A program made the position numbers and the translations under genes. Below are positions 1 through 64,000 of a DNA stretch of 64,000 nt, in pieces. The DNA comes from Acidaminococcaceae bacterium. GTDB taxonomy: Bacteria > Bacillota > Negativicutes > Acidaminococcales > Acidaminococcaceae. Under the pieces are notes generated by a model. It ran no database searches. It was not told the DNA's origin and saw nothing but the letters and a program-made list of their open reading frames with translations. How positions within the stretch are numbered: the stretch's first letter is position 1; every line of letters starts with the position of its first letter. Location of the stretch: positions 1-64,000 of the forward strand of contig JAFQZL010000053.1 of NCBI GenBank assembly GCA_017405945.1, in the 5' to 3' direction.

Positions 1-41
1 GAGACTGACCGGTAACAGGTCTTGAGAGGAGGTGAATCGTG

Positions 42-278
42 ATGGGCACTTTCGAAAAAGTAAGAGATATTACTGTTGAACAGTTAAGCGTTGACGCTGA
101 TGAAGTAAAGATGGAATCTGCGTTCATTGATGATCTGGGAGCTGATTCCCTGGATATCGTTGAACTGATCATGGCTTTTGAAGAGGAATTCGGTGTAGAA
201 ATTCCGGATGAAAAAGCTGAAAAAATCCGTACTGTTGCCGACGCAGTTAAAATGTTGGACGAAGAAAAAGAGGCGTAA
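42..278 (+). CDS. acpP: Acyl carrier protein
   Basis: This cytoplasmic protein carries growing fatty acyl chains on a 4'-phosphopantetheine arm. The 78-residue length is typical. The GADSLD motif places the phosphopantetheine serine at residue 36, inside an acidic helical protein. AGGAGG at 27-32 sits 9 bases before ATG 42; a GTG at 39 is in frame but too close to that site. Its neighbours are a FabK-like reductase and fabF, so this is the start or middle of a fatty acid synthesis cluster whose upstream part lies outside the window. Identification is certain. Confidence 0.97.
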
Positions 279-292
279 TGCCGATCAGTTCG

Positions 293-331
293 GGGATGCC
301 CTGGAACAGGGCATCCCTGTAAACTGTTTTT
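293..331 (+). terminator. Hairpin after acpP (terminator or attenuator)
   Basis: A perfect 11-bp stem, GGGATGCCCTG (293-303) and CAGGGCATCCC (307-317), closes on a GAA loop. A run of six T follows at 325-330, seven bases after the stem. That gap makes it an imperfect intrinsic terminator. It may let acpP be made in excess over the downstream enzymes, which is inference. Confidence 0.6.
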
Positions 332-375
332 TGTTTGTGAATCGTGAATTTGTTTCCTGAAATGGGGGATATCTG

Positions 376-1332
376 TTGAAATTACCAGTGCTTAAAATAG
401 GAAATTTAGTTGCGCAGGTTCCGATTATCCAGGGCGGCATGGCAATTAGATTATCAACGGCACGTCTGGCTGCTGCGGTAGCTAATGAGGGGGGAATCGG
501 TCTGATTGCTGCTTCCGGTATGGAGGAGCAGGAATTACGGACAGAGATTCGTCTTGCCCGTAAACTGACAAACGGCAAGGGTATCATTGGCATAAACTGT
601 ATGGTAGCGGCCCGCGCGTTTAAAAACTTAATTGTGACTGCTGCACAGGAAGGCGTGGACCTGATTGTGGCCGGCGCCGGTTTTTCAAGAGATATTTTTG
701 CCGTCGGCAGGGAATACAATGTGGCGGTTGTACCAATTGTATCGTCTGTAAAGCTGGCAAAGATTTCTGAAAAGCTGGGGGCTTCCGCAATTGTAGTTGA
801 AGGTACGGAAGCAGGCGGTCATTTGGGGACGCAACAGTCAATCAAGGAAATTCTTCCGGATATTGTGAAAGCGGTGAATATTCCCGTCATTGCGGCAGGC
901 GGAGCTACCTGCGGGCAGGACATTGTGGATCTTCTGAATCTGGGGGCTGACGGTGTGCAGATGGGCAGCCGTTTTGCGGCCAGCGAGGAGTCCAACGGTG
1001 CGCGTTTCCTGAAGGAGATGTACCTGAGAATGGTAAAAGAGGACGTTGTGCAGATTGACAGTCCGGTAGGTTATAAGGGCCGTGCTATCCGTAGTCCGTT
1101 TGCGCAGCTTTCCCTGGAAGGCAGGGCGCCTCTGCCGGTAACCTGTGATGCCTGCCTGAAGCATTGTACCCATCAGTTCTGCATTATCCGCGCTTTGTCC
1201 CGGGCCCAGCAGGGAGATGTGGAAACCGGTCTGATTTTTACCGGGGCCAATATGTGGAAGATTCATGAAATTTTGCCAGTGAAGGAAATTTTCCGGCGTA
1301 TCAAGGAAGAAGTAGCAGCTATTAACAGCTAA
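376..1332 (+). CDS. FabK-like enoyl-ACP reductase II / nitronate monooxygenase family flavoprotein
   Basis: This is an FMN-dependent TIM-barrel enzyme of the FabK/2-nitropropane dioxygenase family. Its place between acpP and fabF suggests the last, enoyl-reducing step of fatty acid elongation. Visible motifs are PIIQGGMA (16-23), the EAGGHLG loop in the middle, IPVIAAGG, and GADGVQMGSRF. At 318 residues it is family-sized. The start is TTG 376, preceded by GGGGGA at 364-369. The C-terminal part holds a cysteine cluster, CDACLKHCTHQFC (257-269), which the pneumococcal FabK that I know lacks. A related oxidoreductase with another substrate is therefore possible. Family is sure; exact reaction is probable only. 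Confidence 0.8.
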   Translation: MKLPVLKIGNLVAQVPIIQGGMAIRLSTARLAAAVANEGGIGLIAASGMEEQELRTEIRLARKLTNGKGIIGINCMVAARAFKNLIVTAAQEGVDLIVAGAGFSRDIFAVGREYNVAVVPIVSSVKLAKISEKLGASAIVVEGTEAGGHLGTQQSIKEILPDIVKAVNIPVIAAGGATCGQDIVDLLNLGADGVQMGSRFAASEESNGARFLKEMYLRMVKEDVVQIDSPVGYKGRAIRSPFAQLSLEGRAPLPVTCDACLKHCTHQFCIIRALSRAQQGDVETGLIFTGANMWKIHEILPVKEIFRRIKEEVAAINS

Positions 1333-1409
1333 CAGGAATCGGGGCAGTGAGGCGGGCAGACCGTCCGGAGTACGATCCCGGGATTCCCAATATTTTTGAG
1401 GTGATGATT

Positions 1410-2660
1410 TTGAAAAAACGCGTGGTAATTACCGGCTTAGGCGTTGTTACACCGATTGGTAATGATGTAGAAACATTTTGGAACAACCTGATTGCCGGAA
1501 AGTCTGGTATCGATACGATAAAAGCATTCGATACTTCGGAATTGAAAACGAAAATCGCCGGGGAAGTCAAAAATTTTGATTATACCCAATATGTAGATAA
1601 AAAAGAAGGGCGCAAAATGGACCGGGTGGCTCATTTTGCGGTTGCTGTCGCGAGGCAGGCGGTGGTGGATGCCGGCATTGATGTGGCGCAGGAAAACCCT
1701 GCCCGTCTGGGTGTTTGTGTCGGCACCGGCATCGGAGGAATTATTACGTTCCTGGAACAGTCCCTTAAATACGGAGAAAGAGGACCGGGACGTATCAGCC
1801 CGTTCTTTATTCCCATGGAAATTCCCAACATGCCGGCAGCTCATATCGGCATAGCGCTGGGATGGAAGGGACCCAACACGGCTATTGTAACAGCCTGTGC
1901 TACCGGCACTAACTGTATCGGAGATGCATTGCGTACCATTCAGTACGGTGATGCGGATGTGATGATTGCCGGCGGTGTGGAAGCAGCAGTTAACCCTATT
2001 GCTATCGCCGGCTTTGAAAACATGAAGGCTCTTTGCACCGACAGCAATGACAATCCCCAGGCAGCTTCCCGTCCTTTTGACAAGACCCGCAGCGGTTTTG
2101 TGATGGGTGAAGGCGGCGGTGTGATTGTGCTGGAAGAACTGGAACACGCAAAAAAACGTGGTGCCCATATTTACGCGGAACTGGCCGGTTTTGCCATGAA
2201 CACGGATGCTTACCATATCACTGCTCCCGATCCCGCAGGAGAGATGCCTGCTATCTGCATGGAAGCGGCGATTAAAGACGCGGGCCTGACCCCTGACGAC
2301 ATTGATTACATCAACGCTCACGGAACTTCTACCCATCGCAATGATCTGAACGAGGTCATCGCTTCCAAAAAGATTTTTGGGGAACGCGCTTACAAAGTTC
2401 CCATGAGTTCCAACAAGTCAATGACCGGTCACCTGCTGGGCGGAGCCGGAGGCATGGAAGCGGTTGCCACGGTTCTTACCATTGTGAACGGTATCATTCC
2501 GCCCACCATAAATTACCATGAAGTGGACGCGGAAGACGGTATGGATCTGGATTTTGTTCCCAACGAAGCAAGGAAACAGGAAGTCCGGGCTGCCATGTCC
2601 AGCAACTTCGGCTTTGGCGGACATAATGCGGTTATCGTGATCAGGAAGTACGAAGAATAA
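1410..2660 (+). CDS. fabF: Beta-ketoacyl-ACP synthase II
   Basis: FabF condenses malonyl-ACP with acyl-ACP to lengthen fatty acids. The catalytic triad is complete: Cys163 in TACATGTN, His304 in AHGTSTH and His341 in SMTGHLLG. I chose TTG 1410, which gives the normal N-terminus KKRVVITGLG and 416 residues. GAGGTG (1398-1403) then lies six bases upstream, whereas the nearby ATG 1404 touches that site and would be badly spaced. It follows the FabK-like gene by 77 bases and precedes rnc, a common Firmicutes order. Confidence 0.96.
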   Translation: MKKRVVITGLGVVTPIGNDVETFWNNLIAGKSGIDTIKAFDTSELKTKIAGEVKNFDYTQYVDKKEGRKMDRVAHFAVAVARQAVVDAGIDVAQENPARLGVCVGTGIGGIITFLEQSLKYGERGPGRISPFFIPMEIPNMPAAHIGIALGWKGPNTAIVTACATGTNCIGDALRTIQYGDADVMIAGGVEAAVNPIAIAGFENMKALCTDSNDNPQAASRPFDKTRSGFVMGEGGGVIVLEELEHAKKRGAHIYAELAGFAMNTDAYHITAPDPAGEMPAICMEAAIKDAGLTPDDIDYINAHGTSTHRNDLNEVIASKKIFGERAYKVPMSSNKSMTGHLLGGAGGMEAVATVLTIVNGIIPPTINYHEVDAEDGMDLDFVPNEARKQEVRAAMSSNFGFGGHNAVIVIRKYEE

Positions 2661-2680
2661 GAGACAGGCGCACAGTGACC

Positions 2681-3436
2681 ATGAAAAATTCTACAGAACG
2701 GACCTGCTGTGGTGATGAACGAAAAGAACAACTGAAAGAACTATGTGCGGGGCTGGGCATCACAATGCATCGTTATGAGCTGCTGAACCTGGCTTTGACG
2801 CATACTTCTTTTGCCCATGAAACACCGCACTATCCTCACAACGAGCATAATGAGCGGCTGGAATTTCTGGGGGATTCGGTCCTGGGTCTTATTGTCAGTA
2901 CGTATATGTTTGAGCATTTTCCCCATTTTGATGAAGGCCGGATGACCAAGCTGCGCGCCCAGGTAGTGTGCGAGGCTTCGCTGTATCAGTGCGCGAAGCG
3001 TATCGGACTGGGGGAGTATCTGCGTATGGGTAACGGCGAACTGTCTTCCGGCGGGAACAAACGCCCCTCTATACTGGCTGATGCTTTTGAAGCGGTGCTG
3101 GGAGCTTATTATCTGGACCAGGGCTTTGCGGCGGCACAGCAGTATCTGCTGGGACTTTTGGAAGAAGAAATCAACGCAGTGTGCAACGGACAGCTCGTGG
3201 TGGGGGATTATAAGAGCATGCTGCAGGAACGGCTGCAGCATGAGGCCCAGTATGAGATTGCATACGAAATGCTGGATTTTGAAGGTCCGGAGCATAACCG
3301 TATCTTTACTTCAGGAGTTTTTATCAACGGTATGGAATATGGCAGCGGGAAAGGCCGCACCAAGAAGGAATCAGAACAGCAGGCGGCCCGTGAAGCGCTG
3401 GAACGGCTGAAAAGGGAAGAACCTCCGCAGCAATAA
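2681..3436 (+). CDS. rnc: Ribonuclease III
   Basis: RNase III cuts double-stranded RNA, including rRNA precursors. The nuclease signature NERLEFLGDS (57-66) and the second acidic motif in ADAFEAVLGA near 135 are intact. A double-stranded RNA-binding domain fills about residues 176-245, ending in KKESEQQAAREAL. Length is 251 residues from ATG 2681. A GTG six bases earlier is an alternative, and no strong ribosome site separates the two. It is 20 bases from fabF and probably cotranscribed with the fatty acid genes. Confidence 0.95.
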   Translation: MKNSTERTCCGDERKEQLKELCAGLGITMHRYELLNLALTHTSFAHETPHYPHNEHNERLEFLGDSVLGLIVSTYMFEHFPHFDEGRMTKLRAQVVCEASLYQCAKRIGLGEYLRMGNGELSSGGNKRPSILADAFEAVLGAYYLDQGFAAAQQYLLGLLEEEINAVCNGQLVVGDYKSMLQERLQHEAQYEIAYEMLDFEGPEHNRIFTSGVFINGMEYGSGKGRTKKESEQQAAREALERLKREEPPQQ

Positions 3437-3535
3437 ACCCTTCTGCGATTTTTGGATAAAAAGCCGGGAACTGGTTTACTTAGGTTTTCCAGTTGCCGGG
3501 GCAACGGGTGAAACACATCATGTATTGTGGAATGA

Positions 3536-3564
3536 ACACCGCAACAGGGTGTGTTTTTCTTTTT
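3536..3564 (+). terminator. Probable rnc terminator
   Basis: A short stem ACACC/GGTGT (3536-3540 and 3548-3552) with a GCAACAG loop is followed directly by a T-rich tract, GTTTTTCTTTTTT. The stem is weak but the tract is good. An imperfect inverted repeat at 3464-3499 lies just before it and has no T tract. Confidence 0.5.
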
Positions 3565-3628
3565 TCCCGGCTGTCTGATAATAAGTTTCGTATTCTGTTT
3601 TTGCCTCTCTCCGCCGGGCAAATATTTC

Positions 3629-3657
3629 TTGAATCTTTTTTCGAGTTGTAGTATAGT
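3629..3657 (+). promoter_or_regulatory. Promoter of tctCBA
   Basis: The -35 box is TTGAAT (3629-3634) and the -10 box TATAGT (3652-3657), with a 17-base spacer. Transcription would start near 3664, leaving a leader of about 90 bases before tctC. Confidence 0.65.
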
Positions 3658-3686
3658 TAAGATATCGGTTGTACAGAAATTTTGCA

Positions 3687-3710
3687 CCCATCCGGACCGT
3701 TTTGGATGGG
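3687..3710 (+). promoter_or_regulatory. Hairpin in the tctC leader
   Basis: A perfect 7-bp stem CCCATCC (3687-3693) and GGATGGG (3704-3710) with a 10-base loop lies in the 5' untranslated leader, 31 bases before the tctC ribosome site. There is no T tract, so it is not a terminator. It may be an mRNA-stabilising element or a protein site. Confidence 0.4.
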
Positions 3711-3754
3711 AGCACAGTTTTGTAAAATTGAATTTAATGAAGGAGGAGAAACTC

Positions 3755-4759
3755 ATGAAAAAATTTCTTGCTGTAGCTGGGTCCCTGATGTTAGCTGCAT
3801 CTGTCCTGATGACGGGTTGCGGTGGCGGCGGCGGTGACAAAAAGGCTGCTGATGCCAACAAGGAATGGAAACCCACGAAGGATGTCAAGGTCATTATCGC
3901 GTATAAGGCCGGTTCCGGCACGGACACCGGCGCCCGCCTGCTGCTGAACAATGCCAAACCTTATGTAGGCCAGACCATGGTTATTGAAAACAAACCTGGT
4001 GCTGATGGCAAAATCGGCTGGACTGAACTGACCAAGGCAAAACCGGACGGATATACCATCGGTTTCATCAACCTCCCGACTTATACCACGCTGGCTATCC
4101 AGCCCAATGCTCCGTTTAACGATCAGAGCATTGTTCCCATCTGCAACCACTTGACCGAGACCGGCGTAGTTGTAGTTAAGAAAGACGCAAAATGGAAGAC
4201 CCTGAAAGAACTGGTTGCCGACGCACAGGCAAAACCCGGTGAACTGAAAGCTTCCACTAACGGCGTAAAGGCTTCCAACCATACGGCGGCCCAGCTGCTG
4301 GCACAGTCTGCCAAATTCCAGTACAAGGCTGTTCCTTACGGCGGCACGGCCGACCAGCTGCTGGCTCTGCGCCAGGGCGAGGTTGATTTCTCCTGCGCCA
4401 AAGTGGCCGATATTGCCAAGCTGATCAACGGCGACAAAGCGGAACTGCGTGTATTAGGCCTGTTTGCTGAAAAACGCGATCCGCAGTTAAAAGACGTTCC
4501 GACATTGGGCGAACTGGGTTATTACAATAAATGGTACGGTTCTGCCCGCGCTCTGGTAGCTCCGAAGGGAACTCCGGAAAATATCATCAAATTCTATGAA
4601 ACCGCTATGAAGAAGACCATGGACGATCCGAAGGTTAAAGAAGCTCATCAGAAAGCCGGCATGGCTACCGATTACAAAGACAGCAAGGCTCTGGGCGCTT
4701 TGATTAAGGAACAGATGGATTTCTGCAAGAACGTAGTTACCAAGTTATACGATAAATAA
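3755..4759 (+). CDS. tctC: Tripartite tricarboxylate transporter substrate-binding lipoprotein (TctC/Bug family)
   Basis: This extracytoplasmic receptor catches a carboxylate such as citrate and hands it to the TctA/TctB membrane complex. ATG 3755, preceded by AGGAGGAG at 3741, gives 334 residues. A lipoprotein signal peptide ends at LMTGC, with the lipidated Cys at 22, followed by a glycine-rich linker. The mature part matches the Bug fold, with KDVKVIIAYKAGSGTDTGAR near its start and PYGGTADQLLALRQGEVDF in the middle. It is first in a tctC-tctB-tctA operon. The exact substrate cannot be read from sequence. Confidence 0.92.
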   Translation: MKKFLAVAGSLMLAASVLMTGCGGGGGDKKAADANKEWKPTKDVKVIIAYKAGSGTDTGARLLLNNAKPYVGQTMVIENKPGADGKIGWTELTKAKPDGYTIGFINLPTYTTLAIQPNAPFNDQSIVPICNHLTETGVVVVKKDAKWKTLKELVADAQAKPGELKASTNGVKASNHTAAQLLAQSAKFQYKAVPYGGTADQLLALRQGEVDFSCAKVADIAKLINGDKAELRVLGLFAEKRDPQLKDVPTLGELGYYNKWYGSARALVAPKGTPENIIKFYETAMKKTMDDPKVKEAHQKAGMATDYKDSKALGALIKEQMDFCKNVVTKLYDK

Positions 4760-4834
4760 TCTGATTAATGTGGGATGAAAGAGGTCCGGTAGAGCCTCTC
4801 TTTCCTCTGTATTAAGGTTATCCTGTAAAAACGT

Positions 4835-4889
4835 AAGCCGGCTGAGGCGGCTGCCTGTGTGACGGTTGCTTCAGGCCGGCTTTGTTTTT
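4835..4889 (+). terminator. Attenuator or terminator between tctC and tctB
   Basis: AAGCCGGC (4835-4842) and GCCGGCTT (4875-4882) form a perfect 8-bp stem enclosing 32 bases, followed by TG and five T. A smaller AGAGG/CCTCT pair lies upstream near 4779-4798. Partial termination here would give more receptor than membrane subunits, a common arrangement in binding-protein transporters. Confidence 0.55.
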
Positions 4890-4928
4890 GGTTAGGTTAG
4901 TTGTTATTATGATCGCGAGGTTGCTTTT

Positions 4929-5387
4929 ATGAAAAGGACCGATCTTTATATCTGTGGCTTCATGTATCTGTTCTGCGCTTTTTTCCAGCATGAGAGACAA
5001 AAGTTCCCGGAAGGCGCCCGCCATTATCCCCATTTTGTCATCGGACTTCTGTTTTTACTTACTACCGTCCGTCTGTGGGATATGGTGCAGCAGTATATGA
5101 AAGACAGGCATGTTGTCAATGATGTGTCGGAAACGTTCAAAGGGTTTCTGCCCAAACAGTTTTGGACCATGTTTGCCGCATTCATCGGTTTTTTTGTGCT
5201 GATGTATTTCTTCGGCTTCTATCTGGCTTCTCTGGTTTATATCCTGTTTTGCCTGCATTATTTTCAAATCCCGAAGAAGTATGTGGCCATGGTGCTGATT
5301 GTCATGCTGGCCCTGACCTATTTCACCTTCGGCTGGTTCCTGAACGTGCCGCTGCCCAAAGGTGAAATACTGGGCGAATTCTTGTAA
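4929..5387 (+). CDS. tctB: Tripartite tricarboxylate transporter small membrane subunit TctB
   Basis: A 152-residue membrane protein with four likely hydrophobic segments: near residues 7-20, 37-50, 80-100 and 110-140. Position between tctC and tctA and the size fit TctB, the poorly conserved small subunit of the transporter. The first segment contains charged residues (QHERQKF follows it), and the ribosome site before ATG 4929 is weak (GCGAGG). The call rests mainly on context and topology. Confidence 0.82.
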   Translation: MKRTDLYICGFMYLFCAFFQHERQKFPEGARHYPHFVIGLLFLLTTVRLWDMVQQYMKDRHVVNDVSETFKGFLPKQFWTMFAAFIGFFVLMYFFGFYLASLVYILFCLHYFQIPKKYVAMVLIVMLALTYFTFGWFLNVPLPKGEILGEFL

Positions 5388-5405
5388 GACGGGGGGCTGT
5401 TACTT

Positions 5406-6902
5406 ATGGATGTGAATACATTAGGATTGATGGCCGCCGGTTTTTTGCATGTGTTTTCCCCTATGAACATGGGCATGATGATTCTCGGTGTGACCATCGG
5501 GATCGTGGTCGGCTGTATGCCGGGTCTGTCGGCGGCCATGGGTGTGGCATTGCTCCTGCCCCTGACCTTCGGCATGAAACCGGAGACCGGCCTGATTATG
5601 TTGGGCGCTATTTACTGCGGTGCAATTTTCGGCGGTTCCATTTCCGCCATCCTGATTCATACGCCCGGCACGCCGGCTTCTGCGGCTACGGCAATCGACG
5701 GGTATCAGCTGACCCTGAAAGGTAAAGCAGGTAAAGCATTGGGTACTGCATGTACCGCCTCTTTCTTCGGCGGTCTGTTCAGCTGCATTTCCCTGTACTT
5801 TTTTGCTCCGGCTCTGGCCCAGCTGGCCATGAAATTCGGCAGCCCGGAATATTTCTGGCTGGCGCTGTTCGGCCTTACCATTATTGCGGGCGTTACGTCC
5901 GGATCAATGGTCAAAGGCCTGATGTCCGGCGCTTTTGGTCTGGTGTTGTCTACGATTGGCATGGACCCCATGGAAGGGGTGGAACGATACATGTTCGGTA
6001 TTGATGCCCTGTATAATGGCATCAACGTGACCTGCGCCATGATTGGGCTTTTTTCCATGTCCCAGGTATTTATCCTGATTGAAAAGGCTATTAAAGAACG
6101 GGGCAATGTCATTGACTTTGAAGACTCCGTATTCCTGAAGGCCAAAGAACTGGCCCAGATATTCCCCCATGTGATCCGTTCCTGGCTCATCGGGAATATC
6201 ATCGGTATCCTGCCCGGCGCCGGTGCTTCCATCGCCTGCTTCCTGGGGTACGATACCGCAAAGAAGTTTTCAAAACGTAAAGACGAGTTCGGTAAAGGTT
6301 CTATAGAGGGTGTAGCGGCGTCAGAAGCAGCCAACAACGCGGTAACCGGTGGTTCGCTGATTCCCACGCTGACCCTGGGCATCCCCGGAGAATCGGTAAC
6401 AGCCGTACTGATGGGCGGTCTGATTATTCAGGGTCTGCAGCCCGGTCCGGAGCTGTTTACCAAATACGCGGAAATGACCTACACATTCTTTGCAGGTTTC
6501 GTAATTACCCAGTTCTTCATGCTGCTGATCGGTCTGGGCGGCTGCCGTCTGTTCGCGCATATCTCCCGTCTGTCCGATGCCATTTTGATCCCATGCGTAT
6601 TCGTGCTGTGCGTTGTAGGGTCCTTTGCTATCAACAACAGTTTTGTGGAAGTGGGTATCATGTTCCTGTTCGGCTTCTTCGGTTATCTGATGCGGAAGCT
6701 GGATTTGAACACCGCAGCGGTAGTGCTTGCGCTGATTTTGGGTCCTATAGGAGAACGGGGCCTTCGCCGCAGTCTCACCCTGTCCAGTAACGATATCAGC
6801 ATCCTGTTCAGCACTCCCATTTGCTGGATACTGATTGCCCTGTGCATCCTCTCTTCCTTCTCGCCGATTCTTATGAAAGTATTGAAGAAACGGGAAAAGT
6901 GA
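5406..6902 (+). CDS. tctA: Tripartite tricarboxylate transporter large membrane subunit TctA
   Basis: TctA is the main permease subunit, with about a dozen transmembrane segments over 498 residues. Family hallmarks are visible: VGCMPGLSAAMGVALLLP near residue 37, AIYCGAIFGGSISAILIHTPGTP near 68-90, and a second half repeat with IIGILPGAGASIACF and TLGIPGESVTAVLMGGL. It starts at ATG 5406, 18 bases after tctB, with GGGGG upstream. It probably moves citrate or a related carboxylate using the ion gradient. The operon ends in a strong terminator. Confidence 0.95.
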   Translation: MDVNTLGLMAAGFLHVFSPMNMGMMILGVTIGIVVGCMPGLSAAMGVALLLPLTFGMKPETGLIMLGAIYCGAIFGGSISAILIHTPGTPASAATAIDGYQLTLKGKAGKALGTACTASFFGGLFSCISLYFFAPALAQLAMKFGSPEYFWLALFGLTIIAGVTSGSMVKGLMSGAFGLVLSTIGMDPMEGVERYMFGIDALYNGINVTCAMIGLFSMSQVFILIEKAIKERGNVIDFEDSVFLKAKELAQIFPHVIRSWLIGNIIGILPGAGASIACFLGYDTAKKFSKRKDEFGKGSIEGVAASEAANNAVTGGSLIPTLTLGIPGESVTAVLMGGLIIQGLQPGPELFTKYAEMTYTFFAGFVITQFFMLLIGLGGCRLFAHISRLSDAILIPCVFVLCVVGSFAINNSFVEVGIMFLFGFFGYLMRKLDLNTAAVVLALILGPIGERGLRRSLTLSSNDISILFSTPICWILIALCILSSFSPILMKVLKKREK

Positions 6903-6940
6903 GGGGACGCCGGCTAATACGTTTCAAAACATACTAAAAA

Positions 6941-6981
6941 CGAGGGTAACTGAGTGAATTCAGTTACCCTCGCTGTTTTTT
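6941..6981 (+). terminator. Bidirectional terminator between tctA and the hydrolase gene
   Basis: A perfect 13-bp stem, CGAGGGTAACTGA (6941-6953) with TCAGTTACCCTCG (6960-6972), has a 6-base loop. Six T follow on the + strand (6976-6981) and an A run precedes it, so it can end both converging transcripts. Confidence 0.9.
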
Positions 6982-7001
6982 CTGTGTTTAACTATTAAGG
7001 A

Positions 7002-7676
7002 TCAATCCCATTCCAGTGTGTCGCCCGGGTCAACAAGAACGACCTGCGTACCGGGGACATTCTTTTCTACGTCTGCCTTATAGGCTTCCGGATCCTGGGC
7101 GATGACGGGCCAGGTGTTGTAATGGATGGGGATGACTACCGGAGCTTTTAAGAAAGCGGCAGCTTTGGCAGCATCGTGGGGATCCATGGTGAAGTTGCCG
7201 CCGATTGGCAGCAAAGCGTATTTAAACGGATCCAGATCCTGCAACAGCTGCATATCGCCGAAGAGGGAGGTATCGCCTGCAAAATAGAACTTCACACCGT
7301 GGAAATCGATGATGAAACCGCAGGCATGTCCGCCGGCAATACCGCTGCCGTGGAAAGCAGGAGTAACGCGTACTTTCCCGAATGGGAATTTGTAAGTTCC
7401 GCCCACATGCATGGCATGCGCTTTGCAACCATTTTCCGATGCCTGGCCGGCAATTTCCGCCGTGGTGATGATCAGAGCGTCGCACTGTTTGGCAAGTTCA
7501 TAGGCACAGCCCAGATGATCGCCGTGAGCATGGGAAATGAAGATGTAATCTACTTTCAGGTCTTCCATGGAAACGTGGATGGGGTTGCCATCGATAAAAG
7601 GATCGCAGATCAGCGTCTCGCCGCCGGCTGTAACGGTAAAGCAGGCGTGGTGGATAAATTTGAATTCTGCAGACAT
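7002..7676 (-). CDS. UPF0173-type metal-dependent hydrolase (metallo-beta-lactamase fold)
   Basis: A 224-residue beta-lactamase-fold hydrolase, probably cytoplasmic. The metal-binding HAHGDH motif is at 49-54, with a further FAGDTSLFGDM aspartate and an IPIHYNTWP histidine late in the protein. This is the usual set for the small UPF0173 family, whose natural substrate is not established. AAGGAGGA precedes the ATG at 7676. It stands alone on the minus strand with its own promoter and a shared terminator. Confidence 0.88.
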   Translation of the reverse strand: MSAEFKFIHHACFTVTAGGETLICDPFIDGNPIHVSMEDLKVDYIFISHAHGDHLGCAYELAKQCDALIITTAEIAGQASENGCKAHAMHVGGTYKFPFGKVRVTPAFHGSGIAGGHACGFIIDFHGVKFYFAGDTSLFGDMQLLQDLDPFKYALLPIGGNFTMDPHDAAKAAAFLKAPVVIPIHYNTWPVIAQDPEAYKADVEKNVPGTQVVLVDPGDTLEWD

Positions 7677-7732
7677 GATGATTCCTCCTTTTTATTATTT
7701 CTGACATCATAATAACATGATTTCATAATATT

Positions 7733-7762
7733 ATTATACCATATTCAAAGCCATTCTGTCAG
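7733..7762 (-). promoter_or_regulatory. Promoter of the UPF0173 hydrolase gene
   Basis: Read on the minus strand, CTGACA (7762-7757) and a perfect TATAAT (7738-7733) are 18 bases apart, about 57 bases before the start codon. Confidence 0.6.
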
Positions 7763-7796
7763 ATACAGCGGAAAACATTTCAAATCAGGATAAAAC

Positions 7797-7826
7797 TTTA
7801 CAGACAGACGAAATTTGGAATATAAT
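7797..7826 (+). promoter_or_regulatory. Promoter of the glucosaminidase gene
   Basis: TTTACA (7797-7802) and TATAAT (7821-7826) are 18 bases apart. The predicted start lies about 57 bases before ATG 7890. It diverges from the hydrolase promoter. Confidence 0.6.
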
Positions 7827-7889
7827 TATATATTAACAGGCATAATATACAAATCAGGGAAACACGAAAAGAGCCAGGAGAACAAATCT

Positions 7890-8885
7890 ATGACAAAAAT
7901 GACGAAGAGGGCCTGTGCGTTGGCAGTTGCGTTGATGCTGCTTACTGTTCCGGGACAGGCTGCTAACACCACTTCTGCCAACCGGGGAGGGAAACCGGTT
8001 GTTACAATGGGGGATCGTCCGGGGGCAGTTGTTCCCGGCGCCGGTCAAAACAAGAATGATACGAAGCAAAATAAAGCTGCCAAGGGCAGCAATACGGAAA
8101 TAAAAAATAAAAAGAACAGTGGGACACAGGTATCTCAGGGAAACAAAACGGATACGAAGAGCGGGGTTAAAACGAAACAAACCACAGCGGCCAAACGGAA
8201 TCTGAACGCCATTTACATTTTGCCGAAAGGCTATAAAGACATCACGATCAGAGGCAAGGCCCAGGCTACTAAAAAGCAGGCTGCCCAGCTGATCGCAGTG
8301 AATAATAAGAACCTGCCTATCGGTTGCAGCGCAGGTGAAATCGTGGATTTGTACTGGGAGGAGGCAGAACGGGAAGGAATTCGTCCAGATATAGCGTTAT
8401 CCCAGGCGCTGTTAGAGACAGGCTATTTCAATTTCGGAGGCGCGGTGGAACCCTGGCAGCACAATTTCTGCGGGTTGGGGACTATCGGTAACGGTGTCCA
8501 GGGGGCTGCTTTTAAAACGCCGCAGGAGGGCGTGCGGGCCCACATCCAGCATCTGCTGGCCTACAGCAGTCACGACCTGCCAAAAACGAAACTCATAGAC
8601 CCCCGCTATGATAAAGCGCATAATCTGAGGCTGGAAAAAGGGCTCATTACCAGGTGGTCCGGGTTGAACTGGACCTGGGCCATGGGTGGCGAATATGCGG
8701 AAAAGATTATCAACACACATCAGCTGATGCTGCGCTGTGAGGATAAAGAGCCGGAAGGAATGTGGGATAATTATAAAAAGCAGCAGAAAGAACTGGAAAA
8801 GCTGTATGAGAAGAAAATGAAAGAGCGGGAAGAAGCGGCAAAGAAGTACAAAAAGAGCGGAATTAAAGATAAGCGGAGGTCCTGA
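7890..8885 (+). CDS. Secreted glucosaminidase (FlgJ/LytG-like peptidoglycan hydrolase)
   Basis: This 331-residue protein probably cuts glycan strands of peptidoglycan. ATG 7890 gives a clean signal peptide (about 1-25, ending GQAA); an upstream in-frame ATG at 7815 would bury it. A low-complexity Lys/Asn/Thr/Gly linker spans about 26-110. The glucosaminidase domain covers about 150-300, with the likely catalytic Glu176 in ALLETGYF and the HNFCGLG and GVRAHIQHL motifs. The tail is a charged coiled coil rich in Lys and Glu, which is unusual. It sits eight bases upstream of trmL. Confidence 0.85.
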   Translation: MTKMTKRACALAVALMLLTVPGQAANTTSANRGGKPVVTMGDRPGAVVPGAGQNKNDTKQNKAAKGSNTEIKNKKNSGTQVSQGNKTDTKSGVKTKQTTAAKRNLNAIYILPKGYKDITIRGKAQATKKQAAQLIAVNNKNLPIGCSAGEIVDLYWEEAEREGIRPDIALSQALLETGYFNFGGAVEPWQHNFCGLGTIGNGVQGAAFKTPQEGVRAHIQHLLAYSSHDLPKTKLIDPRYDKAHNLRLEKGLITRWSGLNWTWAMGGEYAEKIINTHQLMLRCEDKEPEGMWDNYKKQQKELEKLYEKKMKEREEAAKKYKKSGIKDKRRS

Positions 8886-8892
8886 TCTGTAT

Positions 8893-9405
8893 ATGCACAT
8901 TGTTTTATACCAGCCGGAGATTCCGGCTAACACCGGTAATGTAGTACGCCTGTGTGCCGTAACGGGCTGTCACCTGCATCTGATCCGCCCGTTGGGTTTT
9001 TCAACGGACGACCGGCAACTGAAACGGGCAGGGCTCGATTACTGGCACCTGCTGGATATTGATTACTGGGACGATATCCGTGATTTATTTGAAGCATATA
9101 AAAACAATCCGAAATTTTTTCTGACGAGCAAGGCGGCCAAAGGTTACACAGAGGTGCATTACGGGCCGGACAGCCTGCTGATCTTCGGCAGGGAAACCTC
9201 CGGGCTGCCGGACTGGATTCACGAAGAATACCGGGAACAGTGCCTGCGCATCCCCATGATACCGGATCCGAAAGCCCGCTGTCTGAACCTGTCCAATGCA
9301 GTGGCGGTAGTGGCATATGAAGCCTTCCGCCAGCAGCCGGATTTTGGCGGGTTAAGCCTGACTCCGACGTTTCATTCCGGAAAGCTGAACTCACAATATG
9401 AATAG
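8893..9405 (+). CDS. trmL: tRNA (cytidine/uridine(34)-2'-O)-methyltransferase
   Basis: A SPOUT-class methyltransferase that methylates the ribose of wobble base 34 in tRNA-Leu. The 170-residue length and the motifs MHIVLYQPEIPANTGNVVRL, FGRETSGLP and IPMIPDPKARCLNLSNAV form the knotted SAM-binding site. The family order N-terminal, then GRE, then LNLS is complete. GGAGG lies 13 bases upstream. Coincidentally this window also encodes a tRNA-Leu(CAA), one of the known substrates of E. coli TrmL. Confidence 0.93.
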   Translation: MHIVLYQPEIPANTGNVVRLCAVTGCHLHLIRPLGFSTDDRQLKRAGLDYWHLLDIDYWDDIRDLFEAYKNNPKFFLTSKAAKGYTEVHYGPDSLLIFGRETSGLPDWIHEEYREQCLRIPMIPDPKARCLNLSNAVAVVAYEAFRQQPDFGGLSLTPTFHSGKLNSQYE

Positions 9406-9480
9406 GCAGCGTTTTTTTATATTCTGATTTTTAACGGATGAAGAAAGAATTTTCGTGTTTAAACAGTTACAGGAGGCGCC

Positions 9481-9858
9481 ATGATCGTTTTAAAAGAGTT
9501 TGAATTTGACGCGGCCCATTATCTCCCCAGTTATAACGGGAAGTGCGAGCATCTGCACGGGCATACTTATAAGCTGGTGGTGAAGGTAGACGGGCGCCCG
9601 GACATGGAAGGAATGGTACTGGACTATTCCCTGCTGAAAAAAATAGTACAGATGAAAGTATTGCGTAAGCTGGATCACAAACTGCTGAACGACGTAATTC
9701 CCAATCCCAGCGCGGAGAATATTGCCATATGGGTGTGGAATCAGCTGGCAAAGCCGCTGTATGCGGAAAACCGGAGACTGTTCGAAGTGGAGGTCTGGGA
9801 GACCCGGACAAGCGGCTGTATTTACCGGGGCGAATTTTACGAAGGTGAATTATGTTGA
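9481..9858 (+). CDS. 6-pyruvoyl-tetrahydropterin synthase family enzyme, probable FolB bypass (PTPS-III-like) or QueD
   Basis: A 125-residue COG0720 enzyme. Zinc ligands His13, His26 and His28 are present, and the active-site stretch is CEHLHGH (22-28), with both Cys22 and Glu23. QueD-type enzymes use the Cys; PTPS-III enzymes use a Glu and make 6-hydroxymethyl-dihydropterin directly, replacing FolB. The gene overlaps folE2 by seven bases and heads a folate operon that has no folB and no queuosine genes. I infer a folate role, perhaps shared with queuosine synthesis. CAGGAGG precedes the ATG. Confidence 0.85.
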   Translation: MIVLKEFEFDAAHYLPSYNGKCEHLHGHTYKLVVKVDGRPDMEGMVLDYSLLKKIVQMKVLRKLDHKLLNDVIPNPSAENIAIWVWNQLAKPLYAENRRLFEVEVWETRTSGCIYRGEFYEGELC

Positions 9859-10655
9859 ATGAAACACTGGAAGAGAAAAAACAGTTTTTGAAAGACGTAC
9901 AGTCTGAACAGGACAGTCGCAACATTCCGCTGAAGCATGTAGGCATCAGTGATTTGCGCTGGCCCCTGGTCCTGCGGGACCGGCAGAAGGGGGAACAGCA
10001 TACAGTGGCCACGGTATCCGTGGCGGTGGACCTGCCTAAAGACCTGCGGGGTACGCATATGAGCCGCTTTGTCCAGTGTCTGCAGAAACTGGATATAGTG
10101 AACCTTTCGGCGCTGGAAGAGGTGCTGGATGATCTGAAGGAAAGCCTGCTGGCAGACCGGGCGTTTCTGAAACTGGAATTTCCTTACTTTATTCAAAAGG
10201 AAGCGCCGGTGAGCGGTCTTGCTTCTGTCATGGACCTTAACTGCGTGTATACGATGGAAAAAGGGACTCATTTTACACAGAAAGTGGAGGTACAGGTTCC
10301 GATTCAGACTCTGTGCCCCTGCTCGAAAGAAATCAGTGTATACGGCGCCCATAATCAGCGGGCGGTGGCTTCGCTGGAAATTGAAGCCGACGAGTTTGTC
10401 TGGATCGAAGAACTGGCGGAGATTGCCGATGCGGGCGCCAGCGCTCCGGTATACGGACTGTTGAAGCGTCCTGATGAAAAGTATGTGACGGAAGAAGCTT
10501 ATGAGAACCCCCGCTTTGTGGAGGACGCGGTGCGGGAGATTGCCCTGCGCCTGGAGGCGGATCCGCGGATTACCTGGTACCGCGCTACCGTAAAGAGCTT
10601 TGAAAGTATTCACAATCATAATGCGTTTGCCTGCGTGGAAAAAGGGTGGAAATGA
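9852..10655 (+). CDS. folE2: GTP cyclohydrolase FolE2 (type IB)
   Basis: FolE2 turns GTP into 7,8-dihydroneopterin triphosphate, the first step of folate synthesis, using various metals rather than zinc alone. The 267-residue protein shows the family pattern: KHVGISDLRWPLVLRDR, DLPKDLRGTHMSRF, VPIQTLCPCSKEIS with the metal-binding Cys, and SFESIHNHNAFAC at the end. It starts inside the last codons of the upstream PTPS gene and overlaps folP by an ATGA-type junction, so the operon is tightly coupled. Confidence 0.94.
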   Translation: MLNETLEEKKQFLKDVQSEQDSRNIPLKHVGISDLRWPLVLRDRQKGEQHTVATVSVAVDLPKDLRGTHMSRFVQCLQKLDIVNLSALEEVLDDLKESLLADRAFLKLEFPYFIQKEAPVSGLASVMDLNCVYTMEKGTHFTQKVEVQVPIQTLCPCSKEISVYGAHNQRAVASLEIEADEFVWIEELAEIADAGASAPVYGLLKRPDEKYVTEEAYENPRFVEDAVREIALRLEADPRITWYRATVKSFESIHNHNAFACVEKGWK

Positions 10656-11848
10656 TGCTGTACGAAATAAATCAGGACGCGCTGCGTTATGAACTGGAAC
10701 ATCTGGGCGTATACAAACCCAGCGTTGCGATTATGCTGGGGAAAGGAAAGATTACGCCGTTAAAGGTTCTGCACGTGCGGACTCCGGCTGCCAATATCAT
10801 CAAGCAGGAGATGCTGGCAGCAGGAGGGGACTGCGCTACACCCGGTACCACCATTACCTGCTCGGTTCCCCGTGTGGACATTTTGCTGCTGGGTAATGAG
10901 AAGCATTATAAAACATTGGTATACAAGCTGAAACAGATGCCTTATTTCGGTATTCCGGATATTGTGGCAGAACTGGAACGGTATCTTTTAGCTGTTCCCA
11001 AATGCACGTTGCTGTCAGACGGGCGCGTGCTGCGCTACGATTCTGTAAAAGTTATGGGCATCATCAACGTGACACCGGATTCTTTTTATGCTGATTCGCG
11101 GAGGAACGGTATCGACGCCGTATTGGAACAGGCTGAACAAATGCTGTGCGAAGGCGCTGCAGTGCTTGATATAGGAGGGGAGTCCACCCGGCCCGGCAGT
11201 GCCCCGGTTACGGCGGAGGAAGAACGGGAAAGGGTATTACCTGCAATCCGCGCTGTCAAAAAGAAATTCCCGGAAACTGTTATTTCCGTGGATACTTACC
11301 GTTCTTCGCTGGCAAAGGACGCCCTGGACTACGGGGCCGATATCATCAATGATATCAGCGCCATGACTGCAGACGATGCTATGCCTGATGTGGTGGCGGA
11401 AACGAAAGCCCCCATCATTTTAATGCATCGAAAAGGCTCTTCGAAAGACATGCAGCAGAAGTGTGAATATAAAAACGTAGTGCAGGAAGTTACGGAATAT
11501 CTGTTGGACAGGGCCGTACTTTTGCAGGAGCGTCAGATTGGTCCGGATAAAATCATTCTGGACCCGGGCATCGGTTTTGCCAAAAACGATGAACAGAACT
11601 TACGGCTGATTCAAAATCTGAATGCCCTTACCGTAAATGCGTATCCTGTCTTAATGGCGGCATCACGTAAGACTACTATAGGTAATGTGCTGGGAGTAAA
11701 ACAGTCCCTTCCGCCGGAAGAACGGCTGGAGGGAACACTGGCGGTTACAGCTGCTGCTGTATATGCCGGCGCCAGCCTGGTACGCGTGCATGACGTTCAG
11801 GAAAACGTGCGGCTGATCCATATGCTGGAAGCAATCCGGAAGGTGTAA
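10652..11848 (+). CDS. folP: Dihydropteroate synthase with N-terminal extension
   Basis: FolP joins 6-hydroxymethyl-dihydropterin diphosphate to p-aminobenzoate. The TIM-barrel domain starts at VMGIINVTPDSF (Met135) and continues through DIGGESTRPG, DTYRSSLA, NDISAM, LMHRKG, DPGIGFAKN and AASRKTTIG, all intact. About 130 residues precede it (total 398), a second domain of the kind seen in some clostridial DHPS proteins; its role is unknown to me. ATG 10652 overlaps the folE2 stop; ATG 10655 or GTG 10646 are alternatives. Confidence 0.93.
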   Translation: MMLYEINQDALRYELEHLGVYKPSVAIMLGKGKITPLKVLHVRTPAANIIKQEMLAAGGDCATPGTTITCSVPRVDILLLGNEKHYKTLVYKLKQMPYFGIPDIVAELERYLLAVPKCTLLSDGRVLRYDSVKVMGIINVTPDSFYADSRRNGIDAVLEQAEQMLCEGAAVLDIGGESTRPGSAPVTAEEERERVLPAIRAVKKKFPETVISVDTYRSSLAKDALDYGADIINDISAMTADDAMPDVVAETKAPIILMHRKGSSKDMQQKCEYKNVVQEVTEYLLDRAVLLQERQIGPDKIILDPGIGFAKNDEQNLRLIQNLNALTVNAYPVLMAASRKTTIGNVLGVKQSLPPEERLEGTLAVTAAAVYAGASLVRVHDVQENVRLIHMLEAIRKV

Positions 11849-11849
11849 A

Positions 11850-12332
11850 ATGGCAATTTATATTGCGTTGGGAAGCAATCTGGGCGACAAAGAGAATAAT
11901 ATGAAAGAAGCCCTGCAACGGTTAACCAAAAAAGGCGTAACCATCTGCAAGGTTTCTGATTTTTTGGTGACCAGCCCTTATGGCGTAACAGACCAGCCGG
12001 ATTTTCTGAATGCGGTCGCAGAAATAAAAACTGACAATTCTCCCACGGAACTGCTGCGGGTTTTATTGCAGGTCGAACAGGAGATGGGAAGGAAGCGTAT
12101 CCGTCGCTGGGGCGAACGGAATATTGACCTGGATCTGTTGTTGTATGATCAGCGGATTATTGATTTGCCTGATTTACAAGTTCCCCATCCGGACATGCAG
12201 AACCGGGATTTTGTGTTGCGTCCGCTGGTACAGATTGCGCCGGATGCGGTACATCCGGTACTGCGGAAAACGGCAGGGCAGTTATGGAAAGAACTGCAGG
12301 ACAGGGGAAGAAGTGAAAAGATGAACCCGTAA
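11850..12332 (+). CDS. folK: 2-amino-4-hydroxy-6-hydroxymethyldihydropteridine diphosphokinase
   Basis: FolK transfers diphosphate from ATP to 6-hydroxymethyl-dihydropterin, giving the FolP substrate. The 160-residue protein has the expected IALGSNLGDKENNM start, the TSPYGVTDQPDFLNAV substrate loop, and the GERNIDLDLLLYD magnesium-binding motif, then VPHPDMQNRDFVLRPL. It begins one base after the folP stop and is the last gene of the operon. Confidence 0.96.
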   Translation: MAIYIALGSNLGDKENNMKEALQRLTKKGVTICKVSDFLVTSPYGVTDQPDFLNAVAEIKTDNSPTELLRVLLQVEQEMGRKRIRRWGERNIDLDLLLYDQRIIDLPDLQVPHPDMQNRDFVLRPLVQIAPDAVHPVLRKTAGQLWKELQDRGRSEKMNP

Positions 12333-12404
12333 CAGTTCGGCATACAAAAGCAGCTGGCCAGAAATGGCAGGCCGCTAAGTATTTTGCACATTAGTTCCAA
12401 CAGT

Positions 12405-12440
12405 AAAAGTGGCTGTACCTGAAAAGGTACAGCCACTTTT
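12405..12440 (+). terminator. Bidirectional terminator between folK and the CxxC gene
   Basis: A perfect 16-bp stem (12405-12420 with 12425-12440) is capped by a GAAA tetraloop. It begins with AAAA and ends with TTTT, so it can serve folK on the + strand and the converging gene on the - strand. Its core resembles hairpins near 31995 and 58533. Confidence 0.85.
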
Positions 12441-12458
12441 GTGTTGCTGTGTATTGCG

Positions 12459-12698
12459 TTATTTTGCCGCGTTCGCTTTGATGCATTCATTGATATCTTT
12501 GATCAGGGCGGGCACATCCAGTCCGTGAGCGCCGGCACCTTCGCCGATGGTTTCGAACTGAGCGGCCATACAGCCGATGCAGCCCAGACCGTAATCGGCA
12601 AAAACCTGCATGATCTCCGGATGCGCCTGAACGGCTTCGATAATATTGGTGTCTGCCGTAATCACGTCAGCAGTGTTTTTAACATCTTTTACTTCCAT
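12459..12698 (-). CDS. DUF1858-type small redox-disulfide domain protein
   Basis: A 79-residue protein made of one DUF1858 domain, the fold sometimes called hybrid-cluster-protein-associated redox disulfide domain. The pattern ITADTNIIEAVQAHPEIMQVFADYGLGCIGC has the CxxC pair typical of the family, followed by AAQFETIGEGAGAHGLD. ATG 12698 is chosen because GAGGTG (12710-12705) lies six bases upstream; an in-frame GTG at 12707 is part of that ribosome site. Function is unknown; a redox-sensing or iron-sulfur-linked role is only inference. Confidence 0.85.
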   Translation of the reverse strand: MEVKDVKNTADVITADTNIIEAVQAHPEIMQVFADYGLGCIGCMAAQFETIGEGAGAHGLDVPALIKDINECIKANAAK

Positions 12699-12810
12699 AT
12701 TGTTCACCTCGTAAAATTATTATTGCAGTGATATTATAGCATTGTTGTATGAAAAGGAAAAGACAGGAAATAAAAATTCATTGTTTTTTCAAAAAACATC
12801 AATATTAGTA

Positions 12811-12839
12811 TTGCAAAATAAGAGAAATGCCTGTATAAT
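12811..12839 (+). promoter_or_regulatory. Promoter of the dcw cluster (Pmra)
   Basis: TTGCAA (12811-12816) and a perfect TATAAT (12834-12839) are 17 bases apart. The start point should fall near 12846, inside the MraZ operator repeats. Confidence 0.8.
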
Positions 12840-12844
12840 GGTGA

Positions 12845-12871
12845 AAAGTGGTGAAATGTGGGGTAAAGGGG
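12845..12871 (+). promoter_or_regulatory. MraZ operator: three 7-bp repeats at 10-bp period
   Basis: AAAGTGG (12845-12851), AATGTGG (12855-12861) and AAAGGGG (12865-12871) repeat with exact 10-bp spacing, putting each on the same helix face. They begin six bases after the -10 box. This fits the known MraZ sites, which are short direct repeats at 10-bp period ahead of mraZ. Autorepression is the expected effect. Confidence 0.82.
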
Positions 12872-12879
12872 TGAAGAAA

Positions 12880-13308
12880 ATGTTCCTGGGAGAATACCGG
12901 CATTCTCTGGACGACAAGGGTCGTCTCTTCATTCCTGCCAAATTACGGGATGTTTTGGGAAAGCGCTTTTTCATCAGCAAAGGCTTTGATCACTGTCTGA
13001 TGATATATGATGAAGAACAGTGGAAACTGTTTTCGGATAAGTTGAACGCGCTGTCCATGGGGCAGAAAAAGAACCGGGACATTAAACGATTTTTCTTCTC
13101 CGGCGCGGATGAATTTTCCTGCGATAAGCAGGGGCGCGTGCTCCTGAGTGCCAGCCTGCGGGAACACGCAGGTATCAATAAGGATACCGTGATAGTCGGT
13201 GTAGGTGACAAGGCGGAAATCTGGTCTGCAGAGCAGTGGCAGGCTCGGAATGCAGCTGCGGAACAGATGATAGAGGAAGGCCTGGATGACCTGAATCTGG
13301 ACATTTGA
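12880..13308 (+). CDS. mraZ: Transcriptional regulator MraZ
   Basis: MraZ is a ring-forming DNA-binding protein of the AbrB type that represses its own dcw operon. The 142-residue protein starts [23 protein letters not shown] and has the second half-repeat [20 protein letters not shown], the two copies that make the DNA-binding fold. ATG 12880 is chosen over upstream in-frame codons because it gives the standard N-terminus. Three operator repeats lie directly upstream. Confidence 0.96.
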
Positions 13309-13318
13309 TGAGGCGCAT

Positions 13319-14245
13319 ATGGAATTTGCTCATGTAAGTGTTCTTCTGAAAGAATGTATAGACTGGCTGGTTACGGATCCGGACGGCATTTATGTGGACT
13401 GTACGCTGGGCGGGGCGGGACATTCTTCTGCAATTGTTGCGCACCTGTCGGAGAAAGGGCGGCTGGTCGGTATCGATCAGGACGATGACGCGCTGGCTGC
13501 GGCAAAAGAACGGTTGAAAGACGCGCAGTGCAGGGTAGATATCATAAGGTCTAACTTTAAGGAATTGAAGAACGTATTGCATAAGCTGAACGTAGAAAAG
13601 GTTACTGGCATCCTGTTCGATCTGGGAGTTTCTTCCTATCAGCTGGATACGCCGGAACGGGGCTTTTCCTACATGCATGAAGGCCCGCTGGATATGCGGA
13701 TGAATCAGGAAGGCGCGCTGACCGCGGATGCTATCGTGAATACGTACAGCGAAGCGGAACTGGCCGGACTGATCTGGCGGTATGGGGAAGAACGGTGGGC
13801 GAAACGGATTGCTCAATTTATTGTAGAGGAGCGGCAGAAAAAGCCGCTGCATACTACCGGTGAACTGGTAGAAGTTATCAAAAAGGCAATCCCTAAAGGA
13901 GCCCGTAAAGACGGCCCCCATCCGGCAAAGAGAACCTTTCAGGCCCTGCGGATTGAAGTGAATGATGAACTGAATATCCTTGACCAGGTGGTGGAAGATG
14001 CGGTGAACGCGTTACGGCCTGGCGGGCGTATCGGCATCATCACTTTCCAGTCGCTGGAGGACCGGATCATAAAGCAGAAACTGGTCCGGCTGGCAAGAGG
14101 GTGCATCTGTCCTCCGCATATGCCTTGTGTCTGTGGCAGAAAACCGCTGATTGGCAAACCGGGCAGTCTGGTTCCCGGGGACGCGGAAGTTGCTGTGAAC
14201 CCAAGGGCACGAAGCGCAAGGCTGCGTTTCGCGGAAAAGTTATAA
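13319..14245 (+). CDS. rsmH: 16S rRNA (cytosine(1402)-N4)-methyltransferase
   Basis: RsmH methylates C1402 in the ribosomal P site. The 308-residue protein has the SAM-binding motif [12 protein letters not shown] (about 21-32), [29 protein letters not shown] and [12 protein letters not shown], with [12 protein letters not shown] near the end. It follows mraZ by ten bases, the invariant dcw order. [10 protein letters not shown] stretch late in the protein is normal for the family. Confidence 0.97.
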
Positions 14246-14310
14246 CCGGAATAAGCAACAAAGGATAAACCTTCGGATAGAAGTATTATATAAAAGGCAG
14301 GAAAGAGCAT

Positions 14311-14694
14311 ATGTTAGCTAGAAAATACAATTACGAAGAACAATGGTCGCAGTCGGAGCAGGAGCGGCTCCGGGAACTTAATGAACTGGAACAGCGCCGC
14401 CAGCGCATCCGTAAGGCCAACTATAAACTGTTCCGCCGCCGTTTGTTTGTTACAGTGGGGCTGGTGCTGGCAATGTATTTCGCTACGGTTATGCGCAGCG
14501 CCGCTCTGGTGAGTGCGGGCAACCATCTGATCAAACTGCAAACCCAGGAATCCCAGCTGATAGCCAGGAATGCCGAACTGAAAATAGAGGTGGATCAGCT
14601 GAAAGGGCCTGAACGGATCACCTCAATCGCAGAGAAGCAGTTGGGAATGAAAGTGGCCCGCAGCAATATTTATGTCAAAGCCGTCAGTCAGTAG
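14311..14694 (+). CDS. ftsL: Cell division protein FtsL
   Basis: A 127-residue bitopic membrane protein: a charged cytoplasmic N-terminus rich in Arg and Glu (1-44), one transmembrane helix (about 45-63) and an outer leucine-zipper-like coiled coil (about 72-105). FtsL joins FtsQ (DivIB) and FtsB in the divisome and recruits the FtsWI synthase. Identity rests on size, topology and position between rsmH and murE, since FtsL sequences diverge. The ftsI gene that normally follows is missing. Confidence 0.85.
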   Translation: MLARKYNYEEQWSQSEQERLRELNELEQRRQRIRKANYKLFRRRLFVTVGLVLAMYFATVMRSAALVSAGNHLIKLQTQESQLIARNAELKIEVDQLKGPERITSIAEKQLGMKVARSNIYVKAVSQ

Positions 14695-14781
14695 GTTATT
14701 GTTAAGAGAAGACAGTAACAGGTCTTGAACTTACCGTAGCCTTTTAAAATTTTGCGTAAGAAAGAAAAAAGAATTTTGAGA

Positions 14782-14801
14782 GGCAGCCTTTCCGGGCTGC
14801 C
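14782..14801 (+). promoter_or_regulatory. Hairpin in the ftsL-murE gap
   Basis: GGCAGCC (14782-14788) pairs with GGCTGCC (14795-14801), a 7-bp stem with a 6-base loop, 10 bases before the GGGGGAG ribosome site of murE. The tract after it is T-rich but broken. It may slow transcription or shape murE translation. Confidence 0.35.
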
Positions 14802-14826
14802 ATTTCAATTTAAGGGGGAGTGTGCT

Positions 14827-16314
14827 ATGCAGAAAAAATTACAACAGCTGACTGAGTTGCTGTCCGGAGTAAATGTAATCGGTACAACGAATAAAACAGT
14901 GACGGATATTACGGCAGATTCCCGCATTGTACAGCAGGGAAGTCTGTTCATCGCTTTAAAGGGAGCCCATGTGGACGGCCACAGATTTCTGGGAAAGGCG
15001 GCAGAAGCCGGGGCGGCAGCGGCCCTGGTGGAAGATGTTCCTGCTGTAATTCCGGAAGGCTTAACACTGCTGCAGGTTAAGGATGTGCGCGAAGCAATGG
15101 AAATCATCGCGCCGTTCTTTTTTGATTATCCCGGTAAGACCATGCGTATGATCGGCGTGACCGGGACCAACGGTAAAACCACCAGTACAAACATCATCCG
15201 GCAGGTGTTAAAAAGCGCCGGATTTAAGTGTGGCATGATCGGCACCATCAACGTGCTGATCGACGAGGAGTCCATAGTATCCCATAACACTACCCCGGAC
15301 GTGGTAGATCTGCAGAAGTTCCTGTATCGCATGAAAGAAGCGGGCTGCCGGTATGTGGTGATGGAGGTGTCCTCCCATGCGCTTGCGTTGAAACGTGTGG
15401 CCGGTATCGAATACGACACGGCGGTGCTGACCAATATCACGGAAGACCACCTGGATTTCCACAAAACCATGGAAGCCTACCGGGATGCCAAGAGCCTGCT
15501 GTTTGAACATCTGGCGGACGGGGAAAAACCAAACAAGACGGCGGTGTTTAATGCGGACGAACCGGCCAGTAAGGTTATAGAAGCGCGGACGAAAGCGGCT
15601 TATCTTACTTACGGTATGGGAAAAGAGAACGATATTTATCCGCTTGCTTATGAAGTAGGTGCCAAGGGTATGCACCTGTGCCTGCACACGCCGGCGGGGG
15701 ATATGGATCTGCATTTAAATATTACCGGTAAGTTCAATGTTTACAACGTAATGTGCGCCGTGGGCGCCCTGCTGGCAGAAAAAATCGACAAGGCGGAAAT
15801 CGAAAAGGTGCTGAACGGTTTTGCCGGGGTGCCGGGGCGGTTCCAGCTGGTGGAAGCAGGCCAGCCGTACACGGTAATCGTGGATTATGCCCACACGCCG
15901 GATGGACTGGAAAACGTTCTGAATACGGCGCGCCTGATTACCAAAGGACGCCTGTGGGCGGTTTTCGGCTGCGGCGGCGACCGGGACAACAAGAAGCGCC
16001 CCATCATGGGCAGTATTGCCCTGCAATTGGCGGACGACGTGGTTGTTACTTCAGATAACCCCCGCAGCGAAGACCCGGAAAAAATAATCGATCAGATCGA
16101 AGTGGCTTTAAAACCGGTGCCGGAGGGGAAAACGATAACACGGATAGCCGACAGGAAGGAAGCCATTCATTATGCGCTGGCCCATGCAGGAAATCAGGAT
16201 GTAATCATGATTGCCGGAAAAGGCCATGAAAACTATCAGATACTGAAAGACAGGACAATCCATTTTGACGATAAAGAAGTGGTGGAAGAGTACTGGAAAG
16301 GAAAGAAAGCATGA
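14827..16314 (+). CDS. murE: UDP-N-acetylmuramoyl-L-alanyl-D-glutamate--2,6-diaminopimelate ligase
   Basis: MurE adds the third residue to the peptidoglycan stem peptide. The ATP-binding loop TGTNGKTT is at 112-119, and the DNPR motif at 410-413 marks meso-diaminopimelate use rather than lysine. Length is 495 residues from ATG 14827, with AAGGGGGAG upstream; earlier in-frame codons lack support. It overlaps murF by an ATGA junction. The DAP-type wall fits Negativicutes. Confidence 0.97.
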   Translation: MQKKLQQLTELLSGVNVIGTTNKTVTDITADSRIVQQGSLFIALKGAHVDGHRFLGKAAEAGAAAALVEDVPAVIPEGLTLLQVKDVREAMEIIAPFFFDYPGKTMRMIGVTGTNGKTTSTNIIRQVLKSAGFKCGMIGTINVLIDEESIVSHNTTPDVVDLQKFLYRMKEAGCRYVVMEVSSHALALKRVAGIEYDTAVLTNITEDHLDFHKTMEAYRDAKSLLFEHLADGEKPNKTAVFNADEPASKVIEARTKAAYLTYGMGKENDIYPLAYEVGAKGMHLCLHTPAGDMDLHLNITGKFNVYNVMCAVGALLAEKIDKAEIEKVLNGFAGVPGRFQLVEAGQPYTVIVDYAHTPDGLENVLNTARLITKGRLWAVFGCGGDRDNKKRPIMGSIALQLADDVVVTSDNPRSEDPEKIIDQIEVALKPVPEGKTITRIADRKEAIHYALAHAGNQDVIMIAGKGHENYQILKDRTIHFDDKEVVEEYWKGKKA

Positions 16315-17678
16315 TTACATTACAGGAAATTGTAGCTGCTACGGGCGGCAAATGCGATTTTTCCGGTAATCCGGATTTTACCGGTATCAATACGGATACT
16401 CGCACCATAAAAAACGGGGAGCTGTTTATTGCCTTAAAAGGCGAGAACTTTGACGGCCACGCCTATGCGGGAAAAGCGGCGGAAAACGGCGCGGCGGGCA
16501 TCCTTGCATCCCGGAAGGTAGACGTGGAAGGGATTCCTGTCATTTATGTAAAAGACACTTTAAAAGGCTATCAGGACATCGCCCACGCGTACCGTATGAA
16601 ATTCCCCAATCTGAAAGTCGTGGCAGTTACCGGTTCCAACGGGAAAACATCGACCAAGGATATGATAGCAACGGCGCTTTCTTCCCGGTATCGCGTAGTG
16701 AAGACCCAGGCGAATTTCAACAATGAGATCGGCCTGCCCCGCACGTTATTAAGCATTCAGCCGGATACGGAAATCGCGGTGGTGGAAATGGGGATGCGCG
16801 GGTTAGGCCAGATTAAAGCCATGTGCGCCATTGCCTGCCCGGATGTGGCAGTTATTTCTAATGTAGGATCCACCCACGTTGGTGAACTGGGAAGCCTGGA
16901 TAATATTGCCAAAGCGAAAAGTGAAATCCTGGAAGACCTGCCTGCCGATGGGTTTGCTGTGCTAAACGGGGATTTGCCCAGAGTGCGGGCCATGGAGAAG
17001 AAACTCCATACCGGTGTTAGCTGGTTCGGGCTCACCGAAGCGGATGATGTGCGGGCAGAGAATGTGGAAATTACCGCAGAGGGAAGCCGTTTTGTCTGCA
17101 AAACGGCAGACGGATCTGCAGAGTTTTTTATCCCGCAAATCGGCGAACATAATGTAATGAATGCGTTATCTGCTATTGCAGTGGGCATGCATTTTGGTGT
17201 ACAATTAAATAATATAAAAACTGCATTGCAGGGGGCGGTGCTGACTGGAAGCCGGCAGGAACTGCTGCATTTTGGCAGTTATACCGTGATCAATGATGCG
17301 TATAACGCCAGCCCCGCTTCCATGGAAGCGGCCTTTGCCACGCTGGCCAGGCTGAAACAGAGCGCGCAGCCGCCCTGTCGTACCATTGCGGTGGTGGCGG
17401 ATATGCTGGAACTGGGAGATACGGCTGCGGAAGCACATCAGAGTGTCGGGCTGATGGCGGCCAAAGCGAAAACCGATATCCTTTTAGGGTATGGGCCGGA
17501 GACAAAAGCTGCTGTGGAAGCGGCTGCTGCAGAAGGCGTTGCAGCCTGTCATTTTACAGACCGGCAGGGCGCGGCGGATAAGTTAGCCGAAATCCTGCAG
17601 CCGGGTGATATTGTCCTGCTGAAAGGTTCCCATTCCATGCAGGTGTCCGAAATCATCGATTTGGTTTTCAAAAAGTAA
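16311..17678 (+). CDS. murF: UDP-N-acetylmuramoyl-tripeptide--D-alanyl-D-alanine ligase
   Basis: MurF adds D-Ala-D-Ala to complete the pentapeptide. The 455-residue protein has the N-terminal substrate domain (TDTRTIKNGELFIALKGENFDGH), the ATP loop TGSNGKTS at 107-114, the NNEIGLPRTLL segment, EMGMRGLGQI and the late NDAYNASPASM motif. Its start overlaps the murE stop, so translation is coupled. The ddl product made downstream supplies its dipeptide. Confidence 0.97.
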   Translation: MITLQEIVAATGGKCDFSGNPDFTGINTDTRTIKNGELFIALKGENFDGHAYAGKAAENGAAGILASRKVDVEGIPVIYVKDTLKGYQDIAHAYRMKFPNLKVVAVTGSNGKTSTKDMIATALSSRYRVVKTQANFNNEIGLPRTLLSIQPDTEIAVVEMGMRGLGQIKAMCAIACPDVAVISNVGSTHVGELGSLDNIAKAKSEILEDLPADGFAVLNGDLPRVRAMEKKLHTGVSWFGLTEADDVRAENVEITAEGSRFVCKTADGSAEFFIPQIGEHNVMNALSAIAVGMHFGVQLNNIKTALQGAVLTGSRQELLHFGSYTVINDAYNASPASMEAAFATLARLKQSAQPPCRTIAVVADMLELGDTAAEAHQSVGLMAAKAKTDILLGYGPETKAAVEAAAAEGVAACHFTDRQGAADKLAEILQPGDIVLLKGSHSMQVSEIIDLVFKK

Positions 17679-17759
17679 AGAGCATTGTAAGTTTAGTTAG
17701 TGACGTTGTTTGGAAATGCAGGATATTCTGGCGTATTCCGAATAAATCAGGAAAGTCTG

Positions 17760-18758
17760 GTGCACAGTATGGATGTAACGGGCATGCAGGTCGCAGGGGC
17801 GCTGCTGACGTCCCTGATCGTATGCGCAGCGTTGGGACCGGTGCTGATTCCGGTCTTACATAAATTGAAGTTTGGGCAGAGTATTCGTGATGTAGGCCCG
17901 GCCAGCCATATGAAAAAAAGCGGTACGCCCACCATGGGGGGCATTATGATGCTGTGCGGGCTGTTTGTGGCCATGGTGGTATGGAACCGTTTTACACCGC
18001 TGATCATCATTGCTTTTGTACTGACCTTCGGCCATGCGCTGATAGGCTTTCTTGACGATTATATCAAGGTCGTGATGAAACGGAATCTGGGGCTTACGGC
18101 AAAGCAGAAGCTGGCCCTTCAGATTGCGCTGGCAATGGCGTATATTTATTATGTGGAGCAGCACGCGGGAGCATCCGGTACGGATTTGTGGATTCCGGGA
18201 ACTTCTGTTACTGTCCATATGGGCTGGCTGTATTACGTATTGGTACTGCTTCTTCTGGTGGGAACCACGAATGCGGTGAACCTGACGGACGGACTGGACG
18301 GACTGGTTTCCAGTGTCAGTATACCGGTTATGGCTGCCTATGCGTGTATATCCTGGCAGGCAGGCGAAGGGGATTTGTGCCTGCTTGCCGCGGCTGTTTT
18401 GGGAAGCTGTCTGGGGTTTCTTGTCTGGAACCATCATCCTGCAAAAGTCTTTATGGGAGACACGGGCTCCCTGGCTTTAGGCGGCGCAGTAGCGGCGCTG
18501 GCTCTGCTGACCCATACAGAGATTCTGCTGGTTATTATAGGCGGAATGTATGTATTGGAAGCATTGTCTGTTATTATCCAGGTTGCATATTTTAAACATA
18601 CAGGGGGAAAACGCGTCTTCCGTATGACGCCGATCCATCATCACTTTGAACTGGGCGGATGGAAAGAAACAAAAGTCGTGACAGTGTTTACGCTGGCAAG
18701 CTGTGTTTTCTGTCTGGCCGGCTTAGGGCTGTGGTTCCTGGGAAAGGGTGGCATGTAA
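17760..18758 (+). CDS. mraY: Phospho-N-acetylmuramoyl-pentapeptide-transferase
   Basis: MraY moves phospho-MurNAc-pentapeptide onto undecaprenyl phosphate, making lipid I at the inner membrane. About ten transmembrane segments are visible, with LKFGQSIRDVGPASHMKKSGTPTMGG near the start, GFLDDYIKV, NLTDGLDGL and the MTPIHHHFEL histidine motif. The start is uncertain: GTG 17760 has AGGA seven bases upstream (332 residues); ATG 17769 is the next choice. Codons further upstream to 17700 would add an atypical tail. Confidence 0.93.
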   Translation: MHSMDVTGMQVAGALLTSLIVCAALGPVLIPVLHKLKFGQSIRDVGPASHMKKSGTPTMGGIMMLCGLFVAMVVWNRFTPLIIIAFVLTFGHALIGFLDDYIKVVMKRNLGLTAKQKLALQIALAMAYIYYVEQHAGASGTDLWIPGTSVTVHMGWLYYVLVLLLLVGTTNAVNLTDGLDGLVSSVSIPVMAAYACISWQAGEGDLCLLAAAVLGSCLGFLVWNHHPAKVFMGDTGSLALGGAVAALALLTHTEILLVIIGGMYVLEALSVIIQVAYFKHTGGKRVFRMTPIHHHFELGGWKETKVVTVFTLASCVFCLAGLGLWFLGKGGM

Positions 18759-18759
18759 T

Positions 18760-20112
18760 ATGTCCGGTATTCAAAATGTAATGGTATTTGGCGCCGGTAT
18801 CAGCGGTAAAGGCGCGGCAGCGGAACTGGCAGAGCAGGGCAGGACGGTTTATCTGTATGATGATACCCCGAAAAAGCTGGAGCCTGAATTAGAAGAGTCG
18901 CTGGCGCGTCATGGAGGAGGATTTGTCTGCGGAAACCTCGCGGAGACATTGGGGCGGGTGCAGCAGGTCGTATTATCGCCGGCGGTGCCCGGGAACCTTC
19001 CGGAGTTACAGAAAGCCCGCGAAAACGGCATCGAGGTCATCGGCGAAATCGAACTGGCCTGGCGCAATTATGCCGGACATATGGTGGCTATCACCGGAAC
19101 CAACGGAAAAACCACCACAACGACACTTGTCGGCGAAATGCTGAAGACGCTGCCGGTAAAGACTGCGGTGGGCGGCAATATCGGCCGGGCCCTTTCCAGG
19201 GAAGTAAAAGGGCTGGATAAGAACAGCTGGGTAGCAGCGGAAGTTTCCAGTTACCAGCTGGAAGGCATCAAAGAGTTCAGCCCGGATGTGGCGGCGGTCC
19301 TGAATCTTACGCCGGACCACATGGAGCGCCACAAAACCATGGAGGAATACGCCCGTTGTAAACGGAATATTTTCATTAATCAGACAGCCAGACAGATTAC
19401 AGTTTTGAATTATGACGATCCGGAAGTCCGAACCTGGGGGAAATATTCGAAAGGCACATTGTGCTATTTCAGCCGCAAGGCGGCCTTGCCGGAAGGCGTA
19501 TATATGAAAGACGGCAGTTTCTTCATCAGATGGAAGAATACGGTGAAAGAAATCTGCCACAAGGACGAACTGCAGATTTTTGGCGCCCACAATGAAGAGA
19601 ACGTACTGGCAGCCATTGCCTGCGGCTTTTTTGCAGGAGTGGCTCCGGAAAAAATGCGGGAGACCCTGCTGGGGTTTAAGGGTGTGGAACACCGTATCGA
19701 ATACGTGACGACAATTCACGGCGTCCCGTACTATAATGATTCCAAGGCGACTAATACGGATTCTGTGATCAAAGCGCTGGAAGCGTTTCCCAGCGGACAT
19801 ATCATCCTGCTGGCGGGCGGCCATGACAAGATGACCCCGCTGGAACCCATGATGAACCTGATCCGGGAGAAAACAGACCTGCTGATTCTTCTGGGCGAGG
19901 CAAAGGAACGGTTTTACAAGGCTGCCACGGCGGCCGGTGTTGAGAATATAGTTATAGCGGACTCTTTTAAAGATGCAGTTGACACGGCTTATGCCAGGGC
20001 GAAAGCCCCCCAGGTGGTGCTGCTGTCTCCGGCCTGTTCCTCCTTCGACATGTTTCACGACATGGGTGAACGGGGACGTTATTTTAAGAAACTGGTGCAC
20101 GAACTGAAATAA
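18760..20112 (+). CDS. murD: UDP-N-acetylmuramoylalanine--D-glutamate ligase
   Basis: MurD adds D-Glu to UDP-MurNAc-Ala. The 450-residue protein has an N-terminal Rossmann motif (VFGAGISGKGAA), the ATP loop GTNGKTT at 113-119, NLTPDHMERH, the HNEENVLAA segment and the YNDSKATNTDS motif. ATG 18760 lies one base after the mraY stop with GGAAAGGGTGG upstream. In most Firmicutes ftsW/spoVE follows; here murG follows after 26 bases. Confidence 0.96.
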   Translation: MSGIQNVMVFGAGISGKGAAAELAEQGRTVYLYDDTPKKLEPELEESLARHGGGFVCGNLAETLGRVQQVVLSPAVPGNLPELQKARENGIEVIGEIELAWRNYAGHMVAITGTNGKTTTTTLVGEMLKTLPVKTAVGGNIGRALSREVKGLDKNSWVAAEVSSYQLEGIKEFSPDVAAVLNLTPDHMERHKTMEEYARCKRNIFINQTARQITVLNYDDPEVRTWGKYSKGTLCYFSRKAALPEGVYMKDGSFFIRWKNTVKEICHKDELQIFGAHNEENVLAAIACGFFAGVAPEKMRETLLGFKGVEHRIEYVTTIHGVPYYNDSKATNTDSVIKALEAFPSGHIILLAGGHDKMTPLEPMMNLIREKTDLLILLGEAKERFYKAATAAGVENIVIADSFKDAVDTAYARAKAPQVVLLSPACSSFDMFHDMGERGRYFKKLVHELK

Positions 20113-20138
20113 AAAAGCAGAATGGAGATCAGAATCAG

Positions 20139-21251
20139 ATGAAGATCATCGTATCCGGCGGCGGTACCGGAGGACACATCTATCCGGCGCTTACCATTGC
20201 GGATACAATCAAAAAACTTTATCCGGAAGCGGAGATACGTTTTGTGGGTACTGCCCACGGGCTGGAAAAAGATCTGGTGCCCCGGGCGGGTTATCCCATT
20301 GATTTTATCGATGTGCAGGGGTTCAGGCGGAGCCTGGGCGTGGACACGTTCCGCTCGGTATATAAGCTGTTCACCGGTCTCGGAGACGCAAAAAAACTGC
20401 TGGCAGTCCATAAACCGGACCTGGTCATCGGCACGGGCGGTTATGTATGCGGACCTGTCGTATTTCTGGCGGCTATGCAGGGAATCCCGTCCTGTGTACA
20501 GGAGCAGAACGCCCTGCCGGGAGTGACCAACAAGATATTGTCTCATTTTGTCAAAAAAATATTTCTAGGATATAAAGAAGCGGGCAAATATTTTAAGGGA
20601 AAAGCTCAAAAGGTTTTTACAGGCAATCCGGTCCGGGAAGAAATTTTAAGCCATACCCGCTGGGAAGCGCTGAAGTTCTTCCAACTGGATGTGAATAAAA
20701 AGACTATCCTGATCGCCGGTGGCAGTCTGGGTGCCGCTTCCATCAATAAAGCCGCGTTCCGGTTGGAAAAGGACCTTTCCGGGAGGGACGATGTGCAGAT
20801 ACTGCACGCCACCGGAAAAAATAATTACGAAGCCTATATGAAACAGGTTGAGGAAGCGGGGGGCTTTAAACCGAATATCCACGTATCTCCTTATTTGTAC
20901 GATATGCCCATGGCGCTGGCGGCAGCCGATCTTGCGGTATTTCGCGCCGGTGCTATCGGTCTTGCGGAACTGACGGCAAAAGGGATTCCGTCTATCCTGG
21001 TACCGTTCCCGTATGCAACGGGAAACCATCAGGAATTCAATGCCAGGGCGCTGGAATCAGCCGGCGCGGCACAGGTGATTTTAGACAGGGAACTGACAGG
21101 AGAGGCTCTTCACGAAAAGGTTGAGCGTCTGCTGCTTCACGATAAAGAACTGCGGCAGATGCAGCAGGCTGCGGCGAAGGCCGGACGGCCGGAAGCCGCT
21201 ATGGAGATAGCAAAACAGGCAACAGCTTTGATAAATACAAGGGAGCCCTGA
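20139..21251 (+). CDS. murG: UDP-N-acetylglucosamine--lipid I N-acetylglucosaminyltransferase
   Basis: MurG makes lipid II on the inner face of the membrane. The 370-residue GT-B protein has the glycine-rich SGGGTGGHIYPALTIA start, the second GGSLGAASIN loop, and the donor-site stretch FRAGAIGLAELTAKGIPSILVPFPYATGNHQEFNA. All match the family closely. An 85-base gap with a GTGCCGG/CCGGCAC inverted repeat (21264-21294) separates it from murC. Confidence 0.97.
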   Translation: MKIIVSGGGTGGHIYPALTIADTIKKLYPEAEIRFVGTAHGLEKDLVPRAGYPIDFIDVQGFRRSLGVDTFRSVYKLFTGLGDAKKLLAVHKPDLVIGTGGYVCGPVVFLAAMQGIPSCVQEQNALPGVTNKILSHFVKKIFLGYKEAGKYFKGKAQKVFTGNPVREEILSHTRWEALKFFQLDVNKKTILIAGGSLGAASINKAAFRLEKDLSGRDDVQILHATGKNNYEAYMKQVEEAGGFKPNIHVSPYLYDMPMALAAADLAVFRAGAIGLAELTAKGIPSILVPFPYATGNHQEFNARALESAGAAQVILDRELTGEALHEKVERLLLHDKELRQMQQAAAKAGRPEAAMEIAKQATALINTREP

Positions 21252-21336
21252 CAGCATAACTACGTGCCGGAAGATCTGGCAGAACGGCCGGCACGGAATA
21301 ATATAAGGGAACCCGGAAGAGGCGGAGGTAAAGCAG

Positions 21337-22722
21337 ATGTTGGACAAGTACAGACATATCCACTTTATCGGTATTGGAGGAGCCGGTATGAGCGCGTTGG
21401 CTTATGTGCTGGTAAAACGCGGCTTTGATGTGACAGGCTCTGATCTGCAGGCCGGGCATATGGCCTATGAGCTGGCGGAAGCGGGTGCTTTGGTCTATAT
21501 GGGGCATGATGATTGCCAGATTGAGGGAGCAGAGGCCGTGGTTGTTTCCTCTGCCATTCCCAAAACAAATCCGGAACTGGTTGCTGCCCGTAAGAAGAAT
21601 ATTCCTGTTTTACACCGCAGCGATGTGCTGATGGCGCTTCTGAACGGCGAGGGAACAAAAGGGGTCGCTGTAGCGGGCGCCCACGGAAAAACCACAACCA
21701 GCGCCATGATAGGTGTAATTGCGGCCGAAGCGGGTATCGATCCGACGGTTGTGATTGGCGGTGATGTGACGGCGCTGGGGGGGAATGCGCGAAACGGTGA
21801 AAGCGAATGGGTCGTGGCGGAGGCGGACGAAAGCGACGGCTCATTCTTAAAATTTACCCCGTTTATTCCTGTTATTACCAATATTGAAGATGACCATCTG
21901 GACCATTACGGGACGGAAGAGAATATTTATCAGGCCTTTAAAGAATATCTTTCCCACATGAGAGACGGTGGGACAGCTGTTCTGTGCCTGGATAACGAAA
22001 AAGTGCGCCGCCTGTCGGAAGAAACGGAACTCCCTTTTATTACCTATGGTTTGACAGAGGACTGTGATTTTTGCGCAAAGAATATCCGGCACAGTGTGGA
22101 AGGTACTGACTATGACCTGTATCACGGGGGAGCGAAACTGATTTCTGTACATCTGATCGTGCCGGGCAGGCATAATGTGCTGAATTCGCTGGGGGCTTTT
22201 GCAGCTGCCTCCCTGATGGGGATCTCGCCGGAGATCAGCGTGGCTGCACTGGCAAAATTCTCCGGAGCCAAACGCCGTTTTGAAACAAAAGGCAAGGAAA
22301 ACGGGATCTGGATCGTGGACGATTATGCGCACCATCCTACCGAGATCATGGCAACGCTGCAGGCAGCGAAAGAAACCGGGGCAAAGCGGATCGTATGCGT
22401 ATTCCAGCCCCACCGGTACAGCCGGACGAAGCTGTTATACGAAGAGTTCTGCAAATGCTTTACTAACTGTGACAAACTGATTCTGACTCATATTTATTCT
22501 GCCGGCGAGGCTCCGGTTCCCGGTGTCAGCGGCAGGGGGCTGGCGGAATCCATAAAAGTCACTACGGGGCAGGACATTATGTATATTGACAGTTTTTCCA
22601 GAGTGGAAGAACATCTCTTTAAAAACTGCAAAGAAGGCGACCTGGTCATCACCATGGGGGCCGGGGATGTGTTCCGGATCGGTGAAGAACTGGTAAAAGA
22701 GTTCAGGCAAGTGGAAAAATAA
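21337..22722 (+). CDS. murC: UDP-N-acetylmuramate--L-alanine ligase
   Basis: MurC starts the stem peptide by adding L-Ala to UDP-MurNAc. The 461-residue protein opens with HFIGIGGAGMSALA, has the ATP loop GAHGKTT at 114-120, EADESDGSF, NIEDDHLDHYG and DDYAHHPTEI motifs, and the FQPHRYSRT segment. GGCGGAGG precedes ATG 21337. MurB, which often follows or is fused nearby, is not in this window. Confidence 0.97.
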   Translation: MLDKYRHIHFIGIGGAGMSALAYVLVKRGFDVTGSDLQAGHMAYELAEAGALVYMGHDDCQIEGAEAVVVSSAIPKTNPELVAARKKNIPVLHRSDVLMALLNGEGTKGVAVAGAHGKTTTSAMIGVIAAEAGIDPTVVIGGDVTALGGNARNGESEWVVAEADESDGSFLKFTPFIPVITNIEDDHLDHYGTEENIYQAFKEYLSHMRDGGTAVLCLDNEKVRRLSEETELPFITYGLTEDCDFCAKNIRHSVEGTDYDLYHGGAKLISVHLIVPGRHNVLNSLGAFAAASLMGISPEISVAALAKFSGAKRRFETKGKENGIWIVDDYAHHPTEIMATLQAAKETGAKRIVCVFQPHRYSRTKLLYEEFCKCFTNCDKLILTHIYSAGEAPVPGVSGRGLAESIKVTTGQDIMYIDSFSRVEEHLFKNCKEGDLVITMGAGDVFRIGEELVKEFRQVEK

Positions 22723-22736
22723 AGTGGGGACATAAT

Positions 22737-23678
22737 ATGGATAAAGACAAAACAGTGGCCGTCGTGATGGGCGGTCCTTCGGCGGAAGAACAGATATCCC
22801 TGTCCACGGGCCACGCTATGGCGGAAGCGCTGCGGGATAAAGGGTATAACGTGAAGGAAATCCGTCTTGTGCCGCATAATTTTTCCGAACAGGTAAAGGA
22901 AAGCGGCGCGGACGTGGTAGTGATTGCCGTGCACGGCTTATACGGCGAAGACGGAAGACTGCAGAGCGCATTGGAGATGATGGGGATTCCCTATACAGGT
23001 TCCGGGGTTCTGGCCAGTTCCGTAAGCATGAACAAACTGACTGCCAAACGGGTATTCCTGGGCAGCAACATACCCACGCCGGATTATATTTTCCTGCATC
23101 GCCGGGACCGGGGAAAACAGGATATGATCAAAGCCATCACGGATAAATTTTCCCTGCCGGTGGTTGTAAAACCTGTATCCCAGGGGAGTTCGCTGGGCGT
23201 TACCATCGAAAAGGAGATTTCCGGTCTTCAGAAAGCATTGGACGATGCATTTCAATATGATGAAGAAGTGCTGGTGGAGGAGTATATCGCCGGACAGGAA
23301 ACCTCTGTATGCATGATGCGCTTAAAAGACGGTTCCGTGAAAGTCTGGCCTGTGATTCTGATCCATCCCCACGCGGAATGGTACGATTTTAATGCCAAGT
23401 ATTCGGTGGGCGGTGTGGACCATCTGGTGCCGGCGCCGTTGCCGGACGAGATTACCCGGACACTGAAAGATATTTCCGTGAGGGCTTTTGAAGTATTGGG
23501 GTGTGCCGGAGTGGCCCGTACGGATTGTATGGTCGACAAAAACGGCAAATGTTATGTGCTGGAGATGAATACAGTTCCCGGCATGACGCCTACCAGCCTG
23601 GTGCCGGACGCTGCCAGGGCGGAAGGTACGGATTTTGGCGACTTATGTGAAATGATATTGGAAACAGCGCATCTGTAA
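22737..23678 (+). CDS. ddl: D-alanine--D-alanine ligase
   Basis: An ATP-grasp ligase that makes the D-Ala-D-Ala dipeptide for MurF. The 313-residue protein has VVMGGPSAEEQISLSTG at the start, VHGLYGEDGRLQ, the ATP-grasp elements VVKPVSQGSSLGV and VEEYIAGQE, and the metal site LEMNTVPGMTPTSLVP at the end. It lies 14 bases from murC. The active-site pattern is the ordinary alanine type; I see no sign of a lactate-adding (vancomycin-type) enzyme, though the deciding residue cannot be settled by eye. Confidence 0.95.
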   Translation: MDKDKTVAVVMGGPSAEEQISLSTGHAMAEALRDKGYNVKEIRLVPHNFSEQVKESGADVVVIAVHGLYGEDGRLQSALEMMGIPYTGSGVLASSVSMNKLTAKRVFLGSNIPTPDYIFLHRRDRGKQDMIKAITDKFSLPVVVKPVSQGSSLGVTIEKEISGLQKALDDAFQYDEEVLVEEYIAGQETSVCMMRLKDGSVKVWPVILIHPHAEWYDFNAKYSVGGVDHLVPAPLPDEITRTLKDISVRAFEVLGCAGVARTDCMVDKNGKCYVLEMNTVPGMTPTSLVPDAARAEGTDFGDLCEMILETAHL

Positions 23679-23711
23679 GGAAATTATACGCATTTCCCGG
23701 AGGCTTTGAGT

Positions 23712-24482
23712 ATGGGATCTTCTCAGGAAAGATTGCAGGCAGACCATCGCCGCAAACGGCTGAATGATATAGTATGGCTTCTAGGCCTGCTGCTTTTTGC
23801 CGCTCTTGTGGTTGCCGGCTGGAAATATGTGCACCGGCCGGACTTTGCCTATGGGGATATTGTGATTCATGGAAGCAAACAGTTCACCCGGGAAAAGATA
23901 TTGCAGATGGCAGGCGTCAGGAAACCGGTCAATCTGTTCCTGGTTTCCAAAAACAAAATAGTGACGGCGCTGCAGGGGGATGTGAGAGTGGAGAGCGCGG
24001 AAGCCCATTATGATTTTCCTTCTGTGCTGAATGTGTATATCAAAGAACGGAACCCCGTTTTATATGTAATAACGGACTACGGCAATTATGCCAAGCTTGA
24101 TAAGACGGCGCTGGTCATGGAAATGACAGACGGAATCAAAGACGCGTCCATTCCCCGTCTGGCAGGCGTTGCCTGCGGTAATGCGTTTATCGGGGACATC
24201 CTGCAGAACGATATGATCCGGGAAGTGTTGAAATTTATGGATAAGCTGCAGCCGGACGCAAAGGAACAGATTGCGGACCTGAGCGTGGATGCGGAAAAGA
24301 AACTTATCGTACACATGCGGTACGGCTTTCCGGTTATTTTGGGCTCTGTCAACGAACTGGCGGGGAAAGCGGAACTGTTCATGACTGTCTTTAACGAGAT
24401 GAAAGGGAAAAAGGTACAGATCGAGTATATGGACCTGCAGTACAGCAAGCCCTTTGTCCGCCTGAGGCAGCAGGAACAATAA
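23712..24482 (+). CDS. ftsQ: Cell division protein FtsQ/DivIB (POTRA domain)
   Basis: A 256-residue bitopic divisome protein: a short cytoplasmic part, one transmembrane helix (about 19-37) and an outer POTRA domain starting at DIVIHGSKQFTREKILQMAG. A beta domain follows and ends near LQYSKPFVRL. ATG 23712 has CGGAGG eight bases upstream; a TTG at 23706 is too close. It binds FtsL and FtsB. Position between ddl and the DUF881 gene matches the divIB slot in Bacillus. Confidence 0.88.
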   Translation: MGSSQERLQADHRRKRLNDIVWLLGLLLFAALVVAGWKYVHRPDFAYGDIVIHGSKQFTREKILQMAGVRKPVNLFLVSKNKIVTALQGDVRVESAEAHYDFPSVLNVYIKERNPVLYVITDYGNYAKLDKTALVMEMTDGIKDASIPRLAGVACGNAFIGDILQNDMIREVLKFMDKLQPDAKEQIADLSVDAEKKLIVHMRYGFPVILGSVNELAGKAELFMTVFNEMKGKKVQIEYMDLQYSKPFVRLRQQEQ

Positions 24483-24496
24483 AGTAAAACCGCTGA

Positions 24497-24525
24497 TTGC
24501 CCAAATCCATGATTTGTATTATTAT
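24497..24525 (+). promoter_or_regulatory. Possible promoter upstream of the DUF881 gene
   Basis: TTGCCC (24497-24502) and TATTAT (24520-24525) are 17 bases apart in an AT-rich gap after ftsQ. The -35 box is imperfect. It would give sbp and its partner a promoter separate from the mur genes. Confidence 0.35.
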
Positions 24526-24599
24526 ATTAAATATACAGGAGAGCAAAAACTGCAGATATGCCTGTTGACGGAGCAGGTTGCAGAAAAGAGGAATTACAG

Positions 24600-25412
24600 A
24601 TGATGACAGTAAAAAATAAGCATACCAGAATATTAATATTTCTGGTATGTATTATTTTGGGCTATATGATCACTATGCAGCTGAGATCACATAATCAGTA
24701 TCAGAACCTGGCGATACAGCGCGCGGAAGATTTAACGGTCCGCCTGAAGGAAGTGCAGGCTGACAGGGATAAGCTGGCAAAAGAACTGGACGAGTACAGG
24801 GCAGGCCGTATATCCGGCGCGGCGCAGAAAGAGATGGACGACCTGAAAGCCCGGGCGGGCGAGACGGAAATGGAAGGAAAGGGGATCATCTTTACCCTTG
24901 ATGACAGCAAACAGGCTGCCAAAGCCGGGGAAAACAAAAATCTTTATATCATCCATGATGAAGATCTGCTGCGTGTGGTAAATGAATTGCGCGCCGCCGG
25001 GGCGGAAGCAATTTCCCTGAACGGGCAGCGGCTGATCGGTTCCAGCGAAATCCGCTGTGTCGGTCCCACAGTCCTTGTCAATGAGAGAAGGCTGGCAGCG
25101 CCTTTTGTCATTTCGGCCATCGGTAACCCCCAGACACTGGATAGTTCCCTGAAATTGCGCGGCGGCGTGATTGAAAACTTTAAATTCTGGGGCATCAGGG
25201 CGGATGTCGTACAGTCAGATAAAGTCAGGGTTCCCGCGTTTAAAGGAAACCGGACTTTTGAGTTTGCCAAACCGGTGTCCGAAGAAGAAAAGAAGGAAGC
25301 GGGCCGGCCCGCAACGGTTGACGAAGGAACTTCTGAGAATAAACCTGGCGCAGATGCAGAAAAATCCGAAGGCCGGCAGGCCTCGCAGAAGAATGCCGGA
25401 GGTGCCCAATGA
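24600..25412 (+). CDS. DUF881 family membrane protein (YlxW/YlxX-like)
   Basis: A 270-residue protein with one N-terminal transmembrane helix (about 9-24), a coiled coil (about 35-80), then the DUF881 domain marked by GKGIIFTLDDS, IHDEDLLRVVNELRAAGAEAISLNGQRL and an FVISAIGNPQTLDSSLKLRGG stretch. The C-terminus is a charged, disordered tail. In Bacillus two such genes (ylxW, ylxX) sit between divIB and sbp; here there is one. Function is not known. It overlaps sbp by four bases. Confidence 0.88.
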   Translation: MMTVKNKHTRILIFLVCIILGYMITMQLRSHNQYQNLAIQRAEDLTVRLKEVQADRDKLAKELDEYRAGRISGAAQKEMDDLKARAGETEMEGKGIIFTLDDSKQAAKAGENKNLYIIHDEDLLRVVNELRAAGAEAISLNGQRLIGSSEIRCVGPTVLVNERRLAAPFVISAIGNPQTLDSSLKLRGGVIENFKFWGIRADVVQSDKVRVPAFKGNRTFEFAKPVSEEEKKEAGRPATVDEGTSENKPGADAEKSEGRQASQKNAGGAQ

Positions 25413-25738
25413 TTTATGCAATTATCGGCCTGATTTTTGGCATTGTCGGAGGTGTTCTGACCCCGGGCTTTATACCTAAAATTTACGCGCCCTATTTTTC
25501 CGTGGCGCTGATGGCGGGACTGGATACCGCTTTCGGAGGACTACGGGCGGCGATGGAGGGCGAATACGATAACCAGGTGTTCATTTCCGGTTTCGTTGTC
25601 AACATTCTCCTGGCGGTGTTTTTCTGTTACGCAGGAATCAAGATGGATATCGACTTCTACCTGATTGTAATCCTGGTATTGGGCATGCGGATTTTTAACA
25701 ATCTGGCTATTATCCGCCGGTTGTACCTGAAAAAATAA
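25409..25738 (+). CDS. sbp: Small basic protein Sbp family (DUF1290) membrane protein
   Basis: A 109-residue membrane protein with three hydrophobic segments: IYAIIGLIFGIVGGVLTPG at the start, FISGFVVNILLAVFFCYAG in the middle, and YLIVILVLGMRIFNNLAII near the end. This is the DUF1290 pattern, and the site between a DUF881 gene and ftsZ is the sbp slot of Bacillus. Its role is not established. In Bacillus ftsA follows; here a 159-base gap leads straight to ftsZ. Confidence 0.9.
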   Translation: MIYAIIGLIFGIVGGVLTPGFIPKIYAPYFSVALMAGLDTAFGGLRAAMEGEYDNQVFISGFVVNILLAVFFCYAGIKMDIDFYLIVILVLGMRIFNNLAIIRRLYLKK

Positions 25739-25850
25739 GAATAATTATGAAATATGTTTGAACTCCGTAAAGTGAAGCAGGAAAAAATACTTTTTATAAA
25801 GAATTTCTTTTCAGCTTTTACATAATGTGCTTTTTTATTTTTGAATTGGA

Positions 25851-25859
25851 TGGTATAAT
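25851..25859 (+). promoter_or_regulatory. Extended -10 promoter of ftsZ
   Basis: TGGTATAAT (25851-25859) is a perfect TATAAT with the TGn extension. No good -35 box is seen at 17 bases; a T tract lies there instead. The start would be about 33 bases before ATG 25898, giving ftsZ its own promoter. Confidence 0.6.
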
Positions 25860-25897
25860 AACAACAGGTAGTATTATTAAGTAGGGGGATACCGAAT

Positions 25898-27055
25898 ATG
25901 TTTGAAGATATCATGAATAATCCGGCCGATTCCGGCATCACTCCGGAAACGCTGGCGAAGATCAAAGTCGTTGGTGTAGGCGGCGGTGGTAATAACGCGG
26001 TAAACCGCATGATCACCTCCGGGCTGCAGGGCGTGGAGTTTATCGCGATTAACTGCGATGCCCAGGCTCTGCTGCTCTCCAAAGCGCAGAACCGTATCCA
26101 GATCGGGGAAAAGCTGACCAAAGGTTTGGGCGCAGGCGCCAATCCGGAAATCGGGCAAAAGGCCGCGGAAGAATCCAGAGAACTCCTGGTTGAACAGTTG
26201 CGTGGCGCGGACATGGTCTTCGTGACCGCAGGTATGGGCGGCGGCACGGGAACCGGCGCGGCTCCCATCGTGGCGGAATGCGCACGGGAAGCCGGCGCGC
26301 TGACTGTCGGCGTAGTGACCAAGCCGTTTTCCTTTGAAGGCAAACGCCGGATGAACCAGGCGGAAGCCGGTATCGTGAATTTAAAAGACCGTGTAGATAC
26401 GCTGATTACCATTCCCAATGACCGCCTGCTGCAGGTCATCGACCGCAGGACCAGCATGCTGGACGCGTTCCGCATTGCTGACGATGTGCTTCGTCAGGGC
26501 GTTCAGGGCATTTCCGATTTGATTTCCGTTCCCGGTCTGATCAACGCCGACTTCGCGGACGTAAAGACCATTATGTCCAATGCAGGATCCGCTTTAATGG
26601 GGATTGGTACCGCCAAAGGCGAAAACGGCGCAGTGGCAGCTGCGGAAGCGGCCATCAAGAGCCCGTTGCTGGAAGCATCCATCGAAGGGGCCCGGGGCGT
26701 ACTGTTCAATATTACCGGCGGCAAGGATCTGTCCCTGTTTGACGTTACGGAAGCGTCGAACATCATTACGGAAGCCGTGGATCCGGACGCCAATATTATC
26801 TTTGGCGCGGTCATCGACGAAAAACTGGATGACGAGATCCGCGTAACCGTGATAGCAACCGGCTTTAACGGGAAGAACCCGGTACTGACCGGACAGGCGC
26901 CTATCAAGATGCCCGGCTCAAAAGTTACGCCGCGCCCGGCGGCTCCCAAACCGGCTCCTAAACCGGTACAGCCGGCTCCTGCACCGGGACCGAAACCTAT
27001 CATTAATCCTGCACCATTCAGTTCAACTCCGGAGGTTCCGCCCTGGATCCGCTGA
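25898..27055 (+). CDS. ftsZ: Cell division protein FtsZ
   Basis: FtsZ is the tubulin-like GTPase that forms the division ring. The 385-residue protein has [14 protein letters not shown], the GTP-binding GGGTGTG loop at 114-120, and the T7 catalytic loop [12 protein letters not shown] proline- and alanine-rich linker (about 340-370) leads to the C-terminal peptide [10 protein letters not shown], which binds partners such as SepF. It has its own promoter and a terminator after it. No ftsA lies upstream. Confidence 0.97.
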
Positions 27056-27072
27056 GTGCCTCGTAAAAACAT

Positions 27073-27099
27073 GCGGCAGTGTAATACTGCCGCTTTGTT
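27073..27099 (+). terminator. ftsZ terminator
   Basis: GCGGCAGT (27073-27080) and ACTGCCGC (27086-27093) form a perfect 8-bp stem with a GTAAT loop, followed by TTTGTTATATT. The T tract is broken, so read-through into nrdR is possible. Confidence 0.6.
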
Positions 27100-27156
27100 A
27101 TATTCTGTCACTGACCCCAATCTGTTTTTTCTCCGTCGATGAAAGGAATGTGTACT

Positions 27157-27627
27157 ATGAAATGTCCGTTTTGTTCTTTTGAAGACAGCCGGGTAATCGA
27201 TTCCCGTTCCGTTGAAAGCGGCGCGTCTATCCGGCGCCGCCGGGAGTGTCCCAAGTGCGGCCGGCGTTTTACCACGTATGAGAAATATGAAGAAACACCG
27301 CTGGTGGTCAACAAGAAAGACGGACGTCGGGAACTGTTCGATGGCGGAAAGCTGTTCGGCGGGCTGCTGAAAGCGTTTGAAAAGCGGCCTGTTTCAACGG
27401 AAACCGTGCAGGACATTGCGCATGAGATCGAACGGGAACTGCGCCTTAAAGGTGAGTCGGAAGTTACCAGCCGGGAAATCGGGGAACTGGTTATGGAACA
27501 CCTGGAAAAGACGGACCAGATTGCCTATGTCCGCTTTGCGTCAGTATACAGACAGTTTGCGGATGTGCAGAACTTCATGCAGGAACTGCAGCGGATCATG
27601 GAAAACAATAAGAAGGATGACAAATAG
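27157..27627 (+). CDS. nrdR: Transcriptional repressor NrdR
   Basis: NrdR represses ribonucleotide reductase genes according to ATP/dATP levels. The 156-residue protein has a zinc ribbon with Cys3, Cys6, Cys31 and Cys34, then an ATP-cone domain from about 46 (PLVVNKKDGRRELFDGGKL) to 136. ATG 27157 has AAAGGA nine bases upstream; an in-frame ATG at 27139 would add six residues. I saw no ribonucleotide reductase gene in the window. Confidence 0.95.
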   Translation: MKCPFCSFEDSRVIDSRSVESGASIRRRRECPKCGRRFTTYEKYEETPLVVNKKDGRRELFDGGKLFGGLLKAFEKRPVSTETVQDIAHEIERELRLKGESEVTSREIGELVMEHLEKTDQIAYVRFASVYRQFADVQNFMQELQRIMENNKKDDK

Positions 27628-27659
27628 AAAAGTTTTTTTGCAGAAAGATGTTTTAGCCC

Positions 27660-27688
27660 TTGCAAACACTGATAAATACTGATATTAT
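27660..27688 (+). promoter_or_regulatory. Promoter of hup
   Basis: TTGCAA (27660-27665) and TATTAT (27683-27688) are 17 bases apart, about 57 bases before the hup start. An untranslated leader of about 50 bases follows. Confidence 0.65.
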
Positions 27689-27744
27689 ATTCTTGAACCC
27701 AGTAGTCATGCACTCTCACAATATTTTGAAAAGGAGCGTACATC

Positions 27745-28056
27745 ATGAACAAAAAAGAACTCGTAGCTGCAACCGCTGAAGCAAGCGGCATGCCCAAAAA
27801 ATGTGTTGAAATGGTTCTGAAAGCCCTCACCGCAAACGTGATTGCTGAAGTTGCCAAAAAAGGCAAGGTTCAGCTGATCGGTTTCGGCACCTTCGAAGCC
27901 CGCGCACGCGCTGCCCGTACCGGCAAGAACCCGCAGACCGGCAAGCCCATTAAAATCGTTGCGGCAACGGTTCCTGCGTTCAAGGCTGGCAAAGCGTTCA
28001 AAGAGGCGGTTAATGCAAAACCGGCTAAAAAGAAGGCCACAAAAAAAGCAAAATAA
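27745..28056 (+). CDS. hup: DNA-binding protein HU
   Basis: A histone-like protein that bends and compacts DNA. The core is typical: MNKKELVAA start, GFGTFEARARAARTGKNPQTG arm, and IVAATVPAFKAGKAFK. At 103 residues it is about 12 longer than usual because of a lysine- and alanine-rich tail (KPAKKKATKKAK), which probably adds DNA contacts. GGAGCG precedes ATG 27745. It is a single-gene unit with its own promoter and strong terminator. Confidence 0.96.
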   Translation: MNKKELVAATAEASGMPKKCVEMVLKALTANVIAEVAKKGKVQLIGFGTFEARARAARTGKNPQTGKPIKIVAATVPAFKAGKAFKEAVNAKPAKKKATKKAK

Positions 28057-28068
28057 TATAATGTGTAC

Positions 28069-28103
28069 AAAAACACCCGCCTGTTTTTCAGGCGGGTGTT
28101 TTT
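28069..28103 (+). terminator. hup terminator
   Basis: A perfect 15-bp stem, AAAAACACCCGCCTG (28069-28083) and CAGGCGGGTGTTTTT (28089-28103), with a five-T loop. This is a textbook intrinsic terminator. Confidence 0.95.
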
Positions 28104-28170
28104 ATGTCCGCGGCAGGTCTGTACCAGTCAGTCCGCTGCCGTTTTTCACTGCAAAGTATCCGTATAAAAC

Positions 28171-28197
28171 AAAAAACCTGCCTACGCAGTAAGCAGG
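28171..28197 (-). terminator. rpsT terminator
   Basis: Read on the minus strand, CCTGC (28197-28193) pairs with GCAGG (28181-28177) and is followed by a run of six T (28176-28171). The stem is short but lies just after the rpsT stop. Confidence 0.6.
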
Positions 28198-28216
28198 ATA
28201 TTTTTGTCAGGAACAA

Positions 28217-28480
28217 TTACTGTACCTTGTTAACTTTTTTAGCCAGTTTAGATTTTTTGCGGGCTGCGGCATTCTTGGAAATAACACCGTCCTGAGCCGC
28301 TTTATCCAGCAAGCTGGAAGCGTTCTTTAACGTTACTTCAGCTTCCGCTTTGTTTCCTTCGGCAACTTTAGCTTCTACTTTTTTGGCAACCGTGCGTACG
28401 GCGCTTTTCTTGGCTGCGTTGGTGGCGCGGCGTTCAGCGTCGGTCTTTACGCTGCGGATAGAAGATTTAATGTTAGGCAA
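28217..28480 (-). CDS. rpsT: 30S ribosomal protein S20
   Basis: S20 binds the body of the 30S subunit. The 87-residue protein is rich in Lys and Ala and starts MPNIKSSIRSVKTDAERR when read from TTG 28480. I chose that start because AGGAGGTG (28494-28487) lies six bases upstream and the N-terminus matches S20 proteins; an in-frame GTG at 28489 is part of the ribosome site. A TTG start is also known for E. coli rpsT, where it is linked to autoregulation. The gene converges with hup and diverges from lepA. Confidence 0.95.
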   Translation of the reverse strand: MPNIKSSIRSVKTDAERRATNAAKKSAVRTVAKKVEAKVAEGNKAEAEVTLKNASSLLDKAAQDGVISKNAAARKKSKLAKKVNKVQ

Positions 28481-28571
28481 CAGATTCACCTCCTACTATA
28501 ACTTTTACCAGAGTATTTTACCACGTGAGTTTAGTTTATGCAAGATGATTTTGCAATTCCTGAAATATTTC

Positions 28572-28600
28572 TTTTATAAATTTTGATTATCGTATATAAT
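28572..28600 (+). promoter_or_regulatory. Possible promoter of lepA
   Basis: TATAAT (28595-28600) is perfect; the hexamer 17 bases upstream, TTTTAT (28572-28577), is a weak -35 box. The start would be about 135 bases before lepA. Confidence 0.4.
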
Positions 28601-28741
28601 AACTAAGAAACAATGAAGAACCGGCAGGCATGATAAGCCGCAGGGAACCGCTGATTAATGCGTTTCTTCCCGCTACTGGCAGCCTGCTTTGAAAAGAAAC
28701 TGTTTATAAGAGAAAGGAACGGCATAAGCCGAAAAGATTAT

Positions 28742-30547
28742 ATGCAAAAAGACCACATCCGAAATTTTTCAATTATTGCCCATATCGATCACGGAAAGTC
28801 GACCCTGGCTGACCGTTTGATTGAAATGACCGGCACCTTATCCAAACGCGAGATGGAGGAGCAGATCCTGGATTCCATGGATCTGGAGAAGGAACGGGGC
28901 ATTACAATCAAGGACCAGGCTGTGCAAAGCATCTACCAGGCAAAAAACGGCGAAGACTACATGCTGAACTTTATCGACACGCCGGGCCATGTGGATTTTA
29001 ACTATGAAGTGTCCCGTGCCCTGGCGGCCTGCGAAGGGGCGCTGCTGGTCATTGACGCCAGTCAGGGCATCGAAGCCCAGACGCTGGCCAACACCTATCT
29101 GGCGCTGGATAATAATCTGGAGATTGTCCCGGTCATCAATAAGATTGATCTGCCCAGCGCCGATCCGGATAAGGTCCGCAAGGAAATTGAAGATGTCATC
29201 GGCATCGACGCCAGTGAGGCGGTGCTGTGCAGCGCTAAAACAGGGGAAGGCGTGGACGATATCCTGGAGGCCATCGTGGAACGGATTCCCGCTCCCGTGT
29301 GTGATGACAACAAACCGTTAAAAGCGCTGGTGTTTGATTCCAAGTTTGATTCCTACAAAGGCGTGCTTTTATATCTGCGTGTCTATGACGGAACGATTCG
29401 AAAGGGCATGAAAATCGAGATGATGGCAACCGGCGCCACTTATGAAGTAACGGAAGTAGGCGTGTTCAAGCCTGCTCCCGTTAATGTGGATGTACTGACT
29501 GCCGGTGAAGTAGGTTTTCTGGCGGCCGCCATCAAAACGGTAGGCGAGGCCCGGGTGGGGGATACGGTTACGGACGCCGCCCATCCGGCGGACGAGCCGC
29601 TGCCGGGTTACCGGAAAGCTACGCCCATGGTATTCTGCGGTCTGTATCCGGTAGAAAATACGGATTACGATAATCTGCGGGACGCATTGGAAAAACTGCA
29701 TCTGAATGACGCGGCCCTGCTGTTTGAACCGGAAACTTCTACCGCGCTGGGTTTTGGCTTCCGTTGCGGTTTTCTGGGACTCCTGCATATGGATGTCATC
29801 AAAGAAAGGCTGGAACGGGAATACAAGCTGGATCTGATTACCACCGCGCCTAACGTAGTGTACCAGATTGACAAGACCAATGGCGACATTGAACTGGTGG
29901 ACAATCCTTCCGCGTTCCCGGATCCCACGGTGATTGCGACGGTATCGGAACCTTACGTGACGGCGACGATCATTGTGCCTAAGGATTATGTGGGGGCGGT
30001 CATGGAACTGTCCCAGGAAAAGCGCGGGGAATACCAGAACATGACCTATCTGGATGAGGACAGGGTCATGATCCATTATTCGCTGCCCCTGTCGGAAATC
30101 ATTTACGATTATTTTGACCGGCTGAAAAGCTGCAGCCGGGGCTATGCTTCCCTGGATTACGAACTGTCCGGCTACAAGCCCAGCGACCTGGTGAAAGTGG
30201 ATATTCTCCTGAACGGGGATCCGGTGGATGCCCTGTCTGCCATCGTACACCGGGAGAATGCCCAGGTACAGGGACGCCGGCTGGTGGAACGGCTGCGGAG
30301 CCTGATTCCCCGCCAGCAGTTCTCCATCCCGGTGCAGGCGGCCATCGGCAACAAGGTCATCGCCCGGGAAGATGTGGCGGCGCTCCGCAAAGACGTGCTG
30401 GCCAAATGTTACGGCGGCGACATCACCCGGAAACGGAAGCTGCTGGAAAAACAGAAAGCCGGCAAGAAGCGCATGAAACAGGTGGGCACGGTGGAACTGC
30501 CCCAGGAAGCCTTCATGGCAATTTTAAGCATGGATAAGAAGAAGTAA
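28742..30547 (+). CDS. lepA: Elongation factor 4 (LepA)
   Basis: LepA is a ribosome-associated translational GTPase thought to help 30S assembly and stalled ribosomes. The 601-residue protein has the G1 loop AHIDHGKST (13-21), [14 protein letters not shown], and the LepA-specific C-terminal domain ending [23 protein letters not shown] 28742 gives the standard [18 protein letters not shown] start; the ribosome site is weak. hemW follows after four bases, the usual Firmicutes pairing. Confidence 0.96.
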
Positions 30548-30551
30548 AATA

Positions 30552-31727
30552 ATGGAACGTTGGGAACAGTTTCAAGGGGTATATGTACATACCCCTTTTT
30601 GTTTGCAAAAATGTTTATACTGTGATTTCCCGTCTTATGCCGGGTTTCCGGATGGGGTGAGGCAGCAATACGTGGGTGCGCTGTGCCGGGAAATCGAGGT
30701 TCGCTCGTTGCAGCAGGAGTTACCTGTTGCAAAAGGGGCGACGGTATATTTCGGCGGGGGTACACCCACGGTTCTGACCGTAGAGCAGATTGGAAAAATC
30801 GTTTCAACCCTTAAGCGCTGCGGTTGGTGGAACAGACCGGCGGAAGCAACCATTGAAGCCAATCCCGGGACGGTGGATGCGGAAAAACTGAAGGCTTTGC
30901 GCGAGATTGGCTTTGACCGGATCAGTTTAGGCGTACAATCGCTGCAGGATAAGGAACTGGGGGCGCTGGGGCGTATCCATACGGCGGAGCAGGCTCTGTG
31001 TGCAACAGAAGAGGCGAAACAGGCAGGCTTCCGGCGTATTAATGCGGACCTGATGTCCGGTATTCCCTGCCAGACCGTGGAATCTTTCCGCAACACACTT
31101 ACTAAGATCTTGCAGTTGAACCTTTCACATATTTCTGCTTACAGCCTGATTTTAGAAGAGGGAACGCCGCTGGAACGGTTGGCCAGGGAAGGCAAGGTAC
31201 AGCTGCCGGATGAAGAAGCGTCTTTTAATATGTATGAAATGACAACGGAGGTTTTGGCGCAGGCAGGACTGCAGCGTTATGAAATTTCCAATTACGCTGT
31301 ACCGGGAAAGGAATCGGTTCACAATACAGTTTATTGGAATTATGAACCGTACGCGGCCTTCGGCGCAGGCGCCTGTTCGTTTAACGGGAAAGAACGGCGG
31401 ACGAATACGGCTGATGTGCTGCAATATATTAAGGGATCAGCCAACCTTTCGCTTGCTGCTCTCAAAACTGATACTGGTCTGTGGCAAACCGAATCCCCTG
31501 ACCGTAAAACACAGATCAGCGAAGCTATGATTATGGGACTGCGTATGACTGACGGCGTGAACCTGCAGAAAATGCAGCAACGATTTGGTATCGATATATT
31601 GGAAAGTTATGGTAAGGAGATTCAGATTCTGCTGGACAGGAAGATGGCAGAATGCGGGGGTGGAACGCTGCGTCTGACTCCATACGGGATGCGATACGGC
31701 AACCGGGCCTTTGAAGCATTTATCTGA
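30552..31727 (+). CDS. hemW: Radical SAM heme chaperone HemW (HemN-like)
   Basis: HemW belongs to the coproporphyrinogen III oxidase family but is thought to insert heme into target proteins. The 391-residue protein carries the iron-sulfur motif CLQKCLYC with Cys17, Cys21 and Cys24, then FGGGTPTVL, EANPGTV, RISLGVQSLQD and NADLMSGIP. It lacks the extra N-terminal part of true HemN. No other heme genes are near. It is translated straight after lepA. Confidence 0.92.
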   Translation: MERWEQFQGVYVHTPFCLQKCLYCDFPSYAGFPDGVRQQYVGALCREIEVRSLQQELPVAKGATVYFGGGTPTVLTVEQIGKIVSTLKRCGWWNRPAEATIEANPGTVDAEKLKALREIGFDRISLGVQSLQDKELGALGRIHTAEQALCATEEAKQAGFRRINADLMSGIPCQTVESFRNTLTKILQLNLSHISAYSLILEEGTPLERLAREGKVQLPDEEASFNMYEMTTEVLAQAGLQRYEISNYAVPGKESVHNTVYWNYEPYAAFGAGACSFNGKERRTNTADVLQYIKGSANLSLAALKTDTGLWQTESPDRKTQISEAMIMGLRMTDGVNLQKMQQRFGIDILESYGKEIQILLDRKMAECGGGTLRLTPYGMRYGNRAFEAFI

Positions 31728-31744
31728 GGTGATCGCAAGTACCC

Positions 31745-31860
31745 GGTTTTTCACGCAAAACCCCATGACCCCACTCTCATGCAGTTTGTATAGTCTGTCT
31801 GGCGGTTACGCTTACAGATGCATACAAACTGTCTATCATATATTAATGAGTGCGTAGGGT
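31745..31860 (+). ncRNA. Structured intergenic RNA candidate between hemW and hrcA
   Basis: The gap between hemW and the hrcA promoter is about 380 bases and is full of pairing. The main hairpin is CAGTTTGTAT (31782-31791) with ATACAAACTG (31822-31831), continued inward by TCTGT/ACAGA and GCG/CGC. Outside it CTCAT (31776-31780) pairs with ATGAG (31846-31850), and ACCC (31768-31771) with GGGT (31857-31860). I do not recognise a known RNA family. It could be a small RNA or the 3' end of the hemW transcript; no promoter is obvious. Confidence 0.35.
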
Positions 31861-31895
31861 GGAACTTCAGTAACCGTTCGGCCTCACGAAAAAAA

Positions 31896-31917
31896 TCCGG
31901 GTGTTTTTACACCCGGA
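31896..31917 (-). terminator. Hairpin with minus-strand terminator character
   Basis: TCCGGGTGT (31896-31904) and ACACCCGGA (31909-31917) form a perfect 9-bp stem with a TTTT loop. On the minus strand it is followed by seven T; on the plus strand no T tract follows. It suggests a minus-strand transcript, though no convincing minus-strand gene lies upstream of it. Confidence 0.45.
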
Positions 31918-31994
31918 AGCCTGGTAGAAACAACACTGGTTTCAAGGACCGCTTTATGCGTCTGTGAAAACGCCGCGAAATCTCGCAACAGACA

Positions 31995-32024
31995 CCTGTA
32001 CCTGAAAGGGTACAGGCGTTTTTC
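31995..32024 (+). terminator. Terminator before the hrcA promoter
   Basis: CCTGTACC (31995-32002) and GGTACAGG (32009-32016) form a perfect 8-bp stem with a TGAAAG loop, followed by CGTTTTTCTTT. It ends either the lepA-hemW transcript or an RNA encoded in this gap. A GTCTGT/ACAGAC pair (31960-31965 and 31988-31993) lies just upstream. Confidence 0.75.
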
Positions 32025-32106
32025 TTTACATCAGGGCAATCCGTTCCCAAACTATGAAGTTTGTGTGAATTGCATGGTAAAAAATAAAAATTTAACTTTT
32101 TGACTA

Positions 32107-32135
32107 TTGACATTCTTCCGGTCCGGTGCTATTCT
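32107..32135 (+). promoter_or_regulatory. Promoter of the hrcA-grpE-dnaK-dnaJ operon
   Basis: A perfect TTGACA (32107-32112) and TATTCT (32130-32135) are 17 bases apart. The CIRCE operator starts 17 bases after the -10 box, so a bound repressor would cover the start region. Confidence 0.85.
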
Positions 32136-32151
32136 TACATTGTGAAAGATG

Positions 32152-32178
32152 TTAGCACTCTGCACACATGAGTGCTAA
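32152..32178 (+). promoter_or_regulatory. CIRCE operator
   Basis: TTAGCACTC (32152-32160), nine bases, GAGTGCTAA (32170-32178): a perfect match to the CIRCE inverted repeat bound by HrcA. It controls the heat-shock operon that follows. Confidence 0.98.
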
Positions 32179-32242
32179 CAAAAAACAGAAACACGAAGGA
32201 GGCCGGCAGCAAAGGTCTCCTGAACAAAGATGAGGTGGGATT

Positions 32243-33283
32243 ATGTTAAACGACCGTAAACGGAAAATCCTGCAGATCATCATCGAAGACTACATTGAAA
32301 CTGCGGAACCGGTGGGTTCGCGTACCATTGCCCGCAAACATAATCTGGGATTGAGTCCGGCCACCATCCGTAACGAGATGAGCGATCTGGAACTGTTAGG
32401 TTACCTTGAGCAGCCCCATACCTCGGCAGGGCGTGTTCCTTCTGCGCAGGCGTACCGCCTGTATGTAGATTCCATGGTGGATTCCATGAAGGAAGAACCC
32501 GGCGTGCTGACGGAAAATGACATGGCGCTGATCAACAGCTGGTATAAAGAACGCATCCGCAACATGGATGACATTTTTAAATCCACTGCCAAGATTCTGT
32601 CCCGCATGACCCAGAATGTTTCGCTGGTGCTGGCCAACAAAAAATCTACGGCCCGGTTCAAGTATCTGAAGTTTTTACCCCTGAGCGATACCCAGGCGAT
32701 CATGTGCATCGTCACGGACGACGGGGCCATGGACAACGGACTGATCGATATTCCGGCGGGGATGAGCGGCAGTGAACTGGATTACCTTTCCGGCAAGATG
32801 AGCAACCTGCTGAAAGGCAGAAGGCTCACGGAAATTAACGGCGACCTGCTGCAGGAAGTGTACTCCGCCGTGTCCGAAGATGAAGTGATGCTGGCTTCCC
32901 TGAAGAAAGCCATCAGTAACATCGCTGCGAAGAACAGTGAGCAGAAAGTCTTCCTGGGCGGCGCCAAGCAGCTGCTGAACCAGCCGGAGTTCCAGGATGT
33001 GGGCAGGGTGAAGAACCTGCTGGGGATTCTGGAAGAGGAAAAAGTGGTGAAGGATATCCTGAACGCCGGGGATGACTCCGGGCTGAAGGTGACAATCGGA
33101 AGCGAGAACAAGTTCACCGGCATCAAGGACTGCAGTATGGTGCAGGCCACTTACCGGCTGAACGGACAGATTGTAGGGACCATGGCGGTGCTGGGGCCCA
33201 CCCGGATGGAATACCGCAAGGTCATCGCGGTGATGAATTATCTGCACAAATATCTGGAAACCATATTGAAAGACCCGAAGTGA
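32243..33283 (+). CDS. hrcA: Heat-inducible transcription repressor HrcA
   Basis: HrcA binds CIRCE and represses the chaperone operon; GroEL is thought to keep it active. The 346-residue protein has an N-terminal winged helix (MLNDRKRKILQIIIEDYIETAEPVGSRTIAR, then LSPATIRNEMSDLE and HTSAGRVPS) and a GAF-like dimerisation domain ending near the C-terminal VMNYLHKYLETIL. GAGGTGGG precedes ATG 32243. It is the first gene after the CIRCE promoter, so it represses itself. Confidence 0.96.
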   Translation: MLNDRKRKILQIIIEDYIETAEPVGSRTIARKHNLGLSPATIRNEMSDLELLGYLEQPHTSAGRVPSAQAYRLYVDSMVDSMKEEPGVLTENDMALINSWYKERIRNMDDIFKSTAKILSRMTQNVSLVLANKKSTARFKYLKFLPLSDTQAIMCIVTDDGAMDNGLIDIPAGMSGSELDYLSGKMSNLLKGRRLTEINGDLLQEVYSAVSEDEVMLASLKKAISNIAAKNSEQKVFLGGAKQLLNQPEFQDVGRVKNLLGILEEEKVVKDILNAGDDSGLKVTIGSENKFTGIKDCSMVQATYRLNGQIVGTMAVLGPTRMEYRKVIAVMNYLHKYLETILKDPK

Positions 33284-33325
33284 TTGATAGATTGACAGAC
33301 AAGGAACCCAAAAGGAGGAACAGCG

Positions 33326-34006
33326 TTGTTTAACAGGAAGAAGGACCAGGAAGAGAACAGGGAAGAGGTTAATTTGAATCAGGACGCAGCGGCAGAAGAA
33401 AACGTCGCCACCGCAGGCACGCCTGAACAGGCGGAAGCCCCGGGAACCGGAAACGGGGAAGGGACGGCCGGAAATGCTGCGGAGGAAACAAAGCAGGACG
33501 AAGCAACGGAAGAAACGCTGGAAGATGTGCAGGCCAAACTGACAGCTACGGCGGCCCTGCTGAAAACAAAAGAGGAAGAAGCAACGGAAACCAAAAACCG
33601 GTTGCTGCGCCTCCAGGCGGATTTCGATAATTTCCGCCGCCGCAACACAGCGGAGCGGGAAGAACTGGCTACGTATGTGACCATCAGCGTGGTCAACAAG
33701 TTTTTACAGATTCTGGACAACTTTGAACGGGCGGAAGCCGCGGCGGAAAACGCGACGGACGTGCAGAGCGTGGTGGACGGCATGGCCGGCATCCAGAAGC
33801 AGTTTGTAAAAACACTGGAAGATCTGGGCGTAAAGGAGATCCCCGCCCGGGGCGAAAAGTTTAACCCCAATTTCCACGAAGCGGTGATGCGGGGACAGAA
33901 CCCGGAGATGGAAGACGAGACCATCGACATGGTTTTTGAAAAAGGCTACCAGCTCCACGACAAAGTGGTGCGCCACAGCAAGGTGCGCGTCATCAGCAAC
34001 GAGTAA
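33326..34006 (+). CDS. grpE: Nucleotide exchange factor GrpE
   Basis: GrpE releases ADP from DnaK. The 226-residue protein has a long acidic, Ala/Glu-rich disordered N-terminus (about 1-75), a coiled-coil dimer region with RLQADFDNFRRRNTAEREE, and the C-terminal beta part ending FEKGYQLHDKVVRHSKVRVI. The start is TTG 33326, with AGGAGG (33313-33318) seven bases upstream. The N-terminal extension is longer than in E. coli GrpE. Confidence 0.96.
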   Translation: MFNRKKDQEENREEVNLNQDAAAEENVATAGTPEQAEAPGTGNGEGTAGNAAEETKQDEATEETLEDVQAKLTATAALLKTKEEEATETKNRLLRLQADFDNFRRRNTAEREELATYVTISVVNKFLQILDNFERAEAAAENATDVQSVVDGMAGIQKQFVKTLEDLGVKEIPARGEKFNPNFHEAVMRGQNPEMEDETIDMVFEKGYQLHDKVVRHSKVRVISNE

Positions 34007-34027
34007 CGGTTTTAAGCAAAAGCGGGT

Positions 34028-34060
34028 GCCGGTGCAGCAATAAAAAGAGCAGGCGCCGGC
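34028..34060 (+). promoter_or_regulatory. Hairpin between grpE and dnaK
   Basis: GCCGGTGC (34028-34035) pairs with GCGCCGGC (34053-34060), 8 bp including one G-U pair, enclosing 17 bases. No T tract follows. It may protect or mark a processing point that raises dnaK mRNA. Confidence 0.4.
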
Positions 34061-34149
34061 AACAAAAAATGTTTAAGTTATGAACCGCAAGGTTCAAAGA
34101 TTTATAAAGTGTTTATGAATTCAGTTTAAAATTTAAGGAGGAATACATC

Positions 34150-36000
34150 ATGTCTAAAGTAATTGGTATTGACTTAGGTACTACGAACTCTGTTGTTGCA
34201 GTAATGGAAGGTGGCGAACCCACCGTTATCACGAACCCGGAAGGCAGCCGCCTGACTCCTTCTGTAGTCGGTTTCACGAAAGACGACCAGCGTCTGGTCG
34301 GCCAGATGGCAAAACGTCAGGCGATTTCCAATCCGGCCCGTACCGTAAGCTCCATTAAACGGCATATGGGCGAAGCCGGTTACCGTGTGGAGATCGGCGA
34401 CAAGAAATTCTCCCCGGAAGAAATTTCTGCCATGATTCTGCAGAAGCTGAAAGCGGACGCGGAAAAATATCTGGGTGAAACCGTAACCCAGGCGGTCATC
34501 ACCGTTCCGGCTTACTTCTCCGACTCCCAGCGTCAGGCTACCAAAGACGCAGGCAAGATTGCCGGTCTGGAAGTGCTGCGTATCATCAACGAACCGACGG
34601 CGGCTTCCCTGGCTTACGGCATTGACAAGACCGACGACCACACCATCCTGGTATATGACCTGGGTGGCGGCACCTTCGATGTCAGCATCCTGGAACTGGG
34701 CGACGGCGTATTCGAAGTAAAAGCCACCAACGGCGATACCCATCTGGGCGGCGACGACTTCGACGACCGCATTATGAACTGGATGGTTGCGGAATTCAAA
34801 AAAGAAAGCGGCATTGACCTGTCCAACGACAAGATGGCCATGCAGCGTCTGCGTGAAGCAGCGGAAAAGGCCAAGATCGAACTGTCCAGCATGGTGACCA
34901 CCAACATCAACCTGCCGTTCATCACGGCTGGCGCTGACGGCCCGAAACATCTGGACATGAACCTGACCCGCGCCAAATTCGAAGAAATGACGGCGGATCT
35001 GGTAGAACGGACCATTGGACCCACCAAACGGGCACTGAGCGACGCAGGTCTGTCCGCCAGCGATATCAACAAAGTAATCCTGGTTGGCGGTTCTTCCCGT
35101 ATCCCGGCGGTACAGGAAGCCATCAAACGGGTGATGGGCAAAGAACCCACCCGCAACGTAAATCCGGACGAATGCGTAGCCATCGGCGCTGCCATCCAGG
35201 CCGGCGTACTGGCAGGCGAAGTAAAAGACGTACTGCTGCTGGATGTAACCCCGCTGTCTCTGGGCATTGAAACCCTGGGCGGTGTGTTCACCCGCATCAT
35301 CGACCGCAACACCACCATTCCTACTTCCCGGAAGCAGGTGTTCTCCACCGCTACGGATAACCAGCCTTCTGTTGATATCCACGTGCTGCAGGGCGAACGC
35401 GACATGGCGGCGGACAACAAGACCTTGGGCCGTTTCGAACTGGGCGGCATCCCGGCAGCTCCCCGCGGAGTACCGAAGATTGAAGTTGCGTTCGATATCG
35501 ATGCCAACGGTATCGTAAATGTAAGCGCCAAAGATCTGGGCACCGGCAAGGAGCAGAAGATTACCATTACTTCTTCCGGCACTCTGAGCAAAGACGAAGT
35601 GGACCGCATGGTGAAAGAAGCGGAAGCTAACGCGGAAGCAGACAAGAAACGCAAGGAAGGCGTAGAAATCCGCAACCAGGCTGACTCCCTGATCTACCAG
35701 GCGGAGAAGACCATCAAAGATATGGAAGGCAAAGGCAAGGACGACCTCATTGCCAAAGTTAAATCTGCGATGGAGACCCTGAAAGCCGATCTGAAGGGTA
35801 ACGACAACGACAAGATCAAAGCTTCCACCGAAGCGCTGACCAAACCGTTGTATGAACTGTCTGCCGAACTGTACAAACAGGCGGAAGCCAACAAGGGCGA
35901 CGCAGGCGCTGCCGGCGCATCCGGCGCGCAGGGCGCAGGCGAAGGCAAAAAGCCGGAAGACGATGTGGTTGACGCGGAAGTTGTTGACGATAAGAAATAA
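34150..36000 (+). CDS. dnaK: Chaperone protein DnaK (Hsp70)
   Basis: DnaK is the ATP-dependent Hsp70 chaperone. The 616-residue protein starts [24 protein letters not shown] and has [37 protein letters not shown], the linker [19 protein letters not shown], and the substrate domain with the [15 protein letters not shown] lid region. The tail is rich in Gly, Ala and Asp, ending [18 protein letters not shown] precedes ATG 34150. It works with GrpE and DnaJ encoded on either side. Confidence 0.98.
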
Positions 36001-36023
36001 AATCAGCGGGATGGGATAAAACA

Positions 36024-37190
36024 ATGGCTGAAAAAAGAGATTTTTATGAGGTGCTTGGCGTCTCCAAAGACGCCAGCGCCGATGATATCAAAAAAGCATA
36101 TCGCAAACTGGCACGCAAGTACCATCCTGATTTGAACAAGGATAATCCGGAAGCCGCTGAAAAGTTCAAGGAATGCAGTGAAGCGTACAGCGTTCTTTCG
36201 GATGAACAGAAGCGTGCCCAGTATGACCAGTTCGGCATGGCGGCCTTTGAAAACGGCGGCGCGGGTGGCGCCGGCGGTTTCGGCGGGTTTGAAGGATTTG
36301 GCGGTTTTGGCGCCGGCGGTTTCGGCAACGGCATGGAGGACATTTTCGACATGTTCTTCGGCGGCGCCGGCGGACGCCGTGGCAGCCAGGCTGACAGAGG
36401 ACCCCAGCGGGGCGGAGATCTCCGCTTTGACCTGAACCTGACTTTCGAGGAAGCAGCCTTTGGCGTCGAGAAAGAGATTTCCCTGTACCGGGATGAGACC
36501 TGCGACCACTGCCACGGCGACGGCGCTGAACCCGGTTCCAAAGTGGAAACCTGCCCGGACTGCCACGGTACCGGTCAGATCCGCGTGGTACAGAATACCG
36601 TGCTGGGGCAGATGCAGACCGTCCGGCCCTGTCCGAAATGCCATGGGGAAGGCAAGATTATTTCCGACCCCTGCCATGAATGCCGCGGCACAGGCACGGT
36701 TAAGAAGCAGAAGAGCCTGAAGGTTAAGGTTCCGGCCGGCGTGGCCGACGGCTCACGGTTGCGTGTAGCCAATGAAGGCGCCGCCGGTGCCAGGGGCGGA
36801 CCTAACGGTGATCTGTACGTGTACCTGTTCGTGAAACCTCACAAGTTCTTTGAACGTGACGGCAACGATGTGTACTGCGAAGTGCCCATCAACATTGTGC
36901 AGGCATCGCTGGGTGCCGAGGTGGAAGTGCCTACCCTGGACGGCAAGGTTGTCATGAAGGTTCCGGAAGGAACCCAGCCGGGCCGGGTAATGCGCCTGCG
37001 GGGCAAAGGGATTCCGCGGCTGCGGGGAACCGGCCGGGGCGACCAGCTGGTGCGCATCAAGGTCGTGGTGCCTACAAAGCTGACGGAACGGCAGAAAGCA
37101 GTGTTGCGTAATTTCGCCGACGTGGCCAGGGATAATATCAATCCGGAAGAGAAGAGCTTCCTGAACAAGATCAAGGATTTGTTTAAGTAA
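36024..37190 (+). CDS. dnaJ: Chaperone protein DnaJ (Hsp40)
   Basis: DnaJ delivers substrates to DnaK and triggers its ATPase. The 388-residue protein has the J domain with HPD at 34-36, a Gly/Phe-rich segment (about 75-115), four CxxCxGxG zinc repeats ([32 protein letters not shown]) and the C-terminal substrate domain. It is last in the CIRCE operon, 23 bases after dnaK. Just past its stop, its last bases recur in imperfect copies. Confidence 0.97.
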
Positions 37191-37256
37191 GAGAGCAAAG
37201 ATTTGATTAAGTAAGGAAGCTGAATAAGACCACGGATTTGTGTAAGTAAGGAAACT
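37176..37256 (+). repeat. Three imperfect copies of the dnaJ 3' end
   Basis: GATTTGTTTAAGTAAG (37176-37191), GATTTGATTAAGTAAG (37200-37215) and GATTTGTGTAAGTAAG (37235-37250) recur at 24- and 35-base steps; the last two are followed by GGAA. The first includes the final codons and stop of dnaJ. They look like a small tandem duplication that has drifted. Confidence 0.7.
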
Positions 37257-37287
37257 GCGGAACTGTTAAAAAGAGAAAAGACTTTTG

Positions 37288-37322
37288 GTGCGGCTTGCAG
37301 AGAATGCAGGCCGTACTTTTTT
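37288..37322 (+). terminator. dnaJ operon terminator
   Basis: GTGCGGCTTGCA (37288-37299) pairs with TGCAGGCCGTAC (37305-37316), 12 bp with two G-U pairs and a GAGAA loop, followed by six T. Confidence 0.88.
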
Positions 37323-37464
37323 GTGTGTTGCAATCCCGATTTACTAATCTGTCGTAGTACTTCCAATGATGTTTTGTTATAATATAAAAAAACCGCAATT
37401 TAGTAAAATAATTTTTTGTGTTATAATTTTAACAGGCGATTATGTATTGCGGGGGGGGATTTAT

Positions 37465-39153
37465 ATGAAAGAGAAGACGACGGAACAGACAGAGCGTTTT
37501 AACGGATTGTTCAGGCAGCTTGTGTCTGAAATGACACAAATTGAAAAGATAAACGTTCTGCTGATTGAAAAGATGCTTATGGAGATGTGCGCTCTCTTTC
37601 GTCTTTCTAAAACCGAGACCTATTTATATAACAGCCTGGAAGATGAAAAGCAGGGTAAAGGGGAACGCCTCTCCTGTCACGATACGGGAGAAGGGGAGAG
37701 GGTTTTGTTCTTTCGCATTGTAACCAGCATTTTAACGGTTGCTACCACTGCCGTTTATATGAAACCGGACGTCCGTCCGCTTTCCGACGAAGAAAGAAGC
37801 ATGGTAGCACTGGTCATGCGCACGGTTCTGCATTTTGTGAGCCGGAACCGGTTCAAAAGAGTTATTGAGAGGCTGGCGTTTTACGATGACGCAGGGTATC
37901 GAAACCTGCGCAGCCTGCAAAACTATAACAGGAATGTATTCATTGAAGGACGTCATAACAGTCTTGTGGTCGTCCGTTATAACTTGCGCCATTTTTCCAT
38001 GATCAACCGTGATTTGGGCAGAAAAGCCGCCGATGCGGTACTATGGAACCATTATAAACTGGTTGAGGAAAAAGCAGGCAAAGACGGAATCGTCTGCCGT
38101 TTGGACGGAGATAATTTTGTTGCCGTATGCAGGAAGGAAAAACTGGATGGATTGCTGGCATGTCTGGATGAGGCTAATATCATATACGATGAAAAGGAAG
38201 GAAAAACCATAGGTGTTTCAACCAGTACAGGCGTATATGTCATTCCGGACAGTTTTACCTATGACACGCATGACGAAATCATCAGAAACAGGGTTTTCCA
38301 TTCGTATTTAGAGTCCATGAACGGAAAGCAGGGCCATGTTGTGTTTTTTGATGAAAACCTTTCCCGCAGACGGGAGAAAATCGTACGGGTACAGCAGGTT
38401 TTCCCTGAAGCGCTTCGTAAAAAAGAGTTCTTTGCAGTCTACCAGCCGAAGTACAACATTAAGACCGGCAAGATTATCGGGGCGGAAGCGTTATGCCGCT
38501 GGCGTCATAACGGTGCGCTCGTGGTTCCGGGAGAATTCATACCGGCGCTGGAAGAGAGCAACGATATTTGCAGCCTTGATTTTTATATGCTCGCTAATGT
38601 ATGCAGGGACATCCGGCGCTGGCTGGATGAGGGACGCAACATTGTGCGTATCTCCGTCAATCTTTCCCGCAGGCATATGATACACCGGAACCTGCTGGAA
38701 GATGTGATAAAAATAATTGATGAATATAAGGTTCCGCACCATTATATAGAGTTCGAGTGTACGGAAACGACAACGGACGTTGAGTTTAGTGTGTTGCAGG
38801 GGATTGTGAGCGGAATGCATAAATTGGGAATCAGCATGGCGGTGGACGATTACGGCGTCGGTTATTCCTCCCTGAACCTGCTCCGGGGTATTCCCTGGAA
38901 CGCAGTGAAGATAGACCGCAGCATTTTACCCCTGAATGAGGAGGATGCCATCAGCAGGCAGCTCACCGTGGTACTGAAACATGTTATAGGGGTGATTAAG
39001 GAAATCGGGATGGAATGCGTGGTGGAAGGCGTAGAAACGCAGTATCAGCTTGATTTGCTGCGGCAAATGGATTGCGACGTTGTCCAGGGTTACATTTATG
39101 ACCGCCCGCTGACAGTAGAAGATTTCGAGAAACGGATGCAGACGAATTGCTAA
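37465..39153 (+). CDS. EAL-domain cyclic-di-GMP phosphodiesterase with degenerate GGDEF domain
   Basis: A 562-residue signalling protein with no clear transmembrane segment. An N-terminal region of about 150 residues may be a GAF-like sensor. The GGDEF domain is degenerate: the signature is LDGDN (213-217). The EAL domain begins with EAL at 341 and keeps the catalytic set: SVNLSRR, the ECTETTT glutamate, VDDYGVGYSSL, VKIDRS, EGVET and VQGYIYDRPL. It should therefore hydrolyse c-di-GMP, with GGDEF perhaps binding GTP. ATG 37465 follows a run of eight G. It stands alone after the chaperone operon. Confidence 0.9.
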   Translation: MKEKTTEQTERFNGLFRQLVSEMTQIEKINVLLIEKMLMEMCALFRLSKTETYLYNSLEDEKQGKGERLSCHDTGEGERVLFFRIVTSILTVATTAVYMKPDVRPLSDEERSMVALVMRTVLHFVSRNRFKRVIERLAFYDDAGYRNLRSLQNYNRNVFIEGRHNSLVVVRYNLRHFSMINRDLGRKAADAVLWNHYKLVEEKAGKDGIVCRLDGDNFVAVCRKEKLDGLLACLDEANIIYDEKEGKTIGVSTSTGVYVIPDSFTYDTHDEIIRNRVFHSYLESMNGKQGHVVFFDENLSRRREKIVRVQQVFPEALRKKEFFAVYQPKYNIKTGKIIGAEALCRWRHNGALVVPGEFIPALEESNDICSLDFYMLANVCRDIRRWLDEGRNIVRISVNLSRRHMIHRNLLEDVIKIIDEYKVPHHYIEFECTETTTDVEFSVLQGIVSGMHKLGISMAVDDYGVGYSSLNLLRGIPWNAVKIDRSILPLNEEDAISRQLTVVLKHVIGVIKEIGMECVVEGVETQYQLDLLRQMDCDVVQGYIYDRPLTVEDFEKRMQTNC

Positions 39154-39295
39154 GAAAGCGCGAATTAATCAGTGCTTCCTTAAACAGCTGTCAGCATTGT
39201 AAAAAGAAGTATAAGGTTATAGCGGTGTCTTTCATAAGAATGGATCAGGGACAGAAGTTACTGAAAAGATTCATGTGGTTTTAAACGAGGTTTGT

Positions 39296-40030
39296 ATGCA
39301 CCGTTTTTTTATTCCAAAGCCTTTTAAACAGGAAATGCAGATAACCGGCAGGGACGCCCATCATATTATGGATGTGCTGCGTATGGTTCCGGGAGATCAG
39401 TTGCAGGCGGTAGCGGATGACGGCATCAGCTTTGTGGGGGAAATTACGGCAACCGGTACCAATACGGTGAACGTTATTGCCCGCGGGATTTTGCGGGAAA
39501 GCCATGAGCCGGATGTGCGGATCTCCCTGCTGCAGGGTCTGGCCAAAGGCGAGAAGATGGAGCTGATTATACAGAAGGCCGTGGAGATTGGCGTTGTAGA
39601 TATTTTTCCGCTTGCCATGAATCATTCGGTGGTGGTGCTGGACCGTTCCAAAGCGGGAAAGAAAACAGAGCGCTGGCAGAAAATTGCGGAAGCGGCGGCC
39701 AAGCAGAGCAAACGGGATGTGATTCCGGATGTGCATGAGGTTATGACATTGGGACAGGTTCTGCAAAAAGAAAGGTGGGACCTGCTGCTGGTTGCTTACG
39801 AAAGCGAAAACCGGATCAGTCTGAAGGAAGTGCTGCAGGCTCACAAAAACGCAAAGAGCATCGGCGTGATCATCGGGCCGGAAGGCGGGCTTTCCAATGA
39901 AGAAGTAAAAGCTGCGCAGGAAGCAGGCGGCATTGCGGTGAGCCTGGGGCGGCGGATTTTGCGGACGGAAACGGCCGGGCTGGTGGCGGCCGCGGCGATT
40001 TTGTATGAAACGGATAATCTGGGGATATGA
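39296..40030 (+). CDS. rsmE: 16S rRNA (uracil(1498)-N3)-methyltransferase
   Basis: RsmE is a SPOUT methyltransferase acting on U1498 of 16S rRNA. The 244-residue protein has the PUA-like N-terminal part (HRFFIP, then ITGRDAHHIMDVLRM), LLQGLAKGEKMELIIQKAVEIGV, and the knot motif IGPEGGLSNEEV with LGRRILRTETA. ATG 39296 has CGAGG a few bases upstream. It overlaps prmA by ATGA, the usual rsmE-prmA pairing in reversed order. Confidence 0.95.
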   Translation: MHRFFIPKPFKQEMQITGRDAHHIMDVLRMVPGDQLQAVADDGISFVGEITATGTNTVNVIARGILRESHEPDVRISLLQGLAKGEKMELIIQKAVEIGVVDIFPLAMNHSVVVLDRSKAGKKTERWQKIAEAAAKQSKRDVIPDVHEVMTLGQVLQKERWDLLLVAYESENRISLKEVLQAHKNAKSIGVIIGPEGGLSNEEVKAAQEAGGIAVSLGRRILRTETAGLVAAAAILYETDNLGI

Positions 40031-40980
40031 CCATGGAACAGTGGCTGGAAGTCAGCGTAAAAGTGAAACATGAAGCGGAAGAAGTAACGGCGGAAATCTT
40101 GCGGGAGGCCGGCGCCCGGAACGGAGTGGCCATAGAAGACCCGGTTCTGTATGAAACGGTGCGCAAGTCATTGCCTTTTGAACTATGCGACCCGTTGCCG
40201 GAAGAGACGGATTTATCTGTGGTGACGGTAACGGCGTATTATCCGGAAGATGAAGAACTGCAGAAAAGGCTGCAGCGTATCGAAACGGAACTGACCGCGG
40301 TGGAAAAACGGATTGGACGCTTTCGTATCGGGCCCACGTTGTTCCGGAAGGTCAGTGAAACGGACTGGTCGGATGAATGGAAGCAGTATTTCCATGTGAC
40401 GCGGGTGGGGAAACATATAGTAGTGAAACCATCTTGGGAAAGTTACGAGCCGGAAGCGGAGGACGTCGTACTGGAACTGGATCCGGGCATGGCTTTCGGG
40501 ACGGGGACGCATCCGACGACGGTTCTTGTACTGGAAGCCCTGGAAAAAATGGTTCATCCCGACACCACGGTGTTCGATGTGGGAACGGGCAGCGGCATTT
40601 TGGCCATGACCGCGGCAAAGTTAGGCGCAGAAAATATCAAAGCAGTGGATATAGACGGAGTTGCGGTGCGGACGGCAAAGGAAAATATTGCAAAAGCCGG
40701 ACTGGCAGACCGCATCGAAGTAAACCAGGGCGACCTGCTTCACGGCACGGAAGGCAAAGCCGATGTGGTCGTGGCTAATATCCTGGCGGACATCATCATC
40801 CTGCTGCTGCCGGATATTCCAGGTAAGCTGAAGGAGGGTGGTCTGTTCTTCGCCAGCGGCATCATTGAAGATTATCAGCAGGCCGTAACCGAAGCCGCGG
40901 AAAAAGTTGGACTGCGGGTGAAAGAAGTGACCCGCAGCAAAGACTGGGTGGGGCTGCTGATGGAAAAAGCTTCCGATTGA
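40027..40980 (+). CDS. prmA: Ribosomal protein L11 methyltransferase
   Basis: PrmA methylates lysines and the N-terminus of L11. The 317-residue protein has an N-terminal substrate domain (WLEVSVKVKHEAEEVTAEILREAGA) and a class I SAM fold with DPGMAFGTGTHPTT, VFDVGTGSGILAMTAAKLGA and ANILADIIILLLP. ATG 40027 overlaps the rsmE stop; ATG 40033 is an alternative. Identification is secure. Confidence 0.95.
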   Translation: MTMEQWLEVSVKVKHEAEEVTAEILREAGARNGVAIEDPVLYETVRKSLPFELCDPLPEETDLSVVTVTAYYPEDEELQKRLQRIETELTAVEKRIGRFRIGPTLFRKVSETDWSDEWKQYFHVTRVGKHIVVKPSWESYEPEAEDVVLELDPGMAFGTGTHPTTVLVLEALEKMVHPDTTVFDVGTGSGILAMTAAKLGAENIKAVDIDGVAVRTAKENIAKAGLADRIEVNQGDLLHGTEGKADVVVANILADIIILLLPDIPGKLKEGGLFFASGIIEDYQQAVTEAAEKVGLRVKEVTRSKDWVGLLMEKASD

Positions 40981-41039
40981 CCGGCGGTATACAATATATT
41001 TGGGAAATTTAAAAAAGAAAAAACAGGAAAAATAATACA

Positions 41040-42470
41040 ATGAAAAAGATTGCGTTTATGACATTGGGCTGCAAAGTGAATCAGGCGGATACGGCCAGCA
41101 TGCAGGAACTGTTCCGGCAGGCGGGATACACCGTTTGCGATTTTACGGAAGAGGCCGATGTGTATGTGGTGAATACCTGTGTGGTGACCAACACGGGACA
41201 GCAAAAGTCAAGACAGATGATCCGGCGGGCCATCCGCAAAGAGAATGACGCGCTGATTGTGGTAACGGGCTGCTATCCCCAGACTGCCGCGGAGGAAGTG
41301 AAAGCCATCGACGGGGTAGACCTGATCATTGGCACCCAGGACCGGGCGAAAATCGTGACGCTGGTGGAAGTGGCGCTGGACAGAAAACAGGCTATGAAAA
41401 GAGCTTCAGAGGTTTCTGATTCTGTGGCTGAAAGAATAAAGGCAGATGCCGATTCCAATGGGCAGGCAATTGTACAAAAACAATTTGCACAGTTACGCAC
41501 TTCTGCAGTGGACGACGAAGTGCGCCCCTGGGAACAGGGTGTGCGGTTTGAGGAAATGTCAGGAGGCAACGAAGCGGACAAGACCCGGGCCTACCTGAAA
41601 ATTCAGGAAGGCTGTAACCAGTATTGTTCCTACTGCATCATTCCCTACGCACGGGGACCGATCCGTTCCCGGAGCCTGCAAAGTATAAAAGAAGAAGTGC
41701 AGCGCCTGACGGAAGCGGGATATAAGGAAATCGTCCTGATCGGTATCCATCTTGGCTGCTACGGGAAAGAGATGAAAGACGGGACGACGTTATATGACGC
41801 GGTGCAGGCGGCTCTTTCCGTCCCGGACTTGCAGCGTCTGCGTCTGGGTTCCCTGGAATCGGTGGAAGTGGAGGAACGGCTGCTGGATCTGATGGAGACA
41901 GATAAACGTCTGTGCCCTCATCTGCATTTACCCCTTCAGAGCGGGTGCGACAAAGTTTTAACAGACATGCACCGTCCTTATGATACGAAGCGGTTCGCAA
42001 CGCTGTTGGAACAGATTCGTAACAAAGTTCCCGGCGTTGCGGTTACGACAGATGTCATCGTGGGCTTCCCCGGCGAAACGGAAGACGACTTTGCCGAAAC
42101 CTGCCATTTTGTAAAACAATGCGGCTTTGCCAAGATGCACATCTTCCCGTACTCCAAACGAAAAGGCACACCGGCGGCAGCAAGGCAGGACCAGATTCCG
42201 GAACCTGTAAAAAAGCAGCGTGCAGAGAAACTGGCAGAACTGGATCACGAAATGCAGCAGGCGTATTTTGCGCAGAATGTAGGAACAAATCATGCGGTGC
42301 TGGTGGAACAACCTGTAATTACTGACAAGAATGCGGCCGGATTTGTTGAAGGGCTGACGGAAAACTACATCCGCGTAGAATTTGCAGGTGAACCGGACTT
42401 GTGTGGCAAAATGATTGATATCAAAATCACGGAAACCTTAATTGACAAGTGCAAAGGCGCAATCTTATAA
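41040..42470 (+). CDS. mtaB: tRNA (N6-L-threonylcarbamoyladenosine(37)-C2)-methylthiotransferase MtaB
   Basis: MtaB adds a methylthio group to t6A37 in tRNA. The 476-residue protein has the N-terminal MTTase cluster (LGCKVNQADTASM, NTCVVTN, VTGCYPQ), the radical SAM motif CNQYCSYC with PYARGPIRSR, and a C-terminal TRAM domain. A stretch of about 25 charged residues before the radical SAM core makes it a little longer than usual. The YqeV/MtaB subtype is suggested by the sequence pattern and the rsmE-prmA neighbours common in Firmicutes. Confidence 0.92.
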   Translation: MKKIAFMTLGCKVNQADTASMQELFRQAGYTVCDFTEEADVYVVNTCVVTNTGQQKSRQMIRRAIRKENDALIVVTGCYPQTAAEEVKAIDGVDLIIGTQDRAKIVTLVEVALDRKQAMKRASEVSDSVAERIKADADSNGQAIVQKQFAQLRTSAVDDEVRPWEQGVRFEEMSGGNEADKTRAYLKIQEGCNQYCSYCIIPYARGPIRSRSLQSIKEEVQRLTEAGYKEIVLIGIHLGCYGKEMKDGTTLYDAVQAALSVPDLQRLRLGSLESVEVEERLLDLMETDKRLCPHLHLPLQSGCDKVLTDMHRPYDTKRFATLLEQIRNKVPGVAVTTDVIVGFPGETEDDFAETCHFVKQCGFAKMHIFPYSKRKGTPAAARQDQIPEPVKKQRAEKLAELDHEMQQAYFAQNVGTNHAVLVEQPVITDKNAAGFVEGLTENYIRVEFAGEPDLCGKMIDIKITETLIDKCKGAIL

Positions 42471-42501
42471 TTTAATTAGAATTTGAAAGAAAAAGAAATG
42501 A

Positions 42502-42531
42502 GCAAACGTTTACGGTTTTGCGAATTCTTTT
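42502..42531 (+). repeat. Copy 1 of a dispersed GCAAA...GGTTTTGCGNATTCTTTT element
   Basis: GCAAAC (42502-42507), then GGTTTTGCGAATTCTTTT (42514-42531), in the leader of the HIT gene. A near copy lies at 43997-44027 before floA. The flanks can pair as a short hairpin followed by T-rich sequence. Confidence 0.45.
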
Positions 42532-42583
42532 CCTTACAGAACGAATTTAATCTTAGCGTAAGAAATGACAAGGAGGCATTACC

Positions 42584-42928
42584 ATGAGTGACTGTATCTT
42601 TTGCAAAATCGCGGCAGGCGAGATTCCTTCCAACAAAGTGTACGAAGACGACAAGATGGTTGCATTCAGGGATCTGGAACCGGCAGCCCCTGTACACGTG
42701 CTTTTAGTTCCCAAAGCCCATGCGGACAATGTGATGGCCGCTGAGCCGGCGCTGGTGGGTTACATGCTGGGCAAAGTGGCGGAGATTGCGGAAAAGCTTG
42801 GGATTAAAGAAGACGGATTCCGCCTGATCATCAACACAGGAAAAGACGGCGGACAGACCGTACAGCATCTGCACATCCATCTGATTGGCGGGAAAGCCAT
42901 GGGATGGCCGCCTTTCCCGAAGGAATAA
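42584..42928 (+). CDS. HIT family protein (Hint/HinT-like)
   Basis: A 114-residue nucleotide-binding hydrolase of the histidine-triad family, probably acting on AMP-linked compounds. The catalytic triad is in HLHIHLIGG near residue 100, and the N-terminus has the usual CIFCKIAAGEIPSNKVYEDD with CxxC. AAGGAGG precedes ATG 42584. It follows mtaB and precedes rpsU, a common Firmicutes order. Confidence 0.95.
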   Translation: MSDCIFCKIAAGEIPSNKVYEDDKMVAFRDLEPAAPVHVLLVPKAHADNVMAAEPALVGYMLGKVAEIAEKLGIKEDGFRLIINTGKDGGQTVQHLHIHLIGGKAMGWPPFPKE

Positions 42929-43061
42929 ATAGCCGGACTGCCTTTTGTCATTCCGATCGCGGAGGTTTTTCTGTAAGGGATCATACTTCCGCATAAATTA
43001 TTTCTTTTCATTTTTTTCACAAAAAACTGCGAAAAGAACAGGATTTGGCGATGCGGATTTA

Positions 43062-43090
43062 TTGACAGATTCTGCCATTTGCGATATAAT
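43062..43090 (+). promoter_or_regulatory. Promoter of rpsU-yqeY
   Basis: A fully consensus promoter: TTGACA (43062-43067), 17 bases, TATAAT (43085-43090). It should be very strong, as expected for a ribosomal protein gene. Confidence 0.93.
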
Positions 43091-43110
43091 CTACTGGTAA
43101 AATTATGTAC

Positions 43111-43165
43111 AGGTGTTTTATGGCACCTGGATATGATGAAATAAACCGAACACTTCCCTAAGTGT
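43111..43165 (+). promoter_or_regulatory. Two hairpins in the rpsU leader
   Basis: AGGTG/CACCT (near 43111-43128) and a perfect ACACTT (43150-43155) with AAGTGT (43160-43165), CCCT loop, lie in the leader of about 90 bases. The second ends four bases before the GGAGGGAGG ribosome site, so it could affect translation. Confidence 0.45.
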
Positions 43166-43184
43166 GTGGAGGGAGGGAGATCAG

Positions 43185-43361
43185 ATGGCAGAAGTTAAAG
43201 TTGGCAAAGGCGAGTCCCTGGAAAGCGCGCTGCGCCGTTTCAAACGTGCGACCCAGAAGGCTGGCATTCTTTCCGAAGTTAGAAAACGCGAACATTACGA
43301 AAAACCCAGTGTTGCGCGTAAGAAAAAATCCGAAGCAGCCAGAAAACGTAAATCCAGATAA
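43185..43361 (+). CDS. rpsU: 30S ribosomal protein S21
   Basis: A 58-residue basic ribosomal protein. The sequence [28 protein letters not shown] followed by an Arg/Lys-rich tail is typical of S21. GGAGGGAGG (43169-43177) precedes ATG 43185. It starts the rpsU-yqeY unit, followed by floA. Confidence 0.96.
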
Positions 43362-43376
43362 TTGGAGGCGTGTCGG

Positions 43377-43832
43377 ATGACCACAAAAGAAAAACTGATG
43401 GCTGATATGAAGCAGGCGATGAAGGACAGGGAAGCGGGCAAGCTTCGTCTGGAAGTAATCCGGATGGTCCGGTCCGACATCCGCAATGCGGAGATCAACG
43501 GAAAAAACAAAGAAGAGCTTACTGAAAATGAAGTACTGGCTGTTATCATGAAGGCAGTCAAGATGCGGGAAGATTCCCTGGCTGAATTCATAAAGGGTAA
43601 ACGCGAAGACTTAATTGACCAGACCAACAAGGAACTGGAAATCCTGAAAGCGTATTTACCGGCAGCTATGAGCGATGAAGAATTGACGGCTATTATTAAG
43701 GAAGCGATTGCTTCCGTCGGCGCGACAGGCCCGAAAGAAATGGGAAAAGTCATGAAAGCGGTTATGCCTCAGGTACAGGGACGTGCCGATGGCAAACGCA
43801 TCAACACCATCGTGAAAAGCTTATTACAGTAA
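43377..43832 (+). CDS. yqeY: GatB/YqeY domain protein
   Basis: A 151-residue helical protein of the YqeY family, which resembles the tail domain of GatB, the tRNA-dependent amidotransferase subunit. Motifs are LRLEVIRMVRSDIRNAEIN, QTNKELEILKAYLPAAMSDEEL and MGKVMKAVMPQVQGRADGKRIN. TTGGAGG lies before ATG 43377. Its role is not established; a tRNA-linked role is inferred from the domain. Confidence 0.94.
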   Translation: MTTKEKLMADMKQAMKDREAGKLRLEVIRMVRSDIRNAEINGKNKEELTENEVLAVIMKAVKMREDSLAEFIKGKREDLIDQTNKELEILKAYLPAAMSDEELTAIIKEAIASVGATGPKEMGKVMKAVMPQVQGRADGKRINTIVKSLLQ

Positions 43833-43838
43833 ACGATA

Positions 43839-43871
43839 AATAACAGTGTCGTGAGGCACTGTTATTTTTTT
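43839..43871 (+). terminator. Terminator after yqeY
   Basis: AATAACAGTG (43839-43848) and CACTGTTATT (43857-43866) form a perfect 10-bp stem with an 8-base loop; the T run continues to 43871. Confidence 0.9.
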
Positions 43872-43996
43872 GTGATAATTCGTGAATTCTGTGTGGCAAC
43901 GCATATTTTTTGTGGCATCTGCGTTGATAAAATAGTATAATAAAAATTAAAGAACCCTGGTTTGTAAAACAGTTATTTTTTCAGGAAAAGACATAA

Positions 43997-44027
43997 GCAA
44001 AACAATTCCGGTTTTGCGTATTCTTTT
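43997..44027 (+). repeat. Copy 2 of the dispersed GCAAA...GGTTTTGCGNATTCTTTT element
   Basis: GCAAAAC (43997-44003) and GGTTTTGC (44010-44017) pair as a short stem, followed by GTATTCTTTT. The 18 bases from 44010 match 42514-42531 at 17 positions. It lies 27 bases before floA. Confidence 0.45.
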
Positions 44028-44054
44028 ATTTAAGTACCAATTGGGGGAGTTATT

Positions 44055-45035
44055 ATGTCAAAGTTATTCGTTGGCGGCAGCGCCAGCCTGTTTCTGGTCA
44101 TTGTCGGGGTATTCATTTTTTTGCAGTTTGTGCCGGTGGGGCTTTGGATTTCGGCCATATCCGCAGGCGTCAGCATCAGCATCTTCAATCTGGTAGGCAT
44201 GCGGCTGCGCCGGGTACCGCCGGATAAAATCGTGCTGCCTTTGATTAAGGCGAACAAAGCAGGCCTGCATGTGAATTCCGATCAGTTGGAAGCCCATTAC
44301 CTGGCCGGCGGCAATGTGGACCGGGTTATCGATGCCCTGATTGCGGCGCACCGGGCGGCCATTAACCTCACCTTTGAACGGGCCTGCGCTATTGATCTGG
44401 CCGGCCGCGATGTATTGGAAGCGGTCCAGATGAGCGTTAATCCCAAGGTAATTGAAACACCGGTCGTTGGCGCGGTGGCGAAAAACGGCATTGAGCTGCG
44501 TGTAAAGGCAAGGGTTACCGTACGCGCCAACATTGAACGGCTGGTCGGCGGCGCCGGGGAAGCAACTGTGATTGCCCGTGTAGGGGAAGGCATCGTTTCC
44601 ACAGTGGGTTCTTCGGAAATGCACACTGATGTACTGGAATCGCCGGAACATATTTCCAAAACGGTTCTGGATAAAGGACTGGACGAAGGCACTGCATTTG
44701 AGATTCTGTCCATTGATATAGCGGATGTGGATGTGGGACGCAATATCGGCGCAGCCCTGATGACCGACCAGGCGGAAGCGGACAAACGTATCGCCCAGGC
44801 GAAGGCTGAACAGCGCCGGGCCATGGCGGTGGCCAAAGAGCAGGAAATGAAAGCTTACACCCAGGAAATGAAAGCCAAGGTCGTGGAAGCGGAAGCCAAA
44901 GTTCCGGAGGCTATGGCTGACGCCTTGCGGCAGGGTAATCTGGGCGTGATGGATTATTACCGCATGAACAATATCAACGCGGATACCCAGATGCGCAAGG
45001 CTATTTCCGGAACGGACACGCCGGAAGAAGCGTAA
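44055..45035 (+). CDS. floA: Flotillin-like protein FloA
   Basis: FloA organises fluid membrane microdomains. The 326-residue protein has a hydrophobic N-terminal hairpin (about 10-45), an SPFH domain from about 46, and an Ala/Glu-rich coiled coil (about 230-290) with [21 protein letters not shown]. The C-terminus [21 protein letters not shown] is diagnostic. GGGGGAG precedes ATG 44055. In Bacillus floA also follows rpsU-yqeY, with an NfeD gene (yqeZ) between; that gene is absent here. Confidence 0.95.
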
Positions 45036-45124
45036 GCAGGAATTACGAAGCAGGATACAGGCAATTGTTATGTAACGTAAACCGCTAAACAGGAGTTGTC
45101 AGGCAGTATTGCAGGAGTGTTATC

Positions 45125-45574
45125 ATGTTTTTTAACCGGAATTATATACCGGCAGTTCCCATCCGGGAGGAACAGCGTCTTTCGGAAGAAGAAGAACTGG
45201 CCCGGGCGCTGAAGCGGGAGGCCCGCATCTTTTTCCCGGATAAGAGGCTGCCTGACTTAGATGAGGAAGAACACGACGCAGTCTGCCGGGAAGAGGACAG
45301 CTTACGGAGAGAGGCGGATGGAAGCATATCCCGTCACGAAGTGGAGGCCGCGCGGCAGGAAGCGGAACAGATTGCAGGAAACAGGCAACAGTTGCAAAAC
45401 AGTGGACAAAGCAGTTCGCAGCCGGTTGACGGCGAAATCGGTTCACAAACCGGGGAAACGGGACAAAGCGTTCAACCCCGCTTAAATAAACAGGACTTAA
45501 AACGGGGCATCCGGTTACAGGTCATACTGGACAAGCCCCGGGGCATTACGCCTTGGAAGGGGGATAATTTCTAA
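45125..45574 (+). CDS. Hypothetical protein translationally coupled to a PPK2-family kinase
   Basis: I do not recognise this 149-residue protein. Residues 19-95 are highly charged and probably helical (EEEELARALKREARIFF, then DEEEHDAVCREEDSLRREADG); about 85-115 are Gln/Ser/Gly-rich and likely disordered; the end is basic (LNKQDLKRGIRLQVILDKPRG). There is no signal peptide or membrane segment. AGGAG lies 8 bases before ATG 45125. Its stop shares a base with the next start (TAATG), so the two are probably made together. Confidence 0.75.
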   Translation: MFFNRNYIPAVPIREEQRLSEEEELARALKREARIFFPDKRLPDLDEEEHDAVCREEDSLRREADGSISRHEVEAARQEAEQIAGNRQQLQNSGQSSSQPVDGEIGSQTGETGQSVQPRLNKQDLKRGIRLQVILDKPRGITPWKGDNF

Positions 45575-47058
45575 TGTTAAACAAGGTTGATCTCGGCGCT
45601 AAACTTAAAAAATCAGATCTGAAAAAGCTGCTGGATGAGAAACTGGGCTACGAACTGGGAAAGGCGCAGCGTGCAGCCCGGGACGCAGGCATGCCGGTCA
45701 TCATGGTCTTTGAAGGCTGGCGTCATTCCCGCCGCAGCGAGATCGTCGGGAAGATGATGCAGTTTATGGATGCCCGCGGGTTCCATGTGTACACCTCAAC
45801 GCGGATTACGGAATTGCAGAGGCAGCAGCCTTTCTTTACTTCGTTCTGGAAACGCCTTCCGCCTCCGGGTCATATTACCGTTTACCGTCACGGCTGGTAC
45901 TATCTGAAAAACGATATCGAAGTCAAGAATGAATCAAAATCCACCCGGATTACCTATGACCAGATCAACGCATTTGAAAAACAGCTGACGGACGGACATT
46001 ATTGCCTGCTGAAATTCTTCGTGCATGTTTCGGAGAAGCAGCAGGAAAAAAATAAAAAAGCCCTCATCAAGGAAACCGGCAAGGCATGGAAACCTGTTCA
46101 TGAAATTTATACCGAAGAAGAAAACTATGACAAGTTTTACAAACGGTATGATGAGATGCTGAAGGCTACCGACACGGAGAATGCCCCCTGGCACCTGATC
46201 AGCGGGGAAGACGTAGACGTGGCGGAATACGAAATCTTCAACGCGGTGGTGGATGGCATCAACAAGGCGGTGAAAGCGTTTACCACATACAAAGAGGCGC
46301 AGCGTCTTTCTACCAACGTCAGCGACAGCAAGCGCAAATATGATATCCTCAGTAAGGTTGATTTAAGCAAAGATGTTTCCAGGGACGAATATAAGGAAAA
46401 GCTGGACGAATATCAGAAACGGCTGCGTGAATTGCAGGTGGAAGCGTTCAACAAAGGCGTTTCCACAGTTCTGGCCTTTGAAGGATGGGATGCCGGCGGA
46501 AAAGGCGGAGCCATCAAACGCGTCGCGGAAGCGCTGGATCCTCTGGATTTCAGTGTACACCCGTACTCTGCCCCCAATCAGGTTGAAAGGCTGTTCCATT
46601 ACCTGTGGCGCTTTTGGGTCAATGTTCCCGAACCAGGCCAGATAGCCCTGTTTGACCGCACCTGGTACGGGAGAGTCATGGTAGAACGTATTGAAAAGAT
46701 TACGCCGGACGTGGACTGGCGCCGGGGTTACGACGAAATCAATGAAATGGAAAAGGAATGGGCGGAAGCCAACATGGTCGTCCTGAAATTCTGGCTCCAG
46801 ATTGACAAGGATGAACAGGCCCGCCGTTTCAAAGAAAGGGAAAACAATCCGGAAAAACTGTGGAAGATCACCGATGAAGACTGGCGCAACCGGGCCAAGT
46901 GGGCGGAATATGAAGACGCTGTCAATGAAATGCTGGGACGCACCAATACGGATTACGCCCCCTGGATCATCGTAGAAGCCAACAGCAAATACTATGCCCG
47001 GCTGAAAGTATTGAAGAGCATTATCGATGCGCTGGAAAAGAAGTTGAAAGCAAAATAA
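45574..47058 (+). CDS. Two-domain PPK2-family kinase, probable polyphosphate:AMP phosphotransferase
   Basis: A 494-residue protein with two PPK2 domains in tandem. The C-terminal copy has an intact Walker A, GWDAGGKGG (304-312), and the FDRTWYGR and RFKERENNPEKLWKITDEDW motifs. In the N-terminal copy the same spot reads GWRHSRRSE, so that half has lost the loop. This layout is that of class II PPK2 enzymes, which phosphorylate AMP to ADP with polyphosphate. The gene is coupled to the unknown gene upstream. Confidence 0.88.
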   Translation: MLNKVDLGAKLKKSDLKKLLDEKLGYELGKAQRAARDAGMPVIMVFEGWRHSRRSEIVGKMMQFMDARGFHVYTSTRITELQRQQPFFTSFWKRLPPPGHITVYRHGWYYLKNDIEVKNESKSTRITYDQINAFEKQLTDGHYCLLKFFVHVSEKQQEKNKKALIKETGKAWKPVHEIYTEEENYDKFYKRYDEMLKATDTENAPWHLISGEDVDVAEYEIFNAVVDGINKAVKAFTTYKEAQRLSTNVSDSKRKYDILSKVDLSKDVSRDEYKEKLDEYQKRLRELQVEAFNKGVSTVLAFEGWDAGGKGGAIKRVAEALDPLDFSVHPYSAPNQVERLFHYLWRFWVNVPEPGQIALFDRTWYGRVMVERIEKITPDVDWRRGYDEINEMEKEWAEANMVVLKFWLQIDKDEQARRFKERENNPEKLWKITDEDWRNRAKWAEYEDAVNEMLGRTNTDYAPWIIVEANSKYYARLKVLKSIIDALEKKLKAK

Positions 47059-47145
47059 ATATTTGTTGTATATGAATCATGCCTTCTCCTTGCCGGCGGG
47101 TATTATGGACAGCAGAATTATTTTTTTAAAAGCGAGGTTAGTTGT

Positions 47146-48867
47146 TTGAGCTGGAATCTGCAAAAAGAGATAAAGGAAATCCTTGCGAAAGAAATAGGGA
47201 CCCAGATATTTGCCCCGGGGCGGAGAACCCCGGTGGCTTTTTTATACCCGAACACCTACCATTTGGGCATGTCCAATCTGGGCCTGCATATTTTGTACCA
47301 GATCCTGAACCGGGAGGGGTGGGCCTGTGAACGGGTATTCCTTCCGGAAGAAAAGAACCGGGAGGAGTATGCTAAAACGAAAACTGCCCTGTTTTCCATG
47401 GAGACCCAGCGCCCGCTGGCAGATTTTCCGTATATCTGTGCCACCCTTTCTTTTGAGATGGATTATCCTAACTTTCTGATCCAGCTGCAGATGGGGCATA
47501 TAAAACTGCTCTCGGAAGAACGGGGCGAAAAGGATCCCCTTGTCATTATCGGCGGACCCTGCGCCACCTTTAACCCGGAACCGCTGGCTGACTTTGCGGA
47601 TTTTGTGGTCATTGGCGAAGGGGAGGAAACATTGCCGAAACTTCTGCGGCTTCTGGAACAGTTGCGCATGGAAAAGAAAACACGCAGGGAAAAACTGCTG
47701 GCAGCGACCCGGCTGCCGGGGGTGTATGTGCCGCGCTTCTATCAGCCGCAATACGACGATGCAGGCACCTTTACGGGAATGGAACGCCAGGAAGCCGTGC
47801 CGGAAAAAATCAACCGCCAGTGGGTGAAGGACCTGGATGCCTATCCCCATACTTCTGCCATCATTTCACCCTATACAGAATTTGCCAACATGTTTATTGT
47901 GGAAGTGGCCCGGGGCTGTGGAAGGCATTGCCGGTTCTGCATGGCAGGTTACTGTTTTCGGAAACCCCGTAACCGCAAATTGGAGATGCTGCTGCAGGAT
48001 ATCCGGCAACGCCCGGAACAGACGGCCAAAGTGGGACTGATGGGTGCCGCGGTTTCGGATTATCCTGAAATGAAACAGCTGACAAGTACACTAGCCGAAG
48101 CGCACATTCCCTTTTCCTGCGCTTCCCTGCGGGCCGATTCACTGGACCGGCAACTGGTGCAGGCGTTGGCAGAAAGCGGGCAGCGCACCATGACGGTAGC
48201 TCCGGAAGCGGGCAGTGTCCGGATGCGGGCTGCCATTAACAAAGGAATAACGGAGGAGCATATTTATCAGGCGATGGAGTACGCTGCTCTGGCAGGGATG
48301 CCGAATATCAAGCTATATTTTATGATCGGGCTTCCGGGAGAAACGGACGAAGACATTGACGAAATGATTGCGCTGGTGCATCGCGTGCGCGGCCGCATGG
48401 ACGAATTGGGACATAAGGGAGATCTTGTGCTTTCCGTCAACGCGTTCATCCCCAAACCCTTTACGCCGTACCAGTGGTCGCCCCTGGAAGATGTAAAAGT
48501 ATTGAAACGCAGACTTAAGATACTGAGAAGCGGGTTCAGGAAAGACAGGCGGATCCGTCTCTTGACGGAGTCGTTGAAAGAGACAGTGTTACAGGCTGCC
48601 CTGGCACGTGGGAACAGGCGGATTGGCAAAGTTTTGCTCCGGGCAGCGGAAAACCGAATGGGGTTGAAAGAAGCCTTTCTGTCTCATCATATCCTGCCGG
48701 AAGAGCTTGCCTGCCGCGAGATAAAAGCCGGAGAAACACTGCCCTGGGATCACCTGGAAATGGGCGTGAGCAAAATGTATCTGTTAAAAGAAATGGAAAA
48801 CTCCCGGATGGGTAAGTTTACGCCGGGTTGTTTTGACGGTTGTAAACGTTGCGGCGTTTGCAAATAA
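47146..48867 (+). CDS. B12-binding-domain radical SAM protein (TIGR03960-like)
   Basis: A 573-residue radical SAM enzyme of unknown substrate. The N-terminal part (about 25-170) resembles a cobalamin-binding fold with YPNTYHLGMSNLGLHILY and IIGGPCATFNPEPLADF. The iron-sulfur motif GCGRHCRFCMAGY lies near 262-274. The C-terminus ends in a Cys-rich GCFDGCKRCGVCK. Relatives usually sit beside a DUF2344 gene and rng; neither is here. TTG 47146 has GAGG eight bases upstream. Family assignment is fairly sure. Confidence 0.85.
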   Translation: MSWNLQKEIKEILAKEIGTQIFAPGRRTPVAFLYPNTYHLGMSNLGLHILYQILNREGWACERVFLPEEKNREEYAKTKTALFSMETQRPLADFPYICATLSFEMDYPNFLIQLQMGHIKLLSEERGEKDPLVIIGGPCATFNPEPLADFADFVVIGEGEETLPKLLRLLEQLRMEKKTRREKLLAATRLPGVYVPRFYQPQYDDAGTFTGMERQEAVPEKINRQWVKDLDAYPHTSAIISPYTEFANMFIVEVARGCGRHCRFCMAGYCFRKPRNRKLEMLLQDIRQRPEQTAKVGLMGAAVSDYPEMKQLTSTLAEAHIPFSCASLRADSLDRQLVQALAESGQRTMTVAPEAGSVRMRAAINKGITEEHIYQAMEYAALAGMPNIKLYFMIGLPGETDEDIDEMIALVHRVRGRMDELGHKGDLVLSVNAFIPKPFTPYQWSPLEDVKVLKRRLKILRSGFRKDRRIRLLTESLKETVLQAALARGNRRIGKVLLRAAENRMGLKEAFLSHHILPEELACREIKAGETLPWDHLEMGVSKMYLLKEMENSRMGKFTPGCFDGCKRCGVCK

Positions 48868-48902
48868 TAAATCACAAATTAAAACCTGAAAGAGAGAAAT
48901 AA

Positions 48903-49712
48903 ATGCAAAAAGACTTCAGACTGACGTCACGAAACAACATATGGTTCGGGTACTTTACAAGCTTTGAACAGGCGGGTTTTACAACAGCCTGTTCTACCCG
49001 GCTGCACGGGGAAAGTGATGTTGTTCCCGGCACATTGAACCTGGCGCTGCATGTGGGGGATAATCCCCAAAAGGTACTCCGCAACCGGCAGAAATTTGCG
49101 GAGGCCATTGGCGTAAAGGCAGAACGCTTTACCACCTGTGCCCAGGTGCACGGAAGCAAGGTTCGTGTTATTTCGGAACATTTAATTGGCAGCGGCGCGT
49201 TGTCCTTTGCCGATACGGTTCCGGAAACGGACGCGCTGATTACCGGCCTGGCAGATGCGCCGCTGCTTTTATTTTATGCGGATTGCGTACCGGTGCTTTT
49301 AGCCGATCCGGAAACAGGAGCCATCGGTCTTGCTCATGCCGGTTGGCGGGGAACTGCAGCGCAGGTCGCAAAGAAAACCGTCAGCGCTATGACAGAAGCG
49401 TTTGGTGCCAGGCCGGAGAATCTTCTGGCGGCTATCGGTCCTTCCATCGGTGACTGTTGTTACGAAGTGGACGACGTGGTAAAGAACGAGATGTCTGAAT
49501 ACGAAAGCTGTTTTACGGCTAAATGTGACGGGAAGTACTGGCTGGATTTGTGGCAGGTGAACCGGCAGCAGCTGATGGAAGCGGGAGTGAGGCCTTCCTG
49601 TATTTCCGTTGCCGGGGTGTGCACGAATCACAATCCGGAACTGTTCTGTTCTTACCGCTATGAAAACGGGAGAACGGGACGCATGGGCGTATGCCTTTGC
49701 AGGAAGGGGTAA
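48903..49712 (+). CDS. pgeF: Purine nucleoside phosphorylase/laccase-domain protein (YfiH/YlmD)
   Basis: A 269-residue protein of the YfiH/LACC1 family, which acts on purine nucleosides and was once called a polyphenol oxidase; E. coli PgeF edits wrong peptidoglycan precursors. Motifs are STRLHGESDV, FTTCAQVHGSKV, DALIT, ADCVPVLLADP, HAGWRGT and GPSIGDCCYEV, giving the zinc-binding His/Cys set. It heads the ylmD-ylmE-sepF line-up known from Bacillus. Confidence 0.92.
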   Translation: MQKDFRLTSRNNIWFGYFTSFEQAGFTTACSTRLHGESDVVPGTLNLALHVGDNPQKVLRNRQKFAEAIGVKAERFTTCAQVHGSKVRVISEHLIGSGALSFADTVPETDALITGLADAPLLLFYADCVPVLLADPETGAIGLAHAGWRGTAAQVAKKTVSAMTEAFGARPENLLAAIGPSIGDCCYEVDDVVKNEMSEYESCFTAKCDGKYWLDLWQVNRQQLMEAGVRPSCISVAGVCTNHNPELFCSYRYENGRTGRMGVCLCRKG

Positions 49713-49821
49713 ACGCACAGATTTGCGTCGGTCAGGCCGGTTAGTTTTAAAATAATGTTCCCGCAAAGCACATGTCCACTTTTTTCTTGCTGAAAATCTG
49801 CTTTTCTGTTATGCTTTAATG

Positions 49822-49830
49822 TGATATAAT
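49822..49830 (+). promoter_or_regulatory. Extended -10 promoter of the yggS-sepF-proC-ylmH unit
   Basis: TGATATAAT (49822-49830) has a perfect TATAAT with a TGn extension, 63 bases before yggS. No clear -35 box is seen. Confidence 0.55.
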
Positions 49831-49892
49831 TTCTTATTATATTTTAATTTATTTTTCATTCATAAATATTGATATAAAAGAGGTCTTGTTTT

Positions 49893-50594
49893 ATGTTGGC
49901 AGATAATCTGCGTAACGTGAGGGAAACGATTGCATCAGCATTGGCGAAGCGTATCGGGAAAAAGGAGACCGGTGATGAGGTCTGCCTGGTTGCTGTGACG
50001 AAAAACCATCCGGCTGAGGTGGTCGCGGAAATTGAAGCTTTGGGTGTGGAAAACATCGGGGAAAACCGGGTGCAGGAAGCCCGGGAAAAACAGGAGCAGT
50101 TAGGGCATCCGGGCAAGTGGCATTTAATCGGCCACCTGCAGACCAATAAGGCTAAGCAGGCAGTGGAGTCTTTTGACCTGATTGAATCCGCGGACAGCGA
50201 ACATCTGCTGCGGGCGCTGGAGAAAGAAGCGGCGAAACAGTCTAAAGTCATAGATGTTCTCCTGCAGATAAACATTGCAAGGGAACCCCAGAAGACAGGC
50301 TTCCTTGCGGAGGATTATGAAGCGGTCCTGCCGGTGCTGGATGGTCTGCCTCACATCAGGGTGCGGGGTATCATGGTCATCGCGCCGAATACGCCGGATC
50401 AGGACGTACTGCATGCTGTGTTCCGGCAGGGCTATGAACATTTTTGTAAACTGAAGCGGCAGCGGAACGATATCGATTATCTTTCCATGGGCATGACAAG
50501 CGATTATGCGATTGCCGTGGAGGAGGGGGCCAACATGGTGCGTGTGGGAACTGCGTTGTTTGGCGCCAGGGATTACAGTAACCGCGGTTATTGA
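49893..50594 (+). CDS. YggS family pyridoxal phosphate homeostasis protein (YlmE)
   Basis: A 233-residue PLP-binding protein that helps balance vitamin B6 and amino acid pools without known enzyme activity. The PLP lysine is Lys37 in LVAVTKNHP; IGENRVQEA, WHLIGHLQTNK, QINIAREPQKTGF and LSMGMTSDYAIAVEEGANMVRVGTALFG follow. It precedes sepF, as ylmE does in Bacillus. Confidence 0.95.
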   Translation: MLADNLRNVRETIASALAKRIGKKETGDEVCLVAVTKNHPAEVVAEIEALGVENIGENRVQEAREKQEQLGHPGKWHLIGHLQTNKAKQAVESFDLIESADSEHLLRALEKEAAKQSKVIDVLLQINIAREPQKTGFLAEDYEAVLPVLDGLPHIRVRGIMVIAPNTPDQDVLHAVFRQGYEHFCKLKRQRNDIDYLSMGMTSDYAIAVEEGANMVRVGTALFGARDYSNRGY

Positions 50595-50666
50595 TTTGAA
50601 AATGAAGATATGCGGCATTGGCTTGTTACAGGTCGTTGACGATAAATAAAACAGAGGAGACACATT

Positions 50667-51248
50667 ATGGGCAAGAAAAGGTTTTTAGACCGTATTTCGG
50701 ATGCATTGGGATTATATGATCCGGACGATCCGAACCGTGTAATGGAAGAAGACGAAGAAGAACTTGAAGAGGAAGAAGCAGCGGAGAAACCGGCAGGAAA
50801 AGGGTTTCCGAAAGCGGTCCGCCCTGCCCCTGTCCCTGCAGTGAAAGAAGATCCGGTGCCGGTTCCCGTGGAAAAGGAAGTCAAAGAGAAAAAGCCCGGG
50901 CTTTTGTCCAGGGTCCGTAAGAATAAAAAGGAAAACCGCACAATCCAGGTGAAGACTACAACGGAAGTCCGCGTGGTGGTGATTGAGCCTTCCAGTTTTG
51001 ACGATTCCCAGAAAGTCGCTGACTTTTTGCGGAACGACCAGCCTGTGGTGGTTAATTTTGAAACTACCGAACCGGCTGTGCGGAAACGCATGACAGATTT
51101 TATCAGTGGAACCATTTACGCGCTGAACGGTACAATCCGTACCATTGGCCCGAACATTCTGGTCTGCGCGCCGCGCAATGTGGATATTGACGCGGAGGCC
51201 GAGGTGTACGGCGGAGAAAGAGGGGGGTCCTCATGGCCGAAAAATTGA
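50667..51248 (+). CDS. sepF: Cell division protein SepF
   Basis: SepF tethers FtsZ to the membrane and aligns its filaments. The 193-residue protein has a short N-terminal helix (about 3-15) that may bind the membrane, a long acidic then proline-rich linker (about 18-90), and the DUF552 core (about 95-175) with VVIEPSSFDDSQKVADFLRNDQPVVVNF and ISGTIYALNGTIRTIGPNI. No ftsA is found near ftsZ here, so SepF may be the main FtsZ anchor. It overlaps proC by 16 bases. Confidence 0.94.
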   Translation: MGKKRFLDRISDALGLYDPDDPNRVMEEDEEELEEEEAAEKPAGKGFPKAVRPAPVPAVKEDPVPVPVEKEVKEKKPGLLSRVRKNKKENRTIQVKTTTEVRVVVIEPSSFDDSQKVADFLRNDQPVVVNFETTEPAVRKRMTDFISGTIYALNGTIRTIGPNILVCAPRNVDIDAEAEVYGGERGGSSWPKN

Positions 51249-52060
51249 ATTTGAAAAAACTGGCGTTTATCGGCGGCGGTGCCATGGGTGAAGCGATTAT
51301 CAAAGGCATCACCGGAGCAAAGCTGATAGATCCGGCGCTGATTTACGTGGGAGCCCACCGACAGGAACGGGCGGACTATCTGCACGGGACTTATGGTGTA
51401 AACGGTCTGACAGATAATTGTGAAGCGGTCAGGGATGCGGACATGATTGTGCTGGCAATCAAGCCTCAGATGGTGGACAGTGTGCTGCGCAGCGCGCTGG
51501 TTTCCGCAGTGCCTGGCAAGGCAGTAATCCTTTCCATCATGGGCTCCGTGACGATCGACAAAATAGCCGGAATATTTAAAGGACATCCCGTGATCCGTAC
51601 CATGCCCAACACGCCGCTGGCAGCAGGAGCCGGCATGACGGCTATCGCACCCGGTAACGGGGTGAGTGAAGAAGCAGTGAAAACCGCGGAACAGATTTTC
51701 GGCTGCTGCGGGGAAACACTGCGGATTCAGGAAAAGGATATTGAAGCGGTCACCGCTGTCTCCGGTTGCGGACCGGGATACGTATATGTGATGATTGATG
51801 CGTTGGCGGATGCGGGTGTCATGGCTGGTCTGCCCCGGGCGGCGGCCATCAAGCTGGCGGCCCAGACTTTCGCCGGTTCGGGAAAGATGGTGCTGGAGAC
51901 GGGCAAACACCCTGCTGTGCTGCGTGACATGGTAACATCTCCCGGCGGCACTACCATTGCCGGCATCAAAGCGCTGGAAAACGGCGCGGTACGTGGCGCG
52001 TTGTATAACGCGGTGCAGGCTGTGTTGAATCGCAGCGAAGAATTAAAGGGAAACAAATAG
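51233..52060 (+). CDS. proC: Pyrroline-5-carboxylate reductase
   Basis: ProC makes proline from pyrroline-5-carboxylate with NAD(P)H. The 275-residue protein has the Rossmann motif FIGGGAMGEAIIKG near the start, LAIKPQM, RTMPNTPLAAGAGMTAI and the C-terminal signature MVTSPGGTTIAGIKALENGAVRGAL. It starts inside the end of sepF, with AGGGGGG upstream. It sits where ylmG lies in Bacillus. Confidence 0.96.
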   Translation: MAEKLNLKKLAFIGGGAMGEAIIKGITGAKLIDPALIYVGAHRQERADYLHGTYGVNGLTDNCEAVRDADMIVLAIKPQMVDSVLRSALVSAVPGKAVILSIMGSVTIDKIAGIFKGHPVIRTMPNTPLAAGAGMTAIAPGNGVSEEAVKTAEQIFGCCGETLRIQEKDIEAVTAVSGCGPGYVYVMIDALADAGVMAGLPRAAAIKLAAQTFAGSGKMVLETGKHPAVLRDMVTSPGGTTIAGIKALENGAVRGALYNAVQAVLNRSEELKGNK

Positions 52061-52062
52061 GC

Positions 52063-52848
52063 ATGGCAGACAGAGATAAAATACTGCGCTACTTCAAAGC
52101 GAGTGGGGACGAAGAGCTGGCTGCACAGCTGGTGGATTTGGCGGAAGCTGCCCGAAAAACTGCCAGGTATAAGGTTAGCGGGTTTCTGGATCCCCATGGC
52201 AGGAATGTAGCTGAAATCGTGGCGGCAAACTTTGAAGGCATCCGTCTGGAAACTGACGGCGGGTTTGCCAATGCTGAACGGTGCAAGACTGCTTTTGTGG
52301 CTGAGGATTCCTACGGAACACCGGATTTTGGGATTGTATGCTATCTTGTTACCTGGGATAAACGGTATTATACGTTAGGCCACAGGGATATCCTGGGCGC
52401 GTTCATGGGCATGGGCTGTGAACGTGAGATTCTTGGGGATATCGTACTGGTACCGGAGGGCGCCCAGTTCGTGGCAGACAAAGCCTTTGCAAATTACATT
52501 GAGAGCAACCTGACCCAGGTTGGCGCGGCTTATGTGAGCCTGCAGCAGATTGGCAGGGAGGAATTGCAGGCAAAGGAAGAAAAGGTTAAAATCATTTCGG
52601 CTACCGTGGCGGCCTTGCGGCTGGATGCGGTGGCAGCAGCCGGGTACGGCATCAGCCGGTCCCGGATGGCAGAAGAAATAAAGAGCCAAAACGTGAAACT
52701 GAACTGGAAAGAAGCGAAGAGCGCTTCCCAGTCCGTTGCCGAAGGCGATGTAATGTCGTTTTGCGGCAGAGGCCGGGTAGAACTTTCGGAAATCCGCGGC
52801 ACGACGAAAAAAGGTCGCTTCGCGATTACGCTGAGACGGTACATATAA
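52063..52848 (+). CDS. ylmH: YlmH family S4-domain RNA-binding protein
   Basis: A 261-residue protein with an N-terminal YlmH domain (GFLDPHGRNVAEIVAAN, LGHRDILGAFMGMGCEREILGDI) and a C-terminal S4 RNA-binding domain (LRLDAVAAAGYGISRSRMAEEIKSQNVKLNWKEA). In Bacillus, YlmH binds ribosomes and has been linked to quality control of stalled nascent chains. It follows proC by two bases and precedes divIVA. Confidence 0.93.
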   Translation: MADRDKILRYFKASGDEELAAQLVDLAEAARKTARYKVSGFLDPHGRNVAEIVAANFEGIRLETDGGFANAERCKTAFVAEDSYGTPDFGIVCYLVTWDKRYYTLGHRDILGAFMGMGCEREILGDIVLVPEGAQFVADKAFANYIESNLTQVGAAYVSLQQIGREELQAKEEKVKIISATVAALRLDAVAAAGYGISRSRMAEEIKSQNVKLNWKEAKSASQSVAEGDVMSFCGRGRVELSEIRGTTKKGRFAITLRRYI

Positions 52849-52946
52849 CGAAAAATTCATGGCGTCTGTCATGAGAATAAATATAAAATATTCAAGATGG
52901 CATACATCAATTAAAGTAATATAGTTTTTTAGCAGGAGGAGACAAC

Positions 52947-54665
52947 ATGCTGACACCATTGGACTTAAATGGGAAGACATTTTCCAAAGGTTTTCGTGGT
53001 TACGACACAGACGAAGTCAATCAGTTTTTTTCTCAGATCTCCAGAGATTACGAGCGTTTATATCAGGATAACGTGGAGTTAAAGGATTCCGTGGAGCGGG
53101 TCAGCGCCAAGCTGGAATATTACCAGCGGATGGAGAGCACCATGCAGAGCACACTGGTTGTGGCTCAGGAAACGGCGGATGAAGTTAAGAAGAGCAGTCT
53201 TCAGAAGGCACAGGTGCTGACCAGGGAAACTGAATTGGCCTGCAATAAACAGAAAGAGGCAGCGGTTTCGTTCTGCAATAAACTGCGGGCAGATACGGAA
53301 GCTGAAATTACCCGTATGAAATCCGAAGCGGACGCCTATGCGGAGAAAGTCCGGAAAATGGCTGATGAATATGCGTCCAAAACCCGGGGAGAAGCGGACG
53401 ATTACGGAAAGTCCACCCGTACTGAAGCGGATTCCTATGCAACGGGTCTGCGCAGCAAAACCGATTCTTCGACCAGCAAGCTGCGGGAAGAGACGCAGTC
53501 ATTCGTAAATAAGATGAAAAGCCTGGCGGAAATTGAAGTGGCCAGGATGAAAGTTGAAGCGGAAGATAGCTGCAAGTCCCAGCTGGCAAACAGCCGGGAG
53601 CAGGCACGTACCCTGGCAGCGGAAGCTTCAGCCCATGCCAACCAGGTTATGGCCGATGCGAACCAGCAATCCCAGAATATCGTGGCGGAAGCCACCCAGA
53701 AGGCTCATGAGATGATTGCCAACGCGCAGAAGCAGTCTCAGGATATGATAGCGGAAGCACGGCAGAAATCCCAGGATATGATGGCGGAAGCGAATCAGAA
53801 GTCCCAGACCATGATTACCGAGGCGACACAGAAATCCCAGCAGATGGTAGCGGAAGCAACGGAACAAAGCCGGTCTCTGATCCGTGAGGCGACGGAACGC
53901 AGCCAGAAGATGGTATTTGTGGCAGAAACCAAAGCGGCTGCGGCCATGGACACATACAATACCATGGTGAGCAAGGCAAATTCCCAGAGCAAGCAGCTGA
54001 AGAGTCTGCTGCAGTCCCAGTTGTCCTTATATGATAATTTTGAGGCAGAATATGCTGTTGATCAGCTGGTGCAACCCAAGCTGCAGGCAGTCAGGAAAGC
54101 AGAACCGGTTCTGGAAACGCAAGCAGAGCCGGTGAAGGCGGAGACTGTGGTGGAAGCTGAGAATAAAGCAGCAGCGGAGGATATGGAAAAAACCGTTACA
54201 GCGGCTGCGCCTGCCGGAGAAGTCGTTGTGGAAGAACCGGAGGTTAAACCTGCGGCAGAACCTGTGGAGGAGGAACCGTCAAAGGAAAATTTTCCTGAGG
54301 CAGCCGAAGCAAATGCGGCGGCTGCTTCAAAAGAAAAATCCGTATTATCGGATAAAGACAGCGCACCGGCGGATGAGAGCCCGGACCTTGCTGAAGATGA
54401 CAGGATTTCCGTATTCAAAAACAATGGGTATGGCGCGACTCGTAAACCTCTTTTCTCAAGATTTAATCCCCGTGGGCCCATGGTTTTCAACCGAAATGGC
54501 TTTCCCCGGAAGAATGCGGACCTGCGTGTCGCCCTGAGTGAACTGCAGAAAACGGCGGACTCAGAGCCTCAGAACGCAGAGGCAAAAACAGAAGAGGCGG
54601 GAGAAACTGTGAAACCGGAAGCGCCAAATGCGGTTCCGGAGCCGGAAGGGAACAGGGAATCCTGA
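52947..54665 (+). CDS. divIVA: DivIVA-domain protein with long hendecad-repeat coiled coil
   Basis: DivIVA marks curved membranes and division sites. The N-terminal domain is canonical: LTPLDLNGKTFSKGFRGYDTDEVNQFF (about 2-28), with the GFRGYD membrane loop. Then comes an 11-residue-period coiled coil from about 128 to 323, in which the last eight units read like AEATQKSQxMI. Residues 380-572 are acidic, Ala/Glu/Pro-rich and disordered. At 572 residues it is over three times Bacillus DivIVA (164). AGGAGG precedes ATG 52947. It lies between ylmH and ileS as usual. Confidence 0.9.
   Translation: MLTPLDLNGKTFSKGFRGYDTDEVNQFFSQISRDYERLYQDNVELKDSVERVSAKLEYYQRMESTMQSTLVVAQETADEVKKSSLQKAQVLTRETELACNKQKEAAVSFCNKLRADTEAEITRMKSEADAYAEKVRKMADEYASKTRGEADDYGKSTRTEADSYATGLRSKTDSSTSKLREETQSFVNKMKSLAEIEVARMKVEAEDSCKSQLANSREQARTLAAEASAHANQVMADANQQSQNIVAEATQKAHEMIANAQKQSQDMIAEARQKSQDMMAEANQKSQTMITEATQKSQQMVAEATEQSRSLIREATERSQKMVFVAETKAAAAMDTYNTMVSKANSQSKQLKSLLQSQLSLYDNFEAEYAVDQLVQPKLQAVRKAEPVLETQAEPVKAETVVEAENKAAAEDMEKTVTAAAPAGEVVVEEPEVKPAAEPVEEEPSKENFPEAAEANAAAASKEKSVLSDKDSAPADESPDLAEDDRISVFKNNGYGATRKPLFSRFNPRGPMVFNRNGFPRKNADLRVALSELQKTADSEPQNAEAKTEEAGETVKPEAPNAVPEPEGNRES
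53328..53915 (+). repeat. 33-bp coding repeats for 11-residue coiled-coil units in divIVA
   Basis: The encoded units of 11 residues run from residue 128 (ADAYAEKVRKM, ADEYASKTRGE, ADDYGKSTRTE) to 323 (AEARQKSQDMM, AEANQKSQTMI, TEATQKSQQMV). There are about 18 units with a phase slip near residue 225. The DNA units from about 53652 are the most alike, suggesting recent expansion. Confidence 0.8.
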
Positions 54666-54666
54666 T

Positions 54667-55353
54667 ATGATCATTCTTGTACGACACGGTGAGGCGACGC
54701 ACCATACGGAGCATTTTACCGGCGGCTGGACGGATTCGAACCTGACGGATAAAGGGCGCAGGCAGATCGAGGCGGCAGCGGAAAAACTGGCGAAGGATTT
54801 TTCCGGCAGGATGCCGCGTTTTCGGATTCTGTGCAGCGATTTGAAACGGGCCCATGAATCGGCGGTTATCTTTGCAGAAAAACTGGGCGTAGAAAAAGTG
54901 GAGGACTTTGCTTTCCTCAGGGAAAAGAATAACGGAAAAGCAGCGGGACTGAAGGAAAGTGAAGCGAGGAGCATCTACTGCCCGCCTCCTACGCTAAAGG
55001 AACTGGATCACAGGAATTATCCCGGCGGGGAGACACGGCGTGAGTTTTTCCGGCGTTCTGTGGACGGACTGCATGAAGCGGCGGACTGGGACAAGGAAAA
55101 TCTGATCATCATTTCCCATAAGGGGACGATACAGAATATTATCTTCGACTGGCTGGGGATGGACATTGAGGACGTGAACCGTCTGAATTTTTCGGTGGAT
55201 ATCCTGCCTTCCAGTTTGTCCGTGCTGGGCATCAACAAATGGAAAGAACATGCTATATTCCGTCTGAACGACCTGTCTCATTTACAGGCACAGGAAGGAT
55301 ACGGCATCCATAAATTTAAGCTGGGCGCTATTGACGCGCTTTATCAAAAGTAG
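54667..55353 (+). CDS. Histidine phosphatase family protein
   Basis: A 228-residue phosphoglycerate-mutase-like phosphatase. The catalytic RHG motif is in ILVRHGEATH (about 4-13), with SDLKRAHESA and the second histidine in IIISHKGTIQNI. The substrate cannot be told; cobalamin or sugar phosphates are possible in this broad family. ATG 54667 overlaps nothing but lies one base past the divIVA stop. It sits between divIVA and ileS, and the ileS promoter lies in its last codons. Confidence 0.88.
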   Translation: MIILVRHGEATHHTEHFTGGWTDSNLTDKGRRQIEAAAEKLAKDFSGRMPRFRILCSDLKRAHESAVIFAEKLGVEKVEDFAFLREKNNGKAAGLKESEARSIYCPPPTLKELDHRNYPGGETRREFFRRSVDGLHEAADWDKENLIIISHKGTIQNIIFDWLGMDIEDVNRLNFSVDILPSSLSVLGINKWKEHAIFRLNDLSHLQAQEGYGIHKFKLGAIDALYQK

Positions 55354-55359
55354 TAAAAT
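55331..55359 (+). promoter_or_regulatory. Promoter of the ileS T-box transcript
   Basis: TTGACG (55331-55336) and TAAAAT (55354-55359) are 17 bases apart, overlapping the end of the phosphatase gene. The start would be near 55366. Confidence 0.55.
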
Positions 55360-55419
55360 AACTTCATTATAGGCGTATTTTTACAGCGCTGAATAAAAAT
55401 AAAATTGCTAATTGCCAGG

Positions 55420-55651
55420 AAAAAGACAGTAACCTGCAGAAATGGTAAAGCGAACCGGGGAGGGTGGAAGCCCGGACGAGTATTTCGGCAGTGTGAAGAT
55501 CACTTTGGAGCAGCCGGCTGAACATAATAGTAAGCATGGACGGATTGGTGCACGTTATCGCGCTGAACGAGTGGCAGAAGATTTCTGTCATGAGGGTGGT
55601 ACCACGGGTTAAGTATAGTCTCGTCCCTTTTTGGACGGGACTTGTTTTTTT
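55420..55651 (+). promoter_or_regulatory. T-box riboswitch (tRNA-Ile sensing) of ileS
   Basis: The T-box motif AGGGTGGTACCACGGG (55593-55608) lies just before a terminator at 55617-55651. Upstream is a structured leader with a GAGTA element (55479-55483) and a likely Ile specifier ATC at 55499-55501. Uncharged tRNA-Ile should pair with the specifier and T-box, break the terminator and allow ileS transcription. The left end is approximate. Confidence 0.9.
55617..55651 (+). terminator. T-box-controlled terminator
   Basis: AGTCTCGTCC (55617-55626) and GGACGGGACT (55633-55642) form a 10-bp stem with one G-U pair, followed by TG and seven T. It competes with the T-box antiterminator. Confidence 0.92.
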
Positions 55652-55701
55652 ATATGGGAAAAAATTTTTCTTGCACAGAAACGAATCAGGAGGAGAAGAA
55701 A

Positions 55702-58491
55702 GTGGATTACAGCAAGACTCTGAATTTACCGGAAACCGAGTTTCCGATGCGGGGCAACCTGCCGAAACGCGAACCGGAATTTTTAAAATTCTGGGAAGAA
55801 AACAAGATTTATGAAAAGAAACAGAAACTGCATGAAGGGCATACCAAATGGGTGCTCCATGACGGACCTCCCTATGCCAACGGCCATATCCACATGGGGC
55901 ATGCGCTGAATAAAGTATTGAAAGATATCATCATTAAATATAAATATGCCAGGGGCTATGATACTCCGTATATTCCCGGCTGGGATACGCACGGCATGCC
56001 GATTGAACATGCCTGTCTCAACGCCATGGGTGTGGACCGCCACAGCATGACGGCGCTGGACCTCCGGGCAAAATGCGAGGCCTATGCCCACAAGTTTATT
56101 GATATCCAGCGGGAAGAATTCAAACGGCTGGGCGTGCTGGGCGACTGGGATCATCCCTATCTGACCCTGCAGCATTCTTTTGAAGCGGAGCAGATTCGCG
56201 TATTTGGCGCCATGGCCAACAAAGGTTACATTTATAAAGGACTGAAACCGGTTTACTGGTGCCCCCATTGCGAAACAGCTCTGGCGGAAGCAGAAATTGA
56301 ATACGCGGACCAGAAGACACCGACCATCTATGTCAAATTCCCTCTGACCAAAGACAATGGCAAAACTCCGGAAGGCGTGAACGGCCGGCCGGTTTATGTT
56401 GTAATCTGGACCACCACGCCCTGGACCATTCCCGGCAACATGGCGGTGACGCTGCATCCTGATTTTGAGTATTCTTTTGTGGAAAACGGCGACGAAGTGT
56501 TGTTCATGGCCAGCGAGCTGGTCGATAATGTGGCGGCGGAAGCAGGCCTGACCCTGGGCAACGTGCTGGGCACGGTAAAAGGCCGTGAAATGGAATTTGC
56601 GGAATGCGAGCATCCGTTCCCGGAATACAATCACCGTAAATCCATGATTTGTCTGGCAGACTATGTTGACCTGGAAACCGGTACCGGCTGTGTACATACT
56701 GCCGGCGGTCACGGCGACGTGGACTATCTGACCTGCCTGAAATACAACGTACCTATTGTCTGCCCCGTAGATGAACAGGGCAGGATGACGGCGGAAGCCG
56801 GCGAGCGCTTTAAAGGCCTGTTTGTGTTTGACGCCAATGTACCGATCCTGAAATATCTCGCGGAACTGGGATTCCTGCTGGGTAAAAAGAATATCCATCA
56901 CCAGTACGCCCATTGCTGGCGTTGCAAGAACCCCATCATCTACCGGGCTACCGAGCAGTGGTTTGCTTCCGTGGACGGATTCCGCGATGCGGCCCTGCAT
57001 GCGATTCATAATGAAGTAAAATGGATTCCCGCCTGGGGCGAACCCCGTATCCATAACATGGTGGCAGACCGTCACGACTGGTGTATCAGCCGCCAGCGCG
57101 TCTGGGGCGTGCCGATCCCCATCTTCTATTGTGAAGAATGCAGCGAGCCGCTGGTAAATGAAGCGACGATTGAAAAAATTGCCAATATTTTTGAAGAAGA
57201 GGGCAGTGATGCCTGGTGGAAATATGAAGCGGACCAGCTGCTGCCGGAAGGGACGAAATGTCCCAAGTGCGGCCACACCCATTTCCGCAAGGAAAAAGAT
57301 ATCATGGATGTGTGGTTCGATTCCGGGTCCAGCCATATGGGCGTCATGACCAAACGTCCGGAACTGGAATGGCCCTGCGCCATGTATCTGGAAGGCAGCG
57401 ACCAGCATCGCGGCTGGTTCCAGTCTTCCCTGCTGACATCTGTGGCAGTGACCGGGCATGCACCGTATCATTCTGTACTGACCCACGGGTATGTAGTAGA
57501 CGGCGAAGGCCGCAAGATGTCCAAGTCTGTAGGTAACGTGATTGCGCCTCAGGATATCATCAAGCAGTATGGCGCGGATATCGTCAGGTTGTGGGTGGCC
57601 TCGGCCGATTACAAGCAGGATATCCGTATCTCCAAAGAGATTCTGAAACAACTGTCGGATGCGTACCGCAAGATCCGCAATACCATCCGCTACATTATGG
57701 GAAACACCAGTGATTTTGATTATGCAACGGACAAAGTGGCCTTTGCCGATATGCAGGAACTGGACCAGTGGGCGCTGATGCGTCTGCAGCAGCTGAAAAA
57801 AGAAGTGGAAGCTGCTTACGAAGCTTACGACTTCCATGTGCTGTTCCATGCCGTTCATAATTTCTGCACGGTAGAAATGTCCAGTTTCTATCTGGATATC
57901 ATTAAGGATCGTCTGTATGTATCCAGACCGGATGATCCGGCCCGCCGCAGTGCCCAGACTGCCATGTATGAGATTCTGAACGATCTGATCGTCATGCTGT
58001 CCCCGGTGCTGAGCTTTACCATGGAGGAAGTATGGCAGTTCATGAAGAAACCGGCCAATGCGCCGGAATCCGTGCAGATGCTTCCCTGGCCGGAAGTGAA
58101 GACGAAATACATTGATGAAGCGCTGGAAACCAAATACGATAATTTCATTGCGATCCGCAGTGAAGTGACAAAAGTGCTGGAAGGCCATCGCCAGAACAAG
58201 ACCATCGGTAATTCCCTGGAGGCCAAAGTAGTGCTGTACGCGGAAGGGGAAGCCCTGGAGATTCTGAAGTCTGTGGAAAAAGACCTGCCTGCGCTGATCA
58301 TTGTTTCCCAGGTGGAAGTACATGAAGGCGCCGCGGAAGGAGAAGAAGCCACCGGACGCAATGACCTGAAGGTAACCGTAAAACCGGCTGACGGTCATAA
58401 GTGTGAACGCTGCTGGACCTACAGCGAGAGCGTGGGACAGAATGCAGCCCATCCGGACCTGTGCGAACGCTGCGCAGCAGTGGTGGGATAA
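55702..58491 (+). CDS. ileS: Isoleucine--tRNA ligase
   Basis: IleRS charges tRNA-Ile. The 929-residue class I synthetase has HMGH at 64-67, KMSKS at 605-609, the editing domain with TTTPWTIPGNMAVT, and a C-terminal zinc finger (CERCW, then CERC). GTG 55702 is chosen: AGGAGG (55688-55693) lies eight bases upstream and the N-terminus DYSKTLNLPETEFPMRGNLP matches Bacillus IleS. An in-frame ATG at 55642 lies in the T-box terminator. Length and C-terminal finger point to the ordinary bacterial form. Confidence 0.97.
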   Translation: MDYSKTLNLPETEFPMRGNLPKREPEFLKFWEENKIYEKKQKLHEGHTKWVLHDGPPYANGHIHMGHALNKVLKDIIIKYKYARGYDTPYIPGWDTHGMPIEHACLNAMGVDRHSMTALDLRAKCEAYAHKFIDIQREEFKRLGVLGDWDHPYLTLQHSFEAEQIRVFGAMANKGYIYKGLKPVYWCPHCETALAEAEIEYADQKTPTIYVKFPLTKDNGKTPEGVNGRPVYVVIWTTTPWTIPGNMAVTLHPDFEYSFVENGDEVLFMASELVDNVAAEAGLTLGNVLGTVKGREMEFAECEHPFPEYNHRKSMICLADYVDLETGTGCVHTAGGHGDVDYLTCLKYNVPIVCPVDEQGRMTAEAGERFKGLFVFDANVPILKYLAELGFLLGKKNIHHQYAHCWRCKNPIIYRATEQWFASVDGFRDAALHAIHNEVKWIPAWGEPRIHNMVADRHDWCISRQRVWGVPIPIFYCEECSEPLVNEATIEKIANIFEEEGSDAWWKYEADQLLPEGTKCPKCGHTHFRKEKDIMDVWFDSGSSHMGVMTKRPELEWPCAMYLEGSDQHRGWFQSSLLTSVAVTGHAPYHSVLTHGYVVDGEGRKMSKSVGNVIAPQDIIKQYGADIVRLWVASADYKQDIRISKEILKQLSDAYRKIRNTIRYIMGNTSDFDYATDKVAFADMQELDQWALMRLQQLKKEVEAAYEAYDFHVLFHAVHNFCTVEMSSFYLDIIKDRLYVSRPDDPARRSAQTAMYEILNDLIVMLSPVLSFTMEEVWQFMKKPANAPESVQMLPWPEVKTKYIDEALETKYDNFIAIRSEVTKVLEGHRQNKTIGNSLEAKVVLYAEGEALEILKSVEKDLPALIIVSQVEVHEGAAEGEEATGRNDLKVTVKPADGHKCERCWTYSESVGQNAAHPDLCERCAAVVG

Positions 58492-58528
58492 CGGGTGCGC
58501 TCTTTTTGACTTTATTTTTCTGAAGCAA

Positions 58529-58560
58529 AAAAGCCTGTACTCAATTGGGTACAGGCTTTT
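58529..58560 (+). terminator. Bidirectional terminator after ileS
   Basis: AAAAGCCTGTAC (58529-58540) and GTACAGGCTTTT (58549-58560) form a perfect 12-bp stem. T tracts flank it on both strands, so it can serve ileS and the small converging gene. Confidence 0.9.
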
Positions 58561-58587
58561 GTTTAAATGAAAGGATTTGCTTATACT

Positions 58588-58833
58588 TCAATCCCAACGA
58601 TTGAGAATATCTTCTATAATTTGTTTCTGTGTTTTGCGTTTCTTCTTCTGCTGGGTACGGAAATTGTTGTCTTCTTTCCCGGTGGAGTAATCGGCATAAT
58701 CGAAATCGTCGTAGTCTTTGTCGTAGCTGCGGTTGTAATCACCGTGGCCGTCGTCGCATAATAGAGGAAACGACAGGATTGGGTTATGTAAAACATTGTA
58801 TTGAATTCTGCAGTGCGAAATAAACCGGTTCAT
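58588..58833 (-). CDS. Small hypothetical protein with Asp/Tyr-rich centre
   Basis: I do not recognise this 81-residue reading frame. Its centre is rich in Asp and Tyr (SYDKDYDDFDYADY), followed by a basic stretch (QQKKKRKTQKQ) and an IIEDILNRWD end. AAAGGAG lies 11 bases before the ATG at 58833, an extended -10 promoter lies further upstream and a terminator follows, so the unit looks real. A 64-residue hydrophobic frame on the + strand (58567-58761) is the competing reading but lacks a ribosome site. A small RNA is also possible. Confidence 0.5.
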   Translation of the reverse strand: MNRFISHCRIQYNVLHNPILSFPLLCDDGHGDYNRSYDKDYDDFDYADYSTGKEDNNFRTQQKKKRKTQKQIIEDILNRWD

Positions 58834-58886
58834 AACTATGCCATCTCCTTTGCCAGGCCGGTTATGCTTTTTGTTTTTCTAATATG

Positions 58887-58895
58887 ATTATAGCA
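58887..58895 (-). promoter_or_regulatory. Extended -10 promoter of the small minus-strand gene
   Basis: Read on the minus strand, TGCTATAAT (58895-58887) is a perfect TATAAT with the TGn extension, 54 bases before the ATG at 58833. An AACCGG/CCGGTT inverted repeat encloses the ribosome site and the start. Confidence 0.5.
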
Positions 58896-58992
58896 CAAAA
58901 TTGACAAAAAGGACGCAACGTAATAATATTAAAAAGTATGAGAAAATCAATCTGTAAAATCTGACAGCATTACATAACAGGAGACGAAGCCG

Positions 58993-59502
58993 ATGAAAGA
59001 ACAGGAAAAAACGCAGAGCAATGCCGGGTTTCCGCCTTCAAGCCTGCCGCGGGATCCTGAAACAGGATATTTTCTGGATGTTCCCGCGCGCATTCGGGAA
59101 ATCTATAAACACAACTGTTTTATGTCGGATTTTTTCCACATAAGTATTGATGAAATCTATTGCGGGGGCGCGCAGGTAAGCCTGCATATTGAGCATGACA
59201 AGCATGCCAACCATCGTAGTGCGGTAAACGGCGGCGTGCTGACGGCGCTGGCCTACTCTGTGCTGGGAGTGACCGGGGCTTCTGTTGGGGAGATAGTGGT
59301 GACGGCAAGTTTTTCCATGAATTTCATCAGCAATGTCAGCATAGACAGTACGGTCCGTATGATTAGCAACATCAAACATCACGGCCGGAGTACCATGGTC
59401 ATCATTGGCGAAATGTATGACAGCAGAAACCGCCTTCTGGCTACGATGCTGGCATCCATGGTGAATGTAGATAAAATAGAAGGTATACCCGGCAAATGGT
59501 AA
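58993..59502 (+). CDS. PaaI-like hotdog-fold thioesterase
   Basis: A 169-residue hotdog-fold protein, probably hydrolysing an acyl-CoA thioester. The core has HANHRSAVNGGVLTALAYSVLG, the usual HxxxxxxxHGG-like helix, and a second half with VTASFSMNFIS and MYDSRNRLLATMLASMVNV. In this protein the loop reads VNGG where many relatives have VHGG, so the catalytic polar residue differs. CAGGAGA precedes ATG 58993. It lies 14 bases before the aminotransferase gene. Confidence 0.8.
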   Translation: MKEQEKTQSNAGFPPSSLPRDPETGYFLDVPARIREIYKHNCFMSDFFHISIDEIYCGGAQVSLHIEHDKHANHRSAVNGGVLTALAYSVLGVTGASVGEIVVTASFSMNFISNVSIDSTVRMISNIKHHGRSTMVIIGEMYDSRNRLLATMLASMVNVDKIEGIPGKW

Positions 59503-59516
59503 GAATGGAGGCTCAC

Positions 59517-60380
59517 ATGAAAACGAATCTGATTTTGATTAATAATGATATTGTGGATGCGGAAGGAATCAATGTGCATCCTTTTAACCGGGGGCATCAG
59601 TTCGGGGACGGTGTGTATGAAATTGTTCCCGTGTATAACGGAAAAGCCCTTCATGCGGAAGCGCACATGGAGAATCTGTTTAATGCCCTGGTGCAGATCC
59701 GGATACCCGGCTTCTACATGGTGGATGAAATGGTTGAATTTACAACCCGGTTAATTGAGGCGGCAGAGGTTACGGACGGACTGCTTTATACCCAGGTGAC
59801 CCGGGGCATCGGACCGTACGAACTGGATTTTCCGGGACAGTGCGAGCCGGAACTGATTATGCAGGCAGTGCCGCTGGACAGGGCGGCGCTGGCGGAAATG
59901 CGAAAGACAGGCGTGAATTTGCTTACGGTGCCTGATGAGCGTGCCGTTAAATGCGACCTGAACACGTTGTACCGACTGCCGGAAATTCTGGCAAGAAACA
60001 AGGCCCGGGTCGGGAAATTTTACGACGCGTTATTTGTGAGGGATGAAAAGATAACCGAAGCTACGGAATCGACATTTATGGTTGTAAAAGATGAAATGTT
60101 GTGGACATACCCCATGAAACTGGGCAGCGTCCATGACAATGGGATGCGCCGGCTAATCAAAGAGAAGCTGGCCCCGGCTCTGGATATGCAGGTGATTGAG
60201 AAAGCCTTTACCAAAGACTTTGCCCTGAATGCGGATGAAGCACTCCTGTGTGGCTGTCGCTGTGAAATCATGCCGGTATCCAAACTCGACCGCCGTGTGA
60301 TTGGCGACAGTAAACCCGGTAAATTTACCCTGCAGCTGCAGGGTAAATTTGAAGACTACATCCGGGAACAGACAAAATGA
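59517..60380 (+). CDS. Class IV aminotransferase (D-amino acid or branched-chain type)
   Basis: A 287-residue PLP enzyme of fold type IV. The PLP lysine is Lys145 in ERAVKCDLNTL, with Glu181 in KITEATESTFMVV. The N-terminal HPFNRGHQFGDGVYEIVPVYNGK is characteristic, and the RGIGP segment resembles D-alanine aminotransferases (Dat). A D-alanine or D-glutamate role in wall synthesis is plausible but unproven. GGAGG precedes ATG 59517. It overlaps the next gene by ATGA. Confidence 0.87.
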   Translation: MKTNLILINNDIVDAEGINVHPFNRGHQFGDGVYEIVPVYNGKALHAEAHMENLFNALVQIRIPGFYMVDEMVEFTTRLIEAAEVTDGLLYTQVTRGIGPYELDFPGQCEPELIMQAVPLDRAALAEMRKTGVNLLTVPDERAVKCDLNTLYRLPEILARNKARVGKFYDALFVRDEKITEATESTFMVVKDEMLWTYPMKLGSVHDNGMRRLIKEKLAPALDMQVIEKAFTKDFALNADEALLCGCRCEIMPVSKLDRRVIGDSKPGKFTLQLQGKFEDYIREQTK

Positions 60381-60892
60381 AACCGGCCCGGGATAACCGT
60401 TCCCTGACGCGGGCGGCCCTGTGTCTGGCAGTTGCAGTCATCGCGCAGGCGCTGCGGGTTCTTTTGCCGCTGCCTCCCATTGCCTCCATGCTGTTGATCG
60501 GTACGGTGGTAAATCTCTGCCTGTGTTTTGCTGTGTGGGGGAGCGGGATACTGTATGCCGGTATCATCTGTCTCCTGCTTCCGCTTATTGCGTTCATTCA
60601 GGGGCATTTGCCCGTATTGCCGATGGTGGCGGTGGTGTTTTTGGGCAATTTGGTTTTCTGCCTTGTGGTGCACCAGAAGAAACTGTGGAAACACTATGTG
60701 TTTGCGCCGTTGCTGAAAGCAGTGACCCTGTGGTCCTGCACGGGTATCGTCTGCAATCTGTTCCATGTACCCACGCAGGCAAAGAACCTGTTGCAGATAT
60801 CCATGGGGATTCCCCAATGGACGACGGCGCTTTTGGGTATGATAGTGGCTGAGCTTTTGTGGAAACGGCTGCATCAAAACGGGATTGTCTGA
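60377..60892 (+). CDS. Integral membrane protein, possibly an ECF transporter S component
   Basis: A 171-residue membrane protein with about five hydrophobic segments (near 13-30, 35-52, 55-75, 80-98 and 140-160). The start (SLTRAALCLAVAVIAQALR) and size recall the substrate-binding S components of energy-coupling factor vitamin transporters. No energising subunits are near, which is usual for S components that share a common module. Substrate unknown. It is coupled to the aminotransferase by a four-base overlap. Confidence 0.6.
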   Translation: MKPARDNRSLTRAALCLAVAVIAQALRVLLPLPPIASMLLIGTVVNLCLCFAVWGSGILYAGIICLLLPLIAFIQGHLPVLPMVAVVFLGNLVFCLVVHQKKLWKHYVFAPLLKAVTLWSCTGIVCNLFHVPTQAKNLLQISMGIPQWTTALLGMIVAELLWKRLHQNGIV

Positions 60893-60906
60893 ATATGAAA
60901 AATTCA

Positions 60907-60935
60907 TTGACAAACTGAATCCGCAATGATAATAT
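60907..60935 (+). promoter_or_regulatory. Promoter of tRNA-Leu
   Basis: TTGACA (60907-60912) and TAATAT (60930-60935) are 17 bases apart; an overlapping TATAAT lies at 60933-60938. The start would be close to the tRNA 5' end. Confidence 0.7.
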
Positions 60936-60956
60936 AATTTTGTTCCGTATCTACTT

Positions 60957-61043
60957 GCCGCTGTGGCGGAATTGGCAGACGCACTTGACTCAAAATCAAG
61001 CGCCTTTGCGGGCGTGCCGGTTCGACTCCGGCCAGCGGCACCA
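60957..61043 (+). tRNA. tRNA-Leu (anticodon CAA)
   Basis: The acceptor stem GCCGCTG (60957-60963) pairs with CAGCGGC (61033-61039), followed by A and an encoded CCA. The anticodon arm is CTTGA-CTCAAAA-TCAAG, giving CAA, which reads UUG. A long variable arm and the GGTTCGACTCC T-arm are present. The 87-base length fits a class II tRNA. Confidence 0.97.
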
Positions 61044-61058
61044 AATAATAATTATCTG

Positions 61059-61097
61059 AGAAGATCAACCCGGTGCAGGGCTGGTCTTCTTTTGTTT
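61059..61097 (+). terminator. tRNA-Leu terminator
   Basis: AGAAGATCAACCC (61059-61071) pairs with GGGCTGGTCTTCT (61078-61090) with one mismatch and one G-U pair, followed by TTTGTTTTT. Confidence 0.85.
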
Positions 61098-61135
61098 TTC
61101 ACTTTGACATTACTGTGTAAATTTGAGAATGCTTG

Positions 61136-61144
61136 TGTTATAAT
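61136..61144 (+). promoter_or_regulatory. Extended -10 promoter of the SH3-domain gene
   Basis: TGTTATAAT (61136-61144) is TATAAT with a TGn extension. A TTGACA at 61104-61109 is too far (29 bases) to be its -35 box. Confidence 0.5.
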
Positions 61145-61207
61145 ATTTAAAACAGAGTATTGGCTTGTATAATCGGGTACAAAGACGGTACAGAGGAGGG
61201 GGTAAAC

Positions 61208-61867
61208 ATGAAAAAAATAACCCTGTTGGTCCTGTTGTTTGCGATTCTGGTTTTAAACGGGCAAACTGCCGAGGCGTTTCCCGCCGGAGAGAACCCTGTC
61301 ATTGGACAGACGTATTATATTACCGGACGGAACGTGTGGATCCGGGACGAGCCGAATACGAATATTGAGGCGATTGCGAGCTACCGGTTCGGGGAGCCGG
61401 TGACCCTGCTGGGCGTGGAAGGAAACGGGAAATGGGGTCACGTGCGCCTCTGCAACGGCTGGGACCGGTACGTGCACATGGATTATGTAGGCCCCATGTC
61501 TGCCGTGAAAGCGAAACAGAAAGACACCAGCCTGCTTCTGATCACACTGGACCGGGTTTATGACGATGTTGAGCGGCTGATGGAGTCCATGTACCCCAAC
61601 GGTCCGAATGAAAAGGCGCCTTCACCGGCGCAGCGGACTGCTTCCTGCAAGGCCCTGATGCAGCGGCTGAATGACGCAGGCATCAATTTGGAAAACTCTG
61701 CTGCTTCCGCAAAAGCCAAAAATGATATCCGGGATTTTATAGGAAAGATGAAGGTCCTCATCAATGCTCTTGCGGAGTGGGACAATGGAGGGGAAGAACA
61801 ATACACTCCTTATTTTCTGGATACATTTATGCCTGCGTATGACCAGGTAGGGGATCAGTACCGGTAA
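61208..61867 (+). CDS. Secreted SH3-domain protein
   Basis: A 219-residue exported protein. A signal peptide covers about 1-23 (KKITLLVLLFAILVLNGQTAEA). A bacterial SH3 domain follows at about 30-95 (YYITGRNVWIRDEPNTNIEAIASYRFGEPVTLLG, ending YVHMDYVGP). The rest (about 100-219) is helical with no motif I know. Such SH3 domains often bind the cell wall. No catalytic domain is seen. AGGAGGGGG precedes ATG 61208, and it is a single-gene unit. Confidence 0.85.
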   Translation: MKKITLLVLLFAILVLNGQTAEAFPAGENPVIGQTYYITGRNVWIRDEPNTNIEAIASYRFGEPVTLLGVEGNGKWGHVRLCNGWDRYVHMDYVGPMSAVKAKQKDTSLLLITLDRVYDDVERLMESMYPNGPNEKAPSPAQRTASCKALMQRLNDAGINLENSAASAKAKNDIRDFIGKMKVLINALAEWDNGGEEQYTPYFLDTFMPAYDQVGDQYR

Positions 61868-61883
61868 AAAAACGGGAAAGGGC

Positions 61884-61917
61884 AAGACTGCGGCTTCTGT
61901 CGCAGTCTTTTGATTTT
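61884..61917 (+). terminator. Terminator of the SH3-domain gene
   Basis: AAGACTGCG (61884-61892) and CGCAGTCTT (61901-61909) form a perfect 9-bp stem with an 8-base loop, followed by TTGATTTTT. Confidence 0.85.
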
Positions 61918-62030
61918 TGCTGCAAATAACAGTTAAACGGTATTTTTGACGGGTCCGGCAGCACAGGCCGCGATGTTCTCTGGAAGTCATGCTGTTTTGT
62001 GCCGGAAACCGCATTATTGCAGGCTTTTAA

Positions 62031-62059
62031 TTGACAGTATATCGAAATTTGGTTAAAAT
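62031..62059 (+). promoter_or_regulatory. Promoter of recJ
   Basis: TTGACA (62031-62036) and TAAAAT (62054-62059) are 17 bases apart. A leader of about 130 bases follows, in which I see no clear riboswitch or hairpin. Confidence 0.7.
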
Positions 62060-62196
62060 ATTATAATAGGCAAAAATGTTCATAAATTTAACAGTTGCTT
62101 CACCCTGTCAGTTTCATAGCAAGTCAATAAAAGAAGGAAATACCTGGCACAAAAGCCGCAAGAGGGGTGGGCGTACGGAGAGGATTAACATATAGT

Positions 62197-64000
62197 ATGA
62201 AACGCTACAAGTATTGGGATTTAAAGCACTACGACCGGGAAAAAGTAAAAGCGCTGGCCGCGAAAGTGGGGATATCCCCGGTAACGGCGGGGATTCTTTG
62301 GAACCGCGGGCTGCGGGAAGAAAACGATATCAGGGAGTTTTTGTTTGGCAAAAAGGATACATACTACGATCCTTTTCTGATGAAAGACATGAGGCTGGCT
62401 GCGGAACGGATCCTGCAGGCGGTGGAGGCCCGTGAACGGATTGCTGTGTACGGAGACTATGACGTGGACGGCATTACAGCCAGCTCGTTACTGTATTTAT
62501 ATTTAATCGGATTACAGGCGAATGTCAGCACCTATATTCCCAAACGGGAAGGGGAAGGCTACGGGCTTAACAACGAAGCTCTGCAGTCTTTGCATGAGGA
62601 AGGCATTACGCTTGTCATTACGGTGGACTGTGGGATCAGCGGCGTTAAGGAAGTGGCGGGGGCGCCTCGTGGGATGGATATAATTATTACAGACCATCAC
62701 CGGCCGCCGGAGATATTACCCATGGCTTTTGCCATAGTCAATCCCAAACAGGCAGACTGCGGGTACCCATTTAAAGGGCTTTCCGGTGTGGGAGTGGCTT
62801 TTAAAGTCTGCCAGGCGCTGGAGAAACTGCGCAATCCGGAAGCTGCCTTGTGGGAGCAGTATACGGAACTGGTGGCGTTGGGTACAGTGGCAGATATTGT
62901 TCCGCTGCAGGATGAAAACCGCGCGCTGGTCAAACGGGGCATGAAGGTCATGGAAACCACACGTCTTACGGGACTGCGCAAATTGCTCCAGGTCTGCCGG
63001 TGCTATCAGGAAACGATTACTACGGAAAAAATCGGTTTTATTCTGGCTCCCCGGCTGAATGCGGTGGGACGGTTGGAACATGCCCAGCTCGCTGTAGAAC
63101 TGCTCATTACGAAGGACGATGAAGCTGCGGAACGCATGGCCAATAACCTGAATGACGAGAATGCGGTGCGGCAGGAGATAAGCCGGCAGATTTTTACAGA
63201 AGCAGAAGCACTGCTGGAGAAACAGGCTTCCGTTGGCCCGGCTATTGTGCTGGCAGGACAGTGGGACTCTGAAACGCAGGAAGGGTGGCATCCCGGCGTA
63301 ATCGGCATTGTCGCGTCCAGGCTGGTAGATAAATACTACCGTCCTGTTATTCTGATCAGTATCAGCGGTGACGTGGCCAAGGGTTCCTGCCGCAGCATCC
63401 GGCCTCTGGACATGTATGATGCACTTGACGCCTGTTCCGCTGACCTGATTCAGTTCGGCGGCCACAGCCAGGCAGCCGGCCTGACCCTGGAAAGCAGGAG
63501 GATTGGGGATTTTAAAAAGCATTTTACGGAATTTGTCAGAAACCATCTGCAACCGGAGGATTATCAGCCCCGTCTTGCAGTGGATGTAGAGTGGGACCGC
63601 GGCGAGGAACTGACCCTTTCTTTTCTGCACGAACTGCAACTGTTGGAACCTTTTGGCTGCGAAAATCCGGCGCCGTTGTTTATGCTCCGGAACGCGGAAG
63701 TGCATAATCCGCGTCTGTTCGGACAGGAACTGACGCATCTGCGTTTCTTTACCGATATAGGACCCCGCTCCTGTCACTGTATCATGTGGCAGGGGGCGCA
63801 GTACCAATATTGCCTTTGCAATAATGTTCAGGCGGATATTGCCTTTAAGCCCCGTATCAACTTCTTTAATAACACGGAAAGCATCAATCTGGATATTGTG
63901 GCTTTCCGCATGGATATGGAACTGCATGACTACCGCAGAAACAACGAATTTAAGGAAACGGTGCTGGCGCGGATTCTGCATTCTGGTCAGCAGTTTACTG
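62197..64000 (+). CDS. recJ: Single-stranded-DNA exonuclease RecJ (cut by the window end)
   Basis: RecJ degrades single-stranded DNA 5' to 3' in recombination and repair. The frame is open from ATG 62197 to the last base, 601 codons, and continues outside. Motifs: GDYDVDG (86-92), VDCGIS, TDHH (165-168), PRLNAVGRLEHA, and the DHHA1 motif FGGHSQAAG. The OB-like region follows. GGAGAGGA lies upstream at 62177-62184. The 3' end cannot be seen, so the full length and any extra domain are unknown. Confidence 0.95.
   Translation, partial: MKRYKYWDLKHYDREKVKALAAKVGISPVTAGILWNRGLREENDIREFLFGKKDTYYDPFLMKDMRLAAERILQAVEARERIAVYGDYDVDGITASSLLYLYLIGLQANVSTYIPKREGEGYGLNNEALQSLHEEGITLVITVDCGISGVKEVAGAPRGMDIIITDHHRPPEILPMAFAIVNPKQADCGYPFKGLSGVGVAFKVCQALEKLRNPEAALWEQYTELVALGTVADIVPLQDENRALVKRGMKVMETTRLTGLRKLLQVCRCYQETITTEKIGFILAPRLNAVGRLEHAQLAVELLITKDDEAAERMANNLNDENAVRQEISRQIFTEAEALLEKQASVGPAIVLAGQWDSETQEGWHPGVIGIVASRLVDKYYRPVILISISGDVAKGSCRSIRPLDMYDALDACSADLIQFGGHSQAAGLTLESRRIGDFKKHFTEFVRNHLQPEDYQPRLAVDVEWDRGEELTLSFLHELQLLEPFGCENPAPLFMLRNAEVHNPRLFGQELTHLRFFTDIGPRSCHCIMWQGAQYQYCLCNNVQADIAFKPRINFFNNTESINLDIVAFRMDMELHDYRRNNEFKETVLARILHSGQQFT

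Follow-up and report, generated by a model that had tools for sequence, protein, structure and literature searches.

The window, a 64,000-nucleotide stretch of DNA, carries a gene for a 572-residue protein in which a DivIVA domain is followed by a long repetitive coiled coil and an extended tail. DivIVA is a membrane-curvature scaffold of poles and septa, and how it assembles is poorly understood. The locus raises the question of whether this protein is a true DivIVA with an enlarged stalk or another kind of filament former, and of what its added length would mean. An earlier note, made by reading the letters and translated open reading frames, had described it as a giant DivIVA in which a straight stalk of hendecads leads into a long, disordered tail, and the present analysis supports that description.

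Locus and family identity

The gene is preceded by a good ribosome-binding site and is the only DivIVA copy in the genome (Table 1). The Pfam DivIVA model (PF05103) matches residues 2-134 with an E-value of 2.7e-31 and 108.7 bits against a cut-off of 28. The gene order, ylmD-type (PF02578), ylmE-type, sepF, proC, ylmH, divIVA, histidine phosphatase and ileS, identifies the sepF-ylmH-divIVA-ileS region as the usual divIVA locus, with proC replacing ylmG. Since near-identical loci belong to Succiniclasticum ruminis DSM 9236 and other rumen Succiniclasticum genomes, the host is assigned to Succiniclasticum (Negativicutes, Acidaminococcaceae). Among the neighbours, proC (51233-52060) occupies the usual ylmG place between sepF and ylmH and overlaps the end of sepF, while the histidine phosphatase gene (54667-55353) separates divIVA from ileS, with a likely ATG 1 base past the divIVA stop codon. 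A 16-nt inverted repeat with directly adjacent arms (58529-58560), resembling a terminator hairpin, is located just 3' of ileS.

Table 1. Features of the divIVA gene and its neighbours, with positions in the window
Feature	Residues	Position	Strand	Remark
sepF		50667-51248	+	neighbour
ylmH (S4 domain)		52063-52848	+	neighbour
divIVA gene		52947-54665	+	572 aa; ATG start, TGA stop
DivIVA head	1-68	52947-53150	+	RGYDxxEVN motif, heptad helix
Hendecad stalk	69-344	53151-53978	+	+20 hendecads vs Bacillus
Eight near-identical hendecads	235-322	53649-53912	+	near-copy units
Array part with whole-hendecad gain or loss in relatives	268-311	53748-53879	+	
Ordinary DivIVA C-terminal end (SKQLKSLLQSQLSLY), retained behind the repeats		53979-54041	+	
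Variable acidic linker	380-497	54084-54437	+	mostly predicted disordered
Conserved basic module (RKPLFSRFNPR...FNRNGFPRKNADLRVALSELQK)	498-538	54438-54560	+	putative docking element
ileS		55642-58491	+	downstream neighbour

The head displays the hallmarks of the family. The RGYDTDEVN motif at residues 17-25 corresponds to the GYDxxEVD-type motif of the DivIVA domain, and a heptad coiled coil follows it immediately, as evident from the period of 3.45-3.46 in the N-terminal helix. The distance from the GYD motif to the stalk anchor is 43, invariant among relatives, and the head, with 98% identity in the main Succiniclasticum clade, is the best-conserved part of the protein. At the stalk end, the family C anchor (the conserved C-terminal end of DivIVA) is present and in register; judged by sequence, the protein appears to retain the oligomerisation end of DivIVA.

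Bacillus and Listeria DivIVA share with it the head motif, the heptad N-terminal helix, the stalk register, the C-terminal end and the gene neighbourhood; the window protein differs from them by 20 additional hendecads and by a tail of 200 residues that carries a conserved module. Wag31/DivIVA of Actinomycetota is also long, and the NCBIfam Wag31 model matches the window stalk, but with only 77.1 bits against a cut-off of 260. The helix of the window protein is moreover predicted to be continuous from residue 21 to 364, unlike the actinomycetotal form with its disordered insert between head and coil (PMC12393619). For Actinomycetota that paper also reports a coil insert at 285-318, which corresponds to about 3 hendecads. 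GpsB, a short protein as compared to this one, is matched with 39.6 bits (cut-off 91). Pfam matches to apolipoprotein and HflC were discarded as generic helix matches.

Periodicity and length of the stalk

Self-similarity in residues 128-323, for which hendecads had been claimed, peaks at lags of 11, 22 and 33 (z = 16.5, 14.4 and 11.2 versus shuffles). Hydrophobic residues recur here with a period of 3.68, and a heptad component at 3.50 is absent from this range. The hendecad register is even longer than the range first claimed, spanning residues ~75 to 344, and the distance between the anchors accommodates 25 hendecad lengths in the window protein versus 5 in Bacillus. The last eight units are near copies, as had been noticed; neighbouring units are identical at up to 8 of 11 residues and 24 of 33 bases. 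Register position k is V, I, L, M, F, Y or W in 76% of units, and core position d is alanine in 17 of 25, which agrees with a report that dimeric hendecad rods have cores rich in alanine (PMC9858780). AlphaFold (monomer run, 13 sequences) folds residues 21-364 into nearly one helix, a prediction that weakly suggests a coiled coil.

The hendecads had further been contrasted with the heptads of ordinary DivIVA. Averaged over relatives, this holds for the heads, which are heptad in all length classes (N-terminal helix period 3.44-3.46), but not for the stalks, where periods of 3.60-3.68 are found from the short DivIVAs onward: 3.60 for a gap of 56, 3.64 for 67-100, 3.66 for 166-232 and 3.68 for 254 or more. 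The hendecad signal is weaker in the shortest class (gap 56), where the stalk period is 3.50 once alanine is excluded. In ordinary DivIVA the head is heptad and the stalk mainly hendecad-like; the long stalk is an amplified pre-existing unit rather than a new type of coil.

Stalk length was taken as the distance between two profile HMM anchors, the tLvvAQetAeeVk segment and the C-terminal fRtRlrtLLqaQlelL segment. It equals 1 mod 11 in all 101 proteins from Negativicutes and named Bacillota, the latter including Bacillus velezensis, Listeria monocytogenes and Paenibacillus. When the survey was widened by 90 loci from the whole phylum Bacillota, the same was true of 178/178 confidently placed DivIVAs, a sample biased to proteins which match DivIVA well. 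The 15 lengths seen are 45, 56, 67, 78, 89, 100, 166, 177, 210, 232, 254, 265, 276, 287 and 320, equivalent to -1, 0, 1, 2, 3, 4, 10, 11, 14, 16, 18, 19, 20, 21 and 24 hendecads with Bacillus as zero. In 174 of the 178 the C anchor reaches 15 bits or more, and its lead over any second place is at least 10 bits, which excludes a slip by one unit. Eight of the nine weakly placed proteins also obey the rule; a divergent, weakly placed one (L253), with a stalk 4 residues short, breaks it. Nine further sequences, truncated or not placeable, were left out of the count. Counting only the 14 changes that connect the 15 lengths, the pattern has a chance of 11^-14, and relatedness is therefore not its source. 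Hardly any change departs from a multiple of 11, probably since the two coil ends would then lose their common phase. A search of open-access papers turned up no description of this rule. The DivIVA stalk follows a clear evolutionary rule, and the window case is more regular than first reported.

Within Succiniclasticum the stalks exceed that of Bacillus by 18, 18, 19, mostly 20, 21 and 24 hendecads, the window protein having +20. In 13 aligned full-length proteins of the genus, the stalk up to residue ~267 is of equal length throughout, and every indel adds or removes complete hendecads within the last third (~268-311); the copy number is most variable where the units are most alike. The +24 form (L005) nests among +20 forms, and its 33-bp units are identical at up to 29/33 bases, the sign of units gained recently in tandem. 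A deep clade (L011, L013 and L042) has the same stalk length, 276, as the +20 forms of the main clade at a stalk identity of ~50%; its hendecads are more diverged and its tail is short. No relative of equal length without repeats was found. In other Acidaminococcaceae genera the stalks range from +3 to +16.

Tail, assembly and rival explanations

The tail (residues 367-572; 206 aa) contains 43 acidic and 25 basic residues. It had been called disordered and acidic, which is mostly correct, except that it encloses a conserved basic module. AlphaFold predicts disorder for residues 385-499 and 539-572, with a better-predicted island at 500-538. Identity in the main clade is 84% for the 41-residue module versus 42% for the linker, and the module is confined to the main Succiniclasticum clade, being missing from the deep clade. 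A search of solved structures (PDB) gave no convincing match to the module (best Cullin-1, E 1.4), and AlphaFold of the module alone yields only its C-terminal helix (pTM 0.29); it may be a docking element that folds upon its partner. Long DivIVA tails as such, up to ~120 residues, are common in Negativicutes.

These features are best accommodated by a true DivIVA polar and septal scaffold whose stalk has been amplified in register to 25 hendecads, with the oligomerisation end kept and a docking tail added, a reading we regard as probable. In Bacillus and Actinomycetota, oligomerisation has been placed in the second, C-terminal coiled coil, and the Bacillus tetramer model is 30 nm long with C-terminal segments joining end to end (PMC7340271, PMC12585849, PMC12393619). 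The second coiled coil, of about five hendecads in ordinary DivIVAs, would have grown to 25 by tandem gain of 33-bp units. As to oligomer state, localisation and partner, we infer parallel dimers that would bind the membrane through their heads, each forming an almost straight rod ~50 nm long (344 helical residues x 0.15 nm). The conserved C-terminal ends would join the dimers by analogy with Bacillus, and given a tetramer of that design, +20 hendecads would lengthen each dimer by ~33 nm. Together the dimers would build a lattice of longer reach at the pole or septum, in which the tail module would dock a partner away from the membrane.

The proposal of a scaffold or ruler fares differently in its two parts. 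A long scaffold is plausible. A strict molecular ruler, with the hendecad number fixing a distance such as membrane to nucleoid or septum to pole under selection, would suit the quantised stalk length and the constant length of the proximal stalk in the aligned full-length proteins of the genus. It is weakened by the spread from +18 through +19, +20 and +21 to +24 inside this one genus and by the +24 form nested among +20 forms, so that exact length is not fixed, and we consider it quite unlikely. The opposite extreme is a neutral expansion, in which 33-bp slippage was tolerated since the register was kept and the added length has no function. The recent near-identical units of L005 agree with it, as does the concentration of copy-number changes where units are most alike. 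However, the deep and main clades are both at +20 despite their diverged stalks, and every placed member of the genus has at least +18, which makes functionless length improbable.

Equally improbable is a filament former like FilP or Scy, whose hendecad rod self-assembles and whose DivIVA head survives only as a relic. The Streptomyces proteins do join a DivIVA-like head to a long alanine-rich hendecad rod (PMC9858780), and the window stalk shares the alanine at core position d. They are, however, described as DivIVA duplicates in Actinobacteria, whereas the window gene, residing in the divIVA locus of a Negativicute, is accompanied by no separate normal DivIVA in the genome. The strong conservation of the head also opposes a relic, and the Scy model scores 35.4 bits against a cut-off of 1040. 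The lengthening of the Succiniclasticum stalk is apparently independent of that in FilP and Scy.

Division-gene context and significance

The earlier note had rightly observed that the cluster in the window lacks several usual division genes. The dcw order is mraZ, mraW, murE, murF, mraY, murD, murG, murC, ddl, ftsQ-like, DUF881 and ftsZ; ftsI, ftsW and ftsA are absent from the cluster (window 14752-27055), the murD-murG interval being without ftsW and the DUF881 gene (24558-25412) standing in the ftsA place directly before ftsZ. Canonical FtsA reaches its cut-off in 0/59 Acidaminococcaceae genomes. This was rejected as a speciality of the family, only 31 of 120 Negativicutes passing the FtsA cut-off. 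Many Negativicutes encode an FtsA-like protein of 710-970 aa below the FtsA cut-off (e.g. G061:C1:35034-36092), with no match in Acidaminococcaceae.

The classical role of Bacillus DivIVA is the recruitment of MinCD. MinC and MinE gave no match in the 59 Acidaminococcaceae genomes, and recruitment of MinC or MinCD by the window DivIVA is therefore unlikely. The MinC search itself works, since 72 of 120 Negativicutes genomes gave a MinC_C match, and these include members of three further families from the order to which Acidaminococcaceae belong. A general tie between stalk length and Min loss was rejected, as Negativicutes families f28-f30 lie outside the families with MinC matches and have short stalks (gap 56).

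The stalk could be a quantised, evolvable spacer that changes only in whole-hendecad steps across Bacillota and, in a very long version, lets Min-less lineages such as Succiniclasticum position a tail-bound partner tens of nm from the membrane, an extension we put forward tentatively and think rather doubtful. The 11-residue steps, from -1 to +24 versus Bacillus, identify the structural unit of the stalk, and the mod-11 rule implies that both stalk ends must remain in phase. A natural length series is also available for testing scaffold length against polar and septal assembly.

MreB exceeds its cut-off in 58/59 Acidaminococcaceae genomes. In one genus of the family, represented by nine genomes (G001-G009) that are mostly ~99% complete, none has a DivIVA match and MreB is present; this genus, as we infer, is possibly a coccoid one such as Acidaminococcus.
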